Below, one piece after another: positions 1-64,000 of a stretch of DNA of 64,000 nucleotides. How positions within the stretch are numbered: position 1 is the first letter of the stretch; every line of letters begins with the position of its first letter. The notes under the pieces are model-generated. The model did not search any database and was not told the DNA's origin. It saw only the letters and a list, made by a program, of their open reading frames with translations. The stretch comes from Dehalobacter sp. CP (lineage in GTDB: Bacteria; Bacillota_B; Desulfitobacteriia; Desulfitobacteriales; Syntrophobotulaceae), in contig VMEE01000095.1 of the NCBI GenBank assembly GCA_009910795.1, positions 1-64,000 on the forward strand. Direction: 5' to 3'. The position numbers were made by a program, and so were the translations under genes.

Positions 1-113
1 ATGATGTCTTCGAATATGCTCAAGCTAACAACATATCTGATGATGATTTTAGGATAATGGTTAACAATGCTCTTTGCGATCTTCTTGGAGTGGATGAGCC
101 TGATTTAATGTAG
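1..113 (+). CDS. C-terminal end of an unrecognised protein (partial)
   Basis: An open frame enters the window (first full codon at base 3) and stops at TAG 111-113. It gives 36 residues rich in Asp, ending in a stretch like NALCDLLGVDEPDLM. No family is recognised from so short a piece. It lies 30 bases upstream of the serine recombinase on the same strand, so it is probably the preceding gene of the same mobile element. Its identity depends on sequence outside the window. Confidence 0.45.
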   Translation, partial: DVFEYAQANNISDDDFRIMVNNALCDLLGVDEPDLM

Positions 114-143
114 CTCACGTCTGAATCTGTTTGACGCTTACCA

Positions 144-1576
144 ATGAACGCAGCAGCTTATGCACGATATTCAACCGATAAACAAAACGAAAATTCCATT
201 GAATCACAACTTGATGCTATCATTAAATATTGTCAAGTTAACAATCACACCATTACCGCCACATTCATTGATGAAGCCACAACAGGGACAAACATTAACC
301 GACCAGGATTTATAAATTTATTGGAAGGTGCAAAGAAACATCAATTTGAATGTGTTGTAATATATGATATTTCAAGAGGTTCAAGGGATGTTGGTGACTG
401 GTTCAACTTCAGGAAAGAAATGCAGCAGCTTAACATCAAGGTTATATCTGCAACTGAAAAGCTGGGTGATATGTCCAACCCCAATGATTTTCTTGTTGAA
501 CTAATCAATGTTGGATTGGGGCAGCACATGGTTCTTCAGACCCGTCAAAAATCAATGGCAGGTGTCGCACAAAGGGCAAAGCAAGGTGTGTTCCTTGGTG
601 GTATTGCTCCCCTTGGTTATGATATTGTGAACGGAAGCTATGTTGTTAATCAATGGGAAGCAGGTTCTGTGAAGCTTATATTTGCCCTGTATGGCATCGG
701 GAAATCTTATAATCATATTATCCAAGAACTTGCTAAGAAAGGCTACAAAGGCAAGCGTGGACAACCCTTAGGGAAGAATTCGTTGAATGCCATTCTCCAA
801 AACGAAAGATACATTGGTGTTTATACCTGGAACAAGCATAAAAACAAGTATATGGGAAAATGGATAGGGGGAACCTTGAACCCCGATATGGTTAAACTTG
901 AAAACTCTATCACTCCGATAATTGATAAGGAAACATGGGAAAGGGTGCAACAAAGAATGAATAATAACAGAAGGAACGCTTCCAATTCTGCTAAAAACAC
1001 ATATTTGCTTTCTGGTTTGATTGAATGCGGTGAATGTGGTGGAACTTATACTGGAAAAACCAACACCAACAGCAAAGGTTATGCAACCAGGTATTATGTT
1101 TGTGGAAATAAATACCGCAATCATTCCTGCAATGCGAAAAACATCAATGCTGATGAAATTGAAACTGCCGTTGTGGCACAATTAAAAAATTATCTACAAA
1201 CAACTGACTTTGGAATTATTGCTGATGAAACACTGAAAGCCTATGAAAGCACGAAAAGCAACCATTCTGAAGAACGCAAGGAATTAGATAAGCTTCAGAA
1301 GGAACTTCAGAACTGCACCAATGCCATTAAAAATGGATTGATATACCCTGAATTAAAAAGTGAAATTGAATCTATTCAGACACGCATTGGAGCATTGAAG
1401 AAAGCTATTTCCACATCTAGCGATATAGTTATTACTCGTGAAATGATTATTGATAAATTGAAAAAAGACGTGGAAAACATCACTGCTGATGATATTCCAC
1501 GTCTTGTAAAAACCTATGTTACAAAAATTAAAGCCCACAATAATGAAATTATCATTACTGGGGGCGTAAACATGCT

Positions 1577-1598
<22 letters not shown>
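144..1598 (+). CDS. large serine recombinase (site-specific integrase)
   Basis: A 484-residue large serine recombinase that would integrate and excise a mobile element. An N-terminal resolvase domain (about 1-145) carries the catalytic serine in YARYSTDK (Ser10). A recombinase domain (about 160-275) follows, then a zinc ribbon with Cys295, Cys298, Cys320 and Cys329, and a coiled coil near 370-425, as usual for this family. The gene faces the tRNA cluster. Its last residues (GCGGRI) are encoded by the antisense of the tRNA-fMet 3' end, and the stop TGA lies inside the tRNA gene. This suggests the recombination junction falls at the tRNA 3' end and that the element extends leftwards out of the window. 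The start ATG at 144 is the first that keeps the whole resolvase domain. Confidence 0.9.
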
Positions 1599-1651
<53 letters not shown>

Positions 1652-1693
1652 ATGTTAAATAAACGTTCCAGCTCGATATCTCCAATTATAGAA

Positions 1694-1777
1694 TGGTGGG
1701 CAGGGATGGATTCGAACCACCGTACCTTTCGGAACAGATTTACAGTCTGCCGCCTTTAACCACTCGGCCACCTACCC
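1694..1777 (-). tRNA. tRNA-Tyr (GTA)
   Basis: An 84-base class II tRNA with a long variable arm, anticodon GTA in a CAGACTGTAAATCTG stem-loop, T-arm GGTTCGAATCC and encoded CCA at 1694-1696. The acceptor stem GGGTAGG/CCTGCCC pairs fully with one G-U. It is the middle gene of the Thr-Tyr-fMet cluster. Confidence 0.95.
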
Positions 1778-1785
1778 ATTTCAAT

Positions 1786-1861
1786 TGGAGCCGACGATGG
1801 GACTCGAACCCGCAACCTGCTGATTACAAATCAGCTGCTCTACCAATTGAGCTACATCGGC
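1786..1861 (-). tRNA. tRNA-Thr (TGT)
   Basis: A 76-base cloverleaf with anticodon TGT in GCTGATTTGTAATCAGC, D-arm TAGCTCAATTGGTAGAGC and encoded CCA at 1786-1788. The acceptor GCCGATG/CGTCGGC pairs fully, with one wobble. The T stem contains one C-A mismatch, so this copy is slightly unusual. It is the first gene of the three-tRNA cluster, lying 118 bases downstream of the sigH stop. Confidence 0.93.
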
Positions 1862-1979
1862 ATTGGACACCAACGTATTGTATCAAAGATTACGGCCACT
1901 TGTCAACAATAAAAGTCATTTTTTTTCTGGAAGAATTTACAAAACAGAGTGTCTAATTTTATTCATATTGTATGGAATT

Positions 1980-2639
1980 TTAGGCCCCTCTGTGCTCCAG
2001 ATACCTTTCCAACTTTCGCTTGACCCGCTGCAGTGCATTGTCAATGGATTTGACATGCCTGTCGAGATCTACGGCAATCTCCTGATAAGATTTGCCTTCA
2101 AGATAGGACATCAGCACTTCCCATTCGAGCGAACTTAAAATTTCGCCCATCTTTTCTTCAATATCGTCAAATTCTTCCCTGCTGATGATCAGTTCCTCGG
2201 GATCCGTGATCTTATTTCCAGAAATAACATCCAAGAGCGTCCTGTCGGAATCCTCATCATAAATAGGTTTGTTCAGCGATACGTACGAATTGAGCGGAAT
2301 ATGCTTTTGTCTGGTAGCCGTCTTGATCGCTGTAATAATCTGCCGAGTTATGCATAACTCGGCAAATGCTCTGAAAGAGGAGAGCTTGTCCCCACGAAAG
2401 TCACGAATTGCTTTATACAGCCCAATCATGCCTTCTTGAATGATATCTTCCCTATCCGCACCGATCAAGAAATACGATCTGGCTTTTGCTCTGACAAAAT
2501 TCTTGTACTTATTGATCAAGTACTCCTGAGCTTCTGCGTCACCGATCTTTGCTAACTCAACTAGTTCCTCATCTGCTATGTACTCATTAGCCTCGAATTC
2601 TTCTGGAATCTCTGTCTGGATACTGTAAGTCAAGTCCAT
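1980..2639 (-). CDS. sigH: RNA polymerase sigma-H factor
   Basis: A 219-residue sigma-70 family protein of the SigH/Spo0H type, which directs early stationary-phase and sporulation transcription. Region 2 includes the segment REDIIQEGMIGLYKAIRDF, and region 4 (about 160-215) carries the helix-turn-helix GKSYQEIAVDLDRHVKSID. Its place directly after rlmB matches the yacP-sigH neighbourhood of many Firmicutes. The start is uncertain: GGAGG sits only one base before the ATG at 2639, but eight bases before an in-frame TTG at 2633, so TTG may be the true start. The gene ends the minus-strand block before the tRNAs. Confidence 0.93.
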   Translation of the reverse strand: MDLTYSIQTEIPEEFEANEYIADEELVELAKIGDAEAQEYLINKYKNFVRAKARSYFLIGADREDIIQEGMIGLYKAIRDFRGDKLSSFRAFAELCITRQIITAIKTATRQKHIPLNSYVSLNKPIYDEDSDRTLLDVISGNKITDPEELIISREEFDDIEEKMGEILSSLEWEVLMSYLEGKSYQEIAVDLDRHVKSIDNALQRVKRKLERYLEHRGA

Positions 2640-2758
2640 CCCTCCCGAAACCGATTCACGAAGGTAACGCTGAAGCCTCCATTATATGCTTATAACAAAA
2701 CAATTATACCTGAAATGCACAAATAGCGTCAAGATGAAGATTGGCGGGATATGGCAGA

Positions 2759-3496
2759 TTAAGTCTGATTTCTCTGTCTCCGTACCTCATACATGATGAT
2801 GGATCCGGCTACGCTGGCATTCAAAGATGAAATTCTGCCACACATTGGTAAGGATATAATTTCATCACAGGTTTCCCGGATCAGTCTACCGAGTCCCTTA
2901 TCCTCTCCGCCAATGACGATGACCCTTGGCCCTTTCAGTCCCGCCTGATAGATATCTTTGCCGCCGGCTTCCGCACCGGATACCCAGCAGCCCTCTTCTT
3001 TGAGATATTTCAGTGTCTGGACAAGATTGCTTACTCTGGCCACAGGCACATATTCCACAGCTCCGGCCGACGTTCTGCCGACAGCAGGTGTGAGTGCGGC
3101 ACTTCTTCTTTTTGGAATGATCACCCCATGAACACCCGCTGCATCGGCAGTCCGAAGAAGAGCTCCTAGATTATGCGGATCCTCGATCTCATCCAGAACA
3201 AGGATAAATGGATCTTCCCCTTTTTGCCTTGCTATCTCCATAATATCGGATGGTTCTGCATATTCTTTGGCAGCAGTAAATGCCACCACTCCCTGATGCT
3301 TTTCTCCGGCAGTATATTTGTCCAGGACAGTATTCTCCACAAATTGGTACGGTATGCCACGCGTTTTAAGCAGATGCAGGATGTCCGAATTTCTTCCCTG
3401 CCCCTTTTCATTTTTGACCAGCACTTTATTTACCGGATTCCCGGATTTGATCAGTTCGGTCACAGCGTTGCGCCCGCACACAATATTTTCTTCCAA
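2759..3496 (-). CDS. rlmB: 23S rRNA 2'-O-methyltransferase RlmB (SpoU/TrmH family)
   Basis: A 245-residue SPOUT methyltransferase expected to 2'-O-methylate the 23S rRNA guanosine at 2251 (E. coli numbering). The N-terminal substrate-binding domain begins CGRNAVTELIKSG. The SpoU motifs appear as NLGALLRTADAAG, VIGGEDKGLG and LNASVAGSI, the knot that binds S-adenosylmethionine. The start codon is TTG at 3496, chosen because AAGGAG lies nine bases upstream. In Firmicutes this gene commonly sits near cysS and mrnC, as here. Confidence 0.93.
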   Translation of the reverse strand: MEENIVCGRNAVTELIKSGNPVNKVLVKNEKGQGRNSDILHLLKTRGIPYQFVENTVLDKYTAGEKHQGVVAFTAAKEYAEPSDIMEIARQKGEDPFILVLDEIEDPHNLGALLRTADAAGVHGVIIPKRRSAALTPAVGRTSAGAVEYVPVARVSNLVQTLKYLKEEGCWVSGAEAGGKDIYQAGLKGPRVIVIGGEDKGLGRLIRETCDEIISLPMCGRISSLNASVAGSIIMYEVRRQRNQT

Positions 3497-3562
3497 AGCC
3501 GGTTTCTCCTTTCGAAAGTTTGTCGTAGCATACTAACCTCTAAAATTTGTATATTACGACGT

Positions 3563-4051
3563 TCACTTTCTTACATATTTTACAACACTGTACTGAATGT
3601 CATTATAAGTTTGCAATTCACCCTCGGACTCAACTCTCCAATTGTCATCTTCATCGACATTCCTAAGATGCTTATCCGCAGGGAATGTGTGCCTGATTTT
3701 TGTCACATACAGTTCATTCAGATAGGGCATGAGCAGCTGAAAAAGTGATTCTCCGCCAATCACACAGATATCGTCCGAAGGGTATTTTTTCAGCTCCTGA
3801 AGCAGGTCCTCCAGCGAATGGCAGATTATAACTCTGTCGTCCTGAAAATCCCTGTTTGTACTCAGGACGATATTGGTTCTGTCCTTCAAAGGTTCTTTCC
3901 CTGGCAATGATTCATAAGTCCCTCTGCCCATGACCGCAACCTTGCCGACGGTCATCTGCTTAAAAAACTTCATATCTTCCGGAATTCTCAGCAGCAGGTC
4001 TCCTTTATAGCCAATACCCCAGTTTTGATCTACCGAAACGATTGCTTTCAT
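3563..4051 (-). CDS. folA: dihydrofolate reductase
   Basis: A 162-residue dihydrofolate reductase, full family length, reducing dihydrofolate with NADPH. It has the N-terminal AIVSVDQNWGIGYKGDLL segment with the catalytic-site region, the MGRGTYESLP cofactor motif and the C-terminal VIGGESLFQLL motif. It lies immediately downstream of a ThyX-type thymidylate synthase. ThyX makes tetrahydrofolate directly, so the enzyme here probably serves de novo folate supply. The ribosome site is AGGGGGCTAAGGA just before the ATG. Confidence 0.93.
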   Translation of the reverse strand: MKAIVSVDQNWGIGYKGDLLLRIPEDMKFFKQMTVGKVAVMGRGTYESLPGKEPLKDRTNIVLSTNRDFQDDRVIICHSLEDLLQELKKYPSDDICVIGGESLFQLLMPYLNELYVTKIRHTFPADKHLRNVDEDDNWRVESEGELQTYNDIQYSVVKYVRK

Positions 4052-4132
4052 TCCTTAGCCCCCTAAAAAATTTCCAGAACGACGCAACAAATCATCTGTG
4101 GATAATAAAATGCTGCATGTGAATCGCAGCCG

Positions 4133-5467
4133 TTACTTTTGCCTGAAACAGAACAGATCTCTTACTTCCTGCTGTTTGCCGCAGGTCATCTTCCCTTCAT
4201 GGCATTTGCTGACCAGACAGGGCGGCAGTGCTTTTTCATAGAGTACACCGGATAATTCTCTGAGGATCTTCAGTTTCTTGACAGCGAGCTTTCTGATTTC
4301 CCACTGGGCGTTTAGGCAGGTCCTTTCCGAGAGCATCTGATTGTCTATCCTCGCATTTGTGGACATAATCATTTTTAAAAGCTGGCAGTTCAGGATAAAC
4401 GGCATAGCTTTGCCCAGCCCCAATTTTTGATAAATCTCCCTGGAAAATGTCCGATAGGCTTCCGTCAGATTTAAGAACTCCTCCAAAAACGGAGAATCGC
4501 GAATGCTGTCCGGAACGATTACCGGTCTTTCTGTGTCGCTGAAAAGGTTACTGAAGTCTTCCCGGAACATTTCCGGCAGACGATGACGGACCTGCTGGTG
4601 ATACGTCACCAAGGAACACATCATCCCAAAAGTGGTCCGGACCTGTTCGGCAATACTTTCATGACCGTAACCAAGCACTCTCTGGACAATTTCTTTCGCC
4701 TTAACTGGAGCTTCCTCCCCCCAGGACAGCAAAACCTCGGAAGACGCCCTGCTTTTGGTGCTGGTCAGAGCGCCCAGACCAGCCTTAATGTCCGGATCCT
4801 GACAACTGGATAATAAGATGAGGTCATCTTCGGGATTAATTCTCGCCAAATCTGTCCGATAGAAGTCCTCAATGATTGTTAATTCTGCCGTACTGTCATA
4901 GTCATCGGGGAACAGCACGCGTAATTCAGCCGGAAGGAAGGCTTCCAGCTCATTTTTCAGGGTCTCGAATATCCCTTCATATTTCCTGTCATTGAATAAA
5001 AGAAAGAACTCCCATAGTTTGTCCCCGGACATCGAAACGGATAGATTCGTCTTTGCCGCGAGCGGCAGTATATAGCGGGCATCTTCAATCGGAATCGCGT
5101 AAAGGTAATGCTCAGGCTTAGGTCTCCCTTTAAACCCGCCTTCCTTTAGTGCACACATTCTGGTATACAGATCCAATGCTTGCTGCCCGAGCTCCAAGGC
5201 TCTGTGGCAATCTTCAGGCGGTAGGTCAGGAAAAGCAAACGCGTCCTGATCAAGCGCCACATATCTTTGACTTTGTTGGACATAGGATGCTTTCAGCTCA
5301 CAGAGCAGCATGCTCTGAACCCGGTTGATACCTTCGGCAACAAAGAATATATTGGCCGTTTTCAGAACTTTCTTTAGTTCCGTGGCGGATATCCCGCTTA
5401 AATGACTCCGTTTAATCCAGGCTGCGACTCGGTCCAGTCCGGTATGTTCAAAGTTCGTGATCTTCAT
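4133..5467 (-). CDS. thyX: tandem-domain ThyX-type flavin-dependent thymidylate synthase
   Basis: A 444-residue protein about twice the length of ordinary ThyX, made of two ThyX-like halves. The C-terminal half keeps GHESIAEQ, RHR, and the NAQWEIR signature but lacks the S-x-x-x-x-S-x-R-Y residues after RHR. The N-terminal half keeps SYVQQSQRY but has no RHR. The two halves therefore carry complementary parts of the family motif. ThyX converts dUMP to dTMP using FAD and methylene-tetrahydrofolate. The start at 5467 is chosen for GGGGGAG seven bases upstream; the open frame runs further, but inside mrnC. It overlaps the mrnC end by 20 bases, so the two are probably translationally coupled. Confidence 0.82.
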   Translation of the reverse strand: MKITNFEHTGLDRVAAWIKRSHLSGISATELKKVLKTANIFFVAEGINRVQSMLLCELKASYVQQSQRYVALDQDAFAFPDLPPEDCHRALELGQQALDLYTRMCALKEGGFKGRPKPEHYLYAIPIEDARYILPLAAKTNLSVSMSGDKLWEFFLLFNDRKYEGIFETLKNELEAFLPAELRVLFPDDYDSTAELTIIEDFYRTDLARINPEDDLILLSSCQDPDIKAGLGALTSTKSRASSEVLLSWGEEAPVKAKEIVQRVLGYGHESIAEQVRTTFGMMCSLVTYHQQVRHRLPEMFREDFSNLFSDTERPVIVPDSIRDSPFLEEFLNLTEAYRTFSREIYQKLGLGKAMPFILNCQLLKMIMSTNARIDNQMLSERTCLNAQWEIRKLAVKKLKILRELSGVLYEKALPPCLVSKCHEGKMTCGKQQEVRDLFCFRQK

Positions 5468-5981
5468 GTTTCGACTCCCCCCGTTTCCCGGTTTCTTCGG
5501 GTAAAGTACCTCTTTCTGTTTTCTTGCTATTTTCTGTCGCCATTGTCTCAAGAATCCCGTCTATGTTGTTTAGAACCGCGCCCATCCGAGTATTTTTGCC
5601 AGTAATATGCCAGTAGCCGATAAGCGCTTCGAAGGCTGTAGAATGCCTGTAGGTGACAACATCAACACTACGTGGATAGTGGCCCTTCGCATTCCGACCC
5701 CTCAGAACAACCTCTGTTTCCGTTTCATCCAGTTCGTTCATGAGATGCCTCAGAATACCTGCTTGCGTTTTGGCCTGTACATAGAAAATAGCCCGCTTAT
5801 GCATGAGTTGTACCTTGGCAATGTCCTGCTCCAGAAGATGCTTGCGTACCCATAATTCGTAAACGGCGTCACCTATATAGGCAAGCAGCAGGATATTAAT
5901 ATCCTGCCACCGTTTATTGATTTGTACCGACCAAATATCCGGCATGCCGTTATCCTGTTCAGGTTCGTTTTGCTTAGGCAA
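5448..5981 (-). CDS. mrnC: Mini-ribonuclease 3
   Basis: A 177-residue Mini-III: an RNase III catalytic domain without the double-stranded RNA-binding domain. It matures 23S rRNA ends in Firmicutes. The RNase III signature is seen as LAYIGDAVYELWVR (about 33-46) with the second acidic cluster in STAFEALIGYWH. The last 35 residues are charged and look disordered. It sits between cysS and thyX, 17 bases after cysS, in the usual cysS-mrnC-rlmB context. Confidence 0.93.
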   Translation of the reverse strand: MPKQNEPEQDNGMPDIWSVQINKRWQDINILLLAYIGDAVYELWVRKHLLEQDIAKVQLMHKRAIFYVQAKTQAGILRHLMNELDETETEVVLRGRNAKGHYPRSVDVVTYRHSTAFEALIGYWHITGKNTRMGAVLNNIDGILETMATENSKKTERGTLPEETGKRGESKHEDHEL

Positions 5982-5998
5982 ATGTTATCATCCCTTAA

Positions 5999-7462
5999 CT
6001 ATTTCAAATACCAGCGGGCACCCTCAGGGGTATCTTCAATCACAATCCCAATTTCTTTAATCCTGTCCCTGATGAGATCCGCAGTCGTCCAGTCCTTGTT
6101 CTTACGGGCATTGGCCCTGATCTCCATCACAAGCTCCATGACCTGGGCCAGTTTTCCGGAATCCTCCTGTAAAACTTCAGCCTCTGCTTCCAGATCAAAT
6201 CCAAGTATCCCAGCCAGCTCTATCAAAGTCTGTGCTGCTTCAGCCAAAGGTTCAGTCTTAATAGAAACTTTGGCAAGGTACGTATTGATTCCTTTGGCCA
6301 GCTCGAATAAGGCTGCATAAGCCTGGGCCGAATTAAAATCATCGTCCATAGCCTGTTCGAAAGCATTCCTGGCCTCCAGACTGGCCTTAGCCATTTCATC
6401 ATCCGCCTTCTGGTTCCGGTTCACAGCAATGATACCGAACGTCATACCCTCTTTACCCTGTGCTTTGCCCAGGGCTTCTTTGGCCAGACGCACGCTGTTT
6501 TTCAGGCGGTCCAGTCCTTTTGAGGCCATGACCAGCTTCTCATCATCAAAATCCAGCGGACTGCGGTAGTGTGTTCCGAGCAGATAAAAACGGATAACAT
6601 CTCCCGGGAATTTTTCGGTAACATCTCTGACCAGAAAGAAATTCCCCAGCGATTTGGACATTTTCTCCTGATTAATAGTAATAAACGCATTATGCATCCA
6701 GTACCGCGCAAACTGCTGGCCCTCCAGACAGCCTTCGGACTGCGCAATTTCATTCTCATGATGCGGAAAAACCAGGTCGCCTCCGCCCCCATGAATATCA
6801 AACCCAGGCCCGAGGTATTTCAAGGACATCGCTGAACATTCAATATGCCAGCCGGGCCTTCCTTTACCCCAGGGGCTCTCCCAGAAAGGTTCTCCCGCTT
6901 TGGCTTTTTTCCATAGCGCAAAATCCATTGGGTTATGCTTCTTGTCATCCACCTCTACACGTGCTCCGGCCTGCATATCTTCAAGCGTCCGGCCGGACAG
7001 CTTGCCGTATCCAGGGAATTTGTCGACAGCAAAATAGACATCCCCGTCAATATTATAGGCTAAGCCCTTTTCCTCCAACCTGCGGATAATGTCAATCATC
7101 TCCGGGATATGTTCCGTGGCTTTCGGGTGGATATCGGCAGGAAGAATATTCAAAGCCTTGGCATCCGTAAAGTACTCATTAATATATTTGCCGGCCAGCG
7201 CTATCGGGTCACAGTCTTCTTCAGCTGCCCGGTTAATAATCTTATCATCGACGTCGGTAAAATTCTGGATATACGTAACGTCAAACCCTTTATGGATCAG
7301 GTAGCGCCTGATCATATCGAATACTACCAGCATCCGGGCATTTCCCAAATGGAAATAATTATACGTCGTAGGGCCGCAGGCGTACATTGAAGCCTTTCCC
7401 GGTTCTCTCGGAACAAACGCTTCTTTGCGGCGTGTAAGTGTATTATATAGTCTAATCGCCAT
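5999..7462 (-). CDS. cysS: cysteinyl-tRNA synthetase
   Basis: A 487-residue class I aminoacyl-tRNA synthetase charging tRNA-Cys. The zinc/ATP-site region [17 protein letters not shown] (HIGH-like motif) is near residue 28, the WHIECSAMS segment with further zinc ligands is mid-protein, and KMSKSLGN is the KMSKS loop. The start at 7462 is chosen because AAGGAGG lies eleven bases upstream; the frame remains open into gltX, but that part is not family-like. No T-box leader is visible in the short gap to gltX. Confidence 0.95.
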
Positions 7463-7481
7463 CACGATTTCCTCCTTGTAC

Positions 7482-8939
7482 TTACTTCGAGTAAGCAGCC
7501 GTTTTCTCCAATCGCCCGTAAATATTTTCTTTACCCAGCAGTTCCATGATCCGGTCGAGATCCGGGCCATGCATCTGCCCCGTAAGCGCAATCCTAACCG
7601 GCATAAATACATCCTTGCCTTTCAGGTTAAGTTCTTTGGTGATCTCTTTTAATATGCTCTTGGCTGCCGGTGCGTCGAGCAGCGCGGCTTCCCGGACCTT
7701 GGCTGCAAAAAGCTTCAGCACTGCCGGTACGGTATCTGCCTTCATAATCGCTTCAGCTTCCTCCGTCAGCACATCAATTTCTGTTCCAATAAAATAATGA
7801 ATATAGGACTTAACCTCGCTTAAGCAGTTGATTTTTTCCTTGACGGCGTCAATAAAGCCGGTCACCCACTGCTGTTCGGCCAAAGAAAGCTCATTCGGAA
7901 AAAGTCCTTTTTCTCTCAAAAACGGCAGCACCAACCGGGCAAGGTCTGCCGAAGAAGTCTGTTTCAGGTAGTGCGCATTGATGTAGTTCAGTTTATTCAA
8001 ATCAAAAACTGCCGGGCTCTTTGATACTTTTTCCAATGAAAATTCTTTCTTGAGTTCTTCGATCGTAAAAAATTCCTGCTCACCGGAAGGCGACCAGCCT
8101 AAAAGCGCGATAAAGTTCACGACGGCCTCCGGCAAATACCCTTTATGGAAATAATCCATGACAGCAGTATCCCCGTCCCGTTTGCTCATCTTCCGCCCTT
8201 CAGTATTCAAAATCAAGGAGATATGGGCAAAATCCGGTACTTTCATTCCAATGGCCTCATAAATTAAGACCTGACGCGGTGTATTGGATAGATGTTCTTC
8301 TCCTCTGACGACATGCGTGATGCCCATCAGGACATCGTCGATGACCACGGCATAATTGTATGTTGGGATTCCATCTGATTTGACAATGATATAATCCCCG
8401 ATGCCATTACTTTCAAAAACGACTTTCCCTCTGACCAGGTCATTGATCACGATATCCTGGCCTTCCGGCACTCGGAAGCGGACAACAGGTTTCCTTCCTT
8501 CCGCTTCATAAGCCTGGCGTTGTTCTGCGGTCAGCGTCCGGCATTTTCCGAGATAGCGCGGGGTCTCCCCACGGGCACTCAGCTCCTGACGCTCCTGTTC
8601 CAGTTCTTCTTCCGAACAGTAGCACAGGTAAGCATGTCCGCTCTGAAGAAGCTTATCCGTGTATTCACGGTATGTATCGAGCCTTTCCGTCTGCCTGTAA
8701 GGGCCGGAATCTCCGCCGGCGTCTATCCCCTCGTCCCAGGTGATCCCCAGCCAGTGCAGCGCTTTCATGATATCCTGTTCCGATTCCCGGCTCGACCGTT
8801 CCAGGTCGGTATCCTCTATCCTAAAGACAAAGGTCCCACCTTTGCCTCTTGTAAACAAATAATTAAAAAGAGCTGACCTTGCTCCTCCGATATGCAGGGG
8901 ACCGGTCGGGCTTGGAGCAAACCTTACTTTCACCGTCAT
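7482..8939 (-). CDS. gltX: glutamyl-tRNA synthetase
   Basis: A 485-residue class I synthetase charging tRNA-Glu. It has [15 protein letters not shown] (HIGH motif) at the N terminus, [11 protein letters not shown] and [11 protein letters not shown] (KMSKS). No GatCAB gene is in view, so whether it is discriminating cannot be told. Two in-frame ATGs lie at 8948 and 8939. GAGG is only two bases from the first and eleven from the second, so 8939 is preferred. It is followed after 19 bases by cysS. Confidence 0.94.
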
Positions 8940-9045
8940 AATCGACATAACCTCATTTCTACTTCGTACTGCTTGTCTTCATCAAGTATTAATAAAATAC
9001 AAGATATAAAAAAATAAAAATAATAGCGTTTAATATTATATCAGG

Positions 9046-10233
9046 TCATACAGGCAAAAGACAAACGATTGCCTGGGAACTGATTCCTTCTTCTCTGCCC
9101 TCGAAGCCCAGGTACTCCGTCGTCGTTGCTTTGATCGATATACAGTCCGGACTTGCGTTCAGAATCTCAGCAAGATTCCTTCTCATCTGCGCAATATAAG
9201 GCAATACTTTCGGTTTTTGAGTAACAATAATACTATCCAGATTCCCAAGCCTGTAGCCTTCGCCTTGCGCAAGCTTTACAACTTCAGCCAGCAATGCCAG
9301 ACTGGAAATGCCCTTGTACCGGGCATCGCTGTCGGGAAAATGTTTGCCAATATCACCAAGCGCACAAGCCCCGAGAATCGCATCCATTACGGCATGCGTC
9401 AGAACATCCGCATCAGAATGCCCCAAAAGTCCTTTGTCATGGGGAATTTCTACTCCGCCCAGAATCAACGTCCGTCCCTCAACCAGTGCATGGACATCGT
9501 AGCCCAGTCCCATCTTCATTTGAGGCACCTCTCTTCTTCTGTGCAGGATGGACTCCGCCCAAAGCATATCTTCAGGCGTGGTCACCTTGATATTCTCGTA
9601 ACTGCCTTCAACAACCCTGACCGGTAAGCCCTGCCACTCAAACAGAGAAGCATCGTCCGTGGCCAGGTACTGCTGTTCAAAGGCAAGTTTGTGTACTTTT
9701 TCTAAAAGGTTCCGGTTAAAAATCTGCGGTGTCTGAATCGCCCGAAGCTGTTCCCGCGGGGGTGTTTCCATAACTTGGCCCTGAGTATCCACCTTTTTCA
9801 CAGTATCTTTCAAAGGTACAGCCATGACAGCCGCTTCAGAGTCAGCCGTTTTTTCAAGAAAACGGTTCAGATCATCCAGTGTTAATAAGGGTCGGGCACC
9901 GTCATGGACGATCACGCTGTCCACTTCAGGACTTAAGGACTGAAGCGCCCGGTAAACGGATTCCTGCCTTTCGGCGCCTCCCTCAACCACTGCCGTCACC
10001 TTTTTCAGGTTGTATTCTTCCATCAATTTTTTAATTGTCAAAATATCTACCCTTGCCGCAGGAATAATGATTTCTTTAATTAGCGGACAAAGTTCCAGCG
10101 TTTTTAGAGTAAAAACAAGGATAGGGGTCCCGGCAAGTTCAAGCAGAAGCTTGTTGCCTTGACCCCCCATCCTTTTTCCCCGCCCGGCGGCAGGTACAAT
10201 AGCCGCAATATTAGCCGAATGCATTAAACTCAT
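9046..10233 (-). CDS. ispDF: bifunctional IspD-IspF isoprenoid enzyme
   Basis: A 395-residue fusion of two enzymes of the methylerythritol phosphate pathway. The N-terminal IspD domain (about 1-230) has the nucleotide-binding [13 protein letters not shown] and VHDGARPL motifs. The IspF domain (about 238-395) starts at GLGYDVHAL and has [15 protein letters not shown], with the metal-binding Asp and His residues. The start at 10233 has GAGGAG seven bases upstream and overlaps the yacL end by 23 bases. Fusions of these enzymes are known in several bacteria, so this is not novel. Confidence 0.95.
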
Positions 10234-11377
10234 GGGAAAACTCCTCAGATGATTTTTCCTGCATCCCTTTGGGTTTAGCAAAGATCATCCTACCCGCGGC
10301 AGTTTGCAGAACAGTCGTAACCAGCACGGTGGTCTGTTGCCCAATGTACCTGCGTCCTCCGTCAACGACAACCATCGTTCCGTCATCCAGATAAGCTACG
10401 CCCTGTCCAGCCTCTTTTCCTTCCTTCATAATCTGAATATACATCTCTTCGCCCGGAAGGACAACTGGTTTCACAGCATTGGCCAATTCATTGATATTTA
10501 AGACTTTTATCCCCTGAAGCTCGGCCACTTTGTTCAGGTTATAATCATTGGTCAATATCGGTGCGTCCAGAATATTCGCCAGTTTGACAAGTTTACTGTC
10601 CACTTCAGCGATGTCTTCAAAATCACCTTCGTAGATCTCGACCTTGATGACCGATTCCTTGGAAATCTGATTCAAGATATCAAGTCCTCTCCGACCCCGG
10701 TTTCTTTTCAGGGCGTCTGAAGAATCGGCAATATGTCTGAGCTCTTCCAGAACAAAACCAGGAACCAGAAGAACCCCATCTATAAAGCTCGTTTTGACAA
10801 TATCCGCAATTCTGCCGTCAATAATCACACTGGTATCAAGCACTTTATAGCCTGCAGCAGCGGACTGCTTCCCGTGCCCCTTATCTTTATTCTTTTCTTT
10901 TTCAGCACGTTCCCCTTTCAGTTTGGGTAAAAAGTTGAAAAATCCAAGAATATCATCCTTGCGCGTGATCCCAATAATCAAGCCGACGTAGCCAAGTAAC
11001 AAGCTGACGACGACAGACAGAATTGGGCCGAGAAATGGAATACCCACAAAAGTAATGCAAATCAGGCGGGCAATCAGCAAACCGACAATACCCCCAAGTG
11101 AACCTCCGACCAGATCGTGAATCGGCATGCGGGTAAGTCTGCTTTCCAGCCATTTGACAAGGCCAATAAAGACTTTCATACATACAGGGGCGAGAAAGAA
11201 ACCAAAAGCAGATAACACAATAAAAATAATAATATAAGTCCAGTATAAGTGAATCTCAAAACCTAATGTCTGACTAAGCTGACGAATATCGACAACCTTT
11301 AATAACAAGTAATCTACGTAAATTCCTGCTGCACCGAACAGCAGCGTAATGATGCCGCGAACAATTTTGCTAAGCAT
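10211..11377 (-). CDS. YacL-like membrane PIN/TRAM domain protein
   Basis: A 388-residue protein with about four N-terminal transmembrane helices (to about residue 140), a PIN nuclease-like domain beginning [15 protein letters not shown] with conserved acidic residues, and a C-terminal TRAM domain (about 300-355) likely to bind RNA. The architecture matches Bacillus YacL. Its exact substrate is not known to me. The start at 11377 is chosen because GGGAGG lies eight bases upstream; the GTG three codons earlier overlaps that site. It is the first gene of the block that runs to sigH. Confidence 0.88.
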
Positions 11378-11498
11378 CAAATTCACCTCCCTTTTTCTAT
11401 ATTTTGGCTAAAAACAATTCTGTTTATACCAGGAGCCTGAAATTTTCCTAATCTGTCCCTATGAAATTGTTTAGCGGTATTTTCCCCTGTATCTCATC

Positions 11499-11526
11499 AT
11501 TATATCAGGTTGTATTTCTCTTTCAA
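11499..11526 (-). promoter_or_regulatory. predicted sigma-A promoter for the yacL-ispDF block
   Basis: On the minus strand TTGAAA (11521-11526), a 16-base spacer and TATAAT (11499-11504) lie about 120 bases upstream of the yacL start. Hexamers and spacing are close to the housekeeping consensus. It could drive the collinear genes yacL to sigH, although other internal promoters are possible. Confidence 0.6.
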
Positions 11527-11587
11527 AGTAAACGACAAATTATTTCAATATATCTTAATTCAAGAAATATTTCCCGATTTGATGAAA

Positions 11588-11617
11588 TTGACAACAGCTT
11601 CTGATGCTGTCTATAAT
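11588..11617 (+). promoter_or_regulatory. consensus sigma-A promoter
   Basis: TTGACA (11588-11593), an 18-base spacer and TATAAT (11612-11617) form a perfect-hexamer promoter 30 bases before the ATG of the 130-residue gene. The ribosome site AAAGGAAG follows. It is divergent from the yacL promoter. Confidence 0.8.
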
Positions 11618-11646
11618 GAAATTGGCAGAAAGGAAGTGTATGTACT

Positions 11647-12039
11647 ATGAGTCCAATCAATAATGATTTTCAAGAAACGGTTGATGCTATGCTAATTCGA
11701 CACCAAAGCATCTTGGATATTTTATCAAAAGGACAAGAGGCTTCTTCCCGGGTAAACAGGGCTATCACGAAGGCTGTAACTTCTTGCGGCTGTGTCTCAG
11801 TGGATGCCCACAAAAGTCTAATTCCGGAAAATGCTACCATATCAGATCTTAAGTTTCTCCTGAACAGTCATCTGGAAGGAAACCTTTGTTCCAACTGCCG
11901 TGAAGTTGTCGAAACCGAACTGGGAAATCAGCTTTTTTACATCTCAGCTCTTGCCAATATTCTGGGCTTGTCTGTAAACGGAATCCTGGAAAAGGAAGAA
12001 AGCAGACTCAAAACACTTACAGTTTTTAATTTTAGATAG
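11647..12039 (+). CDS. conserved clostridial protein with cysteine pairs, function unknown
   Basis: A 130-residue soluble protein, mostly helical, with a CGC pair (about 47-49) and a CSNC pair (about 82-85) that could bind a metal. The first 40 residues (MLIRHQSILDILSKGQEASSRVNRA) recall small conserved proteins of Clostridia and look a little like helical MazG-type proteins, but I cannot assign an activity. It is monocistronic, with its own perfect promoter and a terminator after the stop, and lies between the yacL block and radA on the opposite strand. Confidence 0.75.
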   Translation: MSPINNDFQETVDAMLIRHQSILDILSKGQEASSRVNRAITKAVTSCGCVSVDAHKSLIPENATISDLKFLLNSHLEGNLCSNCREVVETELGNQLFYISALANILGLSVNGILEKEESRLKTLTVFNFR

Positions 12040-12146
12040 CCGAGCTTAAAAGAAGATTAAAGAATGCGGAGATATTTTCTGTCATTTTGTATATTTGTAT
12101 ATCAGTTACTAATGCCATATCAGTGATGCCTTGGAATGACTGCCGC

Positions 12147-12170
12147 GGATGTCTTTTGACATCCTTTTTT
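12147..12170 (+). terminator. rho-independent terminator
   Basis: A 7-bp perfect stem GGATGTC/GACATCC (12147-12153 and 12158-12164) with a TTTT loop, followed by TTTTTT. It lies 107 bases after the stop of the 130-residue gene and faces away from radA. It lacks a T run on the minus strand, so it serves the plus-strand transcript. Confidence 0.8.
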
Positions 12171-12189
12171 ATTTTGGTATCAAAATTAT

Positions 12190-13530
12190 CTAAAAAAGAA
12201 AATCCAGCACTTCCTCAATGTTCTTAACCGGAATGATCCGGCAATCGGTCCTCCCGATACTGTCTGCATTGACTTCTGGTACCAGGCAATTTCGGAAACC
12301 AAATTTTTCCGCTTCTCTGATCCGCTGCTCAATATGAGAAACCCCTCTAATTTCTCCGGTCAGACCGAGTTCCCCGATTAAGGCCATATTTCCAAGCGGC
12401 TGATCTTTAATTCCCGACATCACAGAGGCGATGACGGCAAGATCCGCTGCCGGTTCATCCACATCGAGACCCCCGGCAATATTGACAAAAACATCCCGGG
12501 CGCCAAAAGCGTATCCGGCCCGTTTGTCCAGAACTGCCAGAAGCATCAGCAGGCGGTGGTAATCCATCCCGTTTACGGTTCTTCTCGGCGGCGTGAAGAT
12601 GGACGATGTTACCAAAGCCTGGACCTCCACTAAGAGCGGCCTTGTTCCTTCCATTACGACAGCCACCCCGGAACCAGCGGATACCTGTGTATGATCGCCC
12701 ATAAAAAACATGGAGGGATTTGTAACATCAGCTAGACCGCAGCCTCTCATCTCAAATACCCCAATTTCGTTGGCCGGACCGAAACGGTTTTTAACTGCCC
12801 GCAGCAGACGGAAAATATGGTGCTGATCTCCTTCAAAATACAGGACCGTATCGACCATGTGCTCCAGAACCCTGGGCCCGGCAATCGCACCCTCCTTTGT
12901 AATATGGCCGGCCAGGAAAACTGTAATCTCATTTTCTTTGGCCAGTTTCAACAAGAAAGAAGCCCCTTCTCTGACCTGGCTGACGCTTCCGGGTGCAGAC
13001 TGGACGTCTTCGAGTAGCATCGTCTGAATTGAATCAATAAAAATGACTTTATAGCCTTTGTTCAGTACCTCCGAACGTACTGCTTCCAGGGAATTATCGG
13101 CGAGTATATGTACCCGGGAAGAAGAAAGTTCCATTCTGTCAGCCCTGAGTTTGATTTGCCGGGCAGACTCCTCTCCCGACACATAAAGCACATTTTCCTT
13201 CCGGGAAAGATATTCTGCCATTTGCAGAAACAGCGTGGATTTGCCGATTCCAGGCTCTCCGCTTAAAAGAACAAAAGATCCTTCGACAACCCCTCCCCCA
13301 AAAACCCGGTTAAGTTCCTGACTTCCGGTATCAAGTCTCTGCCCTTCCATCGTTTGGATTTCAGTCAGAGGGATCGCCTGAACGATCCCTCTGTTTTCTG
13401 TAGGTTTGGATTTTTCTACGCGTTCCTCAATCAGTGTATTCCATTCACCGCATCCGGGACACCTTCCGAGCCATCTCGCGCTTTCCTGCCCGCATTCCCG
13501 GCAATAGAACTTCGTCTTTGGGCCTGCCAA
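12190..13530 (-). CDS. radA: DNA repair protein RadA/Sms
   Basis: A 446-residue RadA helicase-like protein that acts on recombination intermediates. A zinc finger CRECGQESARWLGRCPGCGEW region is at the N terminus, Walker A GEPGIGKST follows, then the RadA-specific KNRFG motif and a Lon-like C-terminal domain. The start codon is TTG at 13530, with GGGGGAAGGA upstream. It follows clpC by 13 bases, so it is probably the last gene of the ctsR operon. Confidence 0.95.
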   Translation of the reverse strand: MAGPKTKFYCRECGQESARWLGRCPGCGEWNTLIEERVEKSKPTENRGIVQAIPLTEIQTMEGQRLDTGSQELNRVFGGGVVEGSFVLLSGEPGIGKSTLFLQMAEYLSRKENVLYVSGEESARQIKLRADRMELSSSRVHILADNSLEAVRSEVLNKGYKVIFIDSIQTMLLEDVQSAPGSVSQVREGASFLLKLAKENEITVFLAGHITKEGAIAGPRVLEHMVDTVLYFEGDQHHIFRLLRAVKNRFGPANEIGVFEMRGCGLADVTNPSMFFMGDHTQVSAGSGVAVVMEGTRPLLVEVQALVTSSIFTPPRRTVNGMDYHRLLMLLAVLDKRAGYAFGARDVFVNIAGGLDVDEPAADLAVIASVMSGIKDQPLGNMALIGELGLTGEIRGVSHIEQRIREAEKFGFRNCLVPEVNADSIGRTDCRIIPVKNIEEVLDFLF

Positions 13531-13543
13531 AATTCCTTCCCCC

Positions 13544-16027
13544 TTAGACCTTTTCCAGTTTCTTTCTGCCCTTTTTCTTGACGGCAGCGGGTTTCACAAA
13601 AACGACTTCTTTGTCGGAAAGTTCGACCTTAATCGTATCGCCTGCGTTATAAGTTCCTTCAAGAATCTTTTCAGACAAGGGATCCTCAATCATTTTTTGG
13701 ATGGCCCTCCGTAAAGGACGCGCCCCATAAGTCGGATCATTACCCTCTTCTGCCAGATGCTCCAGAACCTCATCATCCAGGACCAGTTCAAGCTCCTGCT
13801 CTTTTAGTCGTTTGCTGACATCCTTGATCAGGATTTTTGTAATCTTCACAAGATCGTCTTGCTTGAGCGGATGGAATACCACCATTTCATCCACTCTGTT
13901 CAAAAATTCCGGACGAAAAGTCTTCTTAAGTTCCTCCATGATCCTGGAACTCATGGATTTATATTCGCTTTCTTCGTTTCTTCCGGAGACAAAACCCAGA
14001 GATTCTTTTTTGAGGAAAGAAGCTCCGACGTTGGACGTCATAATCAATACGCAGTTGCGGAAATCCACAAGCCTTCCCTTAGAGTCCGTGAGCCTGCCGT
14101 CTTCCAGTACCTGCAGCAGAATATTAAACACTTCAGGATGGGCCTTCTCTATTTCGTCAAACAGAATGACGCTGTATGGTTTCCTGCGGACCGCCTCCGT
14201 AAGCTGACCACCTTCATCATGACCGACATATCCCGGAGGCGAACCTACCATCCTGGATACGGCATGCTTTTCCATATATTCGGACATATCAACTCTGATC
14301 AGCGAATTTTCATCCCCAAACAGAGATTCAGCCAAGGACCTCGCCAGCTGGGTTTTTCCGACTCCTGTCGGTCCGAGGAAGATAAACGAACCAATGGGCC
14401 GCTTAGGGTCTTTGAGTCCCGCCCTGGCCCGTCTGATCGAACGGGCAACAGCCGTGACCGCCTCATCCTGTCCGATCACGCTCTCATGCAGAAGGGATTC
14501 CAGTTTCAAAAGTCTGAAGCTTTCTCCTTCTTCAAGTTTATTCACTGGGACTCCTGTCCAGCTCGATACGATTCCGGAGATATCCTCTGGCCCCACGACC
14601 ATCCGGTCCTTGTCTCGGCTTTCCTCCCAGTTCTTACGAATCTCGCTGAGCTTTTCGCGTTTCTTTTGCTCTTCGTCTCTGATTTCGGCGGCTTTTTCGA
14701 ATTCCTGCCTTTTTACGGCTGCTTCTTTTTCTTTCTTCAGATTTTCGATTTCTTCCTCCAGCTCTTTCAAATCCGACGGTGCCGTAAAACTGTGAATGCG
14801 AACTTTGGATGCAGCCTCATCAATTAAATCGATGGCTTTATCGGGCAAAAATCTGTCGGAAATATACCTGTCGGACAAGCGCGCTGCCACATCAATCGCC
14901 TCATCGGATATCTTCACCCTGTGATGGGCTTCATACTTGTCCCTTAAGCCCTTCAGAATGGCCACGGTTTCCTCAACTGTAGGCTCTCCTACCTTAATCG
15001 GTTGAAAACGTCTTTCCAAGGCTGGATCACGTTCAATATGCTTACGGTATTCATCGAGCGTCGTTGCTCCGATACATTGCATTTCTCCTCTGGCCAGGGC
15101 CGGTTTCAGAATATTGGCTGCGTCAATGGCTCCTTCGGCAGCCCCCGCTCCGATCAGCGTATGGAGTTCGTCGATGAAGACGACCACGTTGCCCGCCAGC
15201 CGGATTTCTTCCATGACTTTTTTCATTCGCTCTTCAAATTCACCGCGATATTTTGTCCCTGCTACCATCGAAGAAAGATCGAGTGTCACAACCCGTTTAT
15301 CGGCAAGGATCTCCGGCACTTGGTTGTTGACAATCCTTTGGGCCAAACCCTCGGCGATGGCCGTTTTTCCGACCCCGGGTTCTCCAATCAATACAGGGTT
15401 ATTCTTCGTCCGGCGGCTCAGCACCTGAATGACTCTTTCAATTTCATTTCCCCGGCCGACGACGGGGTCAAGCTTCCCTTCAGCGGCCATAACCGTCAAG
15501 TCCCGTCCGAACTCGTTTAAAGTCGGTGTTCCGCCTGCCTGTCCGGGTTTGCTGTTATTCGCGGCGGCACTTCCGGGCATTGATGTGCCTTCGGTTTCTC
15601 CTCCCAGGAGCTCTACAACCTGCTCCCATATTTTTTCCGGACTGATCTTAAGATCCGCCAGGACTCTCGCAGCAATTCCTTCTCCCTCAATGATCAGGCC
15701 AAGCAGAATGTGCTCGGTTCCGATATAATTGACCCCCTGGCGTTGAGCCTCTTCGGTGGCAAGCTGAATCACGCGCTTCACTCGCGGAGACAATCCGACC
15801 TCTCCACTGATAGGGGTTCCTACGCCAATGATCTGGGTAATCTTTGCGCTTACCTTGTCAGGAGCCAATCCAATCCCGGTCAGCGCCTTCGCGGCAACTC
15901 CTTCTCCTTCTTCAATCAAAGCCAAAAGAATATGCTCAGTCCCTATAATCTTATGGCCCATGCGTTTGGCAATCGCCTCAGCAAGCATAAATACTTTTTC
16001 TGCCTTTTGCGTAAATTTTCTTGACAT
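13544..16027 (-). CDS. clpC: ATP-dependent Clp protease ATPase subunit ClpC
   Basis: An 827-residue Hsp100 unfoldase that feeds substrates to ClpP. It has two Clp N repeats (about 1-145), AAA domain 1 with GEPGVGKTA, a UVR-containing middle domain rich in KE (about 420-480), AAA domain 2 with GPTGVGKTQ, and a C-terminal D2-small domain. In Firmicutes it works with McsB and McsA to degrade phospho-arginine-marked proteins and is repressed by CtsR. The ribosome site AGGAAGGA is just before the ATG. Confidence 0.97.
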
Positions 16028-16058
16028 TCTGATCCTTCCTTTCCAAACTTATCGGCGT

Positions 16059-17126
16059 TTAATTTACATTCTCACTCATTTTGTGATGGTAGATTCCACG
16101 CACAAAATTAGCTCTTTCTGCGTTAATATGATAAGCATCCAGCTGCTTATTGAGATTATATTGCAGACATCCCTGCATTGAGTTGATCAAGACAGACACG
16201 AAACCTGCAGAAACTCTAGACAAAATGCCCATATCAATGCCCAGCCGGTCCTCCGATAGAAGTGAATAGATCTCTTCCGTTTCAAGGATCCTGACATTTT
16301 CCAAAGTCCCCCGGGCCCTCCATACTTTGTCTTCGACGATAAGCGGAGATTCTTTGCGAACAACTTCCCGCATCTGGACTTCCCGTTCCATCAGCTGCCG
16401 CGTCACCGCATCAAGATGTGCCAAGGTGTCCTCTTCACTCTTACCTAACGTAACCTGGTTGGATATCTGAAAGATATTTCCGAAGGGCCTGGAGCCTTCA
16501 CCGTACAGGCCGCGTACTGCCAACCCAAGCGAAGTCAGGGCACCCAGAACCTGCTGGACCTGATTGGTTAGCACCAGGGCCGGCAAGTGAACCATTACGG
16601 ATACTCTCAGGCCGGTTCCAACGTTGGTGGGACAAGTCGTCAAATAGCCAAGCTTTTCTTTATAAGCAATATCCAGATGCGCTTCCAGATAATCATCGAC
16701 CAATCCTGCAAGATGCCAAGCTTCCCTGAGGCTGTTCCCCGGCATCAGCACCTGAATTCTCAGGTGATCTTCTTCATTGACCATGACTGCAATTTTATGG
16801 CTTTCGGACAAGGCCAGACCGCGTGCATATTCAGTCTCGTTAAAACCCGGGCTGACCAGATGCTTTTCAATCAGTACCTTCTTCTCCACCGGAATAAGCA
16901 TTTTCAATGGAATATAAACAAGCTTTTCCCCTTCAGCGGTAAAACCGTCCAGAACGCTGGAAATCTGTGCTTCAATTTTTTCGGCATCATCGTGGGACAT
17001 GACGTGAGGGAAAGGATTGTCCGCGATATTTCTGGCCAATCTGATTCTGGAACTCAATACAATCGGAATGTCCGGCGTATCCTTCATCCAGAAGCTGTCT
17101 TTGGCAAGCAGTTCCCGATAAGTCAT
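16059..17126 (-). CDS. mcsB: protein-arginine kinase McsB
   Basis: A 355-residue phosphagen-kinase-type enzyme that phosphorylates arginine residues and marks proteins for ClpCP. The substrate/ATP region VLSSRIRLARNIADNPFPH is at the N terminus, and the LTTCPTNVGTGLRVSVMVH nucleotide loop with the active Cys is mid-protein. The ATG overlaps the mcsA stop by four bases, implying coupling. It lies 31 bases before clpC. Confidence 0.96.
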   Translation of the reverse strand: MTYRELLAKDSFWMKDTPDIPIVLSSRIRLARNIADNPFPHVMSHDDAEKIEAQISSVLDGFTAEGEKLVYIPLKMLIPVEKKVLIEKHLVSPGFNETEYARGLALSESHKIAVMVNEEDHLRIQVLMPGNSLREAWHLAGLVDDYLEAHLDIAYKEKLGYLTTCPTNVGTGLRVSVMVHLPALVLTNQVQQVLGALTSLGLAVRGLYGEGSRPFGNIFQISNQVTLGKSEEDTLAHLDAVTRQLMEREVQMREVVRKESPLIVEDKVWRARGTLENVRILETEEIYSLLSEDRLGIDMGILSRVSAGFVSVLINSMQGCLQYNLNKQLDAYHINAERANFVRGIYHHKMSENVN

Positions 17127-17647
17127 TTGCTCTCACCTCCGACAGTATTCTCCATTTCTTTAATCCGGTCTCTTAATATAGCTGCCTCTTCAAACTTTTC
17201 TGCTTTTACTAGCTCCAAGAGTTGTTCTTTCAATTTGACTATTTCCTGTTTGTTTCGGAACGAAGCGCCTCGTCTTACCGGCACTTTCCCGACATGCATC
17301 CCTCTTCCATGGATCCGGCGCAGGAGCATTTCCATTTGGGGCTCGAATTCATCGTAACATCTGCTACAGCCCATTTTCCCGGCTTGCTGTATCTGGGAAA
17401 AAGTTCTTCCGCACCCGGGACATTTTCCGGGCTGGCTGTCTACGATCGTCTGATCATACTGTCCTGCCGGATTTACCCCAAATAATGCCTGTAAAAAATC
17501 CGATACCATTCCAGGGTAGAGATTGAAGCCGGTACCAGGCGCTTTCTGCGCACATTCCTGGCAAAGATGAAGCTGCGCCGCCTGTCCATTAATGATTTTG
17601 GTCAGATGAACCACAGCCTCCCGTTGTTGACAGTTCTGACAAAGCAT
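17123..17647 (-). CDS. mcsA: McsA, activator of protein-arginine kinase
   Basis: A 174-residue zinc protein that activates McsB. Two pairs of CxxC motifs (CQNC/CQEC and CPGC/CSRC) are in the N-terminal two thirds, and a UVR motif LVKAEKFEEAAILRDRIKEME closes the protein. The start at 17647 is chosen for GGGGGG five bases upstream; an ATG 18 bases earlier precedes that site. It is the second gene of the ctsR operon. Confidence 0.94.
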   Translation of the reverse strand: MLCQNCQQREAVVHLTKIINGQAAQLHLCQECAQKAPGTGFNLYPGMVSDFLQALFGVNPAGQYDQTIVDSQPGKCPGCGRTFSQIQQAGKMGCSRCYDEFEPQMEMLLRRIHGRGMHVGKVPVRRGASFRNKQEIVKLKEQLLELVKAEKFEEAAILRDRIKEMENTVGGESK

Positions 17648-17661
17648 TGCTATCCCCCCGA

Positions 17662-18135
17662 TCAATCATTAACATCGTCCCGGCACATATTCGCCAGTAT
17701 TTCTTTCATCATACGGGCCCTAAGCGTAGAAGGCAAATTCGTCACTCCAACCAAAAGCCGGTCGGAAAAAATCGTTTTTACCAAGATTGCTTCTCTTTTG
17801 GTGAACAGATCTTCTTCTCTGAGTCTGTCCACAAGATTGTTGGCCCGATCCTGGGAAAGGTCATCCCCGATGAGTTCCGACATGAGTCTCTGGAATTTAC
17901 CCTCAGGATCAAGTCCCAGCCTAACAATCCTTAAATAACCGCCGCCGCCTCTTCTGCTTTCAACAAGATAGCCGCGTTCTGCAGTAAACCTCGTTGTAAG
18001 AACATAGTTAATCTGGGAAGGAGCACATGAAAAGAAATCAGCAAGATAACCTCTTTGCAGGACAATGTACCCAACTTCGGCCTGCTCTATAATCTTTTTG
18101 AGGTACTCCTCGATTCTGTCCGCCAAATTACTCAT
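17662..18135 (-). CDS. ctsR: transcriptional repressor CtsR
   Basis: A 157-residue CtsR repressor of class III heat-shock genes. The N-terminal winged helix includes NYVLTTRFTAERGYLVESRRGGGGY, with the glycine-rich wing that reads the heptad operator and senses temperature; the C-terminal four-helix domain is a McsB target. The start at 18135 is preferred over 18141 because AAGGA lies nine bases upstream. It is the first gene of ctsR-mcsA-mcsB-clpC-radA, under the operator just upstream. Confidence 0.95.
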   Translation of the reverse strand: MSNLADRIEEYLKKIIEQAEVGYIVLQRGYLADFFSCAPSQINYVLTTRFTAERGYLVESRRGGGGYLRIVRLGLDPEGKFQRLMSELIGDDLSQDRANNLVDRLREEDLFTKREAILVKTIFSDRLLVGVTNLPSTLRARMMKEILANMCRDDVND

Positions 18136-18158
18136 CGTCATCCATCCTTATTTCAATG

Positions 18159-18197
18159 TTGACCTTTGCTGACTTTATGACCTTTCTTGACCTTTGT
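18159..18197 (-). promoter_or_regulatory. CtsR heptad-repeat operator
   Basis: On the minus strand four GGTCA-type heptads stand in direct repeat, at 18188-18197, 18178-18185, 18170-18177 (weaker, AGTCA) and 18159-18167, each an A/G-GTCAA-like unit. CtsR is known to bind tandem RGTCAAA heptads. Their position 25 to 60 bases before ctsR implies autoregulation of the whole operon. A possible -10 TAAAAT lies just upstream near 18204-18209. Confidence 0.85.
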
Positions 18198-18243
18198 AAC
18201 TATTTTAACCCTTTTTGATCATTTTGAAAACTATTTTATTTAA

Positions 18244-18269
18244 AAAAACCTATCCGAAGATAGGTTTTT
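18244..18269 (-). terminator. rho-independent terminator with UUCG loop
   Basis: On the minus strand the stem CCTATC/GATAGG (18259-18264 and 18249-18254) encloses a TTCG tetraloop, is extended by A/T pairs, and is followed by a run of seven T. It lies 52 bases after the stop of the 263-residue acidic protein gene and separates it from the ctsR operon. Confidence 0.88.
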
Positions 18270-18320
18270 ATACTCGCTGACTACAAAAAATTTAACATTG
18301 CTGTACTTAACGAAAAGTCC

Positions 18321-19112
18321 TCAATCGCTGATAAACAAATACCACAAACCGAAGGTGACCGCTGCGACAATCACAACCAGAATAACAAGCTTTAGTCCAC
18401 CAAAGCCGCTTTTCTGTTCGAACTCAAAATCTAGGTCATCGTCATCGTCTGCACTCGGGTCATTTTTACTGTTCATGATATAACTATTTAAATCAGAAAA
18501 GCGGCTTCTTTCTTCCGCCCCTACTTCTGTTTCCTCCAGAGTACCCAGATCAGTCGGTCTTTTCGGGATCATAGCGGTATCTTCTGCGTTGTAGGCTTCA
18601 TCAGCTTTATTCAAATCATCCACTGCCTCAGTATCAGCAAGCGGGCTGAAGCTGTTCGGACTTGTTTCCGCCGGATCATTGATTTCGCTTATACCCTCTA
18701 TTCCATTAAAATCATCTTCCAGGGAAGCCGCTTGGGAGATAAACAGTCTTTGCAGTTCATCCTGCCCCGAATTTTGATCACCAAGCAGAATTGTTCTGAT
18801 CTCCTCATTGTCTTCATCCGAATCTCCGGCAAAAACAGGCCCTGCTTCCGCTTGATCCTCTTCCGGAGACTTCCCGGCCGTCCGGCCATATTCTCCGTTG
18901 GTCTGGTCAAATTCCCCGGTGTTCTGGTCATACTCGTCCATAGCACTGTCATTAATATCAGCCTCATCTTCAAGACTAAACTGCCTTCTGATGCTTTCCG
19001 CATTTTCCTCGGACAGTTTGGGCTCTATATCTTTCCAATACAAGCCTCCCTCCAACAACTGCCGGAGTTCCTCAGGATCAAGCCAAATCTCTTTTTTCTT
19101 ATCATTTTTCAT
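18321..19112 (-). CDS. acidic tail-anchored membrane protein, function unknown
   Basis: A 263-residue, very acidic protein. The first 45 residues form a small folded-looking segment. A long disordered Asp/Glu/Ser-rich middle follows, with degenerate repeats (YDQNTGEFDQTNGEYG). One transmembrane helix of about 20 residues (LKLVILVVIVAAVTFGLWYL) ends the protein, with only four residues after it. It would thus be tail-anchored with its bulk in the cytoplasm. I do not recognise a family. It stands alone upstream of the ctsR operon, with its own terminator. Confidence 0.75.
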   Translation of the reverse strand: MKNDKKKEIWLDPEELRQLLEGGLYWKDIEPKLSEENAESIRRQFSLEDEADINDSAMDEYDQNTGEFDQTNGEYGRTAGKSPEEDQAEAGPVFAGDSDEDNEEIRTILLGDQNSGQDELQRLFISQAASLEDDFNGIEGISEINDPAETSPNSFSPLADTEAVDDLNKADEAYNAEDTAMIPKRPTDLGTLEETEVGAEERSRFSDLNSYIMNSKNDPSADDDDDLDFEFEQKSGFGGLKLVILVVIVAAVTFGLWYLFISD

Positions 19113-19296
19113 TCTAATATTTCCCCCACAGGTTGAAAATTCAGTCGAGTAAAGTATTATAAAGTATTATTTAGTAGTTCTACAAAGAAATTGTTTATCC
19201 TTCGTGCCGTATTTCTCAATTCAGATAAAATTTGCATCTTATCTTTTTCAGGATAAAATAGGATTAATAACTTTGATTAGAGAAAGAAGGAACCCT

Positions 19297-19899
19297 ATGC
19301 CGTCTCTTTATCCGGAATTTAAGTTTTGTCCCGTGTGTTCTGCCGCACTGGAGTATAAACTAATTGAAGACAAAAAGAGGCAAAGCTGCCCGGCCTGTGA
19401 CTATATCCACTGGGGGGAATACTCCCTGGGCGTAGGTGGTCTTTTGCTTCAAGACGACAAAGTACTCCTCGTCCAAAGAGCGCATAACCCCGGTAAAGGA
19501 AGATGGACCATTCCCGGCGGCTATGTAGAACAGAATGAAAAAATTGCCCAAGCGGTTGTCAGGGAAGTCCGCGAGGAAACCGGCATCCTATCGAAGCCTG
19601 TAAGCATTCTGGCAGTCCGCGATTACCCTGAAGATATCCCGAACGTGAAACACAATATTTATATTGTCTTCTTTCTTCGCGGTCTGGGCGGTCAATTAAA
19701 ACATGATCCGGTCGAGGTAATCCAGGCCGGTTTCTACTCGCTCGAAGATTGTCGTAATTTACCTATCGCCCCGATGAGTCTTGAAGTGATCACAAAAGCA
19801 ATCGAACACACCGGAAAAGAAAATCCTTTCCCAGGACTAATTCACAAAGAAGGAGTCCCTGTATTCGGTGCGCTTTCCGAACTATTCACTTTAATCTAA
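19297..19899 (+). CDS. NUDIX hydrolase with N-terminal zinc ribbon
   Basis: A 200-residue protein with a zinc ribbon (CPVC at 10-13, CPAC at about 34-37) followed by a NUDIX domain. The NUDIX box is seen around GGYVEQ...REVREETGI. Similar two-part proteins hydrolyse NAD-type or ADP-ribose-type substrates, but the substrate here is unknown. The start at 19297 is chosen for AGAAGGA five bases upstream; the open frame begins earlier without such a site. It is divergent from the acidic protein gene. Confidence 0.85.
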   Translation: MPSLYPEFKFCPVCSAALEYKLIEDKKRQSCPACDYIHWGEYSLGVGGLLLQDDKVLLVQRAHNPGKGRWTIPGGYVEQNEKIAQAVVREVREETGILSKPVSILAVRDYPEDIPNVKHNIYIVFFLRGLGGQLKHDPVEVIQAGFYSLEDCRNLPIAPMSLEVITKAIEHTGKENPFPGLIHKEGVPVFGALSELFTLI

Positions 19900-19939
19900 A
19901 AATAATTAAATTTAGGGTTAACCGTGATACTGATTATTA

Positions 19940-19970
19940 AGGGATATTTTACAATAAGTAAAATATCCCT
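19940..19970. repeat. perfect 13-bp stem-loop before the CmpB-like gene
   Basis: The arms at 19940-19952 and 19958-19970 are perfect inverted repeats (13 bp) with the loop AATAA. There is no T run on either side, so it is not a typical terminator. It ends 14 bases before the ATG at 19985, so in an mRNA it would sit over the translation start region; alternatively it is an operator. Confidence 0.6.
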
Positions 19971-19984
19971 CCCTGTCACAAACT

Positions 19985-20413
19985 ATGATCATGCTAAAAC
20001 GATATTTAATTTACGGGCTGATGGGCTGGAGCCTCGAAATAATCTGGACAGGACTTGATTCTCTTATTCACGGGGATTTTCGGCTAATGGGCTTTACCAA
20101 CCTTTGGATGTTTTTTATATATGGTTCCGCTGCTATTCTTGAACCTTTACACGATTTAATTTCAGGATGGAGGTGGCCTTTGAGGGGACTCGTTTGGCTC
20201 ACAGCAATCTGGGGGATAGAATATTTTAGCGGTCTGTTTCTACTTAAAATTCTGGGGGTCTATCCTTGGCGGTATACGGATCCGCTGGCGATAAACGGAC
20301 TCATTACACTCAGCTATGCCCCGGTATGGTTTATCGGCGGCCTTCTCTTTGAGCGGGTTCACCGTAAACTTGATGCTTTCGTTATACTCACAAACAGATA
20401 TTCAGAAAGGTAA
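19985..20413 (+). CDS. putative CmpB-type membrane protein (ABC-transporter type IV family)
   Basis: A 142-residue integral membrane protein with four predicted helices. The pattern YGLMGWSLEIIWTG, then GFTNLWMFFIYGSAA, then IWGIEYFSGLFL, resembles the PF06541 family, called putative ABC transporter type IV or CmpB. Its function is not established. No strong ribosome site precedes the ATG; the stem-loop does. It converges on yyaL. Confidence 0.7.
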   Translation: MIMLKRYLIYGLMGWSLEIIWTGLDSLIHGDFRLMGFTNLWMFFIYGSAAILEPLHDLISGWRWPLRGLVWLTAIWGIEYFSGLFLLKILGVYPWRYTDPLAINGLITLSYAPVWFIGGLLFERVHRKLDAFVILTNRYSER

Positions 20414-20471
20414 ACGGTAAACAAGCTCAAGGACATACCCATATAATGATACCTGGATGTGTATGCCTGGG

Positions 20472-22717
20472 TTATTCTGAGAGGATTTTTGCTAATTCTT
20501 CGGGGGTATTTACAGGCTCCCTGCAAGTAAAATCCCTGCAGACGTAAACCGATAGGTCCCTACCGACAGGGTAATCATCCATTCTTGGGATTAACTGTCC
20601 TAACGAACCGTCATTGTAGGCCACTGCAGCATATGGATGAAAATCCTTAAAAATGACGGTCTGCATTTTTTCTAGCGTTTGATTAGCGGAAGATCCCGAC
20701 AATACCAGTTCCTCGCCTTGATTTAAGGCGTATTGGATCGCCTGAAGGAAAGCTGTGTATCCCGGAGGATAGTCCTCAACAGTCGTCCGGAATGAATTGA
20801 TTTGTTTTTCAGCCCGTTCTTGCCATTTTGACAGTCCGGTAAGTCTCCACAGCCTCACTAGATTGCAGGCGCTCATTGAGTTCCCGGAAGGCATTGCACC
20901 GTCATAGATCTCCTTAGGCCTGAGTAGCAGTTCCTCAGCATCACAACCGGTAAAATAATATCCCCCGTTCGTTTCATCCCGGAACAGTTTTTCCTGCTCT
21001 TCCTGAAGAAATATCGCCTGCTCCAGGTATTCTGTTTTTCCGCACGCCGTATAGAGTTCCAGCAACCCGTGGACTAGAAAAGCATAATCATCGAGATAAC
21101 CAGGTATACCTGCCTCACCATCCCTGTACCGGGCGAGCAGTCTGCCGCGGGAATCAAACATCCTGTCTCTGATAAAACCTGCGGCATTTTCTGAGGTTAG
21201 AAGAAGACTCTTTTTATCATTTTCCCAAGAGAGATCACCTGAGAGCACCTGCACTCCTTTGGCTAAAGCTCCAATCATCAAACCATTCCAGGAAACCAGG
21301 ATCTTATCATCTTTAGCCGGGTGGACTCTTTTTTCTCTTGCTGAAAACAGAATGGTATTACAAATGTCCAACATCTCGTCCAGTTCGTCTCCAGTCAGAC
21401 TATAGCGGGAAGTGAGGTCCCCAACACCGACATGAAAGATGCGTGAAGGAATATTTTTTCCTTCATAATTACCTTCATCCGTTATGCCATACGCATCACA
21501 ATAGATATCCGCCACTTCTTCTTTTTGCTTAGAAAGAGGTTTAAATCCGTTTTTAAGCTCTCTTTCTTTTTGAAGGGATTCAATTCCATCCTGGAGTGTT
21601 TTTCTAATCTCATCTTTGGACCAAAGATAGTATTTGCCCTCCTCCCCTTCAGAGTCGGCATCTTCCGCACTGTAAAAGCCTCCTTCCGCAGAAGTCATAT
21701 CGCGCAGAATGTACCGGAAAATATTCTGTGCAACCCGGCGGTATTTTTGGTTTTTCGTCCGCTGAAAAGCTTCTAAATAGACACGCGCCAAACCGGCGTT
21801 GTCGTAAAGCATTTTTTCAAAATGAGGGACCAGCCAGTAACGGTCTGTGCTATAGCGTGCAAAGCCAAACCCGATATGATCGAAGATCCCTCCGTCAGCC
21901 ATGCTGTCCAATGTTTTTTCAACCATCGCCAATGCTTTGCTCTGTGGCTCTTCCATTGAATACCGCAGTAAAAAACCCAGGTTATGGGGAGCCGGGAATT
22001 TGGGAGCACTGCCGAATCCCCCGTATTTTGAATCAAACTTGTTTTCCAGCAGTTCATATCCTTTGCCCAGTAGGGTTTTACCCCAGATCGCTATATCACC
22101 GCTGTCTTTTTCTTTCTCTGTAAATGGCAGGGTCTGCTTGTTCTTTGGCACGGCAGACGTGGCGTTTTTATCCCCTCGATAATGCCTGGTAACTGTTTCG
22201 TAAAGTTCCGCTGCCGTTTGGATGACTTTATCTTTCTCTGTCTGCCACAACTCACCTACCTGACTCAAAATATCCATGAGACCAGGACGTCCGTAATGGC
22301 TGTGTTTTGGGAAATAAGTTCCGGCAAAGAAAGGCTGTTTATCCGGCGTCATCAGCACTGTCAGCGGCCAGCCCCCTGCTCCGGTCATCACCTGACAATA
22401 GGTCATGTACAGTTGGTCAATATCCGGTCTTTCTTCCCGGTCCACCTTAACCGGAATATAACTGCGGTTCAGAATTGCGGCGACTTCTTCATCCTCGAAT
22501 GATTCCCGTTCCATGACATGGCACCAGTGACAAGTTCATCATAGTAGACAAGTCAGCTATACCCAATAGAAAGGAAAACCGGCTTATCCTCTGATTTTGC
22601 TTTGGTAAAGGCTTCATCACCCCAAGGGAACCAATCCACTGGGTTGTAAGCGTGCTGAAGCAGATAAGGCGACTTTTCATTCGCTAATCTATTGGGTATT
22701 TTATTTTGATTGTCCAC
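20472..22717 (-). pseudogene. YyaL/DUF255 thioredoxin-domain protein, broken by a 20-base insertion
   Basis: Two frames together make one 741-residue protein of the YyaL/DUF255 (spermatogenesis-associated 20-like) family: an N-terminal thioredoxin-like domain followed by an (alpha/alpha)6 glycosidase-like region. The start is GTG at 22717 with GGAGG seven bases upstream. The N-terminal part ([21 protein letters not shown]) runs to GYS and then hits TGA; the rest resumes from the ACTTGTCAC codons that encode the CHWC motif. Removing 22536-22555 restores the frame and the sequence GYS-TCHWCHVM exactly. Either the gene is inactive or the 20 bases are an assembly or strain variant. The integrated element's recombinase lies 50 bases upstream. 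Confidence 0.85.
22536..22555. other. 20-base insertion disrupting yyaL
   Basis: These bases are extra relative to the DUF255 reading frame. GACAAGT occurs just before them (22529-22535) and again inside them (22547-22553), so the insertion carries an 18-base-spaced repeat of its flank. It adds an immediate TGA stop and a frameshift in front of the redox CxxC codons. Confidence 0.7.
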
Positions 22718-22766
22718 ATGACCACCTCCTTTTTTTATGAATGTACACCCCATATGCACTTTCAAT

Positions 22767-24284
22767 TTATTTGAAGTTGACAATTACTTTTATATCGTCT
22801 CCGTTTTTCTGCCAGACTATGCTTTCAATAATAGTACGGTAGAGATCATTACGAGCCGCATTATCGGTTGTCTCAGTAATGTTTTCAAGAAAAGCGTCCA
22901 ACATCTTTTGCCGGTCTGCATTTGTTATTTTAGCGGTAGACTTAGCTTTTTTCTTTAGTTCATAAAGCGTATTGCTTGTATGATAAATTTCATCTTCCCA
23001 CTTCTTTTTTCTTCTAAGCCATTCACTTCGGCAATAATCCCCATATTCATAAGCGTCATTGACAACTTCCAATGCCCGCTTCTGCCTTTGAAGATTAGCG
23101 TCACATTCTATGATCATTTCATTAATGCTGTTTAGTGTATCATTTTCAGCCTCAGTTTCATTTGCAATAAAGTCAACCTTGTATTTCTTTATTTCCTCAA
23201 GCACCATTTTCTCAATGAAAGATATTCTTATACCTTCATTACGGCATTTTTCCCCCACGGGGTTAATATACCAGCACGGCTTCATAAATACTTCATTCCG
23301 CTTTACGTAGTAAGTATGGGAATGACCGCATTTTGCGCATTTAATCAGCCCGGAAAAAGCATATGTTTGATGGCGAGCCTTGGTACCGATCAGCTTCCTG
23401 TTTCCTATCAACTCTACAATTCTATCATGTTCTTCCTGCGTTTTAGCTGGCTCGTGACAGTTTTCGACCACTACCCATTCGCTTTTAGGAAAGACTTTCA
23501 AAGCCTTGGCGTTTGGGCGTTTCTGTTTATGACCATCTCCCTGGGTCTTATTGCTGATAATTTTCCCTAAATGGGTTTCGTCTGTCAACAACCTTTGAAC
23601 AGTTTCTCCTCTCCAGTAATTCGACTTAACCGTAAGGATACCTTTTCTGTTAAAATTTTCAGCTATTTTCTGCGGAGGTATTCCTTTTATAGCTTCCTCA
23701 ATCATATTTCTGTAAATTATATATCTTTCGTCATGGATGACAATTCCTTTGGGATTGTACTTATCTTTATAACGCTGATAGACATAAGGAAACGGCGGGA
23801 TGCCGTTTGTCCATTGTCCCCGTCTTGCCCCAATTTTCTTTCCTTGGCGCAGCCTCTTGGTTATCATCTTGTATTCCTGCCGGGCAAAAAATCCCTTTAA
23901 ATCGGCATATGTATCATCAATATCATCATTCAGGTCGTAAATTTTATCCGGAGTGATAATGAGCGTATTTGATTTTTGAAACGCCTTTTTGAGCCGGTCT
24001 TGCTCTCCCAGATCTCCCCTGCCTAACCTGTCATATTCAACAACACAGACAGCATCGTATACCCCTTCCTCGACTTCTTTCAAAAGCTTACAAATCTTCG
24101 GGCGCAGATCGATGCTGTCTGATGTTCCGACTTCCATGTACTCCACATATTTAAAATTGTTTCTTTTGCATAGGTCAATAAGAACCATGCGATGCTTTTC
24201 CAAATCCTCCATGCCCTCCGCACGGGATTTTCTAATATATATAGCTACATATCGGATAATGAATTTTTTATCCTCAATACCCAA
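22767..24284 (-). CDS. large serine recombinase of the integrated element
   Basis: A large serine recombinase of about 505 residues. The resolvase domain carries the catalytic serine in YIRKSRAEG (near residue 20) and the DRLGRGD segment. A recombinase domain follows, then a zinc ribbon (CAKC and later Cys residues) and a long coiled coil. The start is read as TTG at 24284 because GGAGG lies eight bases upstream; the frame stays open to 24338. It ends 50 bases upstream of the yyaL start, so one end of the element should lie at about 22738-22767. It would mediate integration and excision of the conjugative element to the right. It is only distantly like the recombinase at 144-1598. Confidence 0.9.
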
Positions 24285-24411
24285 TATGCTCACCTCCAAA
24301 CAAAAATAAAGCATCACACTTAAATAAATGAAAAACACTTGCCTTTGTGAATATTATCAATTTGCGAATAAGTAACGTCAAAGGTACGGAATACAGAGGA
24401 TTATTGTAATT

Positions 24412-24561
24412 TTAAGCTTTACAATTATGAACTGGGCGGATCAGTATATTCAACTCGTTGTTTTCCTGAAGTTGGTACAGCTTCTTTTGAAATTGTCTAA
24501 GTGCTTGGTTAGATGGTTTATTCGCAATTACAGTAATTCTCAGTTTGCTTTCGCTGGACAT
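24412..24561 (-). CDS. small 49-residue protein upstream of the recombinase
   Basis: An ORF of 49 residues, ATG 24559-24561 to TAA 24412-24414, with GAGGAGGA six to eight bases upstream. It is basic at the N terminus with a Gln-rich helix (QALRQFQKKLYQLQENNEL). It lies 127 bases before the recombinase on the same strand. Small proteins next to serine recombinases are common in clostridial conjugative elements, but I do not recognise this one. Confidence 0.6.
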   Translation of the reverse strand: MSSESKLRITVIANKPSNQALRQFQKKLYQLQENNELNILIRPVHNCKA

Positions 24562-24594
24562 TATGTCTCCTCCTCATTATCCTAATGAATCTGC

Positions 24595-24658
24595 AGCGGT
24601 AAGGGTATGCCTTATTTTAGAACCACTTATAGATTTAAATTGGCATACCCTTACCGCT
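24595..24658. repeat. perfect 17-bp inverted repeat
   Basis: The arms at 24595-24611 and 24642-24658 are exact reverse complements (AGCGGTAAGGGTATGCC), separated by 30 AT-rich bases. No T run follows on either strand. On the minus strand it lies between the structured region and the ribosome site of the 49-residue ORF, so it could form a strong mRNA hairpin or be a protein-binding site. Confidence 0.85.
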
Positions 24659-24684
24659 TCTGTTTTGGTTTACTAAGGTTATTG

Positions 24685-24936
24685 GTTTTATCCGGCAGAC
24701 GGCGGTTGACCGTCTCATAGGAATTACACCTCCCCGTCAGCGACCGAGGCGTACTCTGGGACTTAACCTCGACTGCACGCAAGTATCATTATCCCGCCGT
24801 ATGTGTCATGGCCATAAATGCTACCAGCATTTATTTATTGCACGGGTATTTGTCGCTTCCACCTCAAGGTGATCATGGCGTACCTGCAATATGGCTTTCC
24901 TTTTCTAGGACATACGGGGAAAGTACCGGATAAAAC
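24685..24936 (-). ncRNA. candidate structured RNA/leader of the recombinase genes
   Basis: A gene-free, GC-richer stretch of 252 bases closed by an 11-bp inverted repeat (24685-24695 with 24926-24936). Nested inside are GACGG/CCGTC (24698-24702, 24710-24714), CGAGG/CCTCG (24745-24749, 24767-24771), a 9-bp ATAAATGCT/AGCATTTAT hairpin (24814-24822, 24826-24834), and TTGCA-GGGTA pairing with TACC-TGCAA around an ACCT/AGGT hairpin (about 24838-24890). The strand is inferred from the minus-strand genes behind it. I do not recognise an Rfam class. It could equally be a DNA site such as a transfer origin or recombination accessory region. Confidence 0.5.
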
Positions 24937-25123
24937 ACATATTCAATTTTCAAAGAACCTCCGAGGGGGTAGATAAAAGTCCCTCTATTAATCAGCAGAT
25001 TTTTTGGTCGTTTATACCCCCCCTTTTGAAATTTTTAGGAAATTTTTTAACGGAATTGATCGAGTCGGCTTAACTTAACTCCCTACTTTTATTCCGCTAG
25101 CTTTTGTACATCCAATAATGTTT

Positions 25124-25156
25124 AGAAAAGAAAAGACACCGCAATCTTGCGATGTC
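25124..25156 (-). terminator. rho-independent terminator after the vWA gene
   Basis: On the minus strand a 9-bp stem with one mismatch (25148-25156 with 25135-25143, loop AGAT) is followed by TTTTCTTTTC. It lies 66 bases downstream of the vWA gene stop and would end the macro/coiled-coil/vWA transcript. Confidence 0.75.
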
Positions 25157-25221
25157 AAATTTCATTGAGCAAAACAGTATCATTTCAGCTTTTTATCCGT
25201 TATCGAAAACAAGTCTTAGAT

Positions 25222-25875
25222 TCATTTCCGTCCTCCGCGATTCTTATAATCCTTTTGAATTTCGTCGTTCCAGCCTTCTGGCATTGCGGAGCATTCGCGG
25301 AATGAAGCAACGGCCTCACTCATCACACGAAAATTCAATTCAACACCTTCTTTGTCTGCGTGATAGTTCTGGGCGCGGTCTGCGGGAATCCCAAATCGTC
25401 CAGCTGTTTCAACAGCGTCGATATTTGCACCGAGAAAGATAAACTCCCACCCATAATTTTTCTTTTGCCGCTCGATCTGCGCCTTGACCTTATCAGCCGA
25501 ATATTCACGGCTGGAATTCTCCTCGCCGTCCGTGATAATAATAAACATTACCTTCTCAGCACGGTAATCGTCGGCTGTGTGTTTTTGAGCGTTGCCAATT
25601 TTGTGGATTGTCCTGCCAATAGCATCAAGCAGTGCCGTTGAACCGCCAACAGCATATTCCTTCTTGGTAATTGAGCTAACCGCCTTGATGTCGATACGGT
25701 CGTGGAGCAGTTCATAGTTGTTGTCGAACAGCACAGTCGTAATGTGGCATTCTCCGTCTACCGACTTTTGCTTTTCGAGCATCGAGTTGTAACCACCAAT
25801 TGTGTCGCTTTCCAAGCCGCCCATTGAACCGCTCTTGTCGAGTATAAAAACAAGTTCTGTTAATCCTTTTTTCAT
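25222..25875 (-). CDS. von Willebrand factor type A domain protein
   Basis: A 217-residue protein that is essentially one vWA domain. The metal-ion-dependent adhesion site DKSGSM is at about residues 13-18, with GGSTALLDAIG and ITDGEENSS as the further MIDAS segments. There is no signal peptide, so it acts in the cytoplasm. Standalone vWA proteins act as metal-dependent interaction modules. It is the last gene of a three-gene set after a macro-domain protein and a membrane coiled-coil protein. GGAGG lies nine bases before the ATG. Confidence 0.85.
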   Translation of the reverse strand: MKKGLTELVFILDKSGSMGGLESDTIGGYNSMLEKQKSVDGECHITTVLFDNNYELLHDRIDIKAVSSITKKEYAVGGSTALLDAIGRTIHKIGNAQKHTADDYRAEKVMFIIITDGEENSSREYSADKVKAQIERQKKNYGWEFIFLGANIDAVETAGRFGIPADRAQNYHADKEGVELNFRVMSEAVASFRECSAMPEGWNDEIQKDYKNRGGRK

Positions 25876-25996
25876 TTTTCATGTCCTCCTTAAGTTTCAT
25901 TACGACTTAAGGATAATAGTTTCGGCGGGACGGGTGGTCGCTTCGGAAGTGACATCTTACAAAATTGCTTTTGATTTTACTCCTTGTTTATCATTA

Positions 25997-27292
25997 CTAT
26001 CCCACCACGGATGCTTCATGCAAGAAGTAGTACTTACCATCTTTAATAATAATCTGAACACCTTCATCATATACTTCTTCTGGTTTATTTAAAGCTTTCG
26101 GCTTAGGTTTGGTTTGAGTGTTAATCTTTTGAACCAATCCTTGTTTTAATTCCTTGTATTTCCACTTTTCATCTACAAAACCTGGTATTGCCGAAAACAA
26201 TCTATCAACTCCGGTCTTTGAAATACGATTTTTATCCAAATCAATACATAGTGATTTAACCTGTCTATCGTGCCATTGCTCTAGCAAATTTCTGGTTTGT
26301 ACCGATTGCTCTAAATACTTGTTAAATAAGGAATAGCTCATATCACTTGATATGCCGCCTTTCCCAAATAAATATGTCAATTTGCTGATTTCCTCAAGAA
26401 CGGTAACTAATATATTCTGATATTCAACAAGAATATTAAATACATCAATTTTTTTCTGATACTTTTTATAATCGAGATTAGGACTCTTTTGAGAAATGTC
26501 GGTTATCGTTATATTCACTTGTCCAAGTAGTTCAGTAGTAATACCTTTTAAATTTTCTAAAGTTGTTAGTTTGATTTTCCTTTGTTCGTCATTTTCCATA
26601 ATTTCAGAACTGAATTGAGAAATCTCCCTAACGCGAGAAAGTAAAGATAAAATCCTACTCTTTAATTCCATCTCTTGAAAGTCGCTTATTTTGTCTATGC
26701 TCTTTGTCATAGTCTCTAGCTTGGAATTTATCTCCGACATATAATATTGCCCGACAACCAAAGAACCAACATTTATGACATTTGCAACACCGTTAGCTAC
26801 CAAAGTAGCCTTAGAAATTTTTGTAGGGTCTACTTTAACAAAATTTGCTTGTCCTTTAATTCTTTTTGTTCCGCGATAAATACCTCTTACAGCACCTTCC
26901 ATTTGTTTAGATTTTGTAAGGGTTGCTCCACTTGGAATTACCGCTTTATATAACTCAACACTTTTAAGAGCTTTTTTTGTAATTGTTTTTGCTGCGATTT
27001 CCGCTGCAGCCGGAATAGTCTCTGAGATTCGGGCAATAACCGTACGGTCTGTAATTTCAAATAGACTTTTTTCATCAAATTCGGTTGTCACCGGCAGTCG
27101 CTCTATTGGTATGGTTATTCCGCTTTCTTGAACACATTCTGCCTCAAGTGCCTCAGAAGTAATTGGGGCAGAATTTACAGTGTCTAAAACATCTTTGCTG
27201 TAAGAATTAGCTTTTCTCCTTGATTTAATTACCAAGGCAGCAATCAAAGCAACGATTATTATAGATAGTATTATTACCAGAAAATAATCCAT
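25997..27292 (-). CDS. membrane-anchored coiled-coil protein, function unknown
   Basis: A 431-residue protein with one N-terminal transmembrane helix (about 4-24, YFLVIILSIIIVALIAALVI) and a large, mostly helical cytoplasmic part. A hydrophobic Gly-rich stretch (GVANVINVGSLVVGQYY, about 210) sits mid-protein and could insert in or touch the membrane, followed by heptad-like helices. No family is recognised. The ATG at 27292 lies four bases after the macro-protein stop, with GGGAGG upstream, so the two are coupled. It probably links the macro and vWA proteins to the membrane; this is inference. Confidence 0.7.
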   Translation of the reverse strand: MDYFLVIILSIIIVALIAALVIKSRRKANSYSKDVLDTVNSAPITSEALEAECVQESGITIPIERLPVTTEFDEKSLFEITDRTVIARISETIPAAAEIAAKTITKKALKSVELYKAVIPSGATLTKSKQMEGAVRGIYRGTKRIKGQANFVKVDPTKISKATLVANGVANVINVGSLVVGQYYMSEINSKLETMTKSIDKISDFQEMELKSRILSLLSRVREISQFSSEIMENDEQRKIKLTTLENLKGITTELLGQVNITITDISQKSPNLDYKKYQKKIDVFNILVEYQNILVTVLEEISKLTYLFGKGGISSDMSYSLFNKYLEQSVQTRNLLEQWHDRQVKSLCIDLDKNRISKTGVDRLFSAIPGFVDEKWKYKELKQGLVQKINTQTKPKPKALNKPEEVYDEGVQIIIKDGKYYFLHEASVVG

Positions 27293-27296
27293 GATT

Positions 27297-28307
27297 TCAC
27301 CCTCCCAGCAACGGCTGGTCGTATTTGAACAGTACTTCATTAATCTCAAAAATGTCGTACTTCCTGCTGACAATAAAGTATTCGACAATAACGTCGAACT
27401 TCTGGCTGTGGGACAGGGCATAGCCAGCCCGCTCCAAAAGGTCATCCGTTTCATCGAGTGACAGCTCCAACGCCACTGCAAGGGCAACGGCAGTGCGCTT
27501 GCTCGGTGTATAACCTTTTCCGGTTCTGATTTTGGAAAACAGCTTTCGGTCAAGGTTGGCGCGTTTGTAGATTTCCACGTCCGTCTTGCCCTTGGCATCA
27601 ATCAACCGCAGGAGTGTCTCCGAGAATGGCTCGTCCAGGCTGCCTATCAGCTCGTCAATACCAGTGCCAACAGTCGGGGCTTGCGTGGGTGACGGCACGT
27701 TATACCTGATAAAATCAGCTTCCTCAAGGACTTCACGCTCGACATCAAGCAACTCTTGCCGAGTATACTTGTGTTCTGCGACGTAATGCTCATCAATATA
27801 GCTCTCGACTTCACCGATAAGCTTCTCACTGACCGTGAACGCCGCCTTATCAAATACGGCGAGATACACTTCCAATTCGTGTTCTCCGAGGAAGTCTTGG
27901 ATAGCTCCCGTGGCAACTTGCAGGGCTTCGTCTTTCGGGTAACCATAAATACCGCTCGAAATCAGCGGAAATGCTATGCTTTCGCATTTGTTCTCTACCG
28001 CTCGTTTCAGACTGTTTATGTAGCATAGGCGTAGTTGCTCTTCCTCACCATTCTTGCCGTCACGGTAAACTGGTCCCGCTGTGTGGACAACAAACTTGGC
28101 GGGCAGCCCGAACCCCGGTGTAATGACTGCGTCGCCAGTTTGAATCGGCCCGAGTTTTTTGCAGGCCGCTTGCAGTTCGGAAGCGCCCGCCGCCTTGAAT
28201 ATGGCCCCGCAAACGCCTCCACCCATTTGAAGCGCGGTGTTTGCAGCATTGATGATTGCGTCAACCTTCATTTTCGTAATGTCCTGCCGGACTATGGTAA
28301 AGGGCAT
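27297..28307 (-). CDS. macro domain protein with C-terminal XRE-like HTH
   Basis: A 336-residue protein. The N-terminal macro domain (about 1-165) has the ADP-ribose-binding pattern VDAIINAANTALQMGGGVCGAI and a PLISSGIYGYP loop; macro domains bind or remove ADP-ribose. The C-terminal part (about 235-310) reads as a Cro/XRE helix-turn-helix (VEIYKRANLDRKLFSKIRTG), so the protein may also bind DNA and sense its own ligand. It is the first gene of the macro/membrane/vWA operon, with the ribosome site GAGGTGA five bases before the ATG. The 290-base gap upstream should hold its promoter. Confidence 0.85.
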   Translation of the reverse strand: MPFTIVRQDITKMKVDAIINAANTALQMGGGVCGAIFKAAGASELQAACKKLGPIQTGDAVITPGFGLPAKFVVHTAGPVYRDGKNGEEEQLRLCYINSLKRAVENKCESIAFPLISSGIYGYPKDEALQVATGAIQDFLGEHELEVYLAVFDKAAFTVSEKLIGEVESYIDEHYVAEHKYTRQELLDVEREVLEEADFIRYNVPSPTQAPTVGTGIDELIGSLDEPFSETLLRLIDAKGKTDVEIYKRANLDRKLFSKIRTGKGYTPSKRTAVALAVALELSLDETDDLLERAGYALSHSQKFDVIVEYFIVSRKYDIFEINEVLFKYDQPLLGG

Positions 28308-28586
28308 ATGGTCACCTCATATTTGAGCTATCCTCGAAGCTGTTTCTTCACTTTATACGTTTTGCTCGTTCGCGGTAATATGTCCACGTTTATAAGTTGA
28401 GAGGTCAATATGGATGTTTTTCCATCCACTCGATGGAACGATAGCATCAGATTGATGCCTTGACTGTAATTTGTTATTCTTCCGTTCTCGGGAATAGGTC
28501 GATAGTGGCTTTTATGTGTGTTATCCGTTTGTGGAACAATTCAGCAGTCTTAATCAGTTCTTGGGAACAATTCGATATATATAATG

Positions 28587-28614
28587 GCGATTAGCGATTA
28601 GCGATTAGCGATTA
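28587..28614. repeat. four tandem copies of the heptamer GCGATTA
   Basis: Four exact copies of GCGATTA lie head to tail. They overlap the last codons and stop (28598-28600) of the cysteine desulfurase gene. Because the unit is 7 bases, copy-number changes shift the frame, but with four copies the stop falls in the second unit read, so small changes mostly leave the protein unchanged. Confidence 0.85.
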
Positions 28615-29734
28615 TCTTAGCGTAAGCATCGCAAACAGCCGTTACAACGGTTTCAACTTCATCTATACAGTTGTATTTGCCGTATGAAATGCGAATAGCC
28701 GACTTTGCCTGTTGCTCGGATAGCCCCAGCGCAAGCAACACATGCGACGGTTCATCTTTACCGGAATTACAAGCAGAACTTGTGGATACACATACCCCTT
28801 TCAAATCAAGAAGATGCAAAAGCGATTCTCCAGAAATATTATCAAAGCCTAGATTGACTGTTCCTGGTAGTCGGTTCTCACAATCTCCATTAATCCTCAC
28901 AAATGGGATTCTTTCTTTTATTCCCTTCACTGTTTTCTCAACCATAGCCCTTAAGAGCTTTACTCTTTCGGCCATTTCGCCGACGCTTTCCTCAATAGCG
29001 TAACCCGCCGCGACTATTCCGGCAACATTCTCTGTTCCGGCACGGATCCCGCGTTCTTGTTCACCGCCGAAAACCAACGGCGATAATTCTAATCCTGACC
29101 GCTTATATAAAATTCCCGTGCCTTTTGCTCCATTAAATTTATGGGCAGACGCAGTTAAGAAATCTACATTCAAAGACTTAACATCGACAGGGATATGTCC
29201 GACTGCTTGCACTGCATCGGTATGAAACAGGATACCTTTGCCTTTCAAAAGTTGGCCTATCTCTGCAATCGGCTGTACTGTTCCAATTTCATTGTTGGCA
29301 AACATAATCGAAACCAGTTTTGTATTGAGTTTGATTGCCGCTTTAACTCTCTCGATTTCAATGAAGCCCTTGCTATTAATCGGTAAATAGGTGACTTCAA
29401 CTCCTTTTTCTTCAAGAGCATGGCAAGCGTTCAAAACCGAGTGATGTTCTATAGACGACGTAATAATATGAAAAGCTTCACCATTAAAATCGGCTAACCC
29501 ATGCAAAACCCACGAATTGGATTCCGAACCGCCGGAGGTAAACGTGATTTCAGACGGCATCGAATTAATCGCAGTGGCAACCTGAAGTCGAGCCTGTTCG
29601 ACTGCGCGTTTTGCTTTTACACCAATTGAATATAGGCTAGACGCATTGCCGTACTGCTCCTGTAAGAAAGGTAGCATTTTGGCAAGAGCCAATTCGGATA
29701 TTTTTGTTGTTGCGGCATTATCAGCGTAAATCAC
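28598..29734 (-). CDS. cysteine desulfurase (IscS/DndA type) of the BREX operon
   Basis: A 378-residue class V PLP enzyme that releases sulfur from cysteine as a persulfide. PLP lysine Lys199 is in SAHKFNG, and the persulfide cysteine Cys322 is in STSSACNSGK, in a long IscS-type loop suited to sulfur transfer. It is the last gene of the BREX type 4 operon, 12 bases after the zinc protein. The same kind of enzyme (DndA or SspA) supplies sulfur in DNA phosphorothioation systems. Its presence next to a PAPS-reductase family protein suggests it feeds that enzyme. It could also serve the iron-sulfur clusters of BrxP. The start codon is GTG at 29734. Confidence 0.93.
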   Translation of the reverse strand: MIYADNAATTKISELALAKMLPFLQEQYGNASSLYSIGVKAKRAVEQARLQVATAINSMPSEITFTSGGSESNSWVLHGLADFNGEAFHIITSSIEHHSVLNACHALEEKGVEVTYLPINSKGFIEIERVKAAIKLNTKLVSIMFANNEIGTVQPIAEIGQLLKGKGILFHTDAVQAVGHIPVDVKSLNVDFLTASAHKFNGAKGTGILYKRSGLELSPLVFGGEQERGIRAGTENVAGIVAAGYAIEESVGEMAERVKLLRAMVEKTVKGIKERIPFVRINGDCENRLPGTVNLGFDNISGESLLHLLDLKGVCVSTSSACNSGKDEPSHVLLALGLSEQQAKSAIRISYGKYNCIDEVETVVTAVCDAYAKIIANR

Positions 29735-29746
29735 GTTTTCACCCCC

Positions 29747-29944
29747 CTAAAATAAAGTACATCCTTGCTCCTTAAATTCTTCAACCTTAGCGAGCAGAAA
29801 CTCAGCGTCAACCTCCAAATACTCAGAAAGGCAATCAAGACAATAAAAGGTCTTGGCACCCTTATTCAAAAGCTTTTTATTGAGACCCATCTCGTTTTTG
29901 TTCAAGTCTTCTTTTCCGCAAACATAACAGATTTTACCCTTCAT
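29747..29944 (-). CDS. small zinc-ribbon-like protein in the BREX operon
   Basis: A 65-residue protein with two Cys pairs, CYVC (about 6-9) and CLDC (about 35-38), fitting one zinc site, followed by an acidic helix. There is also a Cys near the C terminus (EQGCTLF). It lies four bases before brxL and 12 bases before the desulfurase. It could be a sulfur relay or adaptor, but no family is recognised. The ribosome site AGAGGT precedes the ATG. Confidence 0.75.
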   Translation of the reverse strand: MKGKICYVCGKEDLNKNEMGLNKKLLNKGAKTFYCLDCLSEYLEVDAEFLLAKVEEFKEQGCTLF

Positions 29945-29948
29945 ATAG

Positions 29949-31430
29949 TTATACCTCTCTTATTCCGAATACAGGTACATCTTTTCCCTTGTACTCATTG
30001 TCGAGAAGTCCCAATTGAGTTTTGATTATGTCGCGCATACGATATGCTCGTTGTAAACAATAACGCTTGAAATCTGAAGCAGAAATATCTCGTGCAGTGC
30101 GAACATTCGGAAACAGTAATTTTAAGTATGCTGTGGCAATACGCTTTACAGCCTCGGTATCACGGGTGTCTGATTTATCAGGCACTTCTACAAGCTCGTC
30201 AACAATTGCACGATAACTCATATCGTCTCGAAGTTCGTGTAAAATGGAACAGAAGTATTCCGAGTTTAATGCCCAACCCGATATCTTCAAATCTTCATTC
30301 ATTCTAGGGATATGCCATCCTTTGATGAATCCATGAAAACGGTCAATAAGTGCCGATTCATGGAAAGACTTAGGCAGTTCACTAAACATATTACTGAACC
30401 CACCGTCATCCATTATTTCTTTGCTGATATTGCCGCAAAGAACGAATCCGGCATCCGCGGCACGTTCATAAGAATCAATCTTAATAATTCCTGATTCAAG
30501 GTATGCTTTCAATACGGTGCGCATTTCATCAACATCACCGAATTGAATTGTTTGAATTTCGTCGAGCACAACGAAGTCGCTCGTGGCTACTAAGCCCTCG
30601 GTATGACGTGTCTTATGATAAAAGAGGGTGGCGCGGCTTATTTTACTATCAGTTGGTAAAGCTCCAAAACGGCTCACACGACCAAAGAGATACGATTTAC
30701 CTGTGCCTTTAGGTGCAAGTTCAATAAGGTTGAGCCGTTTTTCGACAAATGGAAGTAGTCGCGTGAGCATGGTGAGTTTCGTTTCTTCGTCTGAGTATCC
30801 ACCCGCATTGTAATCCACTGCGCCAAGTAAAACATCAATCCATTCAGCCGTTGAAAATTCTTTTCGTGCATCTTTGTAGTATTCAACATCAACCGTATAT
30901 GGACAAAATGGCTTGAACGCAGTAAGCTTTATTTTGCCTTTATTCGCACCTTTTGCAGATGAACCGCTCTTTGTTTCAGGTGCAAACAAAATATCTGCAT
31001 CTTCTGGAGAACGATAGCCAATTTCGACCATACCCCATGTTTCGCCGTGAAGCAAATCATCTTTACAGTCATCCCATACATCTTCTTCGATTATTGTGTC
31101 TTTGAAGGTCAACCCATAATCCGGTAAAGCAAAATAAACCTGCTTTTTTTCTACGCTAATTTCTGTGGTAATTTTAGCAAGAAAACGAACTTTTTCATTG
31201 CCCATAACAACACGGTCTTTTATTGCACTCCAGTCATCTTTGCGCGGCAAATAGGTCTGCACGAATTTCAAAACTTCTTCTGTGTCGTATTCTCCATTTT
31301 CGTCTTCAAACTTCTTCAAAAGCCAGTCGCGCATAAATGACGGCAAGTTTAATGCTGAGAAGAAATTTGTCTTTCTCAAATCCTTATAGACAACCATCTC
31401 ATCAAAACAGTTGCGTAGTGTTTCTATCAT
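29949..31430 (-). CDS. brxL: BREX protein BrxL (AAA+ Lon-like)
   Basis: A 493-residue BrxL-family protein. Walker A APKGTGKS is at 239-246 and Walker B FVVLDEIQT near 283-291, in an AAA+ domain; the C-terminal region resembles the Lon-like part of this family. BrxL proteins form DNA-binding multimeric rings needed for phage restriction in studied BREX systems. It is shorter than type 1 BrxL. It follows pglZ by 11 bases, with GGAGG seven bases before the ATG. Confidence 0.88.
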   Translation of the reverse strand: MIETLRNCFDEMVVYKDLRKTNFFSALNLPSFMRDWLLKKFEDENGEYDTEEVLKFVQTYLPRKDDWSAIKDRVVMGNEKVRFLAKITTEISVEKKQVYFALPDYGLTFKDTIIEEDVWDDCKDDLLHGETWGMVEIGYRSPEDADILFAPETKSGSSAKGANKGKIKLTAFKPFCPYTVDVEYYKDARKEFSTAEWIDVLLGAVDYNAGGYSDEETKLTMLTRLLPFVEKRLNLIELAPKGTGKSYLFGRVSRFGALPTDSKISRATLFYHKTRHTEGLVATSDFVVLDEIQTIQFGDVDEMRTVLKAYLESGIIKIDSYERAADAGFVLCGNISKEIMDDGGFSNMFSELPKSFHESALIDRFHGFIKGWHIPRMNEDLKISGWALNSEYFCSILHELRDDMSYRAIVDELVEVPDKSDTRDTEAVKRIATAYLKLLFPNVRTARDISASDFKRYCLQRAYRMRDIIKTQLGLLDNEYKGKDVPVFGIREV

Positions 31431-31441
31431 AGCACGACCTC

Positions 31442-33736
31442 CTAAAACATACTGTCAAAATCATCGTCGCCGCTCTTTTTTTGCGTTTCGCTAAGAACGT
31501 CGAGATTGATTTTGCCGATTAAATTATCGCTGTCAAATACATCAGCAAGGTATTTGCCCGGGCGTTTAATTTCAGTTCGAATGCGATAATGGTTCTTGTC
31601 AATTTTCTTAGCTACGAACGGGGTTAAAATACCCTTGATAACCACACTCACTCGCTGCAATTCAGTTTTTGAAAACAGCATAAATTCTAATGGCTTTCTG
31701 AAACTTGCAATAAGCCTGTCATTATCTACAACCTCGACAGAAGTGTCAGGATTTGCGAGTGTAATTTCAATAATCGGGATAACGACTTCTTCCAAAGACG
31801 CTCCACCGTGAACTTCGACATTTGCCCTGCGACTTCCTTTGAATCGCCCGTAATTAGCAAGTACCAAGAATTGCCCGTCAGGACTTTCGGTAGCAAAAGG
31901 CAAATCATACAATGTTGGCGAATAATCCGCGGGTTTCTTACGACAACGTCCACTGTGCTCACCTTTGGTATCGGTGTCGTATTTTTCTTCTTGCTCATTT
32001 ATGACAGCAAGACGGCTCGCACCATGATCGCTGGCGATTAGAACTTTCTTGCAGTGATGTAATGCGAGTTTTGTTGCCGCTTTTTCGAGAACTTCAGAAA
32101 TAATATCCAACTCTTTAGCAAGATGAATCGGAGGATTACCTGGCTGATGAATATAGCCACCGCTTTCTTTATGCTTTAATTCATCAAGCCTTTGTTCTTT
32201 TTCCTTTTGGCCTCTCCATTCAAAATAAAATTCGTTGTTCATTGATGTTATTGTAGGCAATTCAGCCTGTGCAATGTGAATGCGAAGCGATAAGCCTTTG
32301 TTTTCACACAATTTTTGAATGTAGCTGAGAAATTCCACGCTAAGTGCGTCTATCCAGTAAAGATAAGTGTCGTTTAAATTAAGTGCGGTCAAGACTTCAC
32401 TACGCGTACGCAAGCTGTTATATTTCCGCTCGATAGCCAGCGTTTCAACTTGCGTCAAGAAATCGTCTTTAATGGCGTTGCTGATCTTTTGACTTTTGTA
32501 GCTTTCAAAATATTCTGTCAGCAGTGTATTGAGTTCTCCGTTCACTTTTGGGTCAACGAAAATGTATTTTCGCAAGTAATCAACCAGTGCTGAATACACA
32601 ATTTCAGCACGTTTCAATAGAGTTTCTTTATCGACGCTTGAAAAAAGTGCAATAAATTCCTCGCGCTCAGTCAATGTCCTATCTGTGAGTTTATATATAC
32701 TTTCTGTTAAGTCACGCCTATTTTCCGAAACAAAAGCGGCGATATCTGACTCGGCAAATTTCTCTACAAGAACTTTTCGCTCGTTGTAAAAAGTATCAAA
32801 TCGCCGATCTGTGTGAGGTACATTAATGATTGCATTTATGATATTTCGCTTGAAATCCGCAAATAAAGTCGTCGTTTCAATGACATACTTCAAATATGAA
32901 TTGCTTATTTCTGATAACTTCAATTTTAAGGTAATGAAGTACAGCCAATTCTTATAGCCCACTCCGTTTATCCAAGCGGAAAACACATTTTCAGGATTGT
33001 CGCCAAATTCTTCAATAAGAGCGTTTATTTCGCCGTTAGCTGCATTTAGTGACGACAGAAATTCAGTCCACTGCTCGTCTGTTCCGAAAATTTTAGCAAT
33101 AGAGAAAGTGGGATGAATGTGTTTTATAGCGTCATATGCAGAATTTATCTTGCTTACCACAAACATTGGGCAGTCAAAAATAACGTTTGACTTTGCTCTT
33201 ATCTTTGTTTTCCCGCATTCAAATTCGTCCAGCAGTGCCTTTATACCCTCTATTGCGTGCAAGTTTAGATTTGAAGGTATAAAAGCAACGCTAAGAGCGG
33301 AGCTTGTGTCATCCGTGAACAGAACGCGCCTCCCGTCAAAACGAGTAGGGTCAGCATTTTGAAGCCGTAGCACGACGCTAGTAACTCCTCGAAGAAGTAT
33401 AACAACACGGGCATTGCCGACTTTCATGTCTTTTATTTTAGATAAGCGATCAAAAGCAGCTTCTTCGCCACATAACGCAAGATATTCCCCAAGTCCGAGT
33501 ATTACTATTTTTTTATCGGGACTTTGTCCGTCAATATCGGCAAAATCCACATTGCCAATAAGGCTATCCAGGTTCGGGCGTTTATCAGTGTTTCTGCATA
33601 GCTCGCTGACTTTGACGGACTTTAATCCAGCTTCTGACAGCTGTGTTTTTATGCTCTCGTAATTGCCATCGCCGACCACGAGGAAGAAAGGTGCGTTAAC
33701 ACTTGTATTTGACAAGTACTTTGTTACCTCATTCAA
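31442..33736 (-). CDS. pglZ: BREX protein PglZ
   Basis: A 764-residue PglZ protein, the alkaline-phosphatase-fold component that marks all BREX systems. The metal-binding segment IASDHGASR lies near residue 570, and the C-terminal region after it (VEVHGGASLEEVVIPI) is typical. The start is TTG at 33736, two bases after the brxC stop, with GAGGGGG upstream. Its partner is BrxC/PglY. The enzymatic role of PglZ is still unclear in the field. Confidence 0.9.
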   Translation of the reverse strand: MNEVTKYLSNTSVNAPFFLVVGDGNYESIKTQLSEAGLKSVKVSELCRNTDKRPNLDSLIGNVDFADIDGQSPDKKIVILGLGEYLALCGEEAAFDRLSKIKDMKVGNARVVILLRGVTSVVLRLQNADPTRFDGRRVLFTDDTSSALSVAFIPSNLNLHAIEGIKALLDEFECGKTKIRAKSNVIFDCPMFVVSKINSAYDAIKHIHPTFSIAKIFGTDEQWTEFLSSLNAANGEINALIEEFGDNPENVFSAWINGVGYKNWLYFITLKLKLSEISNSYLKYVIETTTLFADFKRNIINAIINVPHTDRRFDTFYNERKVLVEKFAESDIAAFVSENRRDLTESIYKLTDRTLTEREEFIALFSSVDKETLLKRAEIVYSALVDYLRKYIFVDPKVNGELNTLLTEYFESYKSQKISNAIKDDFLTQVETLAIERKYNSLRTRSEVLTALNLNDTYLYWIDALSVEFLSYIQKLCENKGLSLRIHIAQAELPTITSMNNEFYFEWRGQKEKEQRLDELKHKESGGYIHQPGNPPIHLAKELDIISEVLEKAATKLALHHCKKVLIASDHGASRLAVINEQEEKYDTDTKGEHSGRCRKKPADYSPTLYDLPFATESPDGQFLVLANYGRFKGSRRANVEVHGGASLEEVVIPIIEITLANPDTSVEVVDNDRLIASFRKPLEFMLFSKTELQRVSVVIKGILTPFVAKKIDKNHYRIRTEIKRPGKYLADVFDSDNLIGKINLDVLSETQKKSGDDDFDSMF

Positions 33737-33738
33737 AG

Positions 33739-36700
33739 TCAGATACCCCCTCGTGTAATAATCTCTATCCCAACCGCTGCATTCTCCTTCACAAGGCGTT
33801 TGATATATACATCACGCTCATTATCCGTCATCTTTCCGAGGATTGATAGAGCGGTGTCGCTACCGCCTGCAAAATACTCTGCCTCCGCAAGTTTCTTGAC
33901 TTCAGCTTGGACTGCCGGGTGAGAGAACCAGTCATATGCTTCTATTGTTAAGCGTTCAAGGCGCTCTCTCACTTTTGCCGTTGTAAGCATTTTAGAATAA
34001 CTGCCAATGATGTACTTAACAAAAGCCTCATCTCGCTTCTCCACACTTTGTAAATCCTCAAAGAATGAAGCGTTATCAAGATATGCAAGCGCATCCTTTA
34101 TAGCAAATTCAGGCGGATTAGTTTGATTTAGTGTTTCAAATGTTTTCTTTGCCTTGTCGTAGTCATCACCCACTACCAGCGCCAATATCGGTGTGCTGTA
34201 TTTAGATGACCATTGTTTCGGTGTAGCTGTGTTTGTTCTATCTTTCCATAAAGCAAACAGCTTTACTTTCAATTGTCCCTTGCGAAACTCATCCGCCTTA
34301 TCTCTAACCTTTATGTTACACTCGCTTGCGGTCATCGAGAACATACCAACAGGAAGTGTGCCAATTATTTTACCCACATCATCCACATCAACTAAATCGA
34401 GACCGTCAAGATATGGCGAGTAGATATCAATAAACAGCGATTTTTCATCGTTTAAGAGTTCTGCAAACTTTGTCCCATTAGACTGCAACTCGGCAAGGAA
34501 CGTCTTGTATTGCTCGTGCAGTAGTTCGGTTTGCCCATAAATTTTTGCCATAAAATCGATGAGCTTTACGAGGTGTGGATACTTTATTTTGAAACCTTCA
34601 GCCGAAACATGAACAAATTTCAACCTATCACGCCAAGCAGCGAGAGCTGTTTTTAGGGAATTTGTATTAGCCGAAAGAATGCTGTTGGTTTCACGCGCGA
34701 CTCCATACTCAGTCAGCAACTTGCGAATTTCTTCTTCGCCAGTTGTTTTTATCCATAAGCGAGAACGTTCGACGCTGAACAGTCTTCGAATGTCGTCGAT
34801 GAGATTCGCCTCTGCATTGATATCACGAGCAAGGTCAAGGATTTTTCCGCCTTCAAAAGTTTTCAAATACTCACGAATACCATTTTGGCAGTTTTCTTTG
34901 GTGATTAACCTTTTTAAATTTTCGCCCAAAGTGGACTTAACCTGGGCAAGTTTGCCGATTTCGATGGCGATTTGTTGCGCTTCCGCTCCTTCTTTTTGAA
35001 CAAGCGCTATATACTTTTCAACAACATCGTAAACGCCAAACTCGTCAATCTCAGAAAGTACCCAAATAGGCAATCCAAGGTCAGTCATCTTCTTGCCGAC
35101 AGATATTGCCGCAATACCAACGGTTGAACAGGAGTCAGGTAAAATATCAAAGGCTTTTTCAGATAGGGAGTAGAACGCCTTTTCATCTGCTGTCATCCTT
35201 GCGATATAGGTGTCTTTGTATTTAGCAAGGTTAGAGTTACCTATGTAATCGCTGAGCATAAAGGCAAGCGTTTCCTCTTTAGATACGTTTTCAAACGGCT
35301 TACCAGTATTGTCAATAAAGCGATACGTATCGTTGCAATATTCTTTCAGCAAGAATCCGGCGAGGAACGCAGAAAGATTGCTCTGCGAAAATCCGAATTC
35401 TTCTTCCAGCATATTGTATAGGTCGCGGATAGAAACCTGCCCACCACTATTTTCAAATGCATCATTAATTTTCTTTTCAAGGGCGATCTTGATCTTTGAA
35501 ATAGGCAATGCTGATAGGACAGGTTGTTCCCAATATCTATCGACTTTCCATACAGAATTGGGAGCGACATCTAATGTATATTTCTCAATATTCGCAACGT
35601 CATTACCAGAAGTCACTAATGCACCGTGTTTAGCACTCGCTTTTCCTTGAGAAAGTTTCAACATCCTTTCAGTCAAGCCTTTGTTGAAGTCCATAATTAG
35701 CTTATATTTTGTGACAACAAAGCTTTGCAATGCACCGATTACGCCCGTTGCATTCGGATGACGCTCACCTGCACGATTCGCAGAGGAGTAAACGATAAAT
35801 GCTCCTCTTTCAATACTGTTCTTCCATTCGGTATCAAGGATGTTTCGAGCATCTTTCGCATACTTCTTCGCAAGGTCTTTATCGTTGCCGCTGTAATACA
35901 TCGACATTGCCTGGAATTCTACATACCGCTCAACGGCATCTGCACCAAGCGGCGTTGAGAGCGCATCAATGAAAATAATATGTTTATAATCATCGTTTGC
36001 AGCGGCTTCCGCGATTGCTTTGCGGAATGACGGTACTTCCGTATCATCTTTAGCAAAGCAAAGAACGGCAACGAAACGCCAACCGTAGTCTTTATCTTTA
36101 AGGGAAGTCAGCAATCTGGTAAAGTCCGCGCCTGCGGAGGCTGTGAGCAGTTTACCATTCGGTGGCTCAATGTCGAATCGTAATTTTAACGCAGGAGTCA
36201 ATGACAACACACTTGCCAAATCACCCTCTGCAATAAGTTTAGCAGTTGTTAAGCTTGAACGCAGGTCGCTTTTGTTTTTCTCAATTTTAGCTTGATCGCC
36301 CGCAAGTGCAACAACAGCATAAACCTCTTGATTGTTACCGATTTTGCGTTTAATCAACACCCCGTCGTTGACAAGTTTTTTTGCAATAGAAATTGCAGCA
36401 TTTCCTTCCAGTTCTGAAATGCCTTCAAAGGCAAGCGACAGATTTTTATCGATAAGACGGAACAGTTCTATCTGATTGCCCGTGCGTTGGTCGATTGCTT
36501 GGATAATAAGAATCGTCTTTAAAACAGATTGTTCTTTTTTGCTTAGATTTTGCTGGCGCGGGTATGTATCAAGTATCGACTGAATATCAGCCGTGAGATT
36601 ATTTCTACCTTTTTCATAGAAGAAATTCCACAGTAAATCAACCGTCAATAAAGGGCGGTCGCCATCTGATGCGGTATTGGAGATAAACCACTGAAACGCC

Positions 36701-37935
36701 TCAACATCCTCGTTGTCTGCTGTTTTGATAAAGTCGAACATGCTACGCTGGTTCGCCTCAAATGCAGTTGCTATATATTTCAGAACCATTGCTGCATATG
36801 GATGGAGTGGCATAATTTTTTTGATTACTTCAGTATTTGTAATGCCAGCCGTCTGCATAACAGCACGGCTTGATTCCGGCACAAGTGCATAGAGATTACT
36901 TGAAGTGCTGCCCCATGTGGTTTTGGCAGCAGGATTCACTTCAAGCGCACTCCCGATAAGGTCAAACGCTATGCTATCAGGCAGAGTAATTTCCGTAAAC
37001 TCATAACGTTGTTGAACGACTTTCCATGCTTGATCTTGTGAGTTTGTGATAACGCTAGATGTTTGGTGCGTAACGATTACAAAGTAGAACGCAGTACTTT
37101 GGGCAAGGCTTGCAATCTTTTGAAATTCATCGAGTGAGTTTCGGTTGTTCTTGAAATACGACGAAAACTCATCCCAAATAAGGACAATTTTAATCTCGTT
37201 CTTCTTAATGATGTCTTTAAGCCATTCAATTAGCCTATCGGTGTTGAGTTCAAACGCAGTAATACCGCGCTTATCGGAAAGATAGAAAATGTTTTCCATC
37301 AATTCTTTTAACTCGCCGCCCTTATTAAGATCTTTCAGCACCTCGTCGGCTGTGGATTGAGAGAAGCGGCTCGAGAATTCTGGTAGCTGCAAATACTCGT
37401 CAAAGTGTTTTTTGTTCAGCGGATCTTCAAGCCATGCAATAACGCTGTCACGCAGAGTGTTCTCACCTTGGTAGGCGACGCCCGCCTCGACAAGCGCCGC
37501 TTTTACGCTATCTTGCACAGCAAGAAGCAAATCACGAGTGCCGTTAATGCCACCGCTGGCATATCGATACGTCACCACGATTTTGCGTTCTTTGTGACCG
37601 AGCAACCTACTAAGTAGGTCTTTGTTCGCATTTGTTTGAAGTACGTGTTTATACCTGTCGTCATCCCAATATTCACGCAATTCCACTTCGGGAGCTTCAA
37701 GTATTCTCTTTAAGGCATAGGCACACTGACTTTTGCCCGTACCGTAAGCACCATGAACCCAAACCGGGGATTTACTACCCGCAAGCATACGCTCCACATT
37801 TTTAAGGAGGTCAACAAATGTGGGGTGCGGATAAGTTTTCTTCCATAATTCTGGATTCATACAAATTGCTTCTTGGTCGATACAGCGAAAGAAATCCTTG
37901 TCAATATTGAAATATTCAATGTATTTGTCAGCCAC
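33739..37935 (-). CDS. brxC: BREX ATPase BrxC/PglY
   Basis: A 1398-residue P-loop ATPase, the large BrxC/PglY component. Walker A GAYGTGKS is at 62-69 and Walker B IVLIWDEFSSY near 265-275. A long helical C-terminal part of over 900 residues follows. In other BREX systems this protein is required for both marking and restriction. The start is GTG at 37935 with AGGAGGG upstream. It lies 14 bases after brxP and two bases before pglZ. Confidence 0.9.
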   Translation of the reverse strand: MADKYIEYFNIDKDFFRCIDQEAICMNPELWKKTYPHPTFVDLLKNVERMLAGSKSPVWVHGAYGTGKSQCAYALKRILEAPEVELREYWDDDRYKHVLQTNANKDLLSRLLGHKERKIVVTYRYASGGINGTRDLLLAVQDSVKAALVEAGVAYQGENTLRDSVIAWLEDPLNKKHFDEYLQLPEFSSRFSQSTADEVLKDLNKGGELKELMENIFYLSDKRGITAFELNTDRLIEWLKDIIKKNEIKIVLIWDEFSSYFKNNRNSLDEFQKIASLAQSTAFYFVIVTHQTSSVITNSQDQAWKVVQQRYEFTEITLPDSIAFDLIGSALEVNPAAKTTWGSTSSNLYALVPESSRAVMQTAGITNTEVIKKIMPLHPYAAMVLKYIATAFEANQRSMFDFIKTADNEDVEAFQWFISNTASDGDRPLLTVDLLWNFFYEKGRNNLTADIQSILDTYPRQQNLSKKEQSVLKTILIIQAIDQRTGNQIELFRLIDKNLSLAFEGISELEGNAAISIAKKLVNDGVLIKRKIGNNQEVYAVVALAGDQAKIEKNKSDLRSSLTTAKLIAEGDLASVLSLTPALKLRFDIEPPNGKLLTASAGADFTRLLTSLKDKDYGWRFVAVLCFAKDDTEVPSFRKAIAEAAANDDYKHIIFIDALSTPLGADAVERYVEFQAMSMYYSGNDKDLAKKYAKDARNILDTEWKNSIERGAFIVYSSANRAGERHPNATGVIGALQSFVVTKYKLIMDFNKGLTERMLKLSQGKASAKHGALVTSGNDVANIEKYTLDVAPNSVWKVDRYWEQPVLSALPISKIKIALEKKINDAFENSGGQVSIRDLYNMLEEEFGFSQSNLSAFLAGFLLKEYCNDTYRFIDNTGKPFENVSKEETLAFMLSDYIGNSNLAKYKDTYIARMTADEKAFYSLSEKAFDILPDSCSTVGIAAISVGKKMTDLGLPIWVLSEIDEFGVYDVVEKYIALVQKEGAEAQQIAIEIGKLAQVKSTLGENLKRLITKENCQNGIREYLKTFEGGKILDLARDINAEANLIDDIRRLFSVERSRLWIKTTGEEEIRKLLTEYGVARETNSILSANTNSLKTALAAWRDRLKFVHVSAEGFKIKYPHLVKLIDFMAKIYGQTELLHEQYKTFLAELQSNGTKFAELLNDEKSLFIDIYSPYLDGLDLVDVDDVGKIIGTLPVGMFSMTASECNIKVRDKADEFRKGQLKVKLFALWKDRTNTATPKQWSSKYSTPILALVVGDDYDKAKKTFETLNQTNPPEFAIKDALAYLDNASFFEDLQSVEKRDEAFVKYIIGSYSKMLTTAKVRERLERLTIEAYDWFSHPAVQAEVKKLAEAEYFAGGSDTALSILGKMTDNERDVYIKRLVKENAAVGIEIITRGGI

Positions 37936-37949
37936 TTTCAGTTGCCCTC

Positions 37950-40412
37950 CTAAAACAATTCGAGAACATCTTCTGATGTTTTGTCATCTTTAAGCGAGAT
38001 TTTATCGAGATCATTAGTGAAAGTTGCGTTGATGAATTCGGGGTATTTGCCAGACAAACCAAGCAGCAGTGGTATCATCGCCTCGCGGTCAAGCCCAAAA
38101 ATTCTGGTGGGTGAAACCCCGTCACGTTCGATATTATCAGAGAGTAAAGCATTCAGCGTGAATTCCTTATAGTCGTTGCACTTCTCAGCAAATTTGTAGA
38201 GAGCGTAGAGGATAACGCGGGGGTCGCTAAGCGAGCAAACCGTCCTTGCTAAGTCGCCGTCGTCGGAAACATAGCCGAAGTTAAGCTTTGTACCAAGAGG
38301 TGTTTCGGTTAGCCGCTTATATGCCTTCGCAACGGAACGTGCTGCTTTTTCTTTCATATCGAGAGCAAGAAGCATGTCTTCTACTGTTTTACGTTCGTAA
38401 AGTCGTCCTATATCAAGGTTAGCAACATACCAGTCGATTTGTGGATTCTCATAAACAAGGTTTGTGAAAATTATCCCCATAGAAGTGTCGCTATCCCAGC
38501 CAATTTCGGATAAGAGCTCAGCAAGCGGTAAACAATGATTTTTGTCTTGTAGGCCTGCATCTTTGAGAAAACGCCTAAAGCATTTTACTTGATTCGGGCC
38601 TAAGTCATTAGAAACAAAGAAATCGTCTTTGTCCTTGAAAAACGATGCAAGCCAAGAAGTCATTGGCGCATGGTCGTCGAAGCAATTAATTGTTTTCATA
38701 GTTTTCTCCTCCTGCGGTATTTTACGGCTTTCGTACATCAAACAACCGCTATTTATTTGGTGGCAGTCATGAATACCGTCAAACTCAAAGTTTTCACAAA
38801 TGTTTGTTTTTTCACGTTTGCATTTGTTTATATTTTTGCAGTGAATGCAGTTATGACATTGAATACAATCCTTTATGTTTATCTTACCATTTTCAAACGT
38901 TATACAACCATTCTTGCAGTTTGTCTCACAAACTTTGCATCCAATACAGTACGCCGCTTTACGAAATACTTGTCGAAATAATTTGCCATATGCAGGGCTC
39001 GCCTTCATTTCAGCTTCTGATATTGCAATTTTGTATCCATCTTTCACTTCAGTAACTTTATATCTAATTTTGCTGTCATCAATTGTTTTTATCCATTCAC
39101 GCCAATCTGAAGCGGGGTTAGTAATTGTTATTGTAATTGTTCCGTTTTTGCATGTTTCGGAATATCGAAGGGTATTTCCAGTTATTCCGCGACCACTACG
39201 CCTATTATCCCATCCACCATTTGTAACATAAGTTTCAAGGTTTTTCTTCCCTAAATCCCAGTTATTCATCCTACATATGATGTCAATATACTGATCAACC
39301 TCGACCTTGTAATTCTGCCGTCTAATGTAGTCGGAAATACCACCCGACATCGGGCAGAACAAGCATCCAGCTCTCCCGTTTCCTTTTTTATAGGCTTCGT
39401 TGATAATCAAATCGTGTGCGTATATATAAAGCCACACTTCAGCAGAAGTCCATTCGAGTATCGAATTATGGCTGTATTGTCCTTTTTGTTTCTTACCATA
39501 GTTTTCATATTCGTATTCAGAGCGTGCAATGCTCTCTTGAGCACGGACACCTACATAATCAAGCCCGACATAATTTTGTTTGCCCGTAACTTCCCTCAGT
39601 ATCAATGTCTGTGGCGTGGACTTATGTACGGAACAGCACCAACGCAACACCCTGGACGGTGGAGCGAACAAGTCCCAGCTTTCGGCTGGTGAAAAATGCG
39701 AACTTGCGCGATAGAACTTCACACTGTCTTTCTTGCACTGTGCCTCAACTTTGTCGATAACGGCGTATGTGTCAGGAAACTCCATGCCCGTGTCTCCGAA
39801 CACCACAACAAAGCTGTCCTGCGGTAGTACGCTCTTAACCAGATCTAACAGCACACAGCTGTCTTTGCCACCGCTAAACGCAACATGGAAGATGTCGAGC
39901 TTGCCAGCATATTTTTCGTATACATCGAGAATCTTCTTAGCGGTAGTTTCTTCAAGCCATCCGAGAATCTCTCGATTGTCATCAATCATTGCTGTTATAT
40001 CAACGGGCCGGAGTTTCCCGCCCGGTTCTGGTAAATCAAGTGCGAAGAGGTTTCCTTTCTTGTCGGTGAATGATTCCCCTTTGTCTTCGGGGTTCTCGCA
40101 GACGGTTTTTGAGGTTGCTTTGCCGTTTGGCGTTTCCCTCCAATCGGGGCAAGTGTAGGCAAGCTGAACAACAGGTGCGTGGTAAACGTCGCCGCCCAAA
40201 AGCGAGGCAACAAGCCGCCCACGATAGTAGTAGCGGTTCGCCTCTGCCCACATACAGGGGGCATCGGTCTGCTGGTCGTATTTCCAGTATTTATCAAACC
40301 CAAGCAAGTTTAGCTCAGGAGCATAGACTGGGCGTGGCTCTTTCGAAAAAACTGCCGGGGTGGAATTAAGTACCAATCCGCCCGTTCTTGCCGAGTATGT
40401 GTAAGAGTACAT
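37950..40412 (-). CDS. brxP: BrxP: PAPS-reductase family protein with ferredoxin and DUF4007-like domains
   Basis: An 820-residue fusion. Residues about 165-420 form a PP-loop ATP pyrophosphatase/PAPS-reductase domain with SGGKDS at 180-185 and a WCC pair near 265. About 490-570 is a cysteine-dense segment (CIGCKVCETNC and CIQCHNCIHC) fitting two 4Fe-4S clusters. About 580-820 resembles DUF4007. DndC and SspD, which insert sulfur into the DNA backbone, share the PP-loop family. In the published BREX classification this gene, in place of the pglX methyltransferase, defines type 4. The likely role is adding a sulfur-containing DNA mark. The N-terminal 160 residues are unassigned. Confidence 0.88.
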   Translation of the reverse strand: MYSYTYSARTGGLVLNSTPAVFSKEPRPVYAPELNLLGFDKYWKYDQQTDAPCMWAEANRYYYRGRLVASLLGGDVYHAPVVQLAYTCPDWRETPNGKATSKTVCENPEDKGESFTDKKGNLFALDLPEPGGKLRPVDITAMIDDNREILGWLEETTAKKILDVYEKYAGKLDIFHVAFSGGKDSCVLLDLVKSVLPQDSFVVVFGDTGMEFPDTYAVIDKVEAQCKKDSVKFYRASSHFSPAESWDLFAPPSRVLRWCCSVHKSTPQTLILREVTGKQNYVGLDYVGVRAQESIARSEYEYENYGKKQKGQYSHNSILEWTSAEVWLYIYAHDLIINEAYKKGNGRAGCLFCPMSGGISDYIRRQNYKVEVDQYIDIICRMNNWDLGKKNLETYVTNGGWDNRRSGRGITGNTLRYSETCKNGTITITITNPASDWREWIKTIDDSKIRYKVTEVKDGYKIAISEAEMKASPAYGKLFRQVFRKAAYCIGCKVCETNCKNGCITFENGKINIKDCIQCHNCIHCKNINKCKREKTNICENFEFDGIHDCHQINSGCLMYESRKIPQEEKTMKTINCFDDHAPMTSWLASFFKDKDDFFVSNDLGPNQVKCFRRFLKDAGLQDKNHCLPLAELLSEIGWDSDTSMGIIFTNLVYENPQIDWYVANLDIGRLYERKTVEDMLLALDMKEKAARSVAKAYKRLTETPLGTKLNFGYVSDDGDLARTVCSLSDPRVILYALYKFAEKCNDYKEFTLNALLSDNIERDGVSPTRIFGLDREAMIPLLLGLSGKYPEFINATFTNDLDKISLKDDKTSEDVLELF

Positions 40413-40433
40413 CGCTTAATTCATCCCCCTTTA

Positions 40434-42641
40434 CTATTTATTTCTTATGGCTTTCGCCTGATTGATAAGTTCTGTAACCTTGGTATACCGCCGTACTGAA
40501 ATATATCCATTTTCTACCAGGAAGTTCAGTACGGGTTGCGCAACCAGTGAAACGTCCGATTTCGCAACTGCATCCGCCATTATGTCGGCATATGACAAGC
40601 GACTCTTTTTACGGACGATAGCTCCCGCATTCTTGCTGTTGACCGACAAGCACTCAAATCGAAAGTTGTCTGAAAAGCGACGGCAGTAACTCTCAAGTAT
40701 GAACAAGTTCCAAGCCTGTCCGCAATGTGGGAGCATAGCGAATGTGGTCACCGATTGAAGAGGGATGTATTCACCACCCTGTAGGAAGTATTCTATCGCC
40801 ATGTCGATTGCTGCCTTGTCAAAATGAATATATCGTTCGGCAACATAGGCATTTTCGTCTGTTCGCACTAAAACATCGTATCCCGCTTGCATAGGAATCC
40901 AGCGATGACATTCGCCAGTTAAGTCGCGCTCGAAATTCAGCAGGTTGTCAAGCGTGCAGCGGTCAAGCGTTTTGCAGTGTTCTTTTATGATGTGCAGAGC
41001 GTCGATATTGTCGCCTTTGCGGGTTATAATCTTTCCGTTCTTGGCATACTTGTCCGCAAGACATATAAAGTAAACAGCGTTATGAATTGCTGTAATGGAT
41101 AGCTCATAATTGCGGTCAAAAATCTCGCCGAGTGATACATCAGATATTGATGCGTAGCCATGGATGCGGATCTCGGATTCGATGTAATGCGCAATTTCAC
41201 GTTTCTCATGCTCAGCAATGTCAACTTTGCTGATATGAGTGAATTCGCCCTTGGCATTCCAAATAAAGTCGTTGGTTTGCCCGAGATGCTGCTCTATTCG
41301 AAACTGTGGTATGTATGTCAGACGTTCGGCAAGAATCTCATAGGTTAGAAGAATGTCATCACCCCATACCCGCAGGATTTCGTTTTGGAGAACATTGTAT
41401 ACCGAATCGTTAATCTGTCCAAAGAAGGTTTGAGTAAAGCTAAAATTTCTAAAGTCCGCGCGAAGTACTTCAATCAACATTTCCTCCGATACAATGCTTG
41501 CCTCAAAGAGCCACGATTCATGCCTGGCGTAGAACTCTGCGTAAAATATTGCCGCCGCACCGCACCGAAAGTAGTCTTTGGCTAACTGATAGATATGTTC
41601 TTTTGTGTCTTTCGAAATGACATAAATCTTGCCGGCAAACTCTGTTCCTTGCGCCCTAACATAACTAACAATGTCATTATCATCAAGCATTACTTCTTTG
41701 CCAAGTCGTTCTTTTGTAAATCTCCGTAAACGGCCGATTTCGATTCCGTTCGAATAGCGGAAACCATTTGTGAATTTCTCCGCAAGCACTTGGTTAATAG
41801 CCGCGCTTGTGTCATTGTCGATACTGACTGCATTAACAAATGAAATTTGACGATTATCCGTTACGAGTTTCCTATCTTCCGTTTCTACAATAGGAACGAC
41901 GGAAGTGACATCGTGATATTCCAAGTATCTCAAGTAGCAACCCATGCCTGCAGAGAACATTCCGGACATGCTACTGTTGACCTGATTATAGTTTGGTGCG
42001 GCTTTAAAAATATCCCAATTTACATTTAATTCATCGGGTGTACGGCAAGTAAAAACGTTCCTGTCATTGCCTGCAACAGAGATTTCAAGTTTAGCGGGAG
42101 CGGTGCGAAGTGCGCGCATATACTGTCGCACCACATTTTCTAAATATAAAGTACCATTAGCGTTCGGTTGTGTAACCAGCCAAGCCACTACATCATCGGG
42201 GGTTATATCTTTCTGCGTAGAGTGTTCAGTCACAATAGCAGGTTCCGCCCCTTTGTCCTCAGTAACGGTGGCAACATCCTTCTTATGGGCAACTAGCTTC
42301 TCTTTCAGAAAACGTAAATATAACTGCCCGCCAACGACGAACACCTTATATGTGTTTCGGTCGGTAACGCGGAGCAACTTTACTCCTAAGAGTCTATTAT
42401 ACATAGTTTGAAACGCGCTAAACTGCGTGTATCCCCAAATACTGATGGAACTAATCTTTTTTCGGACGGCATATTCCGAAATTCTGTCCAAACAGGACAA
42501 AACAACTTCTGGGGAATACTTCTCTGTATTGCCGTCATTAATCCAGTTTTCAAACGCTTCTCTCATATTCGAAATGGATGCCAAGGAAACCTGTTCATCA
42601 GCAGGATTCACGGCAACATTCATGAGGTCTAATTCAGCCAC
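40434..42641 (-). CDS. unknown 735-residue protein leading the BREX type 4 operon
   Basis: A soluble, mostly helical protein with no signal peptide or transmembrane segment and no Walker motif that I can see. The first 110 residues (with ISIWGYTQFSAFQTMYNRLLG) look like a small helical domain. The C-terminal 100 residues (FLVENGYISVRRYTKVTELINQ) look like a winged helix that could bind DNA or RNA. It is not one of the four defining type 4 BREX genes. It is cotranscribed with brxP (21-base gap) and is the first gene of the operon. The start is GTG at 42641 with AAGGAGGA upstream. It may be a specificity, regulatory or accessory factor. Confidence 0.8.
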   Translation of the reverse strand: MAELDLMNVAVNPADEQVSLASISNMREAFENWINDGNTEKYSPEVVLSCLDRISEYAVRKKISSISIWGYTQFSAFQTMYNRLLGVKLLRVTDRNTYKVFVVGGQLYLRFLKEKLVAHKKDVATVTEDKGAEPAIVTEHSTQKDITPDDVVAWLVTQPNANGTLYLENVVRQYMRALRTAPAKLEISVAGNDRNVFTCRTPDELNVNWDIFKAAPNYNQVNSSMSGMFSAGMGCYLRYLEYHDVTSVVPIVETEDRKLVTDNRQISFVNAVSIDNDTSAAINQVLAEKFTNGFRYSNGIEIGRLRRFTKERLGKEVMLDDNDIVSYVRAQGTEFAGKIYVISKDTKEHIYQLAKDYFRCGAAAIFYAEFYARHESWLFEASIVSEEMLIEVLRADFRNFSFTQTFFGQINDSVYNVLQNEILRVWGDDILLTYEILAERLTYIPQFRIEQHLGQTNDFIWNAKGEFTHISKVDIAEHEKREIAHYIESEIRIHGYASISDVSLGEIFDRNYELSITAIHNAVYFICLADKYAKNGKIITRKGDNIDALHIIKEHCKTLDRCTLDNLLNFERDLTGECHRWIPMQAGYDVLVRTDENAYVAERYIHFDKAAIDMAIEYFLQGGEYIPLQSVTTFAMLPHCGQAWNLFILESYCRRFSDNFRFECLSVNSKNAGAIVRKKSRLSYADIMADAVAKSDVSLVAQPVLNFLVENGYISVRRYTKVTELINQAKAIRNK

Positions 42642-43101
42642 TCCTTGGACTCCTCCTTCATTCTAATTCTTTAATTCTTTGCCCGGAGCACTCGAGCGTA
42701 TCCATACATCAATCTCGGTAATCTTGAATGTGAAAAAGTCATTGTAATTAGCCGGATAGGGACAATAGGATCACATTATTCTCTTTGAATGCATACCAGT
42801 TATCTCCCAACTTCTTGTGGGATAATACTATTACAGACTAATCTATTTTTATTAATACTTAACAACCGCTATTGTACTAAACGCCTTCAACAAACCAACA
42901 CTATCTGCTAAGTTCTTCTTGAATACATTTTCCCATTTCACTCCCAGTAATTTCAATATATAAGAAGACAACAATTGCTAAAATTCTCCATACTATGAAG
43001 AATTCCTTTAAATAATGATAATATTATTAAGCTCTATAATTCAAGCAACATTATTTTCAAATTCAATCACCTAAATCAATTCATATTCTTGCATTCGCAC
43101 A
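42642..43101. other. AT-rich intergenic region upstream of the BREX operon
   Basis: 460 bases without a credible ORF on either strand. It should hold the promoter of the minus-strand BREX operon, but no hexamer pair close to consensus stands out. A short CCCA/TGGG hairpin lies at about 42809-42824. The high AT content compared with the flanking genes fits a transferred segment boundary. Confidence 0.5.
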
Positions 43102-43134
43102 CAAAAATAACCCCCAGAGAAAAACCCTGGAGGT
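43102..43134 (-). terminator. rho-independent terminator
   Basis: On the minus strand the 8-bp stem ACCTCCAG/CTGGGGGT (43127-43134 with 43110-43117, one G-U) is followed by TATTTTTG. It lies just beyond the tRNA-like remnant and the sigma-like gene, and would end their transcript before the BREX promoter region. Confidence 0.8.
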
Positions 43135-43145
43135 CTTGATATCAT

Positions 43146-43222
43146 TGGAGCCGATGGCCGGAATCGCACCAACGACCTGTTAGATTCAGTTAAGGGCTAG
43201 AGCAAGTCACTCTATCAACAGC
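43146..43222 (-). pseudogene. degenerate tRNA-like sequence
   Basis: On the minus strand the last third (GGTGCGATTCCGG ... CATCGGCTCCA) looks like a tRNA T-arm, acceptor and CCA. The T-loop TTC is changed to TGC, the D-arm is scrambled and no clean anticodon stem forms. The 5' GCTGTTG pairs with the CATCGGC acceptor except at one position, plus a wobble. I read it as a decayed tRNA carried by the element or a remnant of an old attachment site, not a working tRNA. Confidence 0.5.
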
Positions 43223-43243
43223 CTTTAGAAATTTGTAATCCCT

Positions 43244-43666
43244 TTATAAATTGCTTTTTAAAAATTTTTCAATATTTTTCAGCGCCTGATTTATGGAATG
43301 AGCTACTCTGCTTTTTCCAACCCTTTCAGTTCTGGCAATTTGTGTTATGCTCATATTCAGGAAGAAGTGAGCATAAAGTCGCTTCGCCTGTTTTTCCGGC
43401 AAGTTGTTTATAGCAGCATACAACTCCTGATTGCTCATTTTTCTTTCATAGATTTCCTCCGGAGATAAAACCAGTAAGATTACATCCTTTTCAATACCGT
43501 CGTCAGCATTAAGAGAATAATACGCCCTGTGTACACGCCTGCGTTCATGGTCAGCATGGTCCTTTCGGTTAAACTGTTTGAATTGATCCGCAACATCCTC
43601 AGTCACTTCAACAAAAAAATCAGATATATTAACAGGGTAGTAATCCCGCAAATTGATCCTTTTCAT
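43244..43666 (-). CDS. sigma-70-like regulator of the conjugative element
   Basis: A 140-residue protein ending in a sigma region 4-type helix-turn-helix (MSITQIARTERVGKSRVAHSI, about 105-125). Short sigma-like proteins of this kind are a standard part of clostridial conjugative elements, usually near the recombinase. The start at 43666 has GGAGG five bases upstream; the upstream open frame to 43783 has none. It is transcribed towards the tRNA-like remnant. Its target promoters are unknown. Confidence 0.8.
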   Translation of the reverse strand: MKRINLRDYYPVNISDFFVEVTEDVADQFKQFNRKDHADHERRRVHRAYYSLNADDGIEKDVILLVLSPEEIYERKMSNQELYAAINNLPEKQAKRLYAHFFLNMSITQIARTERVGKSRVAHSINQALKNIEKFLKSNL

Positions 43667-43926
43667 ATAAACCTCCGTTTTGATTTTTTTGAAAAACCAA
43701 AACAGAGGGTGGTGAGCGGCAATCGACAAAAAATTTTCTTTTACGGCAAAAAACGCCCCATTGGATACAGTCCAAATAAGCATTTATGAGTTTTCGGATC
43801 TTATTATTAGGTTCTGATAGTTCTATATATCGGTGAAACTTTCCCCTTGCGCAGAGTAAGCTTTTTTTAACAATTCGTTATTGATGATGAGGCAAAAACA
43901 AATAATGATATCTGCTTCATCACGCC

Positions 43927-43959
43927 AAACCGCTAATCATTAATAGCGGTTTCCTTTTT
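43927..43959 (+). terminator. hairpin with T run, plus strand
   Basis: The 9-bp stem AAACCGCTA/TAGCGGTTT (43927-43935, 43944-43952) is followed by CCTTTTT. No plus-strand gene lies upstream, so it may end an unannotated short RNA, or a transcript antisense to the sigma-like gene. Confidence 0.55.
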
Positions 43960-43979
43960 GCAGCATACTGATTTGGCAT

Positions 43980-44015
43980 AAAAAATACCCCGCTGAGCGT
44001 GAATTCAGGGGGGTA
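43980..44015 (-). terminator. hairpin with T run, minus strand
   Basis: On the minus strand the stem TACCCC/GGGGTA (44010-44015 with 43986-43991) with an inner TCAG/CTGA pairing is followed by TTTTTATG. It could stop transcripts coming from the c-di-GMP riboswitch direction, antisense to the XRE gene, before they reach the sigma-like gene. Confidence 0.5.
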
Positions 44016-44135
44016 CCGATAATTAGGCATGAAAACATCCCCGCCAAAGTCACGTTTTTTTTATTAGCGGGTAAGCTCAACCTATTTACTTGTGCGCAAT
44101 CCATTAATATGACCTCTAAATATAATGTGTTCTGT

Positions 44136-44189
44136 CAGTTCCTGTATATATAGATGCACTATCTCGTTTTCTCATCTAAATAGGAACTG
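44136..44189. promoter_or_regulatory. inverted repeat, possible XRE operator
   Basis: CAGTTCCT (44136-44143) and AGGAACTG (44182-44189) are perfect 8-bp inverted repeats, 10 bases downstream of a TATAAT-like -10 and 24 bases upstream of the XRE start. The position fits autoregulation by the XRE repressor, or an mRNA hairpin. This is inference. Confidence 0.45.
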
Positions 44190-44213
44190 TAAACTGTTAT
44201 TGGAGGTGAACTA

Positions 44214-44552
44214 ATGGATCACAATGATTTTGACAGATTGGGCGGCATTATTAAAGCTGCCCGCAAAGCGAAAAGACTTACACGGGACCAGTTATCGGAA
44301 CGGATACACATAACGCCACGTTACCTCATGTCCATTGAAAATGAGAATCAAAAACCCAGCTACACCATCCTTTTTCAGCTCATCCGGGAACTAGAGATAT
44401 CCGCGGATACGATCTTTTTCCCTGAAAATAAATGCACGAATCCTGAAAGAGAACAATTAGTCCGGCTGCTTAGTTTTTGTGATGAGCGTGACCTTAGAAT
44501 TGTGACAGCTACGGTGAAAGCTCTGTTAGGATCTAAGCAGCACAAGTACTAA
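44214..44552 (+). CDS. XRE-family repressor of the conjugative element
   Basis: A 112-residue protein with an N-terminal Cro/C1-type helix-turn-helix (about 10-65; LTRDQLSERIHITPRYLMSIENE) and a short helical C terminus (EREQLVRLLSFCDERDLRIV) that may dimerise. Such proteins keep integrative conjugative elements quiet. GGAGGTGA precedes the ATG. It is the only plus-strand gene between 24 kb and 63 kb, facing the c-di-GMP riboswitch and divergent from the sigma-like gene. Confidence 0.88.
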   Translation: MDHNDFDRLGGIIKAARKAKRLTRDQLSERIHITPRYLMSIENENQKPSYTILFQLIRELEISADTIFFPENKCTNPEREQLVRLLSFCDERDLRIVTATVKALLGSKQHKY

Positions 44553-44604
44553 TACCATTGACTACTGTTTTCTTTCACAAACAGATTCTTCCTTATCGTC
44601 CTAA

Positions 44605-44635
44605 TAAACAAAAAACAGCCACATAAAAGGGCTGG
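44605..44635 (-). terminator. terminator behind the c-di-GMP riboswitch
   Basis: On the minus strand CAGCC/GGCTG (44630-44634 with 44616-44620) is followed by TTTTTTGTTT. It begins about a dozen bases after the aptamer, as in riboswitch expression platforms. The GGCTG arm could alternatively pair with CAGCC inside the aptamer, which would give an antiterminated form. Confidence 0.7.
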
Positions 44636-44647
44636 TTAAGCAATAAG

Positions 44648-44735
44648 CCTCCACGGCAGCCTGGCTGTCATAGCACTTAAGAATGCCTTAGACCCGCGGC
44701 TTTGCGTCCCTGCCTTTCAACAGGTTTGCCCTTTT
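44648..44735 (-). promoter_or_regulatory. cyclic di-GMP-I (GEMM-I) riboswitch aptamer
   Basis: On the minus strand the conserved GEMM-I blocks appear in order: GGGCAAACC, GAAAGG, CAGGGACGCAAAGCC, CGGGTCTAAGG, a short variable arm, then TATGACAGCCAGGCTGCCG. These match the two-helix aptamer with its GAAA tetraloop and the C and A residues that bind c-di-GMP. Most such aptamers lie before motility or pilus genes. Here no minus-strand gene follows directly: the XRE gene lies behind it on the other strand, and the radical SAM/Tad operon ends 260 bases upstream of it. Confidence 0.88.
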
Positions 44736-44993
44736 CGTTAATAATTTAGTTTTTACAACAAGTGAAGTACAAAAAACGTAGCATTACTCAAAAAACATAT
44801 TTATGATATAGTTTAACCTCCATCGTCATATTTAGGTAATATTTTCTAATTTTAGTTAATTATAACATATATGATTTATTGATGCTTGCCATATCAGAAA
44901 AACAAATCATTTCCAGACTATCTGTGGATATTTATATACAAGAATATTGAAAAGCAAGTACTGGTATTTTTTCCACGCTAACCGCCAGGAAAG

Positions 44994-45974
44994 CTATTCG
45001 GCATAGCATGCAGATAACTTTCCCCTGACACTATACCCCAAACAACCTCCAATACATTTCTCTTCTTCCCAAAACCTGCATCCGGAACATTCCATAAACG
45101 GAGGATGGCTATATCTTTTACTGTCAATCTCACGCAGAAAATAATCATTCACATCTTGAACGGTATTAAAGTCTTTTATATTTACGCTTAGATAATCTTC
45201 AAAAACGAAACACCGGGCGACGCTCAAGTCGGGCCTTATATCCATAACCGGCGAACAGATTCCCTTGTGAATCAGATCAAAACCCGAGTAGATGAAATTC
45301 ACAAGCTGCTCGTTGGAAAAGATGCACTTGGGCGGATTATTGCAATCAACATGAGGAGAAATCCCATTTCTATGGCAATCGTCTAAAAAGTCAACTAATC
45401 CGGGCACATAACTTTCATAATGTTCAAGACTGCCCTTCTGGTTATTATCCGAGGGTACGGTAATGCTGTACCTGATGGTCTTTAATTTTAGTCTCTTGCT
45501 TTGCTCAATAATATATTGATATTGAAAGTCCGGCTCAAATATATTAATGCCGAGCGTAACCTGGGGTTCGATATTCTTTCTGCGATATTCGAATACCAGG
45601 TTTTCTACATTATCTATTGTCCTATTATATAGATGCTCACCGATTACATCCGGCCCATTTAAATTAATCAAGAAGGAAACCTTATTATCCGCAATGGATC
45701 GGCTCAAGGCATGATCTAAAGCAATGGCATTGGTGAAAATCTGGATTCTCCGGAAAAATGGATCATCTATTCCTTGATTCACCCACTTTTCAAAGTTCGG
45801 ATGCAGTGTCGGCTCCCCCCCGAGCAGCCTTAAATCAACATGTGCCGACTTCTTAAAGAAATCGATTATATAGCCATAATTATCATCGGAAATATCGGCC
45901 TTGTTCTTGGGATCACAGTTGGCAAAGCAATAGGAACATTTTAAGTTGCAGTAATTATTTAACATAATATTCAT
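44994..45974 (-). CDS. radical SAM protein with SPASM-like C terminus (RiPP maturase candidate 2)
   Basis: A 326-residue radical SAM enzyme. The 4Fe-4S motif CNLKCSYC (CxxxCxxC) is near residue 9, LGGEPTLHP follows, and the C-terminal cysteine-rich region (CSGCRF, then CIGGC, then CYAE) suggests auxiliary clusters as in SPASM or twitch domains. The start at 45974 has GGAGG five bases upstream. It is the last gene of the operon, just after the triplet-repeat protein that is its likely substrate. Substrate and reaction are inferred. Confidence 0.85.
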   Translation of the reverse strand: MNIMLNNYCNLKCSYCFANCDPKNKADISDDNYGYIIDFFKKSAHVDLRLLGGEPTLHPNFEKWVNQGIDDPFFRRIQIFTNAIALDHALSRSIADNKVSFLINLNGPDVIGEHLYNRTIDNVENLVFEYRRKNIEPQVTLGINIFEPDFQYQYIIEQSKRLKLKTIRYSITVPSDNNQKGSLEHYESYVPGLVDFLDDCHRNGISPHVDCNNPPKCIFSNEQLVNFIYSGFDLIHKGICSPVMDIRPDLSVARCFVFEDYLSVNIKDFNTVQDVNDYFLREIDSKRYSHPPFMECSGCRFWEEEKCIGGCLGYSVRGKLSACYAE

Positions 45975-46083
45975 AGGAACCTCCATTCCACCGCGTCACT
46001 GGCGGCACATATCGCAATTTTGAAGGAGAAGGGGATATCTTTATAACATTTGGACAGCAAAAAGAATAGCAATGAAGCCTTAT

Positions 46084-46851
46084 CTAGCGGGTAATGACAT
46101 TTTGAAAGTGTTTTACGTTTGTAATGGCGACAGCATTGCTCGATCCGGAATTATTGCTGGCAGTAACATAAAAAGTTATCGGCTGGACAGTTGTCCCGGC
46201 GGGAATCGCAAAAGATCCCACCCATGTATTTCCTCCGGTATTTGTAAAAGCAATTACTGTTGAATTTAAGGAATTGGTCGCGGTGACGGAAGTGGTGTTC
46301 CCCGTCGTTGTTGCTGTAATCTGGATTGTGGTGTTAGGGAAGGCGACGGCCTGTACACTTGCTACAACCGAGGGGGGCGGTGTCCAGTTATTCCAATCGC
46401 TGTAATTGGAATAATTGCTGTAAGCGCCCCAATCGCCATAGTTGCTATAGTTGCTGTAATTAGAATAAGCAGTCCAGTTCGAATATTGGCTCCATGTTTC
46501 GGTATGGTTTTCCCATTGCGTATGGTTTTCCCAAACACCGGCATTCGAGTAATTGGCGTTCCAATTTACATAATTGCCGTAAGTGTTGTTGTAGACATCA
46601 GTATAAGCGCCATAATTTCCATAATTGGTCCATCCGGAGTTAGGCCAGGACCATTCCACCCAAGCAAAAGCCTTTTCGGGCTGCAAGGAAAACTTAAGGC
46701 CCAAAGCCTTGGAGTATTTGCCCTCCTTGGCTTTGGGCCCATCCGGATGATTGTTGTCAAGAACCAGGTCTTGGGTTATTGAAGCATGCAGGACGCTTAA
46801 TGAAACAAAGGCAAACAGCAATTTTTTTAATCTGGAAAACGTTCTTGCCAT
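46084..46851 (-). CDS. secreted aromatic triplet-repeat protein, candidate cyclophane RiPP precursor
   Basis: A 255-residue protein. The N terminus is basic then hydrophobic (RLKKLLFAFVSLSVLHAS), like a signal peptide or leader. Residues about 64-158 hold an array in which W, Y or H recurs every third residue, usually as aromatic-X-N/D/Q/A (WTN, YGN, YTD, WEN, HTQ, YSN, WNN). From 120 to 156 the spacing is almost perfect. There is no cysteine. About 100 Thr/Ser/Asn-rich residues follow, resembling an Ig-like beta sandwich. Radical SAM enzymes that form three-residue cyclophanes act on just such aromatic-X-X motifs. It lies between two radical SAM genes. The start at 46851 has AGGTG six bases upstream; a GTG at 46860 is possible. 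Confidence 0.7.
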   Translation of the reverse strand: MARTFSRLKKLLFAFVSLSVLHASITQDLVLDNNHPDGPKAKEGKYSKALGLKFSLQPEKAFAWVEWSWPNSGWTNYGNYGAYTDVYNNTYGNYVNWNANYSNAGVWENHTQWENHTETWSQYSNWTAYSNYSNYSNYGDWGAYSNYSNYSDWNNWTPPPSVVASVQAVAFPNTTIQITATTTGNTTSVTATNSLNSTVIAFTNTGGNTWVGSFAIPAGTTVQPITFYVTASNNSGSSNAVAITNVKHFQNVITR

Positions 46852-46852
46852 A

Positions 46853-48046
46853 TCATTCACCTACCGCACAGGACAATGGCTCCGCCTGCCCTTTCTCCGC
46901 AACATAATCCTCGATCTGTTCCGCTTTATAAAAACAATACTTGCATGTGACCCCGCACTGGGCGGCGCATTGCGGCTTTTTCTCCAGGAAATAATCAAGC
47001 TTGGGCAAAAACTCAAATATCTCCTTCATCTTCAGTGTTCCGTACGGATGGAAAACCTTGTTCATAAAACGTGAATTATAAGTATTATAGAATTCATTCA
47101 GCGCGTATTCCGGATCGGTAACGCCAAGCATATAGGCCTTTATCTTATTGACCAATTCCGGCTTGGGGTGATCCCTGCCAACCAGCTTGATGCTGTTAAC
47201 CCCTGCTTTCTCATAGCAGGGGATTTCCCAAGGGTAAATAATCCTATTCAGCACCATTTGAATGGCCGGACTTTTAAAGGTAATCTGATCACAGATGAAT
47301 TTAGGGAATTCCCGGAATAACGGGCTGCATTTATAGATGTTTTCCTGCCTGCCGAACAAGGCATAGTGAATATTCTTGGTCGGACAACAAAAGATGCAGC
47401 CTTCATCGGCCATCAATTCCAAACCAACATCAGGCAACAACGTTTTAAACGATTCGATAAAAGTAAAATCCTTATTGAGATCGGAAGCGGGAATGACAGT
47501 GGAGATTCCTAGATTTTCGCTGGCATACTTGGCCTGGTTGATTGACCGGATATCCATCATCGTTGAAGCGTTTACGGCCAATCCGCTGAATTCCTCTTTC
47601 AAAAAATCAGCAAGAAGCTGGCTCCCAACCGTAATACTTCGCACCCCGATCTCCACCAGATGCCCGACAAACTGCTTCAGCTGGGGAATGTTGACTTCAA
47701 AGTCATACAGGGAAATGGTTGAGATATTATTCATCAGATAAATGAACGCCATCCCGTTATCCGAAAGCATTTTTATATAAGGCCTTAAATCTTCCAGTAT
47801 CCGGATTTTGCCGCTGTCTTCCTGCAAATTAACCGACCGGCCATGTTCATACCCTGATTTGGCGTAAGATGTAACAGGCAGACTGTTATATACGGAACGG
47901 ATTTTATACTTCGCCTTATTCAGGCTGTTGAGCTTTATTAACTCCTGAATATACCCATAGTCAAATAATAAAGGAACTGAGTAGTACAGTTCCTGCGGCT
48001 GGTTCGGGGGCTCAAACTTTTGCTTTTTCTTAAAGATATTGATCAT
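46853..48046 (-). CDS. U32-family (peptidase U32-like) iron-sulfur protein
   Basis: A 397-residue protein resembling the U32 family. It has a TIM-barrel-like region with SITVGSQLLADFL and MDIRSINQAKYASENLG, then cysteines GCIFCCPTKN and a C-terminal cluster QCGVTCKYCFYKAE. U32 members studied (such as UbiU/UbiV, TrhP and RlhA) carry a 4Fe-4S cluster and take part in hydroxylation of tRNA, rRNA or quinones; others are called proteases. Here it sits one base from the triplet-repeat gene and 16 bases after a radical SAM gene, so it probably acts on the same peptide. The start at 48046 has GAGAGG upstream. Confidence 0.75.
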   Translation of the reverse strand: MINIFKKKQKFEPPNQPQELYYSVPLLFDYGYIQELIKLNSLNKAKYKIRSVYNSLPVTSYAKSGYEHGRSVNLQEDSGKIRILEDLRPYIKMLSDNGMAFIYLMNNISTISLYDFEVNIPQLKQFVGHLVEIGVRSITVGSQLLADFLKEEFSGLAVNASTMMDIRSINQAKYASENLGISTVIPASDLNKDFTFIESFKTLLPDVGLELMADEGCIFCCPTKNIHYALFGRQENIYKCSPLFREFPKFICDQITFKSPAIQMVLNRIIYPWEIPCYEKAGVNSIKLVGRDHPKPELVNKIKAYMLGVTDPEYALNEFYNTYNSRFMNKVFHPYGTLKMKEIFEFLPKLDYFLEKKPQCAAQCGVTCKYCFYKAEQIEDYVAEKGQAEPLSCAVGE

Positions 48047-48062
48047 ACCTATCAACCTCTCT

Positions 48063-49523
48063 TTAAATCGCGAGAAACTCCTTCAACTTGTTTTCCGCGT
48101 TGACAGGAGTTTCTATCCGTTTAATCGATTCTTCTAAAATATTTTTCATCATCTTGGCGCTCCGGAATTGATGCCTGAATAAAAAGTTCAAGAATCTTGG
48201 GTTATATTTCGGCATATCTTCATAATCAATCTCATTAATAACCCGTATGATATGGCTGATCACGTTCCGGTGGGTGTAGCAATTTTCAGGCTCCGGCTTA
48301 TTCATGGTCAGATCATACTGGATATTGTCATTGTAGCAGCCGCTATGGCAGCTGTAGAAATAATCACAATCGCCGCAATGCTGCAGCATCCTCCGGGTTC
48401 CCTCGTACCATCTTATATGGTTGGGATGATTTAAGATATCCTCAACCGATTCCATCTCAAAAATATTCCCGAAAGACACGGCGGCGCTCTCCGGCCAGTC
48501 CCGGCCGCAATGATAAATCGTCCCGTCGGGCTGAGTTGAAAACCAGTAATCCTTTCCGGCGCAGTCCGTAAACGCGCAGGAACCACCGGCATCCAAGGCG
48601 GCCATCAAATATCGCTCGCAAAGATCCGAATCGGCCGGTCGATACGTATCTAAAATCCAATAGTCAAAGAATTTACAGATTTCCTCAGCAACCATTTTCC
48701 CGTCCAGGGTATAGGAATTCATATTTTTATGGGCCGCAAAGATGAGGTTCATCTTGCAGCCCAGGCCTAAGCGTTTAAAGTATTCGTAATCGTCAATTAT
48801 GTGGTGGATATTATCTTTCGTAATGATCATGATGGCGCCGCCCAAGACCTCATTTTTATCCGCCGTGGCAATCGACCGCATCAACCTGTCGGTATTTTTC
48901 CGGGTCAAATGGTTTGTCAAGCCATCGAAACTGAAGCCCGGCCGGATGTTCCACTTCCTCAAAACAGCGGCGTTCTCATCATCAATCAGCGTTAAGTTGG
49001 ATTGCATGCAAATATTGACTTTCTTAAATTGCTGCTTAATCAGGGCGTTTGCTTCATCATAAAATTCTTTTCCAATCAGTAAAGGTTCCCCGCCGTGCCA
49101 GATCCAAGTGCCGACATTCACATCTTTGAACACTTTCAAAATCTGTCTGACCACTTCCAGCGTGACTTTGTTCCCTTCCGCGTTAAGATCCTTGCGAAAC
49201 ATCACATCATAACAATACGGACAATGCAGGTTGCAGGCATGCGTCGTTTTTACGATCAAAGTAGTTTTATCGGGATACGTAATATTCTCCGCGCCAGCCA
49301 TCTTTTTGAAATCGATATCGCTCTCAAAATACTCCTTATGCCTTTTTATTTGTTTGAGAGACATGGAAAACATCAAGTTCTTATTGCCGGCAATAATGTC
49401 CAGAATCTCCCCGGAACTCATGCCGGGCATGATTTCCTGGTAAACACAGCTGCGCAGTTCCCTTTCGTATTTGTTGTTGAATTTACGGAACTGATACAAC
49501 TCATCTTTTGCTATTAAATTCAT
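48063..49523 (-). CDS. radical SAM/SPASM protein (RiPP maturase candidate 1)
   Basis: A 486-residue enzyme. The N-terminal 90 residues could bind a peptide leader. The radical SAM motif CNLHCPYC is near residue 96, with IWHGGEPLL following. The C-terminal SPASM cysteines (CAFTDC, IYHCGRDW, CGDCDYFYSC, CYND) imply two auxiliary clusters. The organisation is that of peptide-modifying SPASM enzymes, such as sactipeptide, cyclophane or anaerobic sulfatase maturases. The ATG at 49523 has AGGGGG seven bases upstream. The adjacent triplet-repeat protein is the likely substrate. Confidence 0.88.
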   Translation of the reverse strand: MNLIAKDELYQFRKFNNKYERELRSCVYQEIMPGMSSGEILDIIAGNKNLMFSMSLKQIKRHKEYFESDIDFKKMAGAENITYPDKTTLIVKTTHACNLHCPYCYDVMFRKDLNAEGNKVTLEVVRQILKVFKDVNVGTWIWHGGEPLLIGKEFYDEANALIKQQFKKVNICMQSNLTLIDDENAAVLRKWNIRPGFSFDGLTNHLTRKNTDRLMRSIATADKNEVLGGAIMIITKDNIHHIIDDYEYFKRLGLGCKMNLIFAAHKNMNSYTLDGKMVAEEICKFFDYWILDTYRPADSDLCERYLMAALDAGGSCAFTDCAGKDYWFSTQPDGTIYHCGRDWPESAAVSFGNIFEMESVEDILNHPNHIRWYEGTRRMLQHCGDCDYFYSCHSGCYNDNIQYDLTMNKPEPENCYTHRNVISHIIRVINEIDYEDMPKYNPRFLNFLFRHQFRSAKMMKNILEESIKRIETPVNAENKLKEFLAI

Positions 49524-49534
49524 AAGCATGCCCC

Positions 49535-50362
49535 CTATATCTTCAGCTGGGTGTTTTCTTCAGAATCGACCTTCCAAACCCCGTTTACCTGCAGCAAAAT
49601 AATTCTTTCCTCATATTTGCTTACCCAAAAGTTGCCGCCATTCTGCGCCGCATTGATGACGATGGTAAACTTCAGGAATGCCCCTTCCTGATTATTTAAT
49701 TGGGGGATTTGATTAAAGCTTATATCCTCAAGGCATAAAGACTTCATCTGTCTAGTATCCTTGTTTTTGATGCTTTCCGATCTGAAATTCGGGAAAAATT
49801 TGTCCAACGAACTTTGGAAATTCGCCGTCGTGTAACCGCTTCCCGGCATTTGCGACATTGCTTCAAGCTTCTTATAATCGGTAGATTTAAACTCTACCAA
49901 CCACCGGGCTGCCGCTTCATAAGCAGCTTTTTCTTTGTCTGTTTTGGTGGCATTATTTTGGACATAAACCTGCTGTCCCAAGCTGTACAAAGATAATCCG
50001 GAATTGGCGGGAAGGTTCTGCTCCGGCGCAGGCCCAGGTTCAGGTTTGCTTGGCGTAACCGGGTCAGGCTCGCTTGGCTGATTCGGTTCAATCTTTTGCT
50101 GGCTTTGGGGCTCGACACTGGGCTGGGCTTTTGTTTCGGTTTCGGCTTCGGTTTTGATTTCCGGCTGCGGAGCTTGCTCCGGTTCAGTCTCTTTAATCGG
50201 CTCAAGCTCTTTTTCCGGGCTTTGATTGTCTTTTTGAATCTGCGTCTCCTGCTGAGCCGGGGTATTTTGTACCGGCTCAGTCTTTTTGGGGCTGCATCCA
50301 AAAAGAAGCATGGACAAAACAAGAAGCAGAATGGAAAATGTTTTAACTCTTAACTTTAACAT
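49535..50362 (-). CDS. proline/glutamate-rich lipoprotein
   Basis: A 275-residue lipoprotein: signal peptide with lipobox LFGC (Cys near 23), a disordered linker of about 95 residues rich in Pro, Glu and Gln, and a C-terminal folded domain (about 120-275) with a W-K-V-D ending like small extracytoplasmic beta domains. It should be anchored outside the membrane with a spacer through the wall. It lies between the pilus genes and the radical SAM genes; a role in assembly or display of the pilus or modified peptide is inferred. Confidence 0.8.
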   Translation of the reverse strand: MLKLRVKTFSILLLVLSMLLFGCSPKKTEPVQNTPAQQETQIQKDNQSPEKELEPIKETEPEQAPQPEIKTEAETETKAQPSVEPQSQQKIEPNQPSEPDPVTPSKPEPGPAPEQNLPANSGLSLYSLGQQVYVQNNATKTDKEKAAYEAAARWLVEFKSTDYKKLEAMSQMPGSGYTTANFQSSLDKFFPNFRSESIKNKDTRQMKSLCLEDISFNQIPQLNNQEGAFLKFTIVINAAQNGGNFWVSKYEERIILLQVNGVWKVDSEENTQLKI

Positions 50363-50609
50363 GGTCGTATCCTCCTTTCGGGCCTACCGGAACATCCTCA
50401 TCACCTATTTTGATATAGGTTTGGGAAAGTGTTTTTTTCTCTGAGGGGTCGGCAGTTCTGCGCCGTTCGTCCATATTCATCTCCATTTCCTCCAGTTGAG
50501 ACAATATGGCGAGCTTGATAAATCTTTCCCTGCTCATCCCAATCGAAGCGCTGAAGCCTTCCGTTCTTTGATTCAAATTGTCAGAAACATCCAATTCCCA
50601 TTTAAACAT
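50343..50609 (-). CDS. small protein of the Tad-pilus operon, function unknown
   Basis: An 88-residue soluble protein. The middle (GFSASIGMSRERFIKLAILSQLEEMEM) looks helical, and the C terminus is Gly/Val-rich. No family is recognised. The start at 50609 has AGGAGG nine bases upstream. It overlaps the lipoprotein start by 20 bases, implying coupled translation. Confidence 0.6.
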   Translation of the reverse strand: MFKWELDVSDNLNQRTEGFSASIGMSRERFIKLAILSQLEEMEMNMDERRRTADPSEKKTLSQTYIKIGDEDVPVGPKGGYDHVKVKS

Positions 50610-50651
50610 ATCCTTTTTCCTCCTAAAAAACAATGTTACTAAAAAAGAATG

Positions 50652-51179
50652 TTATGAAAACAAGAATGAAGTAAGTATATAGCATGAAGAGATCAACACA
50701 GCTCCTCCTCCGGGAAAGGGTCTGCTCTTGACGCCATTGGCAAAGGAATTATTGTTTTCTCCAATAGCGATTAATACTAGCGAATCTGTTTTTACATCAT
50801 GAATCGTTCGGGATAAGCCTTTGACCCTTACAGTTTGAAAAAAGAAATAAAAGAAAGCTGAAAACATGAAGATAGCTGAGTTAAAGAAGAAGGCCCCGGG
50901 TGTTAAAAACAGGCTGAGAGCCAACAGCAATTTAACATCACCTCCCCTCATCGCCCCGTGGGAATAGACGAATAAGAGAATTAAGAAAAGGAAAAAGAAA
51001 GACAGCCAGTAACTTGCGGAATATGCTTTGGCGTATATAAGATAAAAAATTCCGAGAATTAAGCCCGGAATCGTCACCCAATTATATATTTTCCGCTTCC
51101 GCCAATCCGTCAGAACACAAATTGACAGCAGTATTAAAGGGATCAGCAATGCCAAATCCTTAACCATTTCCTGCATCAT
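50652..51179 (-). CDS. tadV: A24-family prepilin peptidase (TadV/CpaA type)
   Basis: A 175-residue membrane aspartyl protease with about five helices. One catalytic Asp is in LTDWRKRKIYN (near residue 25), the other in MRGGDVKLL (near residue 80), the expected pair. Like other TadV/CpaA proteins it lacks the methylase domain. It should process the Flp-like pilins and TadE-like pseudopilins encoded just upstream. Confidence 0.88.
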   Translation of the reverse strand: MMQEMVKDLALLIPLILLSICVLTDWRKRKIYNWVTIPGLILGIFYLIYAKAYSASYWLSFFFLFLILLFVYSHGAMRGGDVKLLLALSLFLTPGAFFFNSAIFMFSAFFYFFFQTVRVKGLSRTIHDVKTDSLVLIAIGENNNSFANGVKSRPFPGGGAVLISSCYILTSFLFS

Positions 51180-51193
51180 CCTTACATTTCAAA

Positions 51194-51718
51194 TTATGGC
51201 GAGATTTTCAAAGCAGCGTCTTTGGCTACTTTGATCGTCCAATAAGGGGTTGAATTTACGATTTGGGTCAAGCCGCGCTTTACTCTGACTTCGATATAAA
51301 CCACATAGGACGGCTCCGTGATAGCGTGACCGTCTATCGGGCTTAACGCCGGCAAAACATCGGAATTATAGGTTTTATAATATAGCGTTGCTTTATTGAC
51401 ATATATAACCGGCGAGCCAGGAAGGGGATTCAGACTATTGTCTAATGATAGATTTTTCTTTACCATCTCCAGAAAAACAACGTCCGCTTGCACTGGGTCT
51501 ATTTCTAAAACCCCTTGGTTTAATTTGGCCTGGTCGGTTTGCTGGCTGGCCGCTAAAGCGGCGAATTTTACACTATCCGTTATTCCCCGTTTAATGTTTA
51601 TGGCGTGGTAGTAGTCCGTCCCCCAGCCAATAAGGGCAAGAGAAATACTCAGAAAAATCAGCAGTTCAATTAGAGATGAACCCCGGTCGTCTCTGATTAT
51701 TTTAAATAGCTTCTTCAT
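51194..51718 (-). CDS. TadE/F-like pseudopilin
   Basis: A 174-residue protein with a short basic N terminus, then RGSSLIELLIFLSISLALIGWG, the class III-type prepilin segment with Glu at position 5 after the likely cleavage site. A soluble C-terminal domain follows. It fits TadE/TadF minor pilins. The start at 51718 is favoured because the prepilin segment then begins within about 15 residues. It follows the next pseudopilin by 11 bases. Confidence 0.72.
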   Translation of the reverse strand: MKKLFKIIRDDRGSSLIELLIFLSISLALIGWGTDYYHAINIKRGITDSVKFAALAASQQTDQAKLNQGVLEIDPVQADVVFLEMVKKNLSLDNSLNPLPGSPVIYVNKATLYYKTYNSDVLPALSPIDGHAITEPSYVVYIEVRVKRGLTQIVNSTPYWTIKVAKDAALKISP

Positions 51719-51729
51719 AAACACCTCAT

Positions 51730-52197
51730 TTAAGGCAAATATTGACTCATGATCGTTTTGGTTACCGTAACCGTTTCCGATTTGGCAACCGGACGACCGC
51801 CTGACCAATCGGTAAATTGTCTGGGCCCGGTTATGGAAATGGTTATATATTGTCCGTAAGCAACGCGGCTTGCCTCACTGCCCGATCCGGTGATCGTGAA
51901 TAAACCGGTATCGACACCGGTGTGTTTCAGCTGATCTTTAATTAGATTCCGGACCTCTGTCGTGGTTCCTCCGACAACTGCAGCCCTTTCCAACCCGAGA
52001 TTCACGGCATTAACCATGGAGCCCTGCAGGTTATTAAGGAAAAACATCGATATGAAGGTGAAAAATATCACCAGCCATAAGGCAAAGACGATTAGGAATT
52101 CAATCAAGGTGGAGCCCCGTTCATTATTGGGGTTTCTCATTGGTTTTTTTCGTAATTTCAGCATAATTTCAAGTGGATAGCACACGTCTGAACGCAT
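51730..52197 (-). CDS. TadE-like pseudopilin
   Basis: A 155-residue protein with the segment ERGSTLIEFLIVFALWLVIFF, typical of TadE prepilins, and a C-terminal beta-rich domain. The start at 52197 has GAGGG eight bases upstream; an ATG at 52164 is also possible and would leave a shorter N terminus. It is paired with the next TadE/F-like gene. Confidence 0.72.
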   Translation of the reverse strand: MRSDVCYPLEIMLKLRKKPMRNPNNERGSTLIEFLIVFALWLVIFFTFISMFFLNNLQGSMVNAVNLGLERAAVVGGTTTEVRNLIKDQLKHTGVDTGLFTITGSGSEASRVAYGQYITISITGPRQFTDWSGGRPVAKSETVTVTKTIMSQYLP

Positions 52198-52241
52198 GCT
52201 ATCCGCCCTCTCCCTTCCTCCTCACGGTGAGGATACTTTCA

Positions 52242-52418
52242 TTAAGGAGTCGTGATATTGGTTATACTGGTATTCATATCCGTCAATTTGCCCCTGATTG
52301 TAACAAACAGCACTGATACGGCTGCTACTGTAGCCAGAACACCGCCGAAGATCCAAATAATATTTTGAACGAGATCTCCGCCTTCATCTTGATAAAGGTT
52401 TTTCAAAATTTTTCCCAT
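52242..52418 (-). CDS. Flp-like mini-pilin 1
   Basis: A 58-residue protein: about 12 N-terminal polar residues, then GGDLVQNIIWIFGGVLATVAAVSVLF, one transmembrane helix, and a short Thr/Asn-rich tail. Size and layout fit Flp-type pilins, with a processing site near the EGGD segment. AGAAGGGGGG precedes the ATG. It is a paralogue of the next small ORF, which shares the DLVQNI core. Confidence 0.75.
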   Translation of the reverse strand: MGKILKNLYQDEGGDLVQNIIWIFGGVLATVAAVSVLFVTIRGKLTDMNTSITNITTP

Positions 52419-52437
52419 AAAAAAATAACCCCCCTTC

Positions 52438-52617
52438 TTAATTCAATTTGCTCATTCCGGCTGAGTCATTGGCAATTTTAGCGGTTATTGTATTGTAAAG
52501 AATCACCGCAATGCCTACTGTTGCCAGAATGCCCCCCAACAGCAAGACGATATTTTGAACCAGATCCCCCCTTTCATCACGCAGCAATGCTGCCAGACTG
52601 CAGGCAATTTTTTTCAC
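52438..52617 (-). CDS. Flp-like mini-pilin 2
   Basis: A 59-residue protein starting at GTG 52617 with GGAGG nine bases upstream; the longer open frame overlaps tadC. The RGDLVQNIVLLLGGILATVGIAV core closely matches mini-pilin 1. Both should be cleaved by the TadV-type peptidase and assembled by TadA, TadB and TadC. Two tandem pilin paralogues suggest a heteropolymer or alternative subunits. Confidence 0.75.
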   Translation of the reverse strand: MKKIACSLAALLRDERGDLVQNIVLLLGGILATVGIAVILYNTITAKIANDSAGMSKLN

Positions 52618-52630
52618 ATATTGCCACCTC

Positions 52631-53533
52631 CTACATGATTTGGCCAAGGCTTTGGTTAGCCTGGTATAAGAGCGGGACAAGAATGACTACCGGGATCATG
52701 ATAAAAGGAATGGCGGTCAAGGCTTCGACAAGCATTTTTTTGTTTTTGTACCGCCTTATTTCTTTTAATCCCTCAATATATTCAATGTCCCGGGACCGGC
52801 TGGCCATATAGGCAACCATATTGGAACTATCGATGGTGATAGATTGCATCAAAATATCCGCTAAGTTTTTCAATTCATCGATGTCTGTTTCTTTACTCAA
52901 TTTAGCAAGCGCCGGTTTTGGCCCTGTTATGGACATATCCTGCAGGAGCTTTTCCAGGTGAGGCCGCAATTTATTGGTCGCGAATAAGGCCCCACGAATA
53001 GAATCAACTATGGTTTCTCCCGCTTTTCTCAAGTCAACAATATAAGCCATGATATCCGACAACTCATTGATGAGGGCATTTTGGTACTGGTTGTAAAAAT
53101 ACGCAAGAATGGCTGTGGGCGCTATGCTCCCCACAAAAAAGCCGGTACAAATCAGCCCTATTGCCATCAGCAAGTCTTTTGTGGAAAAGCCTGCAAAGCC
53201 AAAAAGAATGGCAAATATGAGGGGGGATAATTTTTGAAAAGTCCTAAATTCCGCATATCCCATCGGCATTGCTCCAGGCTGTTTGAGTATTTCCAGCATG
53301 TTTTCCGAACGATTCTGTCTCGGGGTTTTGCTTAATAATTTAGAGATATATTTTGCCGTCTTTTTGCGAAGTTTTTCTAAAGCAGGTTCCTGGGCTTGTC
53401 TATACGAAAGCGCGGTAGTGCCGAGAGAATTTATCCTCTTCGACTCCCTGCGGTTCGTCTTAATAAAAAACGCCGCCAAAAGCAGCATCAAACCCAGGGA
53501 TATTCCCATAGAACAAATCAATAGTATCGTCAT
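52631..53533 (-). CDS. tadC: TadC inner-membrane platform protein
   Basis: A 300-residue type II secretion system F-domain protein with an N-terminal helix, two mid helices (about 105-155), and a C-terminal pair (about 265-290). The cytoplasmic domain is around 160-240. It pairs with TadB as the platform of the Flp/Tad pilus motor. It lies six bases after tadB. Confidence 0.85.
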   Translation of the reverse strand: MTILLICSMGISLGLMLLLAAFFIKTNRRESKRINSLGTTALSYRQAQEPALEKLRKKTAKYISKLLSKTPRQNRSENMLEILKQPGAMPMGYAEFRTFQKLSPLIFAILFGFAGFSTKDLLMAIGLICTGFFVGSIAPTAILAYFYNQYQNALINELSDIMAYIVDLRKAGETIVDSIRGALFATNKLRPHLEKLLQDMSITGPKPALAKLSKETDIDELKNLADILMQSITIDSSNMVAYMASRSRDIEYIEGLKEIRRYKNKKMLVEALTAIPFIMIPVVILVPLLYQANQSLGQIM

Positions 53534-53539
53534 ACTTGC

Positions 53540-54496
53540 TTAATCCTCCATTGATAAGAATTTCAGCAGCAGCGCACCCTCAATTAAGACAGAGATAATA
53601 ATAGCATTCGTATAAAGGTGTCCTAATGAAGATTGTTTTACCAGGGCCAATGAATCCGGCCAAACAAGGCTTACGACTAGATACGTAAGAATCATTACCA
53701 GGGTAAAAGCCACCGCTTTGGAGATTAGCGGATTAAGATCCTCTTTAATGGATTGCACCCTGTTTTTTCTTGATCTGATTTTGTCCGTAAGCCTGTATAA
53801 AAGCTCTTCCGTGTCACCCCCGGCCAGCCTTGAAGAAACAATAACATTGTAAAAATCCCTGAATGACTGCAGTTTCAAAATTATAGACACTTTGTAGACA
53901 ACCGTGCCAAATTCTTCACCTTTATTCACCCGGGACTGGATTCGGCTGAACAAAGACCGGATTTGAGAAGGCATTGCAGGAATTGAATCCCAAGTCGCGG
54001 CTTCAAGATTATTACGCACGATATAATTGTTTAAGATAAGGCTGAAAGTGTTCAAGGCCTGTTTATTCAGCCTTCTTCGCGTACTGTGATAGATAAGATT
54101 GATCATAACCCAAGGCATCAGCAAGCCGATGACCGTAATAATAATCATGCCGAAAATATTATGGCTTACGATTAAAGCCCCCGGACTTTGGTAAGTGGGA
54201 TTCGGAATCTTCTCCGTAAGAGTTATTATTGAAAGGAAAAAGGAAATAAAGCTAAACCCGATACTCATAAAAAAGAGAGCTTTTAAGCTCAGCTTTAGAT
54301 TTGTTATATAGATTCTTTGCTCGTAATATCTTGCAAAATTGCTTATCCTGATGTTGTTTTTTACTTTATCTTGAAAATGGTTAATCCTTTCATTAAAGAA
54401 TACGGATACTTGTTTCTTTCCATTTTTTCCAAGAAACCAGGCGATTACGGATAATAGGAGCCCCATGCTTATGCCATAACAAAGAACAAGCGTCAT
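53540..54496 (-). CDS. tadB: TadB inner-membrane platform protein
   Basis: A 318-residue F-domain protein with an N-terminal helix, a helix pair near 80-140, and C-terminal helices. The central cytoplasmic T2SSF domain includes SRLAGGDTEELLYRLTD. The ATG at 54496 overlaps the tadA stop by four bases (ATGA), a sign of coupled translation, and has GAGGTGG upstream. Confidence 0.85.
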   Translation of the reverse strand: MTLVLCYGISMGLLLSVIAWFLGKNGKKQVSVFFNERINHFQDKVKNNIRISNFARYYEQRIYITNLKLSLKALFFMSIGFSFISFFLSIITLTEKIPNPTYQSPGALIVSHNIFGMIIITVIGLLMPWVMINLIYHSTRRRLNKQALNTFSLILNNYIVRNNLEAATWDSIPAMPSQIRSLFSRIQSRVNKGEEFGTVVYKVSIILKLQSFRDFYNVIVSSRLAGGDTEELLYRLTDKIRSRKNRVQSIKEDLNPLISKAVAFTLVMILTYLVVSLVWPDSLALVKQSSLGHLYTNAIIISVLIEGALLLKFLSMED

Positions 54497-55917
54497 ATCA
54501 ACCACCTCTTAACATCACCGGCGTTTTTTCTGCCCTTAGCCATAAGACGGTAAACAAGTTTTTTGCTTATGGGGTTAAAGAACATTTTTCCGTCGCTGTC
54601 TCTTTTAAAGATATCTTTAATCACAATATTGCACTCCGCATCCAGCTCCAATTCAGCGACTTGGGTGATTTCAATTTTTCTGTCTACTATTCCTAATTGA
54701 ATGATAATATCTACTGCGGTGACGATTTCAGTGTTAATGACCTTATCGCTGACGTTGGAAATCGCTTGAACCTTGGTTCTTAATTCCTGGCAGCATGCTT
54801 CAGCGTCATAGGTATGAATGGAAGCCATTGTATTGGCATGGCCGGAACGCATGGCCCTAAGCGTATACATGGCTTCGACCGGAAAACGGATCTCACCGAC
54901 CAGAATCACATCCGGATCCATTCTCATAACCTGGGGGTAGATTTCCTCCACCCCGATAGGATTGTATTTTGTGTCTCGTTCCAGCATTTCAACAACCTCC
55001 AGGCCAGGATAGTATTTAGCTAGCTGCAACTCCGGCCCGTTTTCGATAGTGATTATCCGCAAACCGCTTTCGGGATCGCCGGGACTATTTTCATCCGGAA
55101 TAAGATCCTGAAAAATCGAGGCCAGGGTACGGATCAAGGTTGTTTTTCCGGTGTGAGTCCCGCCGCTCACGATGATCGTAGCACCCGCTCTTACCACATC
55201 CCGGATAAAATCAAGCTGCCGGTAGGAATGTTCTTCGCTGGGGATATTTTTGATATCTTCATACTCTTTGTTAGGAAAGTTGCGGGGCTTGCCTCTCTCT
55301 GATGTCTTTAACGTCCCGATCTTTTCAAGTTCTTCCAGGGAAAAGTTTTTATCCCTGAATCTCCGAATATTTAAGGTAATTCCGTGGCTGGGGACGATGG
55401 CGCTTTTATTGATGACAACCCTGCTTCGATCCGGAAGCCAGGCATTATCCACCATGGGGCTGCCCTCGTTGGCTTCCGAGTGGCAAGTAAGCAAGATGCG
55501 TTCCGTTATTTTTTCAAGATGGGCCAGATCCGTAAACTGAATATCCTTGGCTAAATACCTGACTCCATTCTTTTTATACGTGATTTGATATGGACCGTTT
55601 ACGCAAATTTCCGTTATCTCCGGGTCAAGAAGGAAGTCATGGATAACATCATAGCCAATAATGGTTTTATAGGCCTCCCAAGCAATTTCATCGATGCTCA
55701 TACCGGGCACATCGAGTTTCTCATGGCGAATGATATCTTTTATAACATTGAGGATTTGTTTTTGACATTCCCCTACCCCATAAATAGCGTCGTTAAGCAA
55801 TTTTGGGTGGTTTTCAGTCAACATGGACTGGACAATACTTATTGTTTTATATAGGTGGGTTTTGCTGTCTGTGTCAGATGCTTTTGAGTCAACGACTTTC
55901 GCTGAACTGATTCTCAT
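54493..55917 (-). CDS. tadA: TadA/CpaF pilus assembly ATPase
   Basis: A 474-residue VirB11/CpaF-type secretion ATPase that powers Tad pilus extension. Walker A GGTHTGKTT is near residue 252, the VGEIRFPVEAMYTLRAM Walker B/Asp box follows, and HANTMASIHTYDA is the His box. The N-terminal CpaF domain precedes it. The start at 55917 has GGAGG eight bases upstream. Confidence 0.92.
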   Translation of the reverse strand: MRISSAKVVDSKASDTDSKTHLYKTISIVQSMLTENHPKLLNDAIYGVGECQKQILNVIKDIIRHEKLDVPGMSIDEIAWEAYKTIIGYDVIHDFLLDPEITEICVNGPYQITYKKNGVRYLAKDIQFTDLAHLEKITERILLTCHSEANEGSPMVDNAWLPDRSRVVINKSAIVPSHGITLNIRRFRDKNFSLEELEKIGTLKTSERGKPRNFPNKEYEDIKNIPSEEHSYRQLDFIRDVVRAGATIIVSGGTHTGKTTLIRTLASIFQDLIPDENSPGDPESGLRIITIENGPELQLAKYYPGLEVVEMLERDTKYNPIGVEEIYPQVMRMDPDVILVGEIRFPVEAMYTLRAMRSGHANTMASIHTYDAEACCQELRTKVQAISNVSDKVINTEIVTAVDIIIQLGIVDRKIEITQVAELELDAECNIVIKDIFKRDSDGKMFFNPISKKLVYRLMAKGRKNAGDVKRWLI

Positions 55918-55945
55918 GTAAAGTTCCTCCAATCTGAATTCCGCA

Positions 55946-56776
55946 TCAGCGTGGACTCCCGAAGCGCGGCGCGGTAAAAAATATACGGCCTTTTTTTACG
56001 GTCTTAGATAAATGAAGCTGCAGCAGAATGTTCTCAATTGCTTTATCAAACTTGCCGTATTTTAATAAGGGAATCAGTGAAACCGTGGAGTTATCATACA
56101 ACACCTTGGAAATACCGGGTATTGTCCCCAGCAAAGGTAGCCCAAGATTGCTCTCAATTTTGTCTTTCGTGTACAGCGCCTTATTGGAATATTGGTTGAT
56201 GATCAGTTTGAACCTATTGATATCCATATTTCGGGCATGCAGATTATTAAGCCATTTAGCGGTGTTCTCAATCGTGTTTCTGTTTTGGTCTACAATGACC
56301 AAGACATCTGTCGCTGCCCTTAGCGCCACGTCTGTAGGAATAATCAGCGTATCGCTTTGGACGTCAATAAAGAGGATATCTACAAGATCTGACAACTCAG
56401 TTATGATTGTACAGGCTTGCATATCTCCCAATTTATCTATTAATTCCGGTTCTTTCGTTAATCCCGTCCAGCATAATAAATTAGGAAGGTTCTTTGTTAT
56501 ATGGGCGTTTTCTTTAAGCAAATCGTGATAACTATAATTATCCTGCCAAGACTTAAGGATATATTCCATCGAGCTTTCTTTATCTTCCAGCTCTAAAAAC
56601 AAGTGGAGACAGGGCGCTATTAACGAAAAATCCAACAACCCTATTTTTAAGTTTGTTTCCTTTGCCAGCTTCCGGGCCAGGTTGCAAGCAAGCGTTGACT
56701 TTCCAACACTGCACACACTCCACAAGACGATTATTTTCTTCAACTGCTGATCAACTGCATTATTTTCATCAGCCAT
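55946..56776 (-). CDS. TadZ/CpaE-like ParA-family protein
   Basis: A 276-residue MinD/ParA-type protein that should localise the Tad machine. The nucleotide loop reads VCSVGKST: the usual first lysine of the deviant Walker A (KGGVGKT) is replaced, as in some CpaE/TadZ proteins with weak or no ATPase activity. The later LFIDVQSD and VIVDQNRNTIE segments are as expected. The start at 56776 has GGGAGG seven bases upstream. It lies between cpaB and tadA. Confidence 0.78.
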   Translation of the reverse strand: MADENNAVDQQLKKIIVLWSVCSVGKSTLACNLARKLAKETNLKIGLLDFSLIAPCLHLFLELEDKESSMEYILKSWQDNYSYHDLLKENAHITKNLPNLLCWTGLTKEPELIDKLGDMQACTIITELSDLVDILFIDVQSDTLIIPTDVALRAATDVLVIVDQNRNTIENTAKWLNNLHARNMDINRFKLIINQYSNKALYTKDKIESNLGLPLLGTIPGISKVLYDNSTVSLIPLLKYGKFDKAIENILLQLHLSKTVKKGRIFFTAPRFGSPR

Positions 56777-56796
56777 ATGATTTCCTCCCATAACGT

Positions 56797-57552
56797 TTAC
56801 TTTTGAAGCTGAAGCAATGCAACAATAAAATCTCTGCCTATATTTGCCTGGGACTTTTCGATAACATCGTTTATGTTGTAGAGATCCTTGGCATTCCTAT
56901 CGCGCTGCGCGAGGGAAATCGTTCCCATTGTTTCGGCCTGTTTGATTACTAAAAACTGCTTTGGCGTAACCTTGGCTATTATTTCTGTCGGGATGCCGGT
57001 TGTTTGCTCATTGCCTGATAAACTTCCAACCGATGCTGGCCCATTCAAATTATCCGCGGAAGATAATATCTTGCCCGATGAATCGGCAGTCGCTTCAATG
57101 AATAAATCTGTGATAATATACCCTGCAAGCGATAAATTGCCCGTTTGTTTCGGGTCAAGCGTTAAAACCAGGTCAACAGTTTGTCCGTACTTGGCAAGAC
57201 CGGCAATGGAGCCGTTATAATCTGTTTTGAAGGCGATTAACCGCGGATTTTCAACCTTCGTCTTGGTGTTCTGCTCAATTTTATCCAACCGCACCGGATC
57301 GCCTTCTTTTAAAGGCCAATTCAGATTCTTGTTTACTACCTGGCTGATGCTTTCCGCAGTTCCCGAAGGAACACTTTCCCTTGGAACGCTTTTAACTTTC
57401 AATTGCGCTGCGCTTATGATGGTATCTTCGGGAATATTTGCGGCGGCATAAACCGCAGGAATCAGGCCCTTTGCATAATCTAGGTAAAAATAAAGGCCCA
57501 AACCACTCCCTAAAGCGATAACCAAGCCTAAAATAAAAAACACTTTTCTCAA
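56797..57552 (-). CDS. cpaB: CpaB/RcpC-like pilus assembly protein (SAF domain)
   Basis: A 251-residue protein with one N-terminal transmembrane helix (FFILGLVIALGSGLGLYFYL) and an extracytoplasmic SAF/CpaB domain (AANIPEDTIISAAQLKVKSVP, then LKEGDPVRLDKIE). In Tad systems it lies near the pilus exit and wall. A TTG start at 57552 is chosen because AAGGAAGG lies eight bases upstream; the frame is open to 57594. It is the first gene of the Tad/radical SAM operon. Confidence 0.8.
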   Translation of the reverse strand: MRKVFFILGLVIALGSGLGLYFYLDYAKGLIPAVYAAANIPEDTIISAAQLKVKSVPRESVPSGTAESISQVVNKNLNWPLKEGDPVRLDKIEQNTKTKVENPRLIAFKTDYNGSIAGLAKYGQTVDLVLTLDPKQTGNLSLAGYIITDLFIEATADSSGKILSSADNLNGPASVGSLSGNEQTTGIPTEIIAKVTPKQFLVIKQAETMGTISLAQRDRNAKDLYNINDVIEKSQANIGRDFIVALLQLQK

Positions 57553-57645
57553 ATTAAACACCTTCCTTAATTGTTCACAGCTTTGCTCATCCAATAAGCA
57601 TTCGTTAAATCCAGCAAAGCAGAATACTCATATTTTTCGAGTGAA

Positions 57646-59571
57646 CTATTCAAAAAAACTAGGCCTGCCAATCACATAGAAACCTGAAGAACTTGCACCG
57701 GAAACACTGGTTACCGCTACATTGTTCTCCCCTGCATTGCAATTGGCAATTAACAGATTTTCGTTTTGCTTTCCCACAATAATGCCCACATGGCTTAAGT
57801 CAGGATAGAACACCAGATCCCCCGGTTGTGCGCTGCTCCAGTTCACCGGCTTACAGGCGGCATACTGGCTTGAAGTTCCTGTTCCGATTATCTCCGCCGC
57901 ATCAACATTAGCTGCCGCATTGGCAAACACCCATGCAACATAGCCGGAGCAATCCAACCCGAAAGGCCGCACGGTTCCGGTAGTAGGGCTTCCCTCGGCT
58001 GTTACCTTGGTAAGTGTTCCCCAGCGGCTGTCCCAGCCAATGACTGTGGATTTGCCGCCCCAAAAATAACTGACTTTACCGATAAGGGAATAAGCGGCCA
58101 GCACCACATTTTTGCGCTGCTCGTCCAAATCCGGCGGCAGATTTTGTGAAATAACAGCAATTTCCTGGGGGGATAAGGTAATATCCGTATAGCTACCGAT
58201 AAGCTTTGCAAACAGCTCCCGGTATTTGTACTGCATAAGCTCATTCACCATCCCCACTTGCTGCGGATTGAAACGGTATTGGATGATCATGTCCGCATAA
58301 GATTTTGTGTTTACACGGATATGCAAAACAGTCTCGGTGCTGGTCGTTTCTCCATCCGAATGCTCAATCGTTTCCAGCCAGTAGTCAATTTTGTTCATAT
58401 CCCAAAAGATGTCCCGCAGGATTCCCACTTTTGTATCGTCAAGGGTGGCGACCTGCATGCCTTTTTCCGGATCGGCGGCCACCTTCACCGCGTAAACCGC
58501 CAGGATGTCCCGCCAGTTGCCGACCATATTGCTGCTGCCGTTGTTGGACAAATCCAGCGTGTCATGCGGGTTTTCCCTCTCTATCTGTTCCAGTTTTGCC
58601 GTGAACTCTCCGTTCAGCCGACTGACGGCCTCCGACATTACCAGCGTGTTCTTGCCGGTTCCTTCGTTGGAAAAGAAAATTCCGAAAACGGAGCTTGCCA
58701 TAAGCCCCACCAGGCATATCAGGAGGATAACCACTACCGCCGCCCAGCCGCCTGCGGCAATCAAAGCTATCAGGCTCTTTAAGGCCGCAATGATCGCTTT
58801 AATTGTAGCCAGCATTGTTTTTGCCGCTGCCTTTGCTGAGGCCGTCGCTGCTTTCGTTGCGGCCCGCGCCATCTGCGTCGCCCTTTTCGTAGATTGAGTG
58901 GTTTTAACGGCAGTTTGAGCTGCAGATTGCGAAGTTTTTATAGCCGTTTTGGCACTACGTTCTGCAGTTTTGGTCCTTCTTTGCGCCGTTTTAACCATAC
59001 CCTGGACCGCTTGCTTTATGTTTTTGCTGCTCGTTGCGTCAAATTGCTTGATCCTGCGCCCTGTTTGGCCGTATGTTTTGCCAGTTTGCAACGCTGCTCT
59101 TTCTGAGCGTTGGAAAACAGGGTTGTGCAAGACCTGCCCCATTCTCCGTTCAGCCATCCGTCTCGCCTGGGCTTGAGCAGTATTTTCCTTAGTCGTTTGA
59201 ATCCCTTTGCTATACAAAAGTTTTCGCTCTGTCCTTGAAACATGGACTCCGGTTCTAGAAGTACGCCCTGGCTGGTTCCCATGAGCAATAGTATGCGAGG
59301 CATTTGTTTCCCCTCCCCGCCATTTTTTTATTTTTCTAACCGCGTTTTTGCCGTACGTTCCCGCAGCTGCCGCTTTTCGGCCAACTGTTTCCGAACCGTC
59401 TTTTACTTTGCCCACCGCATCATCCACATAGCTGCCCTCTTTGTTATGGTCAGTCTGTTCAGCCTGTTCTTTCGTGCGGATATAGGCGTTTTTCATCCTA
59501 TGGGATATATCCGAGGCCTTATCCAACATCTTTATATCTTTAATCGTTGATTTCGTCCTTATCTCTTTCAT
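57646..59571 (-). CDS. conjugative-element cell wall hydrolase (NlpC/P60, CD1108-like)
   Basis: A 641-residue protein. The N-terminal 230 residues are very basic and repetitive (KTA/TKT/SAKTA units) and cytoplasmic. One transmembrane helix lies near 285-310 ([21 protein letters not shown]). A VirB8-like or linker region follows, and a C-terminal NlpC/P60 peptidase has catalytic Cys in [12 protein letters not shown] and His in [10 protein letters not shown]. It should open peptidoglycan for the conjugation channel. The start at 59571 has GGAAGGTGG upstream. Confidence 0.88.
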
Positions 59572-59615
59572 TACCCCACCACCTTCCCCGCTGAATCTTA
59601 ATCTATTTGAAGAAT

Positions 59616-60023
59616 TTACCGCTCCATTACGGAAAGCTGCATCCCTGGGTAATCCTGGCCCTGGCAATATTCTGGATAGCGCAGCCGGATCGCTTCAAAA
59701 AAGTAGGGTGCAAAGCGGCAGTCGAAAAGTTCATACGGCGCCGAGTATCTTTCTTTCCCCTCCTCCATCCATCCGTTCCAAAGATTAAAGGCCAGACGGC
59801 ACAACCGAATAGTTCCTCCGGTCTGCCAAGCCGCCGCAAGGTTCTGCGGTTTGATGCAATTTTCCTTAAAGTCAAATAAGGAACGGATATGCTCCCTTGT
59901 TTCCTTGCTAATTCCCATGGCGTAGAAAAAAGACCTGTGGTAGACGTCGGTATTACCCGCCGCCGCGAGCATATCGTAATAAAAATTCTCATGTTCTTTG
60001 CTTGCGAACCTAGTATTTTCCAT
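59616..60023 (-). CDS. conserved conjugative-element protein (DUF6075-like)
   Basis: A 135-residue soluble protein beginning RFASKEHENFYYDML, with YHRSFFYAMGISKETREHI and a C-terminal FAPYFFEAIRLRYP. It resembles small proteins repeatedly found next to virB4 in Tn1549-type elements (DUF6075 by memory). Function unknown. It lies 69 bases after virB4 and 44 bases before the wall hydrolase gene. Confidence 0.65.
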   Translation of the reverse strand: MENTRFASKEHENFYYDMLAAAGNTDVYHRSFFYAMGISKETREHIRSLFDFKENCIKPQNLAAAWQTGGTIRLCRLAFNLWNGWMEEGKERYSAPYELFDCRFAPYFFEAIRLRYPEYCQGQDYPGMQLSVMER

Positions 60024-60092
60024 TGATTTTTCCTCCCGATATGATAAAAAGCCGTCGTTTCGTACTCGGCTTTCCTCAATAAGCTTATAGAA

Positions 60093-62429
60093 TTAGACTT
60101 CCGCCTGCTCACCCGGTTTTGTGGTCATCAATCGGTAAAGCCTGGTGTTGTGCGGAAATTGGTCGGTAAAGGGTACCAGAGAACTTCCTACCTTAATGAG
60201 CCCGTTCCCCGCGTCGACGTTGGTGATGTAGCTGAGCTGAAGGTCGGAAATATTTAATAGCCTGGCCAGCTCCATCCTGTCGGTGGAGGCCTGGTTGAGC
60301 ATGACAATGAATTCGCTGTTGGCCAGCATCGTTCTCGCCGTGTGGCTCTGCAGCAAATCATCGACGTTTTGGGTTATGCCTGTGCAAAAGGCTCCATACT
60401 TCCGGACGCGCTTCCACAGGGTGAAAAGGAAATTGGCGGAATACTCATGCTGAAACAACAGGTAGATTTCATCAATGATAATAAAAGTGTTTTTGCCCTT
60501 AGCCCTGTTCTGCGTAATACGGTTCAGGATGCTGTCCAGGACCACCAGCATGCCGATGGGCAAAAGCTGCTTGCCCAAGTCCAGGATGTCGTAGCAGATC
60601 AGGCGGTTGTTGACGTCCACATTGGTCGGTTTGGCGAAAGTATTCAGACTGCCGCTGGTGAACAGTTCAATAGCCAGGGCAATTTCCTGGGCTTCCGACT
60701 CGCCCTGCTTTAAAAGTTCCGCGTGAAAATCCTGCAGAGTAGGTGCAGCAGTCTGAAAATTGCTTTGGAGGCACTTACGGTAGACACTGGCTGTGCAGCG
60801 GTCAATCAGGGACTTTTGCTTGGCCCCCAAGTTTTGGCCGCCGATCAGCTGCTCGCATAATGATAGGACAAATTCGGATTTTAAGATGACGGGATTGGCT
60901 CCGTCCCCATAATCTTTGTTCATATCCATCGCATTGATATGGTTTGGGGAAGTCGCTGAAATATGGATGATCTCGCCGCCTATGGCCTTGACCAAAAGCG
61001 AATATTCCCTTTCCGGGTCAATCAGAACTATATCGTCATCGCTGGACAGGATCTGGTTGACAATCTCCCGCTTGGCGGTAAAACTCTTACCGGAGCCGGA
61101 AACGCCTAAAACAAAAGAGTTTCCATTGAGAAGACATTTGCGGTTGGCAATAATCATGTTTTTGGAAATGACATTCTGCCCGTAGTAAATGCCGCCGCTG
61201 TGGGAAATTTCCTGCGCCCGGAAAGGAATAAACACAGCTGTGCTTTCGGTGGTCAGTGTCCGGATCGCTTGTATTTTTCTTAAGCCCAGAGGGAGCACTG
61301 TGCTAAGCCCGTCCATCTGCTGGAACGTCAGGGCGGCAAACTGGCAAAGATGCTTCCGCGCCGTAGTCAGCAGGGTTTCAGTATCACTATCCAGTTGCAC
61401 CTTGCTGTCCGCGACATGCACCATGGTCAGCACCGCAAACATCATCCTTTGGTCGCGGGTGGTGAGGTCGTCCAGGAATTCCTTGCTCTCTTTGCGCTGC
61501 TGCTCCATATCGTAGGGCACGACGGCAGAAAAGTTATTGTTCTGGTTTTGCCGCCGCTGCCAGTTGGTGATGTTGGTTTCCACCCCCAGCAGCCTGTTTT
61601 CGACCTCCCGCACAGCTTCATCCGTTGGGATGGGTATAATATCCAAAGAGAGCATCATGCTGCGGTTCAAGTCGCAAAGCTCGGACACCATGCTGTCTTT
61701 GATGTAGCTGGCGTATTCCCTTAAGAAGATAACGCGCCCGAATTTGCCCCCCATGCGGAAATGGTCTTTTTCAAATTCGAAGGTGTCCGGACAAATATAA
61801 TCCTTGAAATCGTGTCCTTTTCGCATGGTCTCAATCAGGTCGAACCGGAAATCTGTTTCCTCGCCGGGGCGGAAAAAATCATGCAGAATACGCAGGCGGT
61901 CGCCCGCGTCCAGCTCTACACATTTGGAACCCAAGTGGGAGAAATGAGTGACCAGGTCCGCGCCGATGCGGGAAAAATAGTTCCGTGCTTCATCAATATT
62001 CTTTTTAAGTACGGATACGGTCACGTACTTGTCCTGGACAATATTGCTTACTCCTGTGGCTTTGTCTAAGAGCATCCGGTTGTATTCACCGCGGTATTCG
62101 TCCAGCCCGTCATCCTTAAGCGGAATGAGGATGGAGTTTTCGAAGTCCGTTTTGTTCAAGCGGCGGTTGTTGATGGTTATTTTGGTAGTCGCTCCACTGT
62201 CTAAGGAATTGAGCAGTTCCGAATAGGACAGGAACATCGCTTCCTTGTCTTCTTTGGAGGCTACCGCGTAATTGATGTCCGTAAAGCGAAAGGATTTAGA
62301 AAACTTGTTGCCTGCCTTGAAAATTCCGTCCGGCCAGACGGCCTTGATCGGTATAGCTTGCTGTATGCCTTTGGGTATAACAAACTTCTCCTTATCCTGC
62401 TTGATAATTTTCTTCAGGGTCTTAATCAT
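60093..62429 (-). CDS. VirB4-family conjugation ATPase
   Basis: A 778-residue VirB4/TraE-type ATPase of the type IV secretion channel. Walker A GVSGSGKSFTAK is near residue 443, the DPEREYSLLV segment follows, and the Walker B area IIIDEIYLLFQ is near 660. The N-terminal VirB4 domain covers about 30-400. The start at 62429 overlaps the PrgI-like gene by eight bases. Confidence 0.93.
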   Translation of the reverse strand: MIKTLKKIIKQDKEKFVIPKGIQQAIPIKAVWPDGIFKAGNKFSKSFRFTDINYAVASKEDKEAMFLSYSELLNSLDSGATTKITINNRRLNKTDFENSILIPLKDDGLDEYRGEYNRMLLDKATGVSNIVQDKYVTVSVLKKNIDEARNYFSRIGADLVTHFSHLGSKCVELDAGDRLRILHDFFRPGEETDFRFDLIETMRKGHDFKDYICPDTFEFEKDHFRMGGKFGRVIFLREYASYIKDSMVSELCDLNRSMMLSLDIIPIPTDEAVREVENRLLGVETNITNWQRRQNQNNNFSAVVPYDMEQQRKESKEFLDDLTTRDQRMMFAVLTMVHVADSKVQLDSDTETLLTTARKHLCQFAALTFQQMDGLSTVLPLGLRKIQAIRTLTTESTAVFIPFRAQEISHSGGIYYGQNVISKNMIIANRKCLLNGNSFVLGVSGSGKSFTAKREIVNQILSSDDDIVLIDPEREYSLLVKAIGGEIIHISATSPNHINAMDMNKDYGDGANPVILKSEFVLSLCEQLIGGQNLGAKQKSLIDRCTASVYRKCLQSNFQTAAPTLQDFHAELLKQGESEAQEIALAIELFTSGSLNTFAKPTNVDVNNRLICYDILDLGKQLLPIGMLVVLDSILNRITQNRAKGKNTFIIIDEIYLLFQHEYSANFLFTLWKRVRKYGAFCTGITQNVDDLLQSHTARTMLANSEFIVMLNQASTDRMELARLLNISDLQLSYITNVDAGNGLIKVGSSLVPFTDQFPHNTRLYRLMTTKPGEQAEV

Positions 62430-62787
62430 GGCGTTTTAATTCCTCCTTTTCCTTTTCTTGAATCGTCTGCTTCAGTGCTCCGTAATAAACATTCGTCGGG
62501 TAGAAAGTCAGTTTTTTTGGCAGGAGAAACTCCGACTTAAGGTACGCCCATAAAAACTGTTCCGCCGTCATGCCGTGGTAACGGATAAACCCCATCGCCG
62601 CAAAGGGGAACGCCCCTAAAATACATACCCAACTCACCGTTTCCGTGCCTAAGACATTCCGCAGCCCGAAGTAGACGCCGACGGCAACGCCAACAGCCAG
62701 GAGCGAAAAAATAAACTGCCGCATGGACAGTCCAAAAAACAAGCTCTCCGTATAATCCCGGATCTCCCGGTTGATTTTGACTTCCAT
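62422..62787 (-). CDS. PrgI-family membrane protein
   Basis: A 121-residue protein with two transmembrane helices near residues 25-75, starting EVKINREIRDYTESLFFGLS, which is characteristic of PrgI (VirB3-like) proteins next to VirB4 in Gram-positive conjugation systems. It is translationally coupled to virB4. Confidence 0.85.
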   Translation of the reverse strand: MEVKINREIRDYTESLFFGLSMRQFIFSLLAVGVAVGVYFGLRNVLGTETVSWVCILGAFPFAAMGFIRYHGMTAEQFLWAYLKSEFLLPKKLTFYPTNVYYGALKQTIQEKEKEELKRHD

Positions 62788-62843
62788 AACTTAACCGCCT
62801 CCAATAAAAAACAGCCCCTTAAACCTAAGCGCTGTTCAGACTC

Positions 62844-63041
62844 CTATCTTTCTTTTTGGCTCTTCCTGTATTTTTCTTTCTCCTTCTGAATCTTATATAC
62901 CAATTCGTCAACCTTGCGGTTCTGCTTCATAAAGGCCTCATCCTCTCTTAAGGGAATGCCTTTTTTCATGGCTTCTTCTCCAAGCTTATGGAGTTTTTCC
63001 TTTTCTTTTTCCAGCTTGTCATTTAAGCTTTCTTTTTTCAT
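62844..63041 (-). CDS. small coiled protein, possible Spo0E-like phosphatase
   Basis: A 65-residue, highly charged helical protein. Near the C terminus MKQNRKVDELVYKIQKEKEKY resembles the Spo0E signature (S-Q-E-L-D followed by a hydrophobic helix), with NRKVDEL in place of SQELD, and the overall two-helix size fits that family. Spo0E proteins dephosphorylate Spo0A~P and block sporulation. The match is weak and it could be an unrelated element protein. The start at 63041 has GGAGG seven bases upstream; the longer frame does not. Confidence 0.5.
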   Translation of the reverse strand: MKKESLNDKLEKEKEKLHKLGEEAMKKGIPLREDEAFMKQNRKVDELVYKIQKEKEKYRKSQKER

Positions 63042-63130
63042 GCGGAGACCTCCGATTGTACTATTTAAACAATAAACTTCCATTTTATTCCTAAATGCGG
63101 GATAATGAGCATAGGAAGGAGTGACCGATT

Positions 63131-63547
63131 ATGTCAATCGCGGCAATTATTTCCCTATGCCTTACGGCAGGATTGTTTATTATTTCTTCGTTATTTAAAA
63201 TAGCCGGAAAGCTCCGGCTTGGTATTCCGCTTATTTATTTGCTCATCGCTGTTGTCAGCACCTTTTTCACACGATGGACAACGGAACATGAGCAGTTGGT
63301 TCTTATGGGATTGTATATCGTCATCGGCTTAACCGCGTTAAGCTGGATTATATCGCTTATAAAGACGATACGGCGCAGACGTGACGAGAAATACCTTGAA
63401 GATGATGTCGCATGGCAAATCCAGCGGGCTAGAGAAATGGGCATACCTCTCGATAAAATTCAGTTTAACGGACAGGGAGACTTGCTTGATCCAAGAACGG
63501 GGGAGCCTGTTGTCTATGGACAGGCTACTTCGTTCAAGGATATATAA
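63131..63547 (+). CDS. membrane protein with C-terminal cytoplasmic tail, unknown
   Basis: A 138-residue protein with three predicted helices (about 4-20, 32-48, 57-78) followed by a charged tail (RRRRDEKYLEDDVAWQIQRARE, split here only by position) ending near PRTGEPVVYG. GGAAGGAGTG lies upstream of the ATG. It is the only plus-strand gene in this part of the transfer region, so it may be a later insertion. Family not recognised. Confidence 0.65.
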   Translation: MSIAAIISLCLTAGLFIISSLFKIAGKLRLGIPLIYLLIAVVSTFFTRWTTEHEQLVLMGLYIVIGLTALSWIISLIKTIRRRRDEKYLEDDVAWQIQRAREMGIPLDKIQFNGQGDLLDPRTGEPVVYGQATSFKDI

Positions 63548-63577
63548 GGATACCGGATTTTTACGTACGGTATCATC

Positions 63578-64000
63578 TCATAATCCCATCATCTCCCTTA
63601 CCACCCGGTCGGCCATTTTCACCGCACCGACCAGCACCAGCATATTAAAAATAAGCTCACCTACATAGGACCATACCATGGTCACGGCACTGGCACTGGT
63701 ATCGACCACCGGCGGGGAAGCTGCAAAAACAGAAAAGATAATACAGGCAAGTACAATAATCGCCCCTTCCAGACAGGCGGCGGCATAACTTTTCAAAAAG
63801 GATACGCCGATACTCTGGCTCGGCTCCCCGGCAAACGAGGCCAGCGGCACAGGAGCGATAGCCGTATATAAATAGAGCTTAAAAAACCTGCCGTACACCG
63901 TCATGATCATAATGAAAGACAGTACGGTGATGAATAAGCCCCCGAGCAGAGTGACCGCCCACAACGGGATGCTCTCTAAAAAGCCGCAATTCTCAACAGC
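63578..64000 (-). CDS. VirB6/TrbL-like conjugation membrane protein (partial)
   Basis: The reading frame stays open to the window end, so the N-terminal part is missing. The visible 140 residues hold about four helices with conserved-looking loops (YTAIAPVPLASFAG, FLKSYAAACLEGAIIV). The PVPLA...F..SYA pattern is typical of the polytopic channel proteins next to PrgI and VirB4 in Tn1549-type elements. The assignment to VirB6/TrbL is by pattern and context. Confidence 0.6.
   Translation of the reverse strand, partial: AVENCGFLESIPLWAVTLLGGLFITVLSFIMIMTVYGRFFKLYLYTAIAPVPLASFAGEPSQSIGVSFLKSYAAACLEGAIIVLACIIFSVFAASPPVVDTSASAVTMVWSYVGELIFNMLVLVGAVKMADRVVREMMGL

Follow-up and report, generated by a model that had tools for sequence, protein, structure and literature searches.

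A conserved three-residue aromatic array encoded with radical SAM and U32-family genes beside a Tad pilus operon in Dehalobacter: a candidate triceptide-type substrate

Introduction

The closest described counterparts of the locus reported here are the triceptides. Published examples carry Trp, Phe, Tyr or His at position i and Arg, Asn, Asp, Ser or Ala at position i+2, according to the available portion of PMC11002830. There, Ala as the third residue has precedent with His, and with Tyr in a mutant substrate, and no precedent is given for Gln or Glu. Our locus is like the triceptide systems (XncB, OscB/GrrM, YxdB, HaaB and YhhB) in its Aro-X-X motifs, with Trp, Tyr or His first and Asn, Asp or Ala third, and in the SPASM enzyme encoded beside the candidate substrate. 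It differs in scale, with about 25 motifs in a 258-residue protein that has a folded C-terminal domain, in the company of a U32-family gene and a pilus operon, and in an enzyme that scores below the cut-offs of the listed families.

A second parallel is the ChlB/ChlH pair. ChlB is named a 'multiple cyclophane synthase' in a reference of PMC12636437, and its partner ChlH, an alpha-ketoglutarate HExxH enzyme, adds hydroxyl groups to Asp and His of a cyclophane already in place, as given in the available part of that paper. The pairing of a crosslinker with a hydroxylase is shared, whereas the hydroxylase partner here would be a separate U32-type gene product needing no O2. The dynobactin and darobactin maturases (DynA, DarE) supply the best NCBIfam profile for the larger radical SAM protein of the locus; these enzymes make small antibiotic peptides, in contrast to the repeat protein found here.

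The His-Xaa-Ser substrate motif occurs in repeat form. The system built on it (HxsA/HxsB/HxsC) resembles our locus in joining a three-residue-motif substrate to two radical SAM genes, and the TvgA/TvgB pathway to poly-cyclopropylglycine resembles it in a radical SAM enzyme that acts many times on a repeat array (both from the available portion of PMC9062424). TvgA/TvgB is unlike it in having a TVGG repeat, a change within one Val and no aromatic motif, so far as that portion describes it. Assignment to the His-Xaa-Ser system was rejected, with HxsB scores of 51.1 of 370 bits for the larger radical SAM protein (rSAM1) and 26.3 of 370 for the smaller (rSAM2), and an array without an HXS repeat; HxsC was not among the best 25 families listed for either protein.

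Results

Architecture of the array protein

The window analysed is a stretch of 64,000 nucleotides from Dehalobacter sp. CP (contig VMEE01000095.1, positions 1 to 64,000). The array protein gene occupies 46084..46860 on the minus strand, giving 258 aa from a GTG at 46860 or 255 aa from an ATG at 46851, with the stop at 46084. A first-pass annotation of the same DNA had drawn the frame as 46084..46851; the frame is real, its end being the ATG, with the GTG as an alternative start. From the N terminus, the protein consists of a single hydrophobic stretch (residues 14-28, mean Kyte-Doolittle 2.1), a linker, the aromatic array (67-159), a PPP sequence and a predicted beta sandwich (166-253). The linker sequence KAFAWV, residues 63-68, was invariant in 12/12 aligned proteins. 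The protein holds no cysteine, as had been noted at first pass. Between residues 63 and 250 it also lacks both Lys and Arg, and the array would therefore escape tryptic proteomics.

Parsing from residue 77 gave 25 Aro-X-X motifs over residues 77-158, encoded at 46387..46632 on the minus strand. The first residue was Tyr in 15, Trp in 8 and His in 2; the third was Asn in 15, Ala in 4, Asp in 3, Gln in 2 and Glu in 1. Thus 22 of the 25 carry a third residue published for triceptides (Asn, Asp or Ala) in the available text of that literature, and the two Gln and one Glu do not. In known precursors, as stated at first pass, such motifs number just a few. Phe was absent from all 320 motifs parsed in 12 array proteins, those of the window included. 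The spacing of three runs unbroken from residue 123 to 159; upstream it is interrupted by one-residue spacers at 89, 93, 103 and 122 and by a three-residue spacer at 107-109.

AlphaFold2 models computed with six sequences predicted an N-terminal helix at residues 2-31 and seven strands at 166-253. Confidence in the C-terminal domain, taken by tens of residues, ranged from pLDDT 56 to 89, with 70-89 over 181-240, and the aromatic array was predicted to be disordered (pLDDT 21-29). A fold search with this model against the PDB gave no match reaching E 0.001. The Ig-like C-terminal domain suggested at first pass therefore stands in outline as a beta sandwich, and the label 'Ig-like' is dropped. 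Promoter and terminator scans yielded about as many sites as shuffled sequence.

Spacing and conservation of the array

Analysis of residues 64-158 showed that 20 of the 28 aromatic-to-aromatic gaps equal three. In 100,000 composition-preserving shuffles the mean was 4.2 and the maximum 17, and none reached 20, which bears out the three-residue aromatic periodicity reported in the first-pass annotation. Each of 12 array proteins, comprising nine loci (window included) and the records P0002-P0004, had 18-22 such gaps, and 0/5000 shuffles reached the observed value in any of them. The longest run of gaps equal to three was 12 in the array protein and at most two in 11 other proteins of the module and pilus operon.

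Ser codons within the YSN units were mixed (TCG, TCT, TCC and AGC), indicating that the array is not a microsatellite and that selection acts at the protein level; a microsatellite origin was rejected on this codon mix. Codons were compared across nine loci in 36 pairs, with motifs parsed from W67; the pairs are non-independent and the figures descriptive. At aromatic positions there were 54 non-synonymous differences in 968 pair-sites, and all 54 exchanged one aromatic residue for another. Middle positions differed in 196/976 pair-sites, third positions in 129/976 and spacers in 80/388, with 378/2100 in the leader and 498/3492 in the C-terminal part. These data show that the aromatic position is strongly constrained and that the third position is not constrained beyond background, at the level of the C-terminal domain. 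This lack of added constraint argues against a strict requirement for Asn.

Array length changed between loci through the copy number of YSN-type units, mostly in three-residue steps, and the natural variants held 23 to 28 parsed motifs per locus. One aromatic was lost in P0002, known from a protein record only, where Asn replaces the Tyr at window residue 83. In P0003, one extra Ala lies between units and the Aro-X-N units re-phase afterwards. Both this insertion and the one-residue spacers shift the phase and leave the units intact, which favours discrete i/i+2 units over a continuous helix.

The radical SAM proteins

Two radical SAM genes had been reported to flank the array gene, and both were found. 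The larger, rSAM1 (488 aa, 48063..49529, minus strand), has a CX3CX2C motif at residues 99-106 and a SPASM motif, CX2CX5CX3C, at 385-398, and scored over the cut-offs of PF04055, PF13186 and TIGR04085. Its gene lies two genes upstream of the array gene in 8/8 loci. A sequence search of the PDB at E 0.001 returned ChlB (9gm3) as the sole match, at E 2.9e-6, over 119 residues of the radical SAM core.

Among the best 25 of 64 NCBIfam families matching rSAM1, DynA ranked first with 128.1 bits against a cut-off of 450, followed by an anaerobic sulfatase maturase at 105.6, TIGR04083 at 102, AmcB at 83 and GrrM/OscB at 72, all far under cut-off. Every crosslinker model among those 25 (DynA, AmcB, GrrM, YhhB, FxsB and XyeB) was below its curated cut-off. 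DynA was also the top model for the two most diverged rSAM1 copies (66% and 75% identical), for which all six models again fell below cut-off, and its score over the three copies scanned was 126-128 of 450 bits. We propose from these profiles that rSAM1 resembles the crosslinkers, although the sulfatase maturase, which is not a crosslinker, scores nearly as well. The triceptide-type interpretation of the first-pass annotation thus draws support from an array conserved at the protein level, from its i/i+2 Aro-X-N/D/A grammar and from the ChlB match, but the assignment of rSAM1 to a named cyclophane-synthase family does not follow, since its scores lie below their cut-offs.

The smaller protein, rSAM2 (330 aa, 44994..45986, minus strand), has a CX3CX2C motif at residues 13-20 and a C-terminal CX2CX7CX3C at 300-315. 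Its nearest NCBIfam models, among the best 25 families listed, were PapB (47 bits) and MoaA (43 bits), and its PDB neighbour was SkfB. Relatives with 29-30% identity occur in two further genomes (G018 and G022; L044:1501-2535 and L045:1498-2544), where each gene follows one for a protein bearing ferredoxin-type cysteines and precedes a transporter-like frame; no array was found in either genome. This other setting suggests another role for that family and that rSAM2 may not be a crosslinker. Its gene does lie beside the array, but with distant relatives in an array-free setting its role is uncertain.

The U32-family protein

Between the array gene and that of rSAM1 lies a gene missing from the first-pass annotation, encoding a U32-family (U32 oxidase-like) protein of 400 aa (46853..48055, minus strand; Pfam PF01136). 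It has a Peptidase_U32 domain and, in the predicted model, a TIM-barrel-like fold. Those U32 oxidases that have been characterised take part in ubiquinone synthesis or modify RNA bases, and prephenate is the likely oxygen source, according to the available portions of PMC11574389 and PMC6747719.

A profile search collected 81 U32 proteins, near relatives included. Seven cysteines were invariant in 41 sequences (the window protein and 40 of the 81 hits), at residues 220, 224, 255, 363, 367, 371 and 374. Their arrangement, C220-X3-C224 ... C255 with a C-terminal CX3CX3CX2C, does not match the canonical four-cysteine motif CX6CX15CX3C, which binds a 4Fe-4S cluster, and is in this unlike the U32 oxidases UbiU/UbiV, RlhA and TrhP. 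UbiU and UbiV themselves depart from that motif, as the available text on them has it, so the mismatch does not exclude an Fe-S cluster in this protein. Neither the UbiU nor the TrhP model matched at E 1, and no UbiU or UbiV structure was among the matches listed in the fold search.

Beyond the eight loci described below, distant U32 matches occurred in G074, G025 and G103, with weak ones in G010, G018 and G053. Four distant relatives (P0009-P0012) had 31-45% identity. In one genome of the same class, a RiPP-like cluster (L036:7788-15417) combines a U32 gene with four radical SAM genes and an FkbM methyltransferase. This cluster encodes a 90-aa peptide ending FHTDNHSNW, that is, His-X-Asp and His-X-Asn, which we count in favour of the pathway proposed below. 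A cluster in G103 that by eye resembles nonribosomal peptide or glycosylated metabolite synthesis also encloses a U32 gene (L035:9163-10332).

On viral contigs, the U32 profile found one distant locus, L033. There (L033:1407-3380), genes for chorismate mutase, DAHP synthase and a U32 protein stand in a row after a dCMP-deaminase-type gene, and the virus may make prephenate for a U32 hydroxylase. A T4-like phage (L071; PQ464591.1, 18199-27266) encodes, close to arabinose 5-phosphate isomerase and thymidylate synthase, a U32 protein that is annotated as 'peptidase' and may be a DNA-base hydroxylase.

Genomic setting

The array module belongs to a long minus-strand series. From 62787 downwards, the genes encode PrgI (62422-62787), a VirB4/TraG-type ATPase (60093-62429) and an NlpC/P60 hydrolase (57646-59667), all conjugation-type genes, then a CpaB-like SAF protein (56797-57594), a CpaE-like ATPase (55946-56791), the TadA-type pilus ATPase (54493..55932; T2SSE), a TadB-like protein (53540-54505; T2SSF, below cut-off) and a TadC-like protein (52631-53533; assigned by position, with no Pfam match). 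These are followed by a small single-helix protein that is Flp-pilin-like in position and form (52438..52680; no Pfam match), two TadE/TadF-like minor pilins named by form (51730-52197 and 51194-51808; Pfam matches weak or none), a prepilin peptidase (50652..51179; PF01478), a small protein (50343..50633) and a lipoprotein-like protein (49535..50362), and then by rSAM1, U32, array and rSAM2. The small protein has a weak RelB-like match (E 0.053) and is present in 8/8 loci by tblastn at 59-97% identity; the lipoprotein-like protein has LFGC near its N terminus and is present in 8/8 loci at 34-83% identity.

Intergenic gaps from lipoprotein to rSAM1 to U32 to array are 5, 7 and -8 bases, the last for the GTG start, with which the array gene overlaps the stop of the upstream U32 gene by 8 bases. 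The rSAM2 gene follows 97 bases after the array gene. Matches over cut-off to T2SSE, Peptidase_A24, SAF and CbiA identify a Tad (type IVc) pilus locus; its weaker parts are TadB, TadE and RcpC, with matches below cut-off, and TadC and Flp, assigned by position only. Neither the Tad operon nor the conjugation-type genes nor the sister copies of the module had appeared in the first-pass annotation. Its place beside the Tad genes does not in itself make the array protein a part of the pilus.

Within the window, the Tad operon directly follows the conjugation-type genes (56797-62787), likewise in 7/7 upstream stretches, and the two may form one mobile unit with a built-in pilus. Beside the module lie two regulator-like genes, for a sigma-70 region 4 protein (43244-43783, minus strand) and an HTH protein (44214-44552, plus strand; RstR-like, 38 of 80 bits). 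Further along, consecutive BREX defence genes occupy 29949-40412 on the minus strand: BrxL (29949-31430), PglZ (31442-33736), BrxC (33739-37935) and BrxP (37950-40412).

Distribution of the module

A search of 61 relatives recovered the array protein from six genomes. The same six held rSAM1 at E 1e-40, the U32 protein at more than 600 bits (with weak matches in four others) and rSAM2, which extended to the two further genomes noted above. Two of the six hold two copies, giving eight loci. Among the relatives, the records that bear names belong to Candidatus Dichloromethanomonas elyunquensis, to Dehalobacter and to a Peptococcaceae MAG. In a sample of 398 genomes of the phylum, the protein occurred in four, all of the nearest genus. 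A plasmid search for array homologues gave no match; rSAM1 relatives on plasmids numbered 171 records, all below 60% identity and none covering 80%.

The order lipoprotein, rSAM1, U32, array, rSAM2 was intact in 8/8 loci. In three of them (L016, L019 and L020), three or four frames separate the module from the prepilin peptidase and yet the module is intact, which suggests that it coheres as a unit. Tad genes were present at 8/8 loci, those of G006 being divided between two contig ends. Conjugation-type genes occurred in 7/7 upstream stretches, one per locus; the eighth contig (G016) starts inside TadA, so that the upstream stretches represent seven loci.

Array homologues in genomes lacking the radical SAM genes had been named at first pass as contrary evidence; none was found in the 61 relatives or the 398 phylum genomes. 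All positives belong to two genera of one family, so the co-occurrence is close to a single event and weak as independent evidence. The joint occurrence of array and enzymes is consistent with functional coupling and is not strong proof of it.

Discussion

From the array, its conservation, the module and its setting, we infer a pathway of crosslinking, hydroxylation, export and surface role, in which the array protein would be the substrate of its own maturation module, one associated with the pilus. An N-terminal segment would direct the newly made protein to the membrane. At many or all of the approximately 25 Aro-X-N/D/A sites, rSAM1 would join the Tyr, Trp or His ring to the beta carbon two residues on, so that a floppy array becomes a stiff chain of small rings. 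Hydroxylation of the array would fall to the U32 protein, which is related to O2-independent hydroxylases; it would be the counterpart, working without O2, of the alpha-ketoglutarate hydroxylase ChlH on preformed cyclophanes. The finished rod would stay at the membrane or outside it, its C-terminal beta sandwich forward at the cell surface, and would work with the Tad pilus or the mating apparatus in adhesion, as a tip or minor subunit, or in mating contact. That rSAM1 crosslinks the array, with a surface role, we judge slightly more probable than otherwise. The full reading, a pilus-linked, structural and non-antibiotic RiPP rod with about 25 cyclophanes that a peptide-acting U32 protein hydroxylates, without O2, on their rings or bridge carbons, is tentative and as a whole rather unlikely.

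Repeats rich in Tyr, Ser and Asn can be sticky unaided, and the array might be an unmodified adhesive or amyloid-like surface segment, with the radical SAM and U32 proteins working on something else encoded at the pilus locus, for instance a pilin or the lipoprotein. Such a segment would suit an array with no predicted structure (pLDDT 21-29) and third positions no better conserved than the C-terminal domain, and rSAM2 relatives are indeed found away from any array. Sticky segments need no strict spacing of three, however, yet this spacing is kept in 12/12 proteins. The array gene also sits between the U32 and rSAM2 genes, and 0/11 other module and pilus proteins have a comparable aromatic run. 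We consider this explanation unlikely. Less likely still is that the main change is oxidation of the rings or of the third residues, with the U32 protein turning Tyr into DOPA or hydroxylating Asn/Asp, and another job for the radical SAM proteins. The array motifs offer 15 Tyr, U32 oxidases are already known from ubiquinone synthesis and RNA bases with prephenate as likely oxygen source (PMC11574389, PMC6747719, as above), and the viral U32 relative is encoded with DAHP synthase and chorismate mutase, a route to prephenate. Against this, the i/i+2 grammar with Asn or Asp third is that of cyclophane formation and is needless for ring hydroxylation, and the SPASM enzyme rSAM1 appears to resemble crosslinkers.

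Two further explanations were considered. Read in a shifted frame, the array could be a series of N-glycosylation sequons (N-Aro-S/T), and that of the window contains 10 N-X-S/T sequons. A sequon arises automatically, however, wherever the middle residue is Ser or Thr; sequons vary from 7 to 10 between copies while aromatic spacing is steady, and STT3/PglB (PF02516) was detected in 0/7 related genomes, with the control positive in 4/14 reference genomes. This explanation is disfavoured and highly improbable. The spacing might instead be the functionless by-product of a recent tandem duplication of a 9-base unit, as the mostly three-residue steps in YSN-type copy number between loci could suggest. 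But neighbouring units differ in codons, using both Ser codon classes, and the codons of residues 120-157 show no identical nine-base units. Units with Trp, His and Tyr are intermixed, and the aromatic class survives substitutions between loci, so that we give this possibility hardly any weight.

If rSAM1 does crosslink the array, the chemistry would be known, that of the triceptides. In the texts available we found no description of a triceptide of this size, with a folded C-terminal domain, set among pilus and conjugation genes or partnered by a U32 protein. In the open-licence literature, no paper joining a Tad pilus with radical SAM was found. For U32 with radical SAM and RiPP, that literature gave only an enterococcal proteomics paper, available in part, and the available portions of its triceptide papers describe no pilus-linked or long array, an absence that is not proof. 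Type IV pilus genes do appear in two papers on Dehalobacter genomes, whose available portions name neither radical SAM nor U32.

The array protein, rSAM1, the U32 protein and rSAM2 make a compact test set, with natural variants of 23 to 28 motifs. If the proposal is true, cyclophane chemistry is not confined to small peptides but includes a large structural protein of a surface filament, and these genes would offer a genetically encoded route to stiff aromatic rods under anoxic conditions. To the quinones and RNA for which the literature available knows the U32 family, a protein would be added as substrate, encoded next to conjugation-type genes. The enzymes would then be an anaerobic counterpart of the ChlB/ChlH pair and, were Tyr the target, would place DOPA-like residues in an anaerobe. 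Dehalobacter is a genus studied for groundwater clean-up, and the presence of two copies in two of six genomes, all kin of Dehalobacter, means that the finding would bear on cell attachment or DNA exchange in these organisms.
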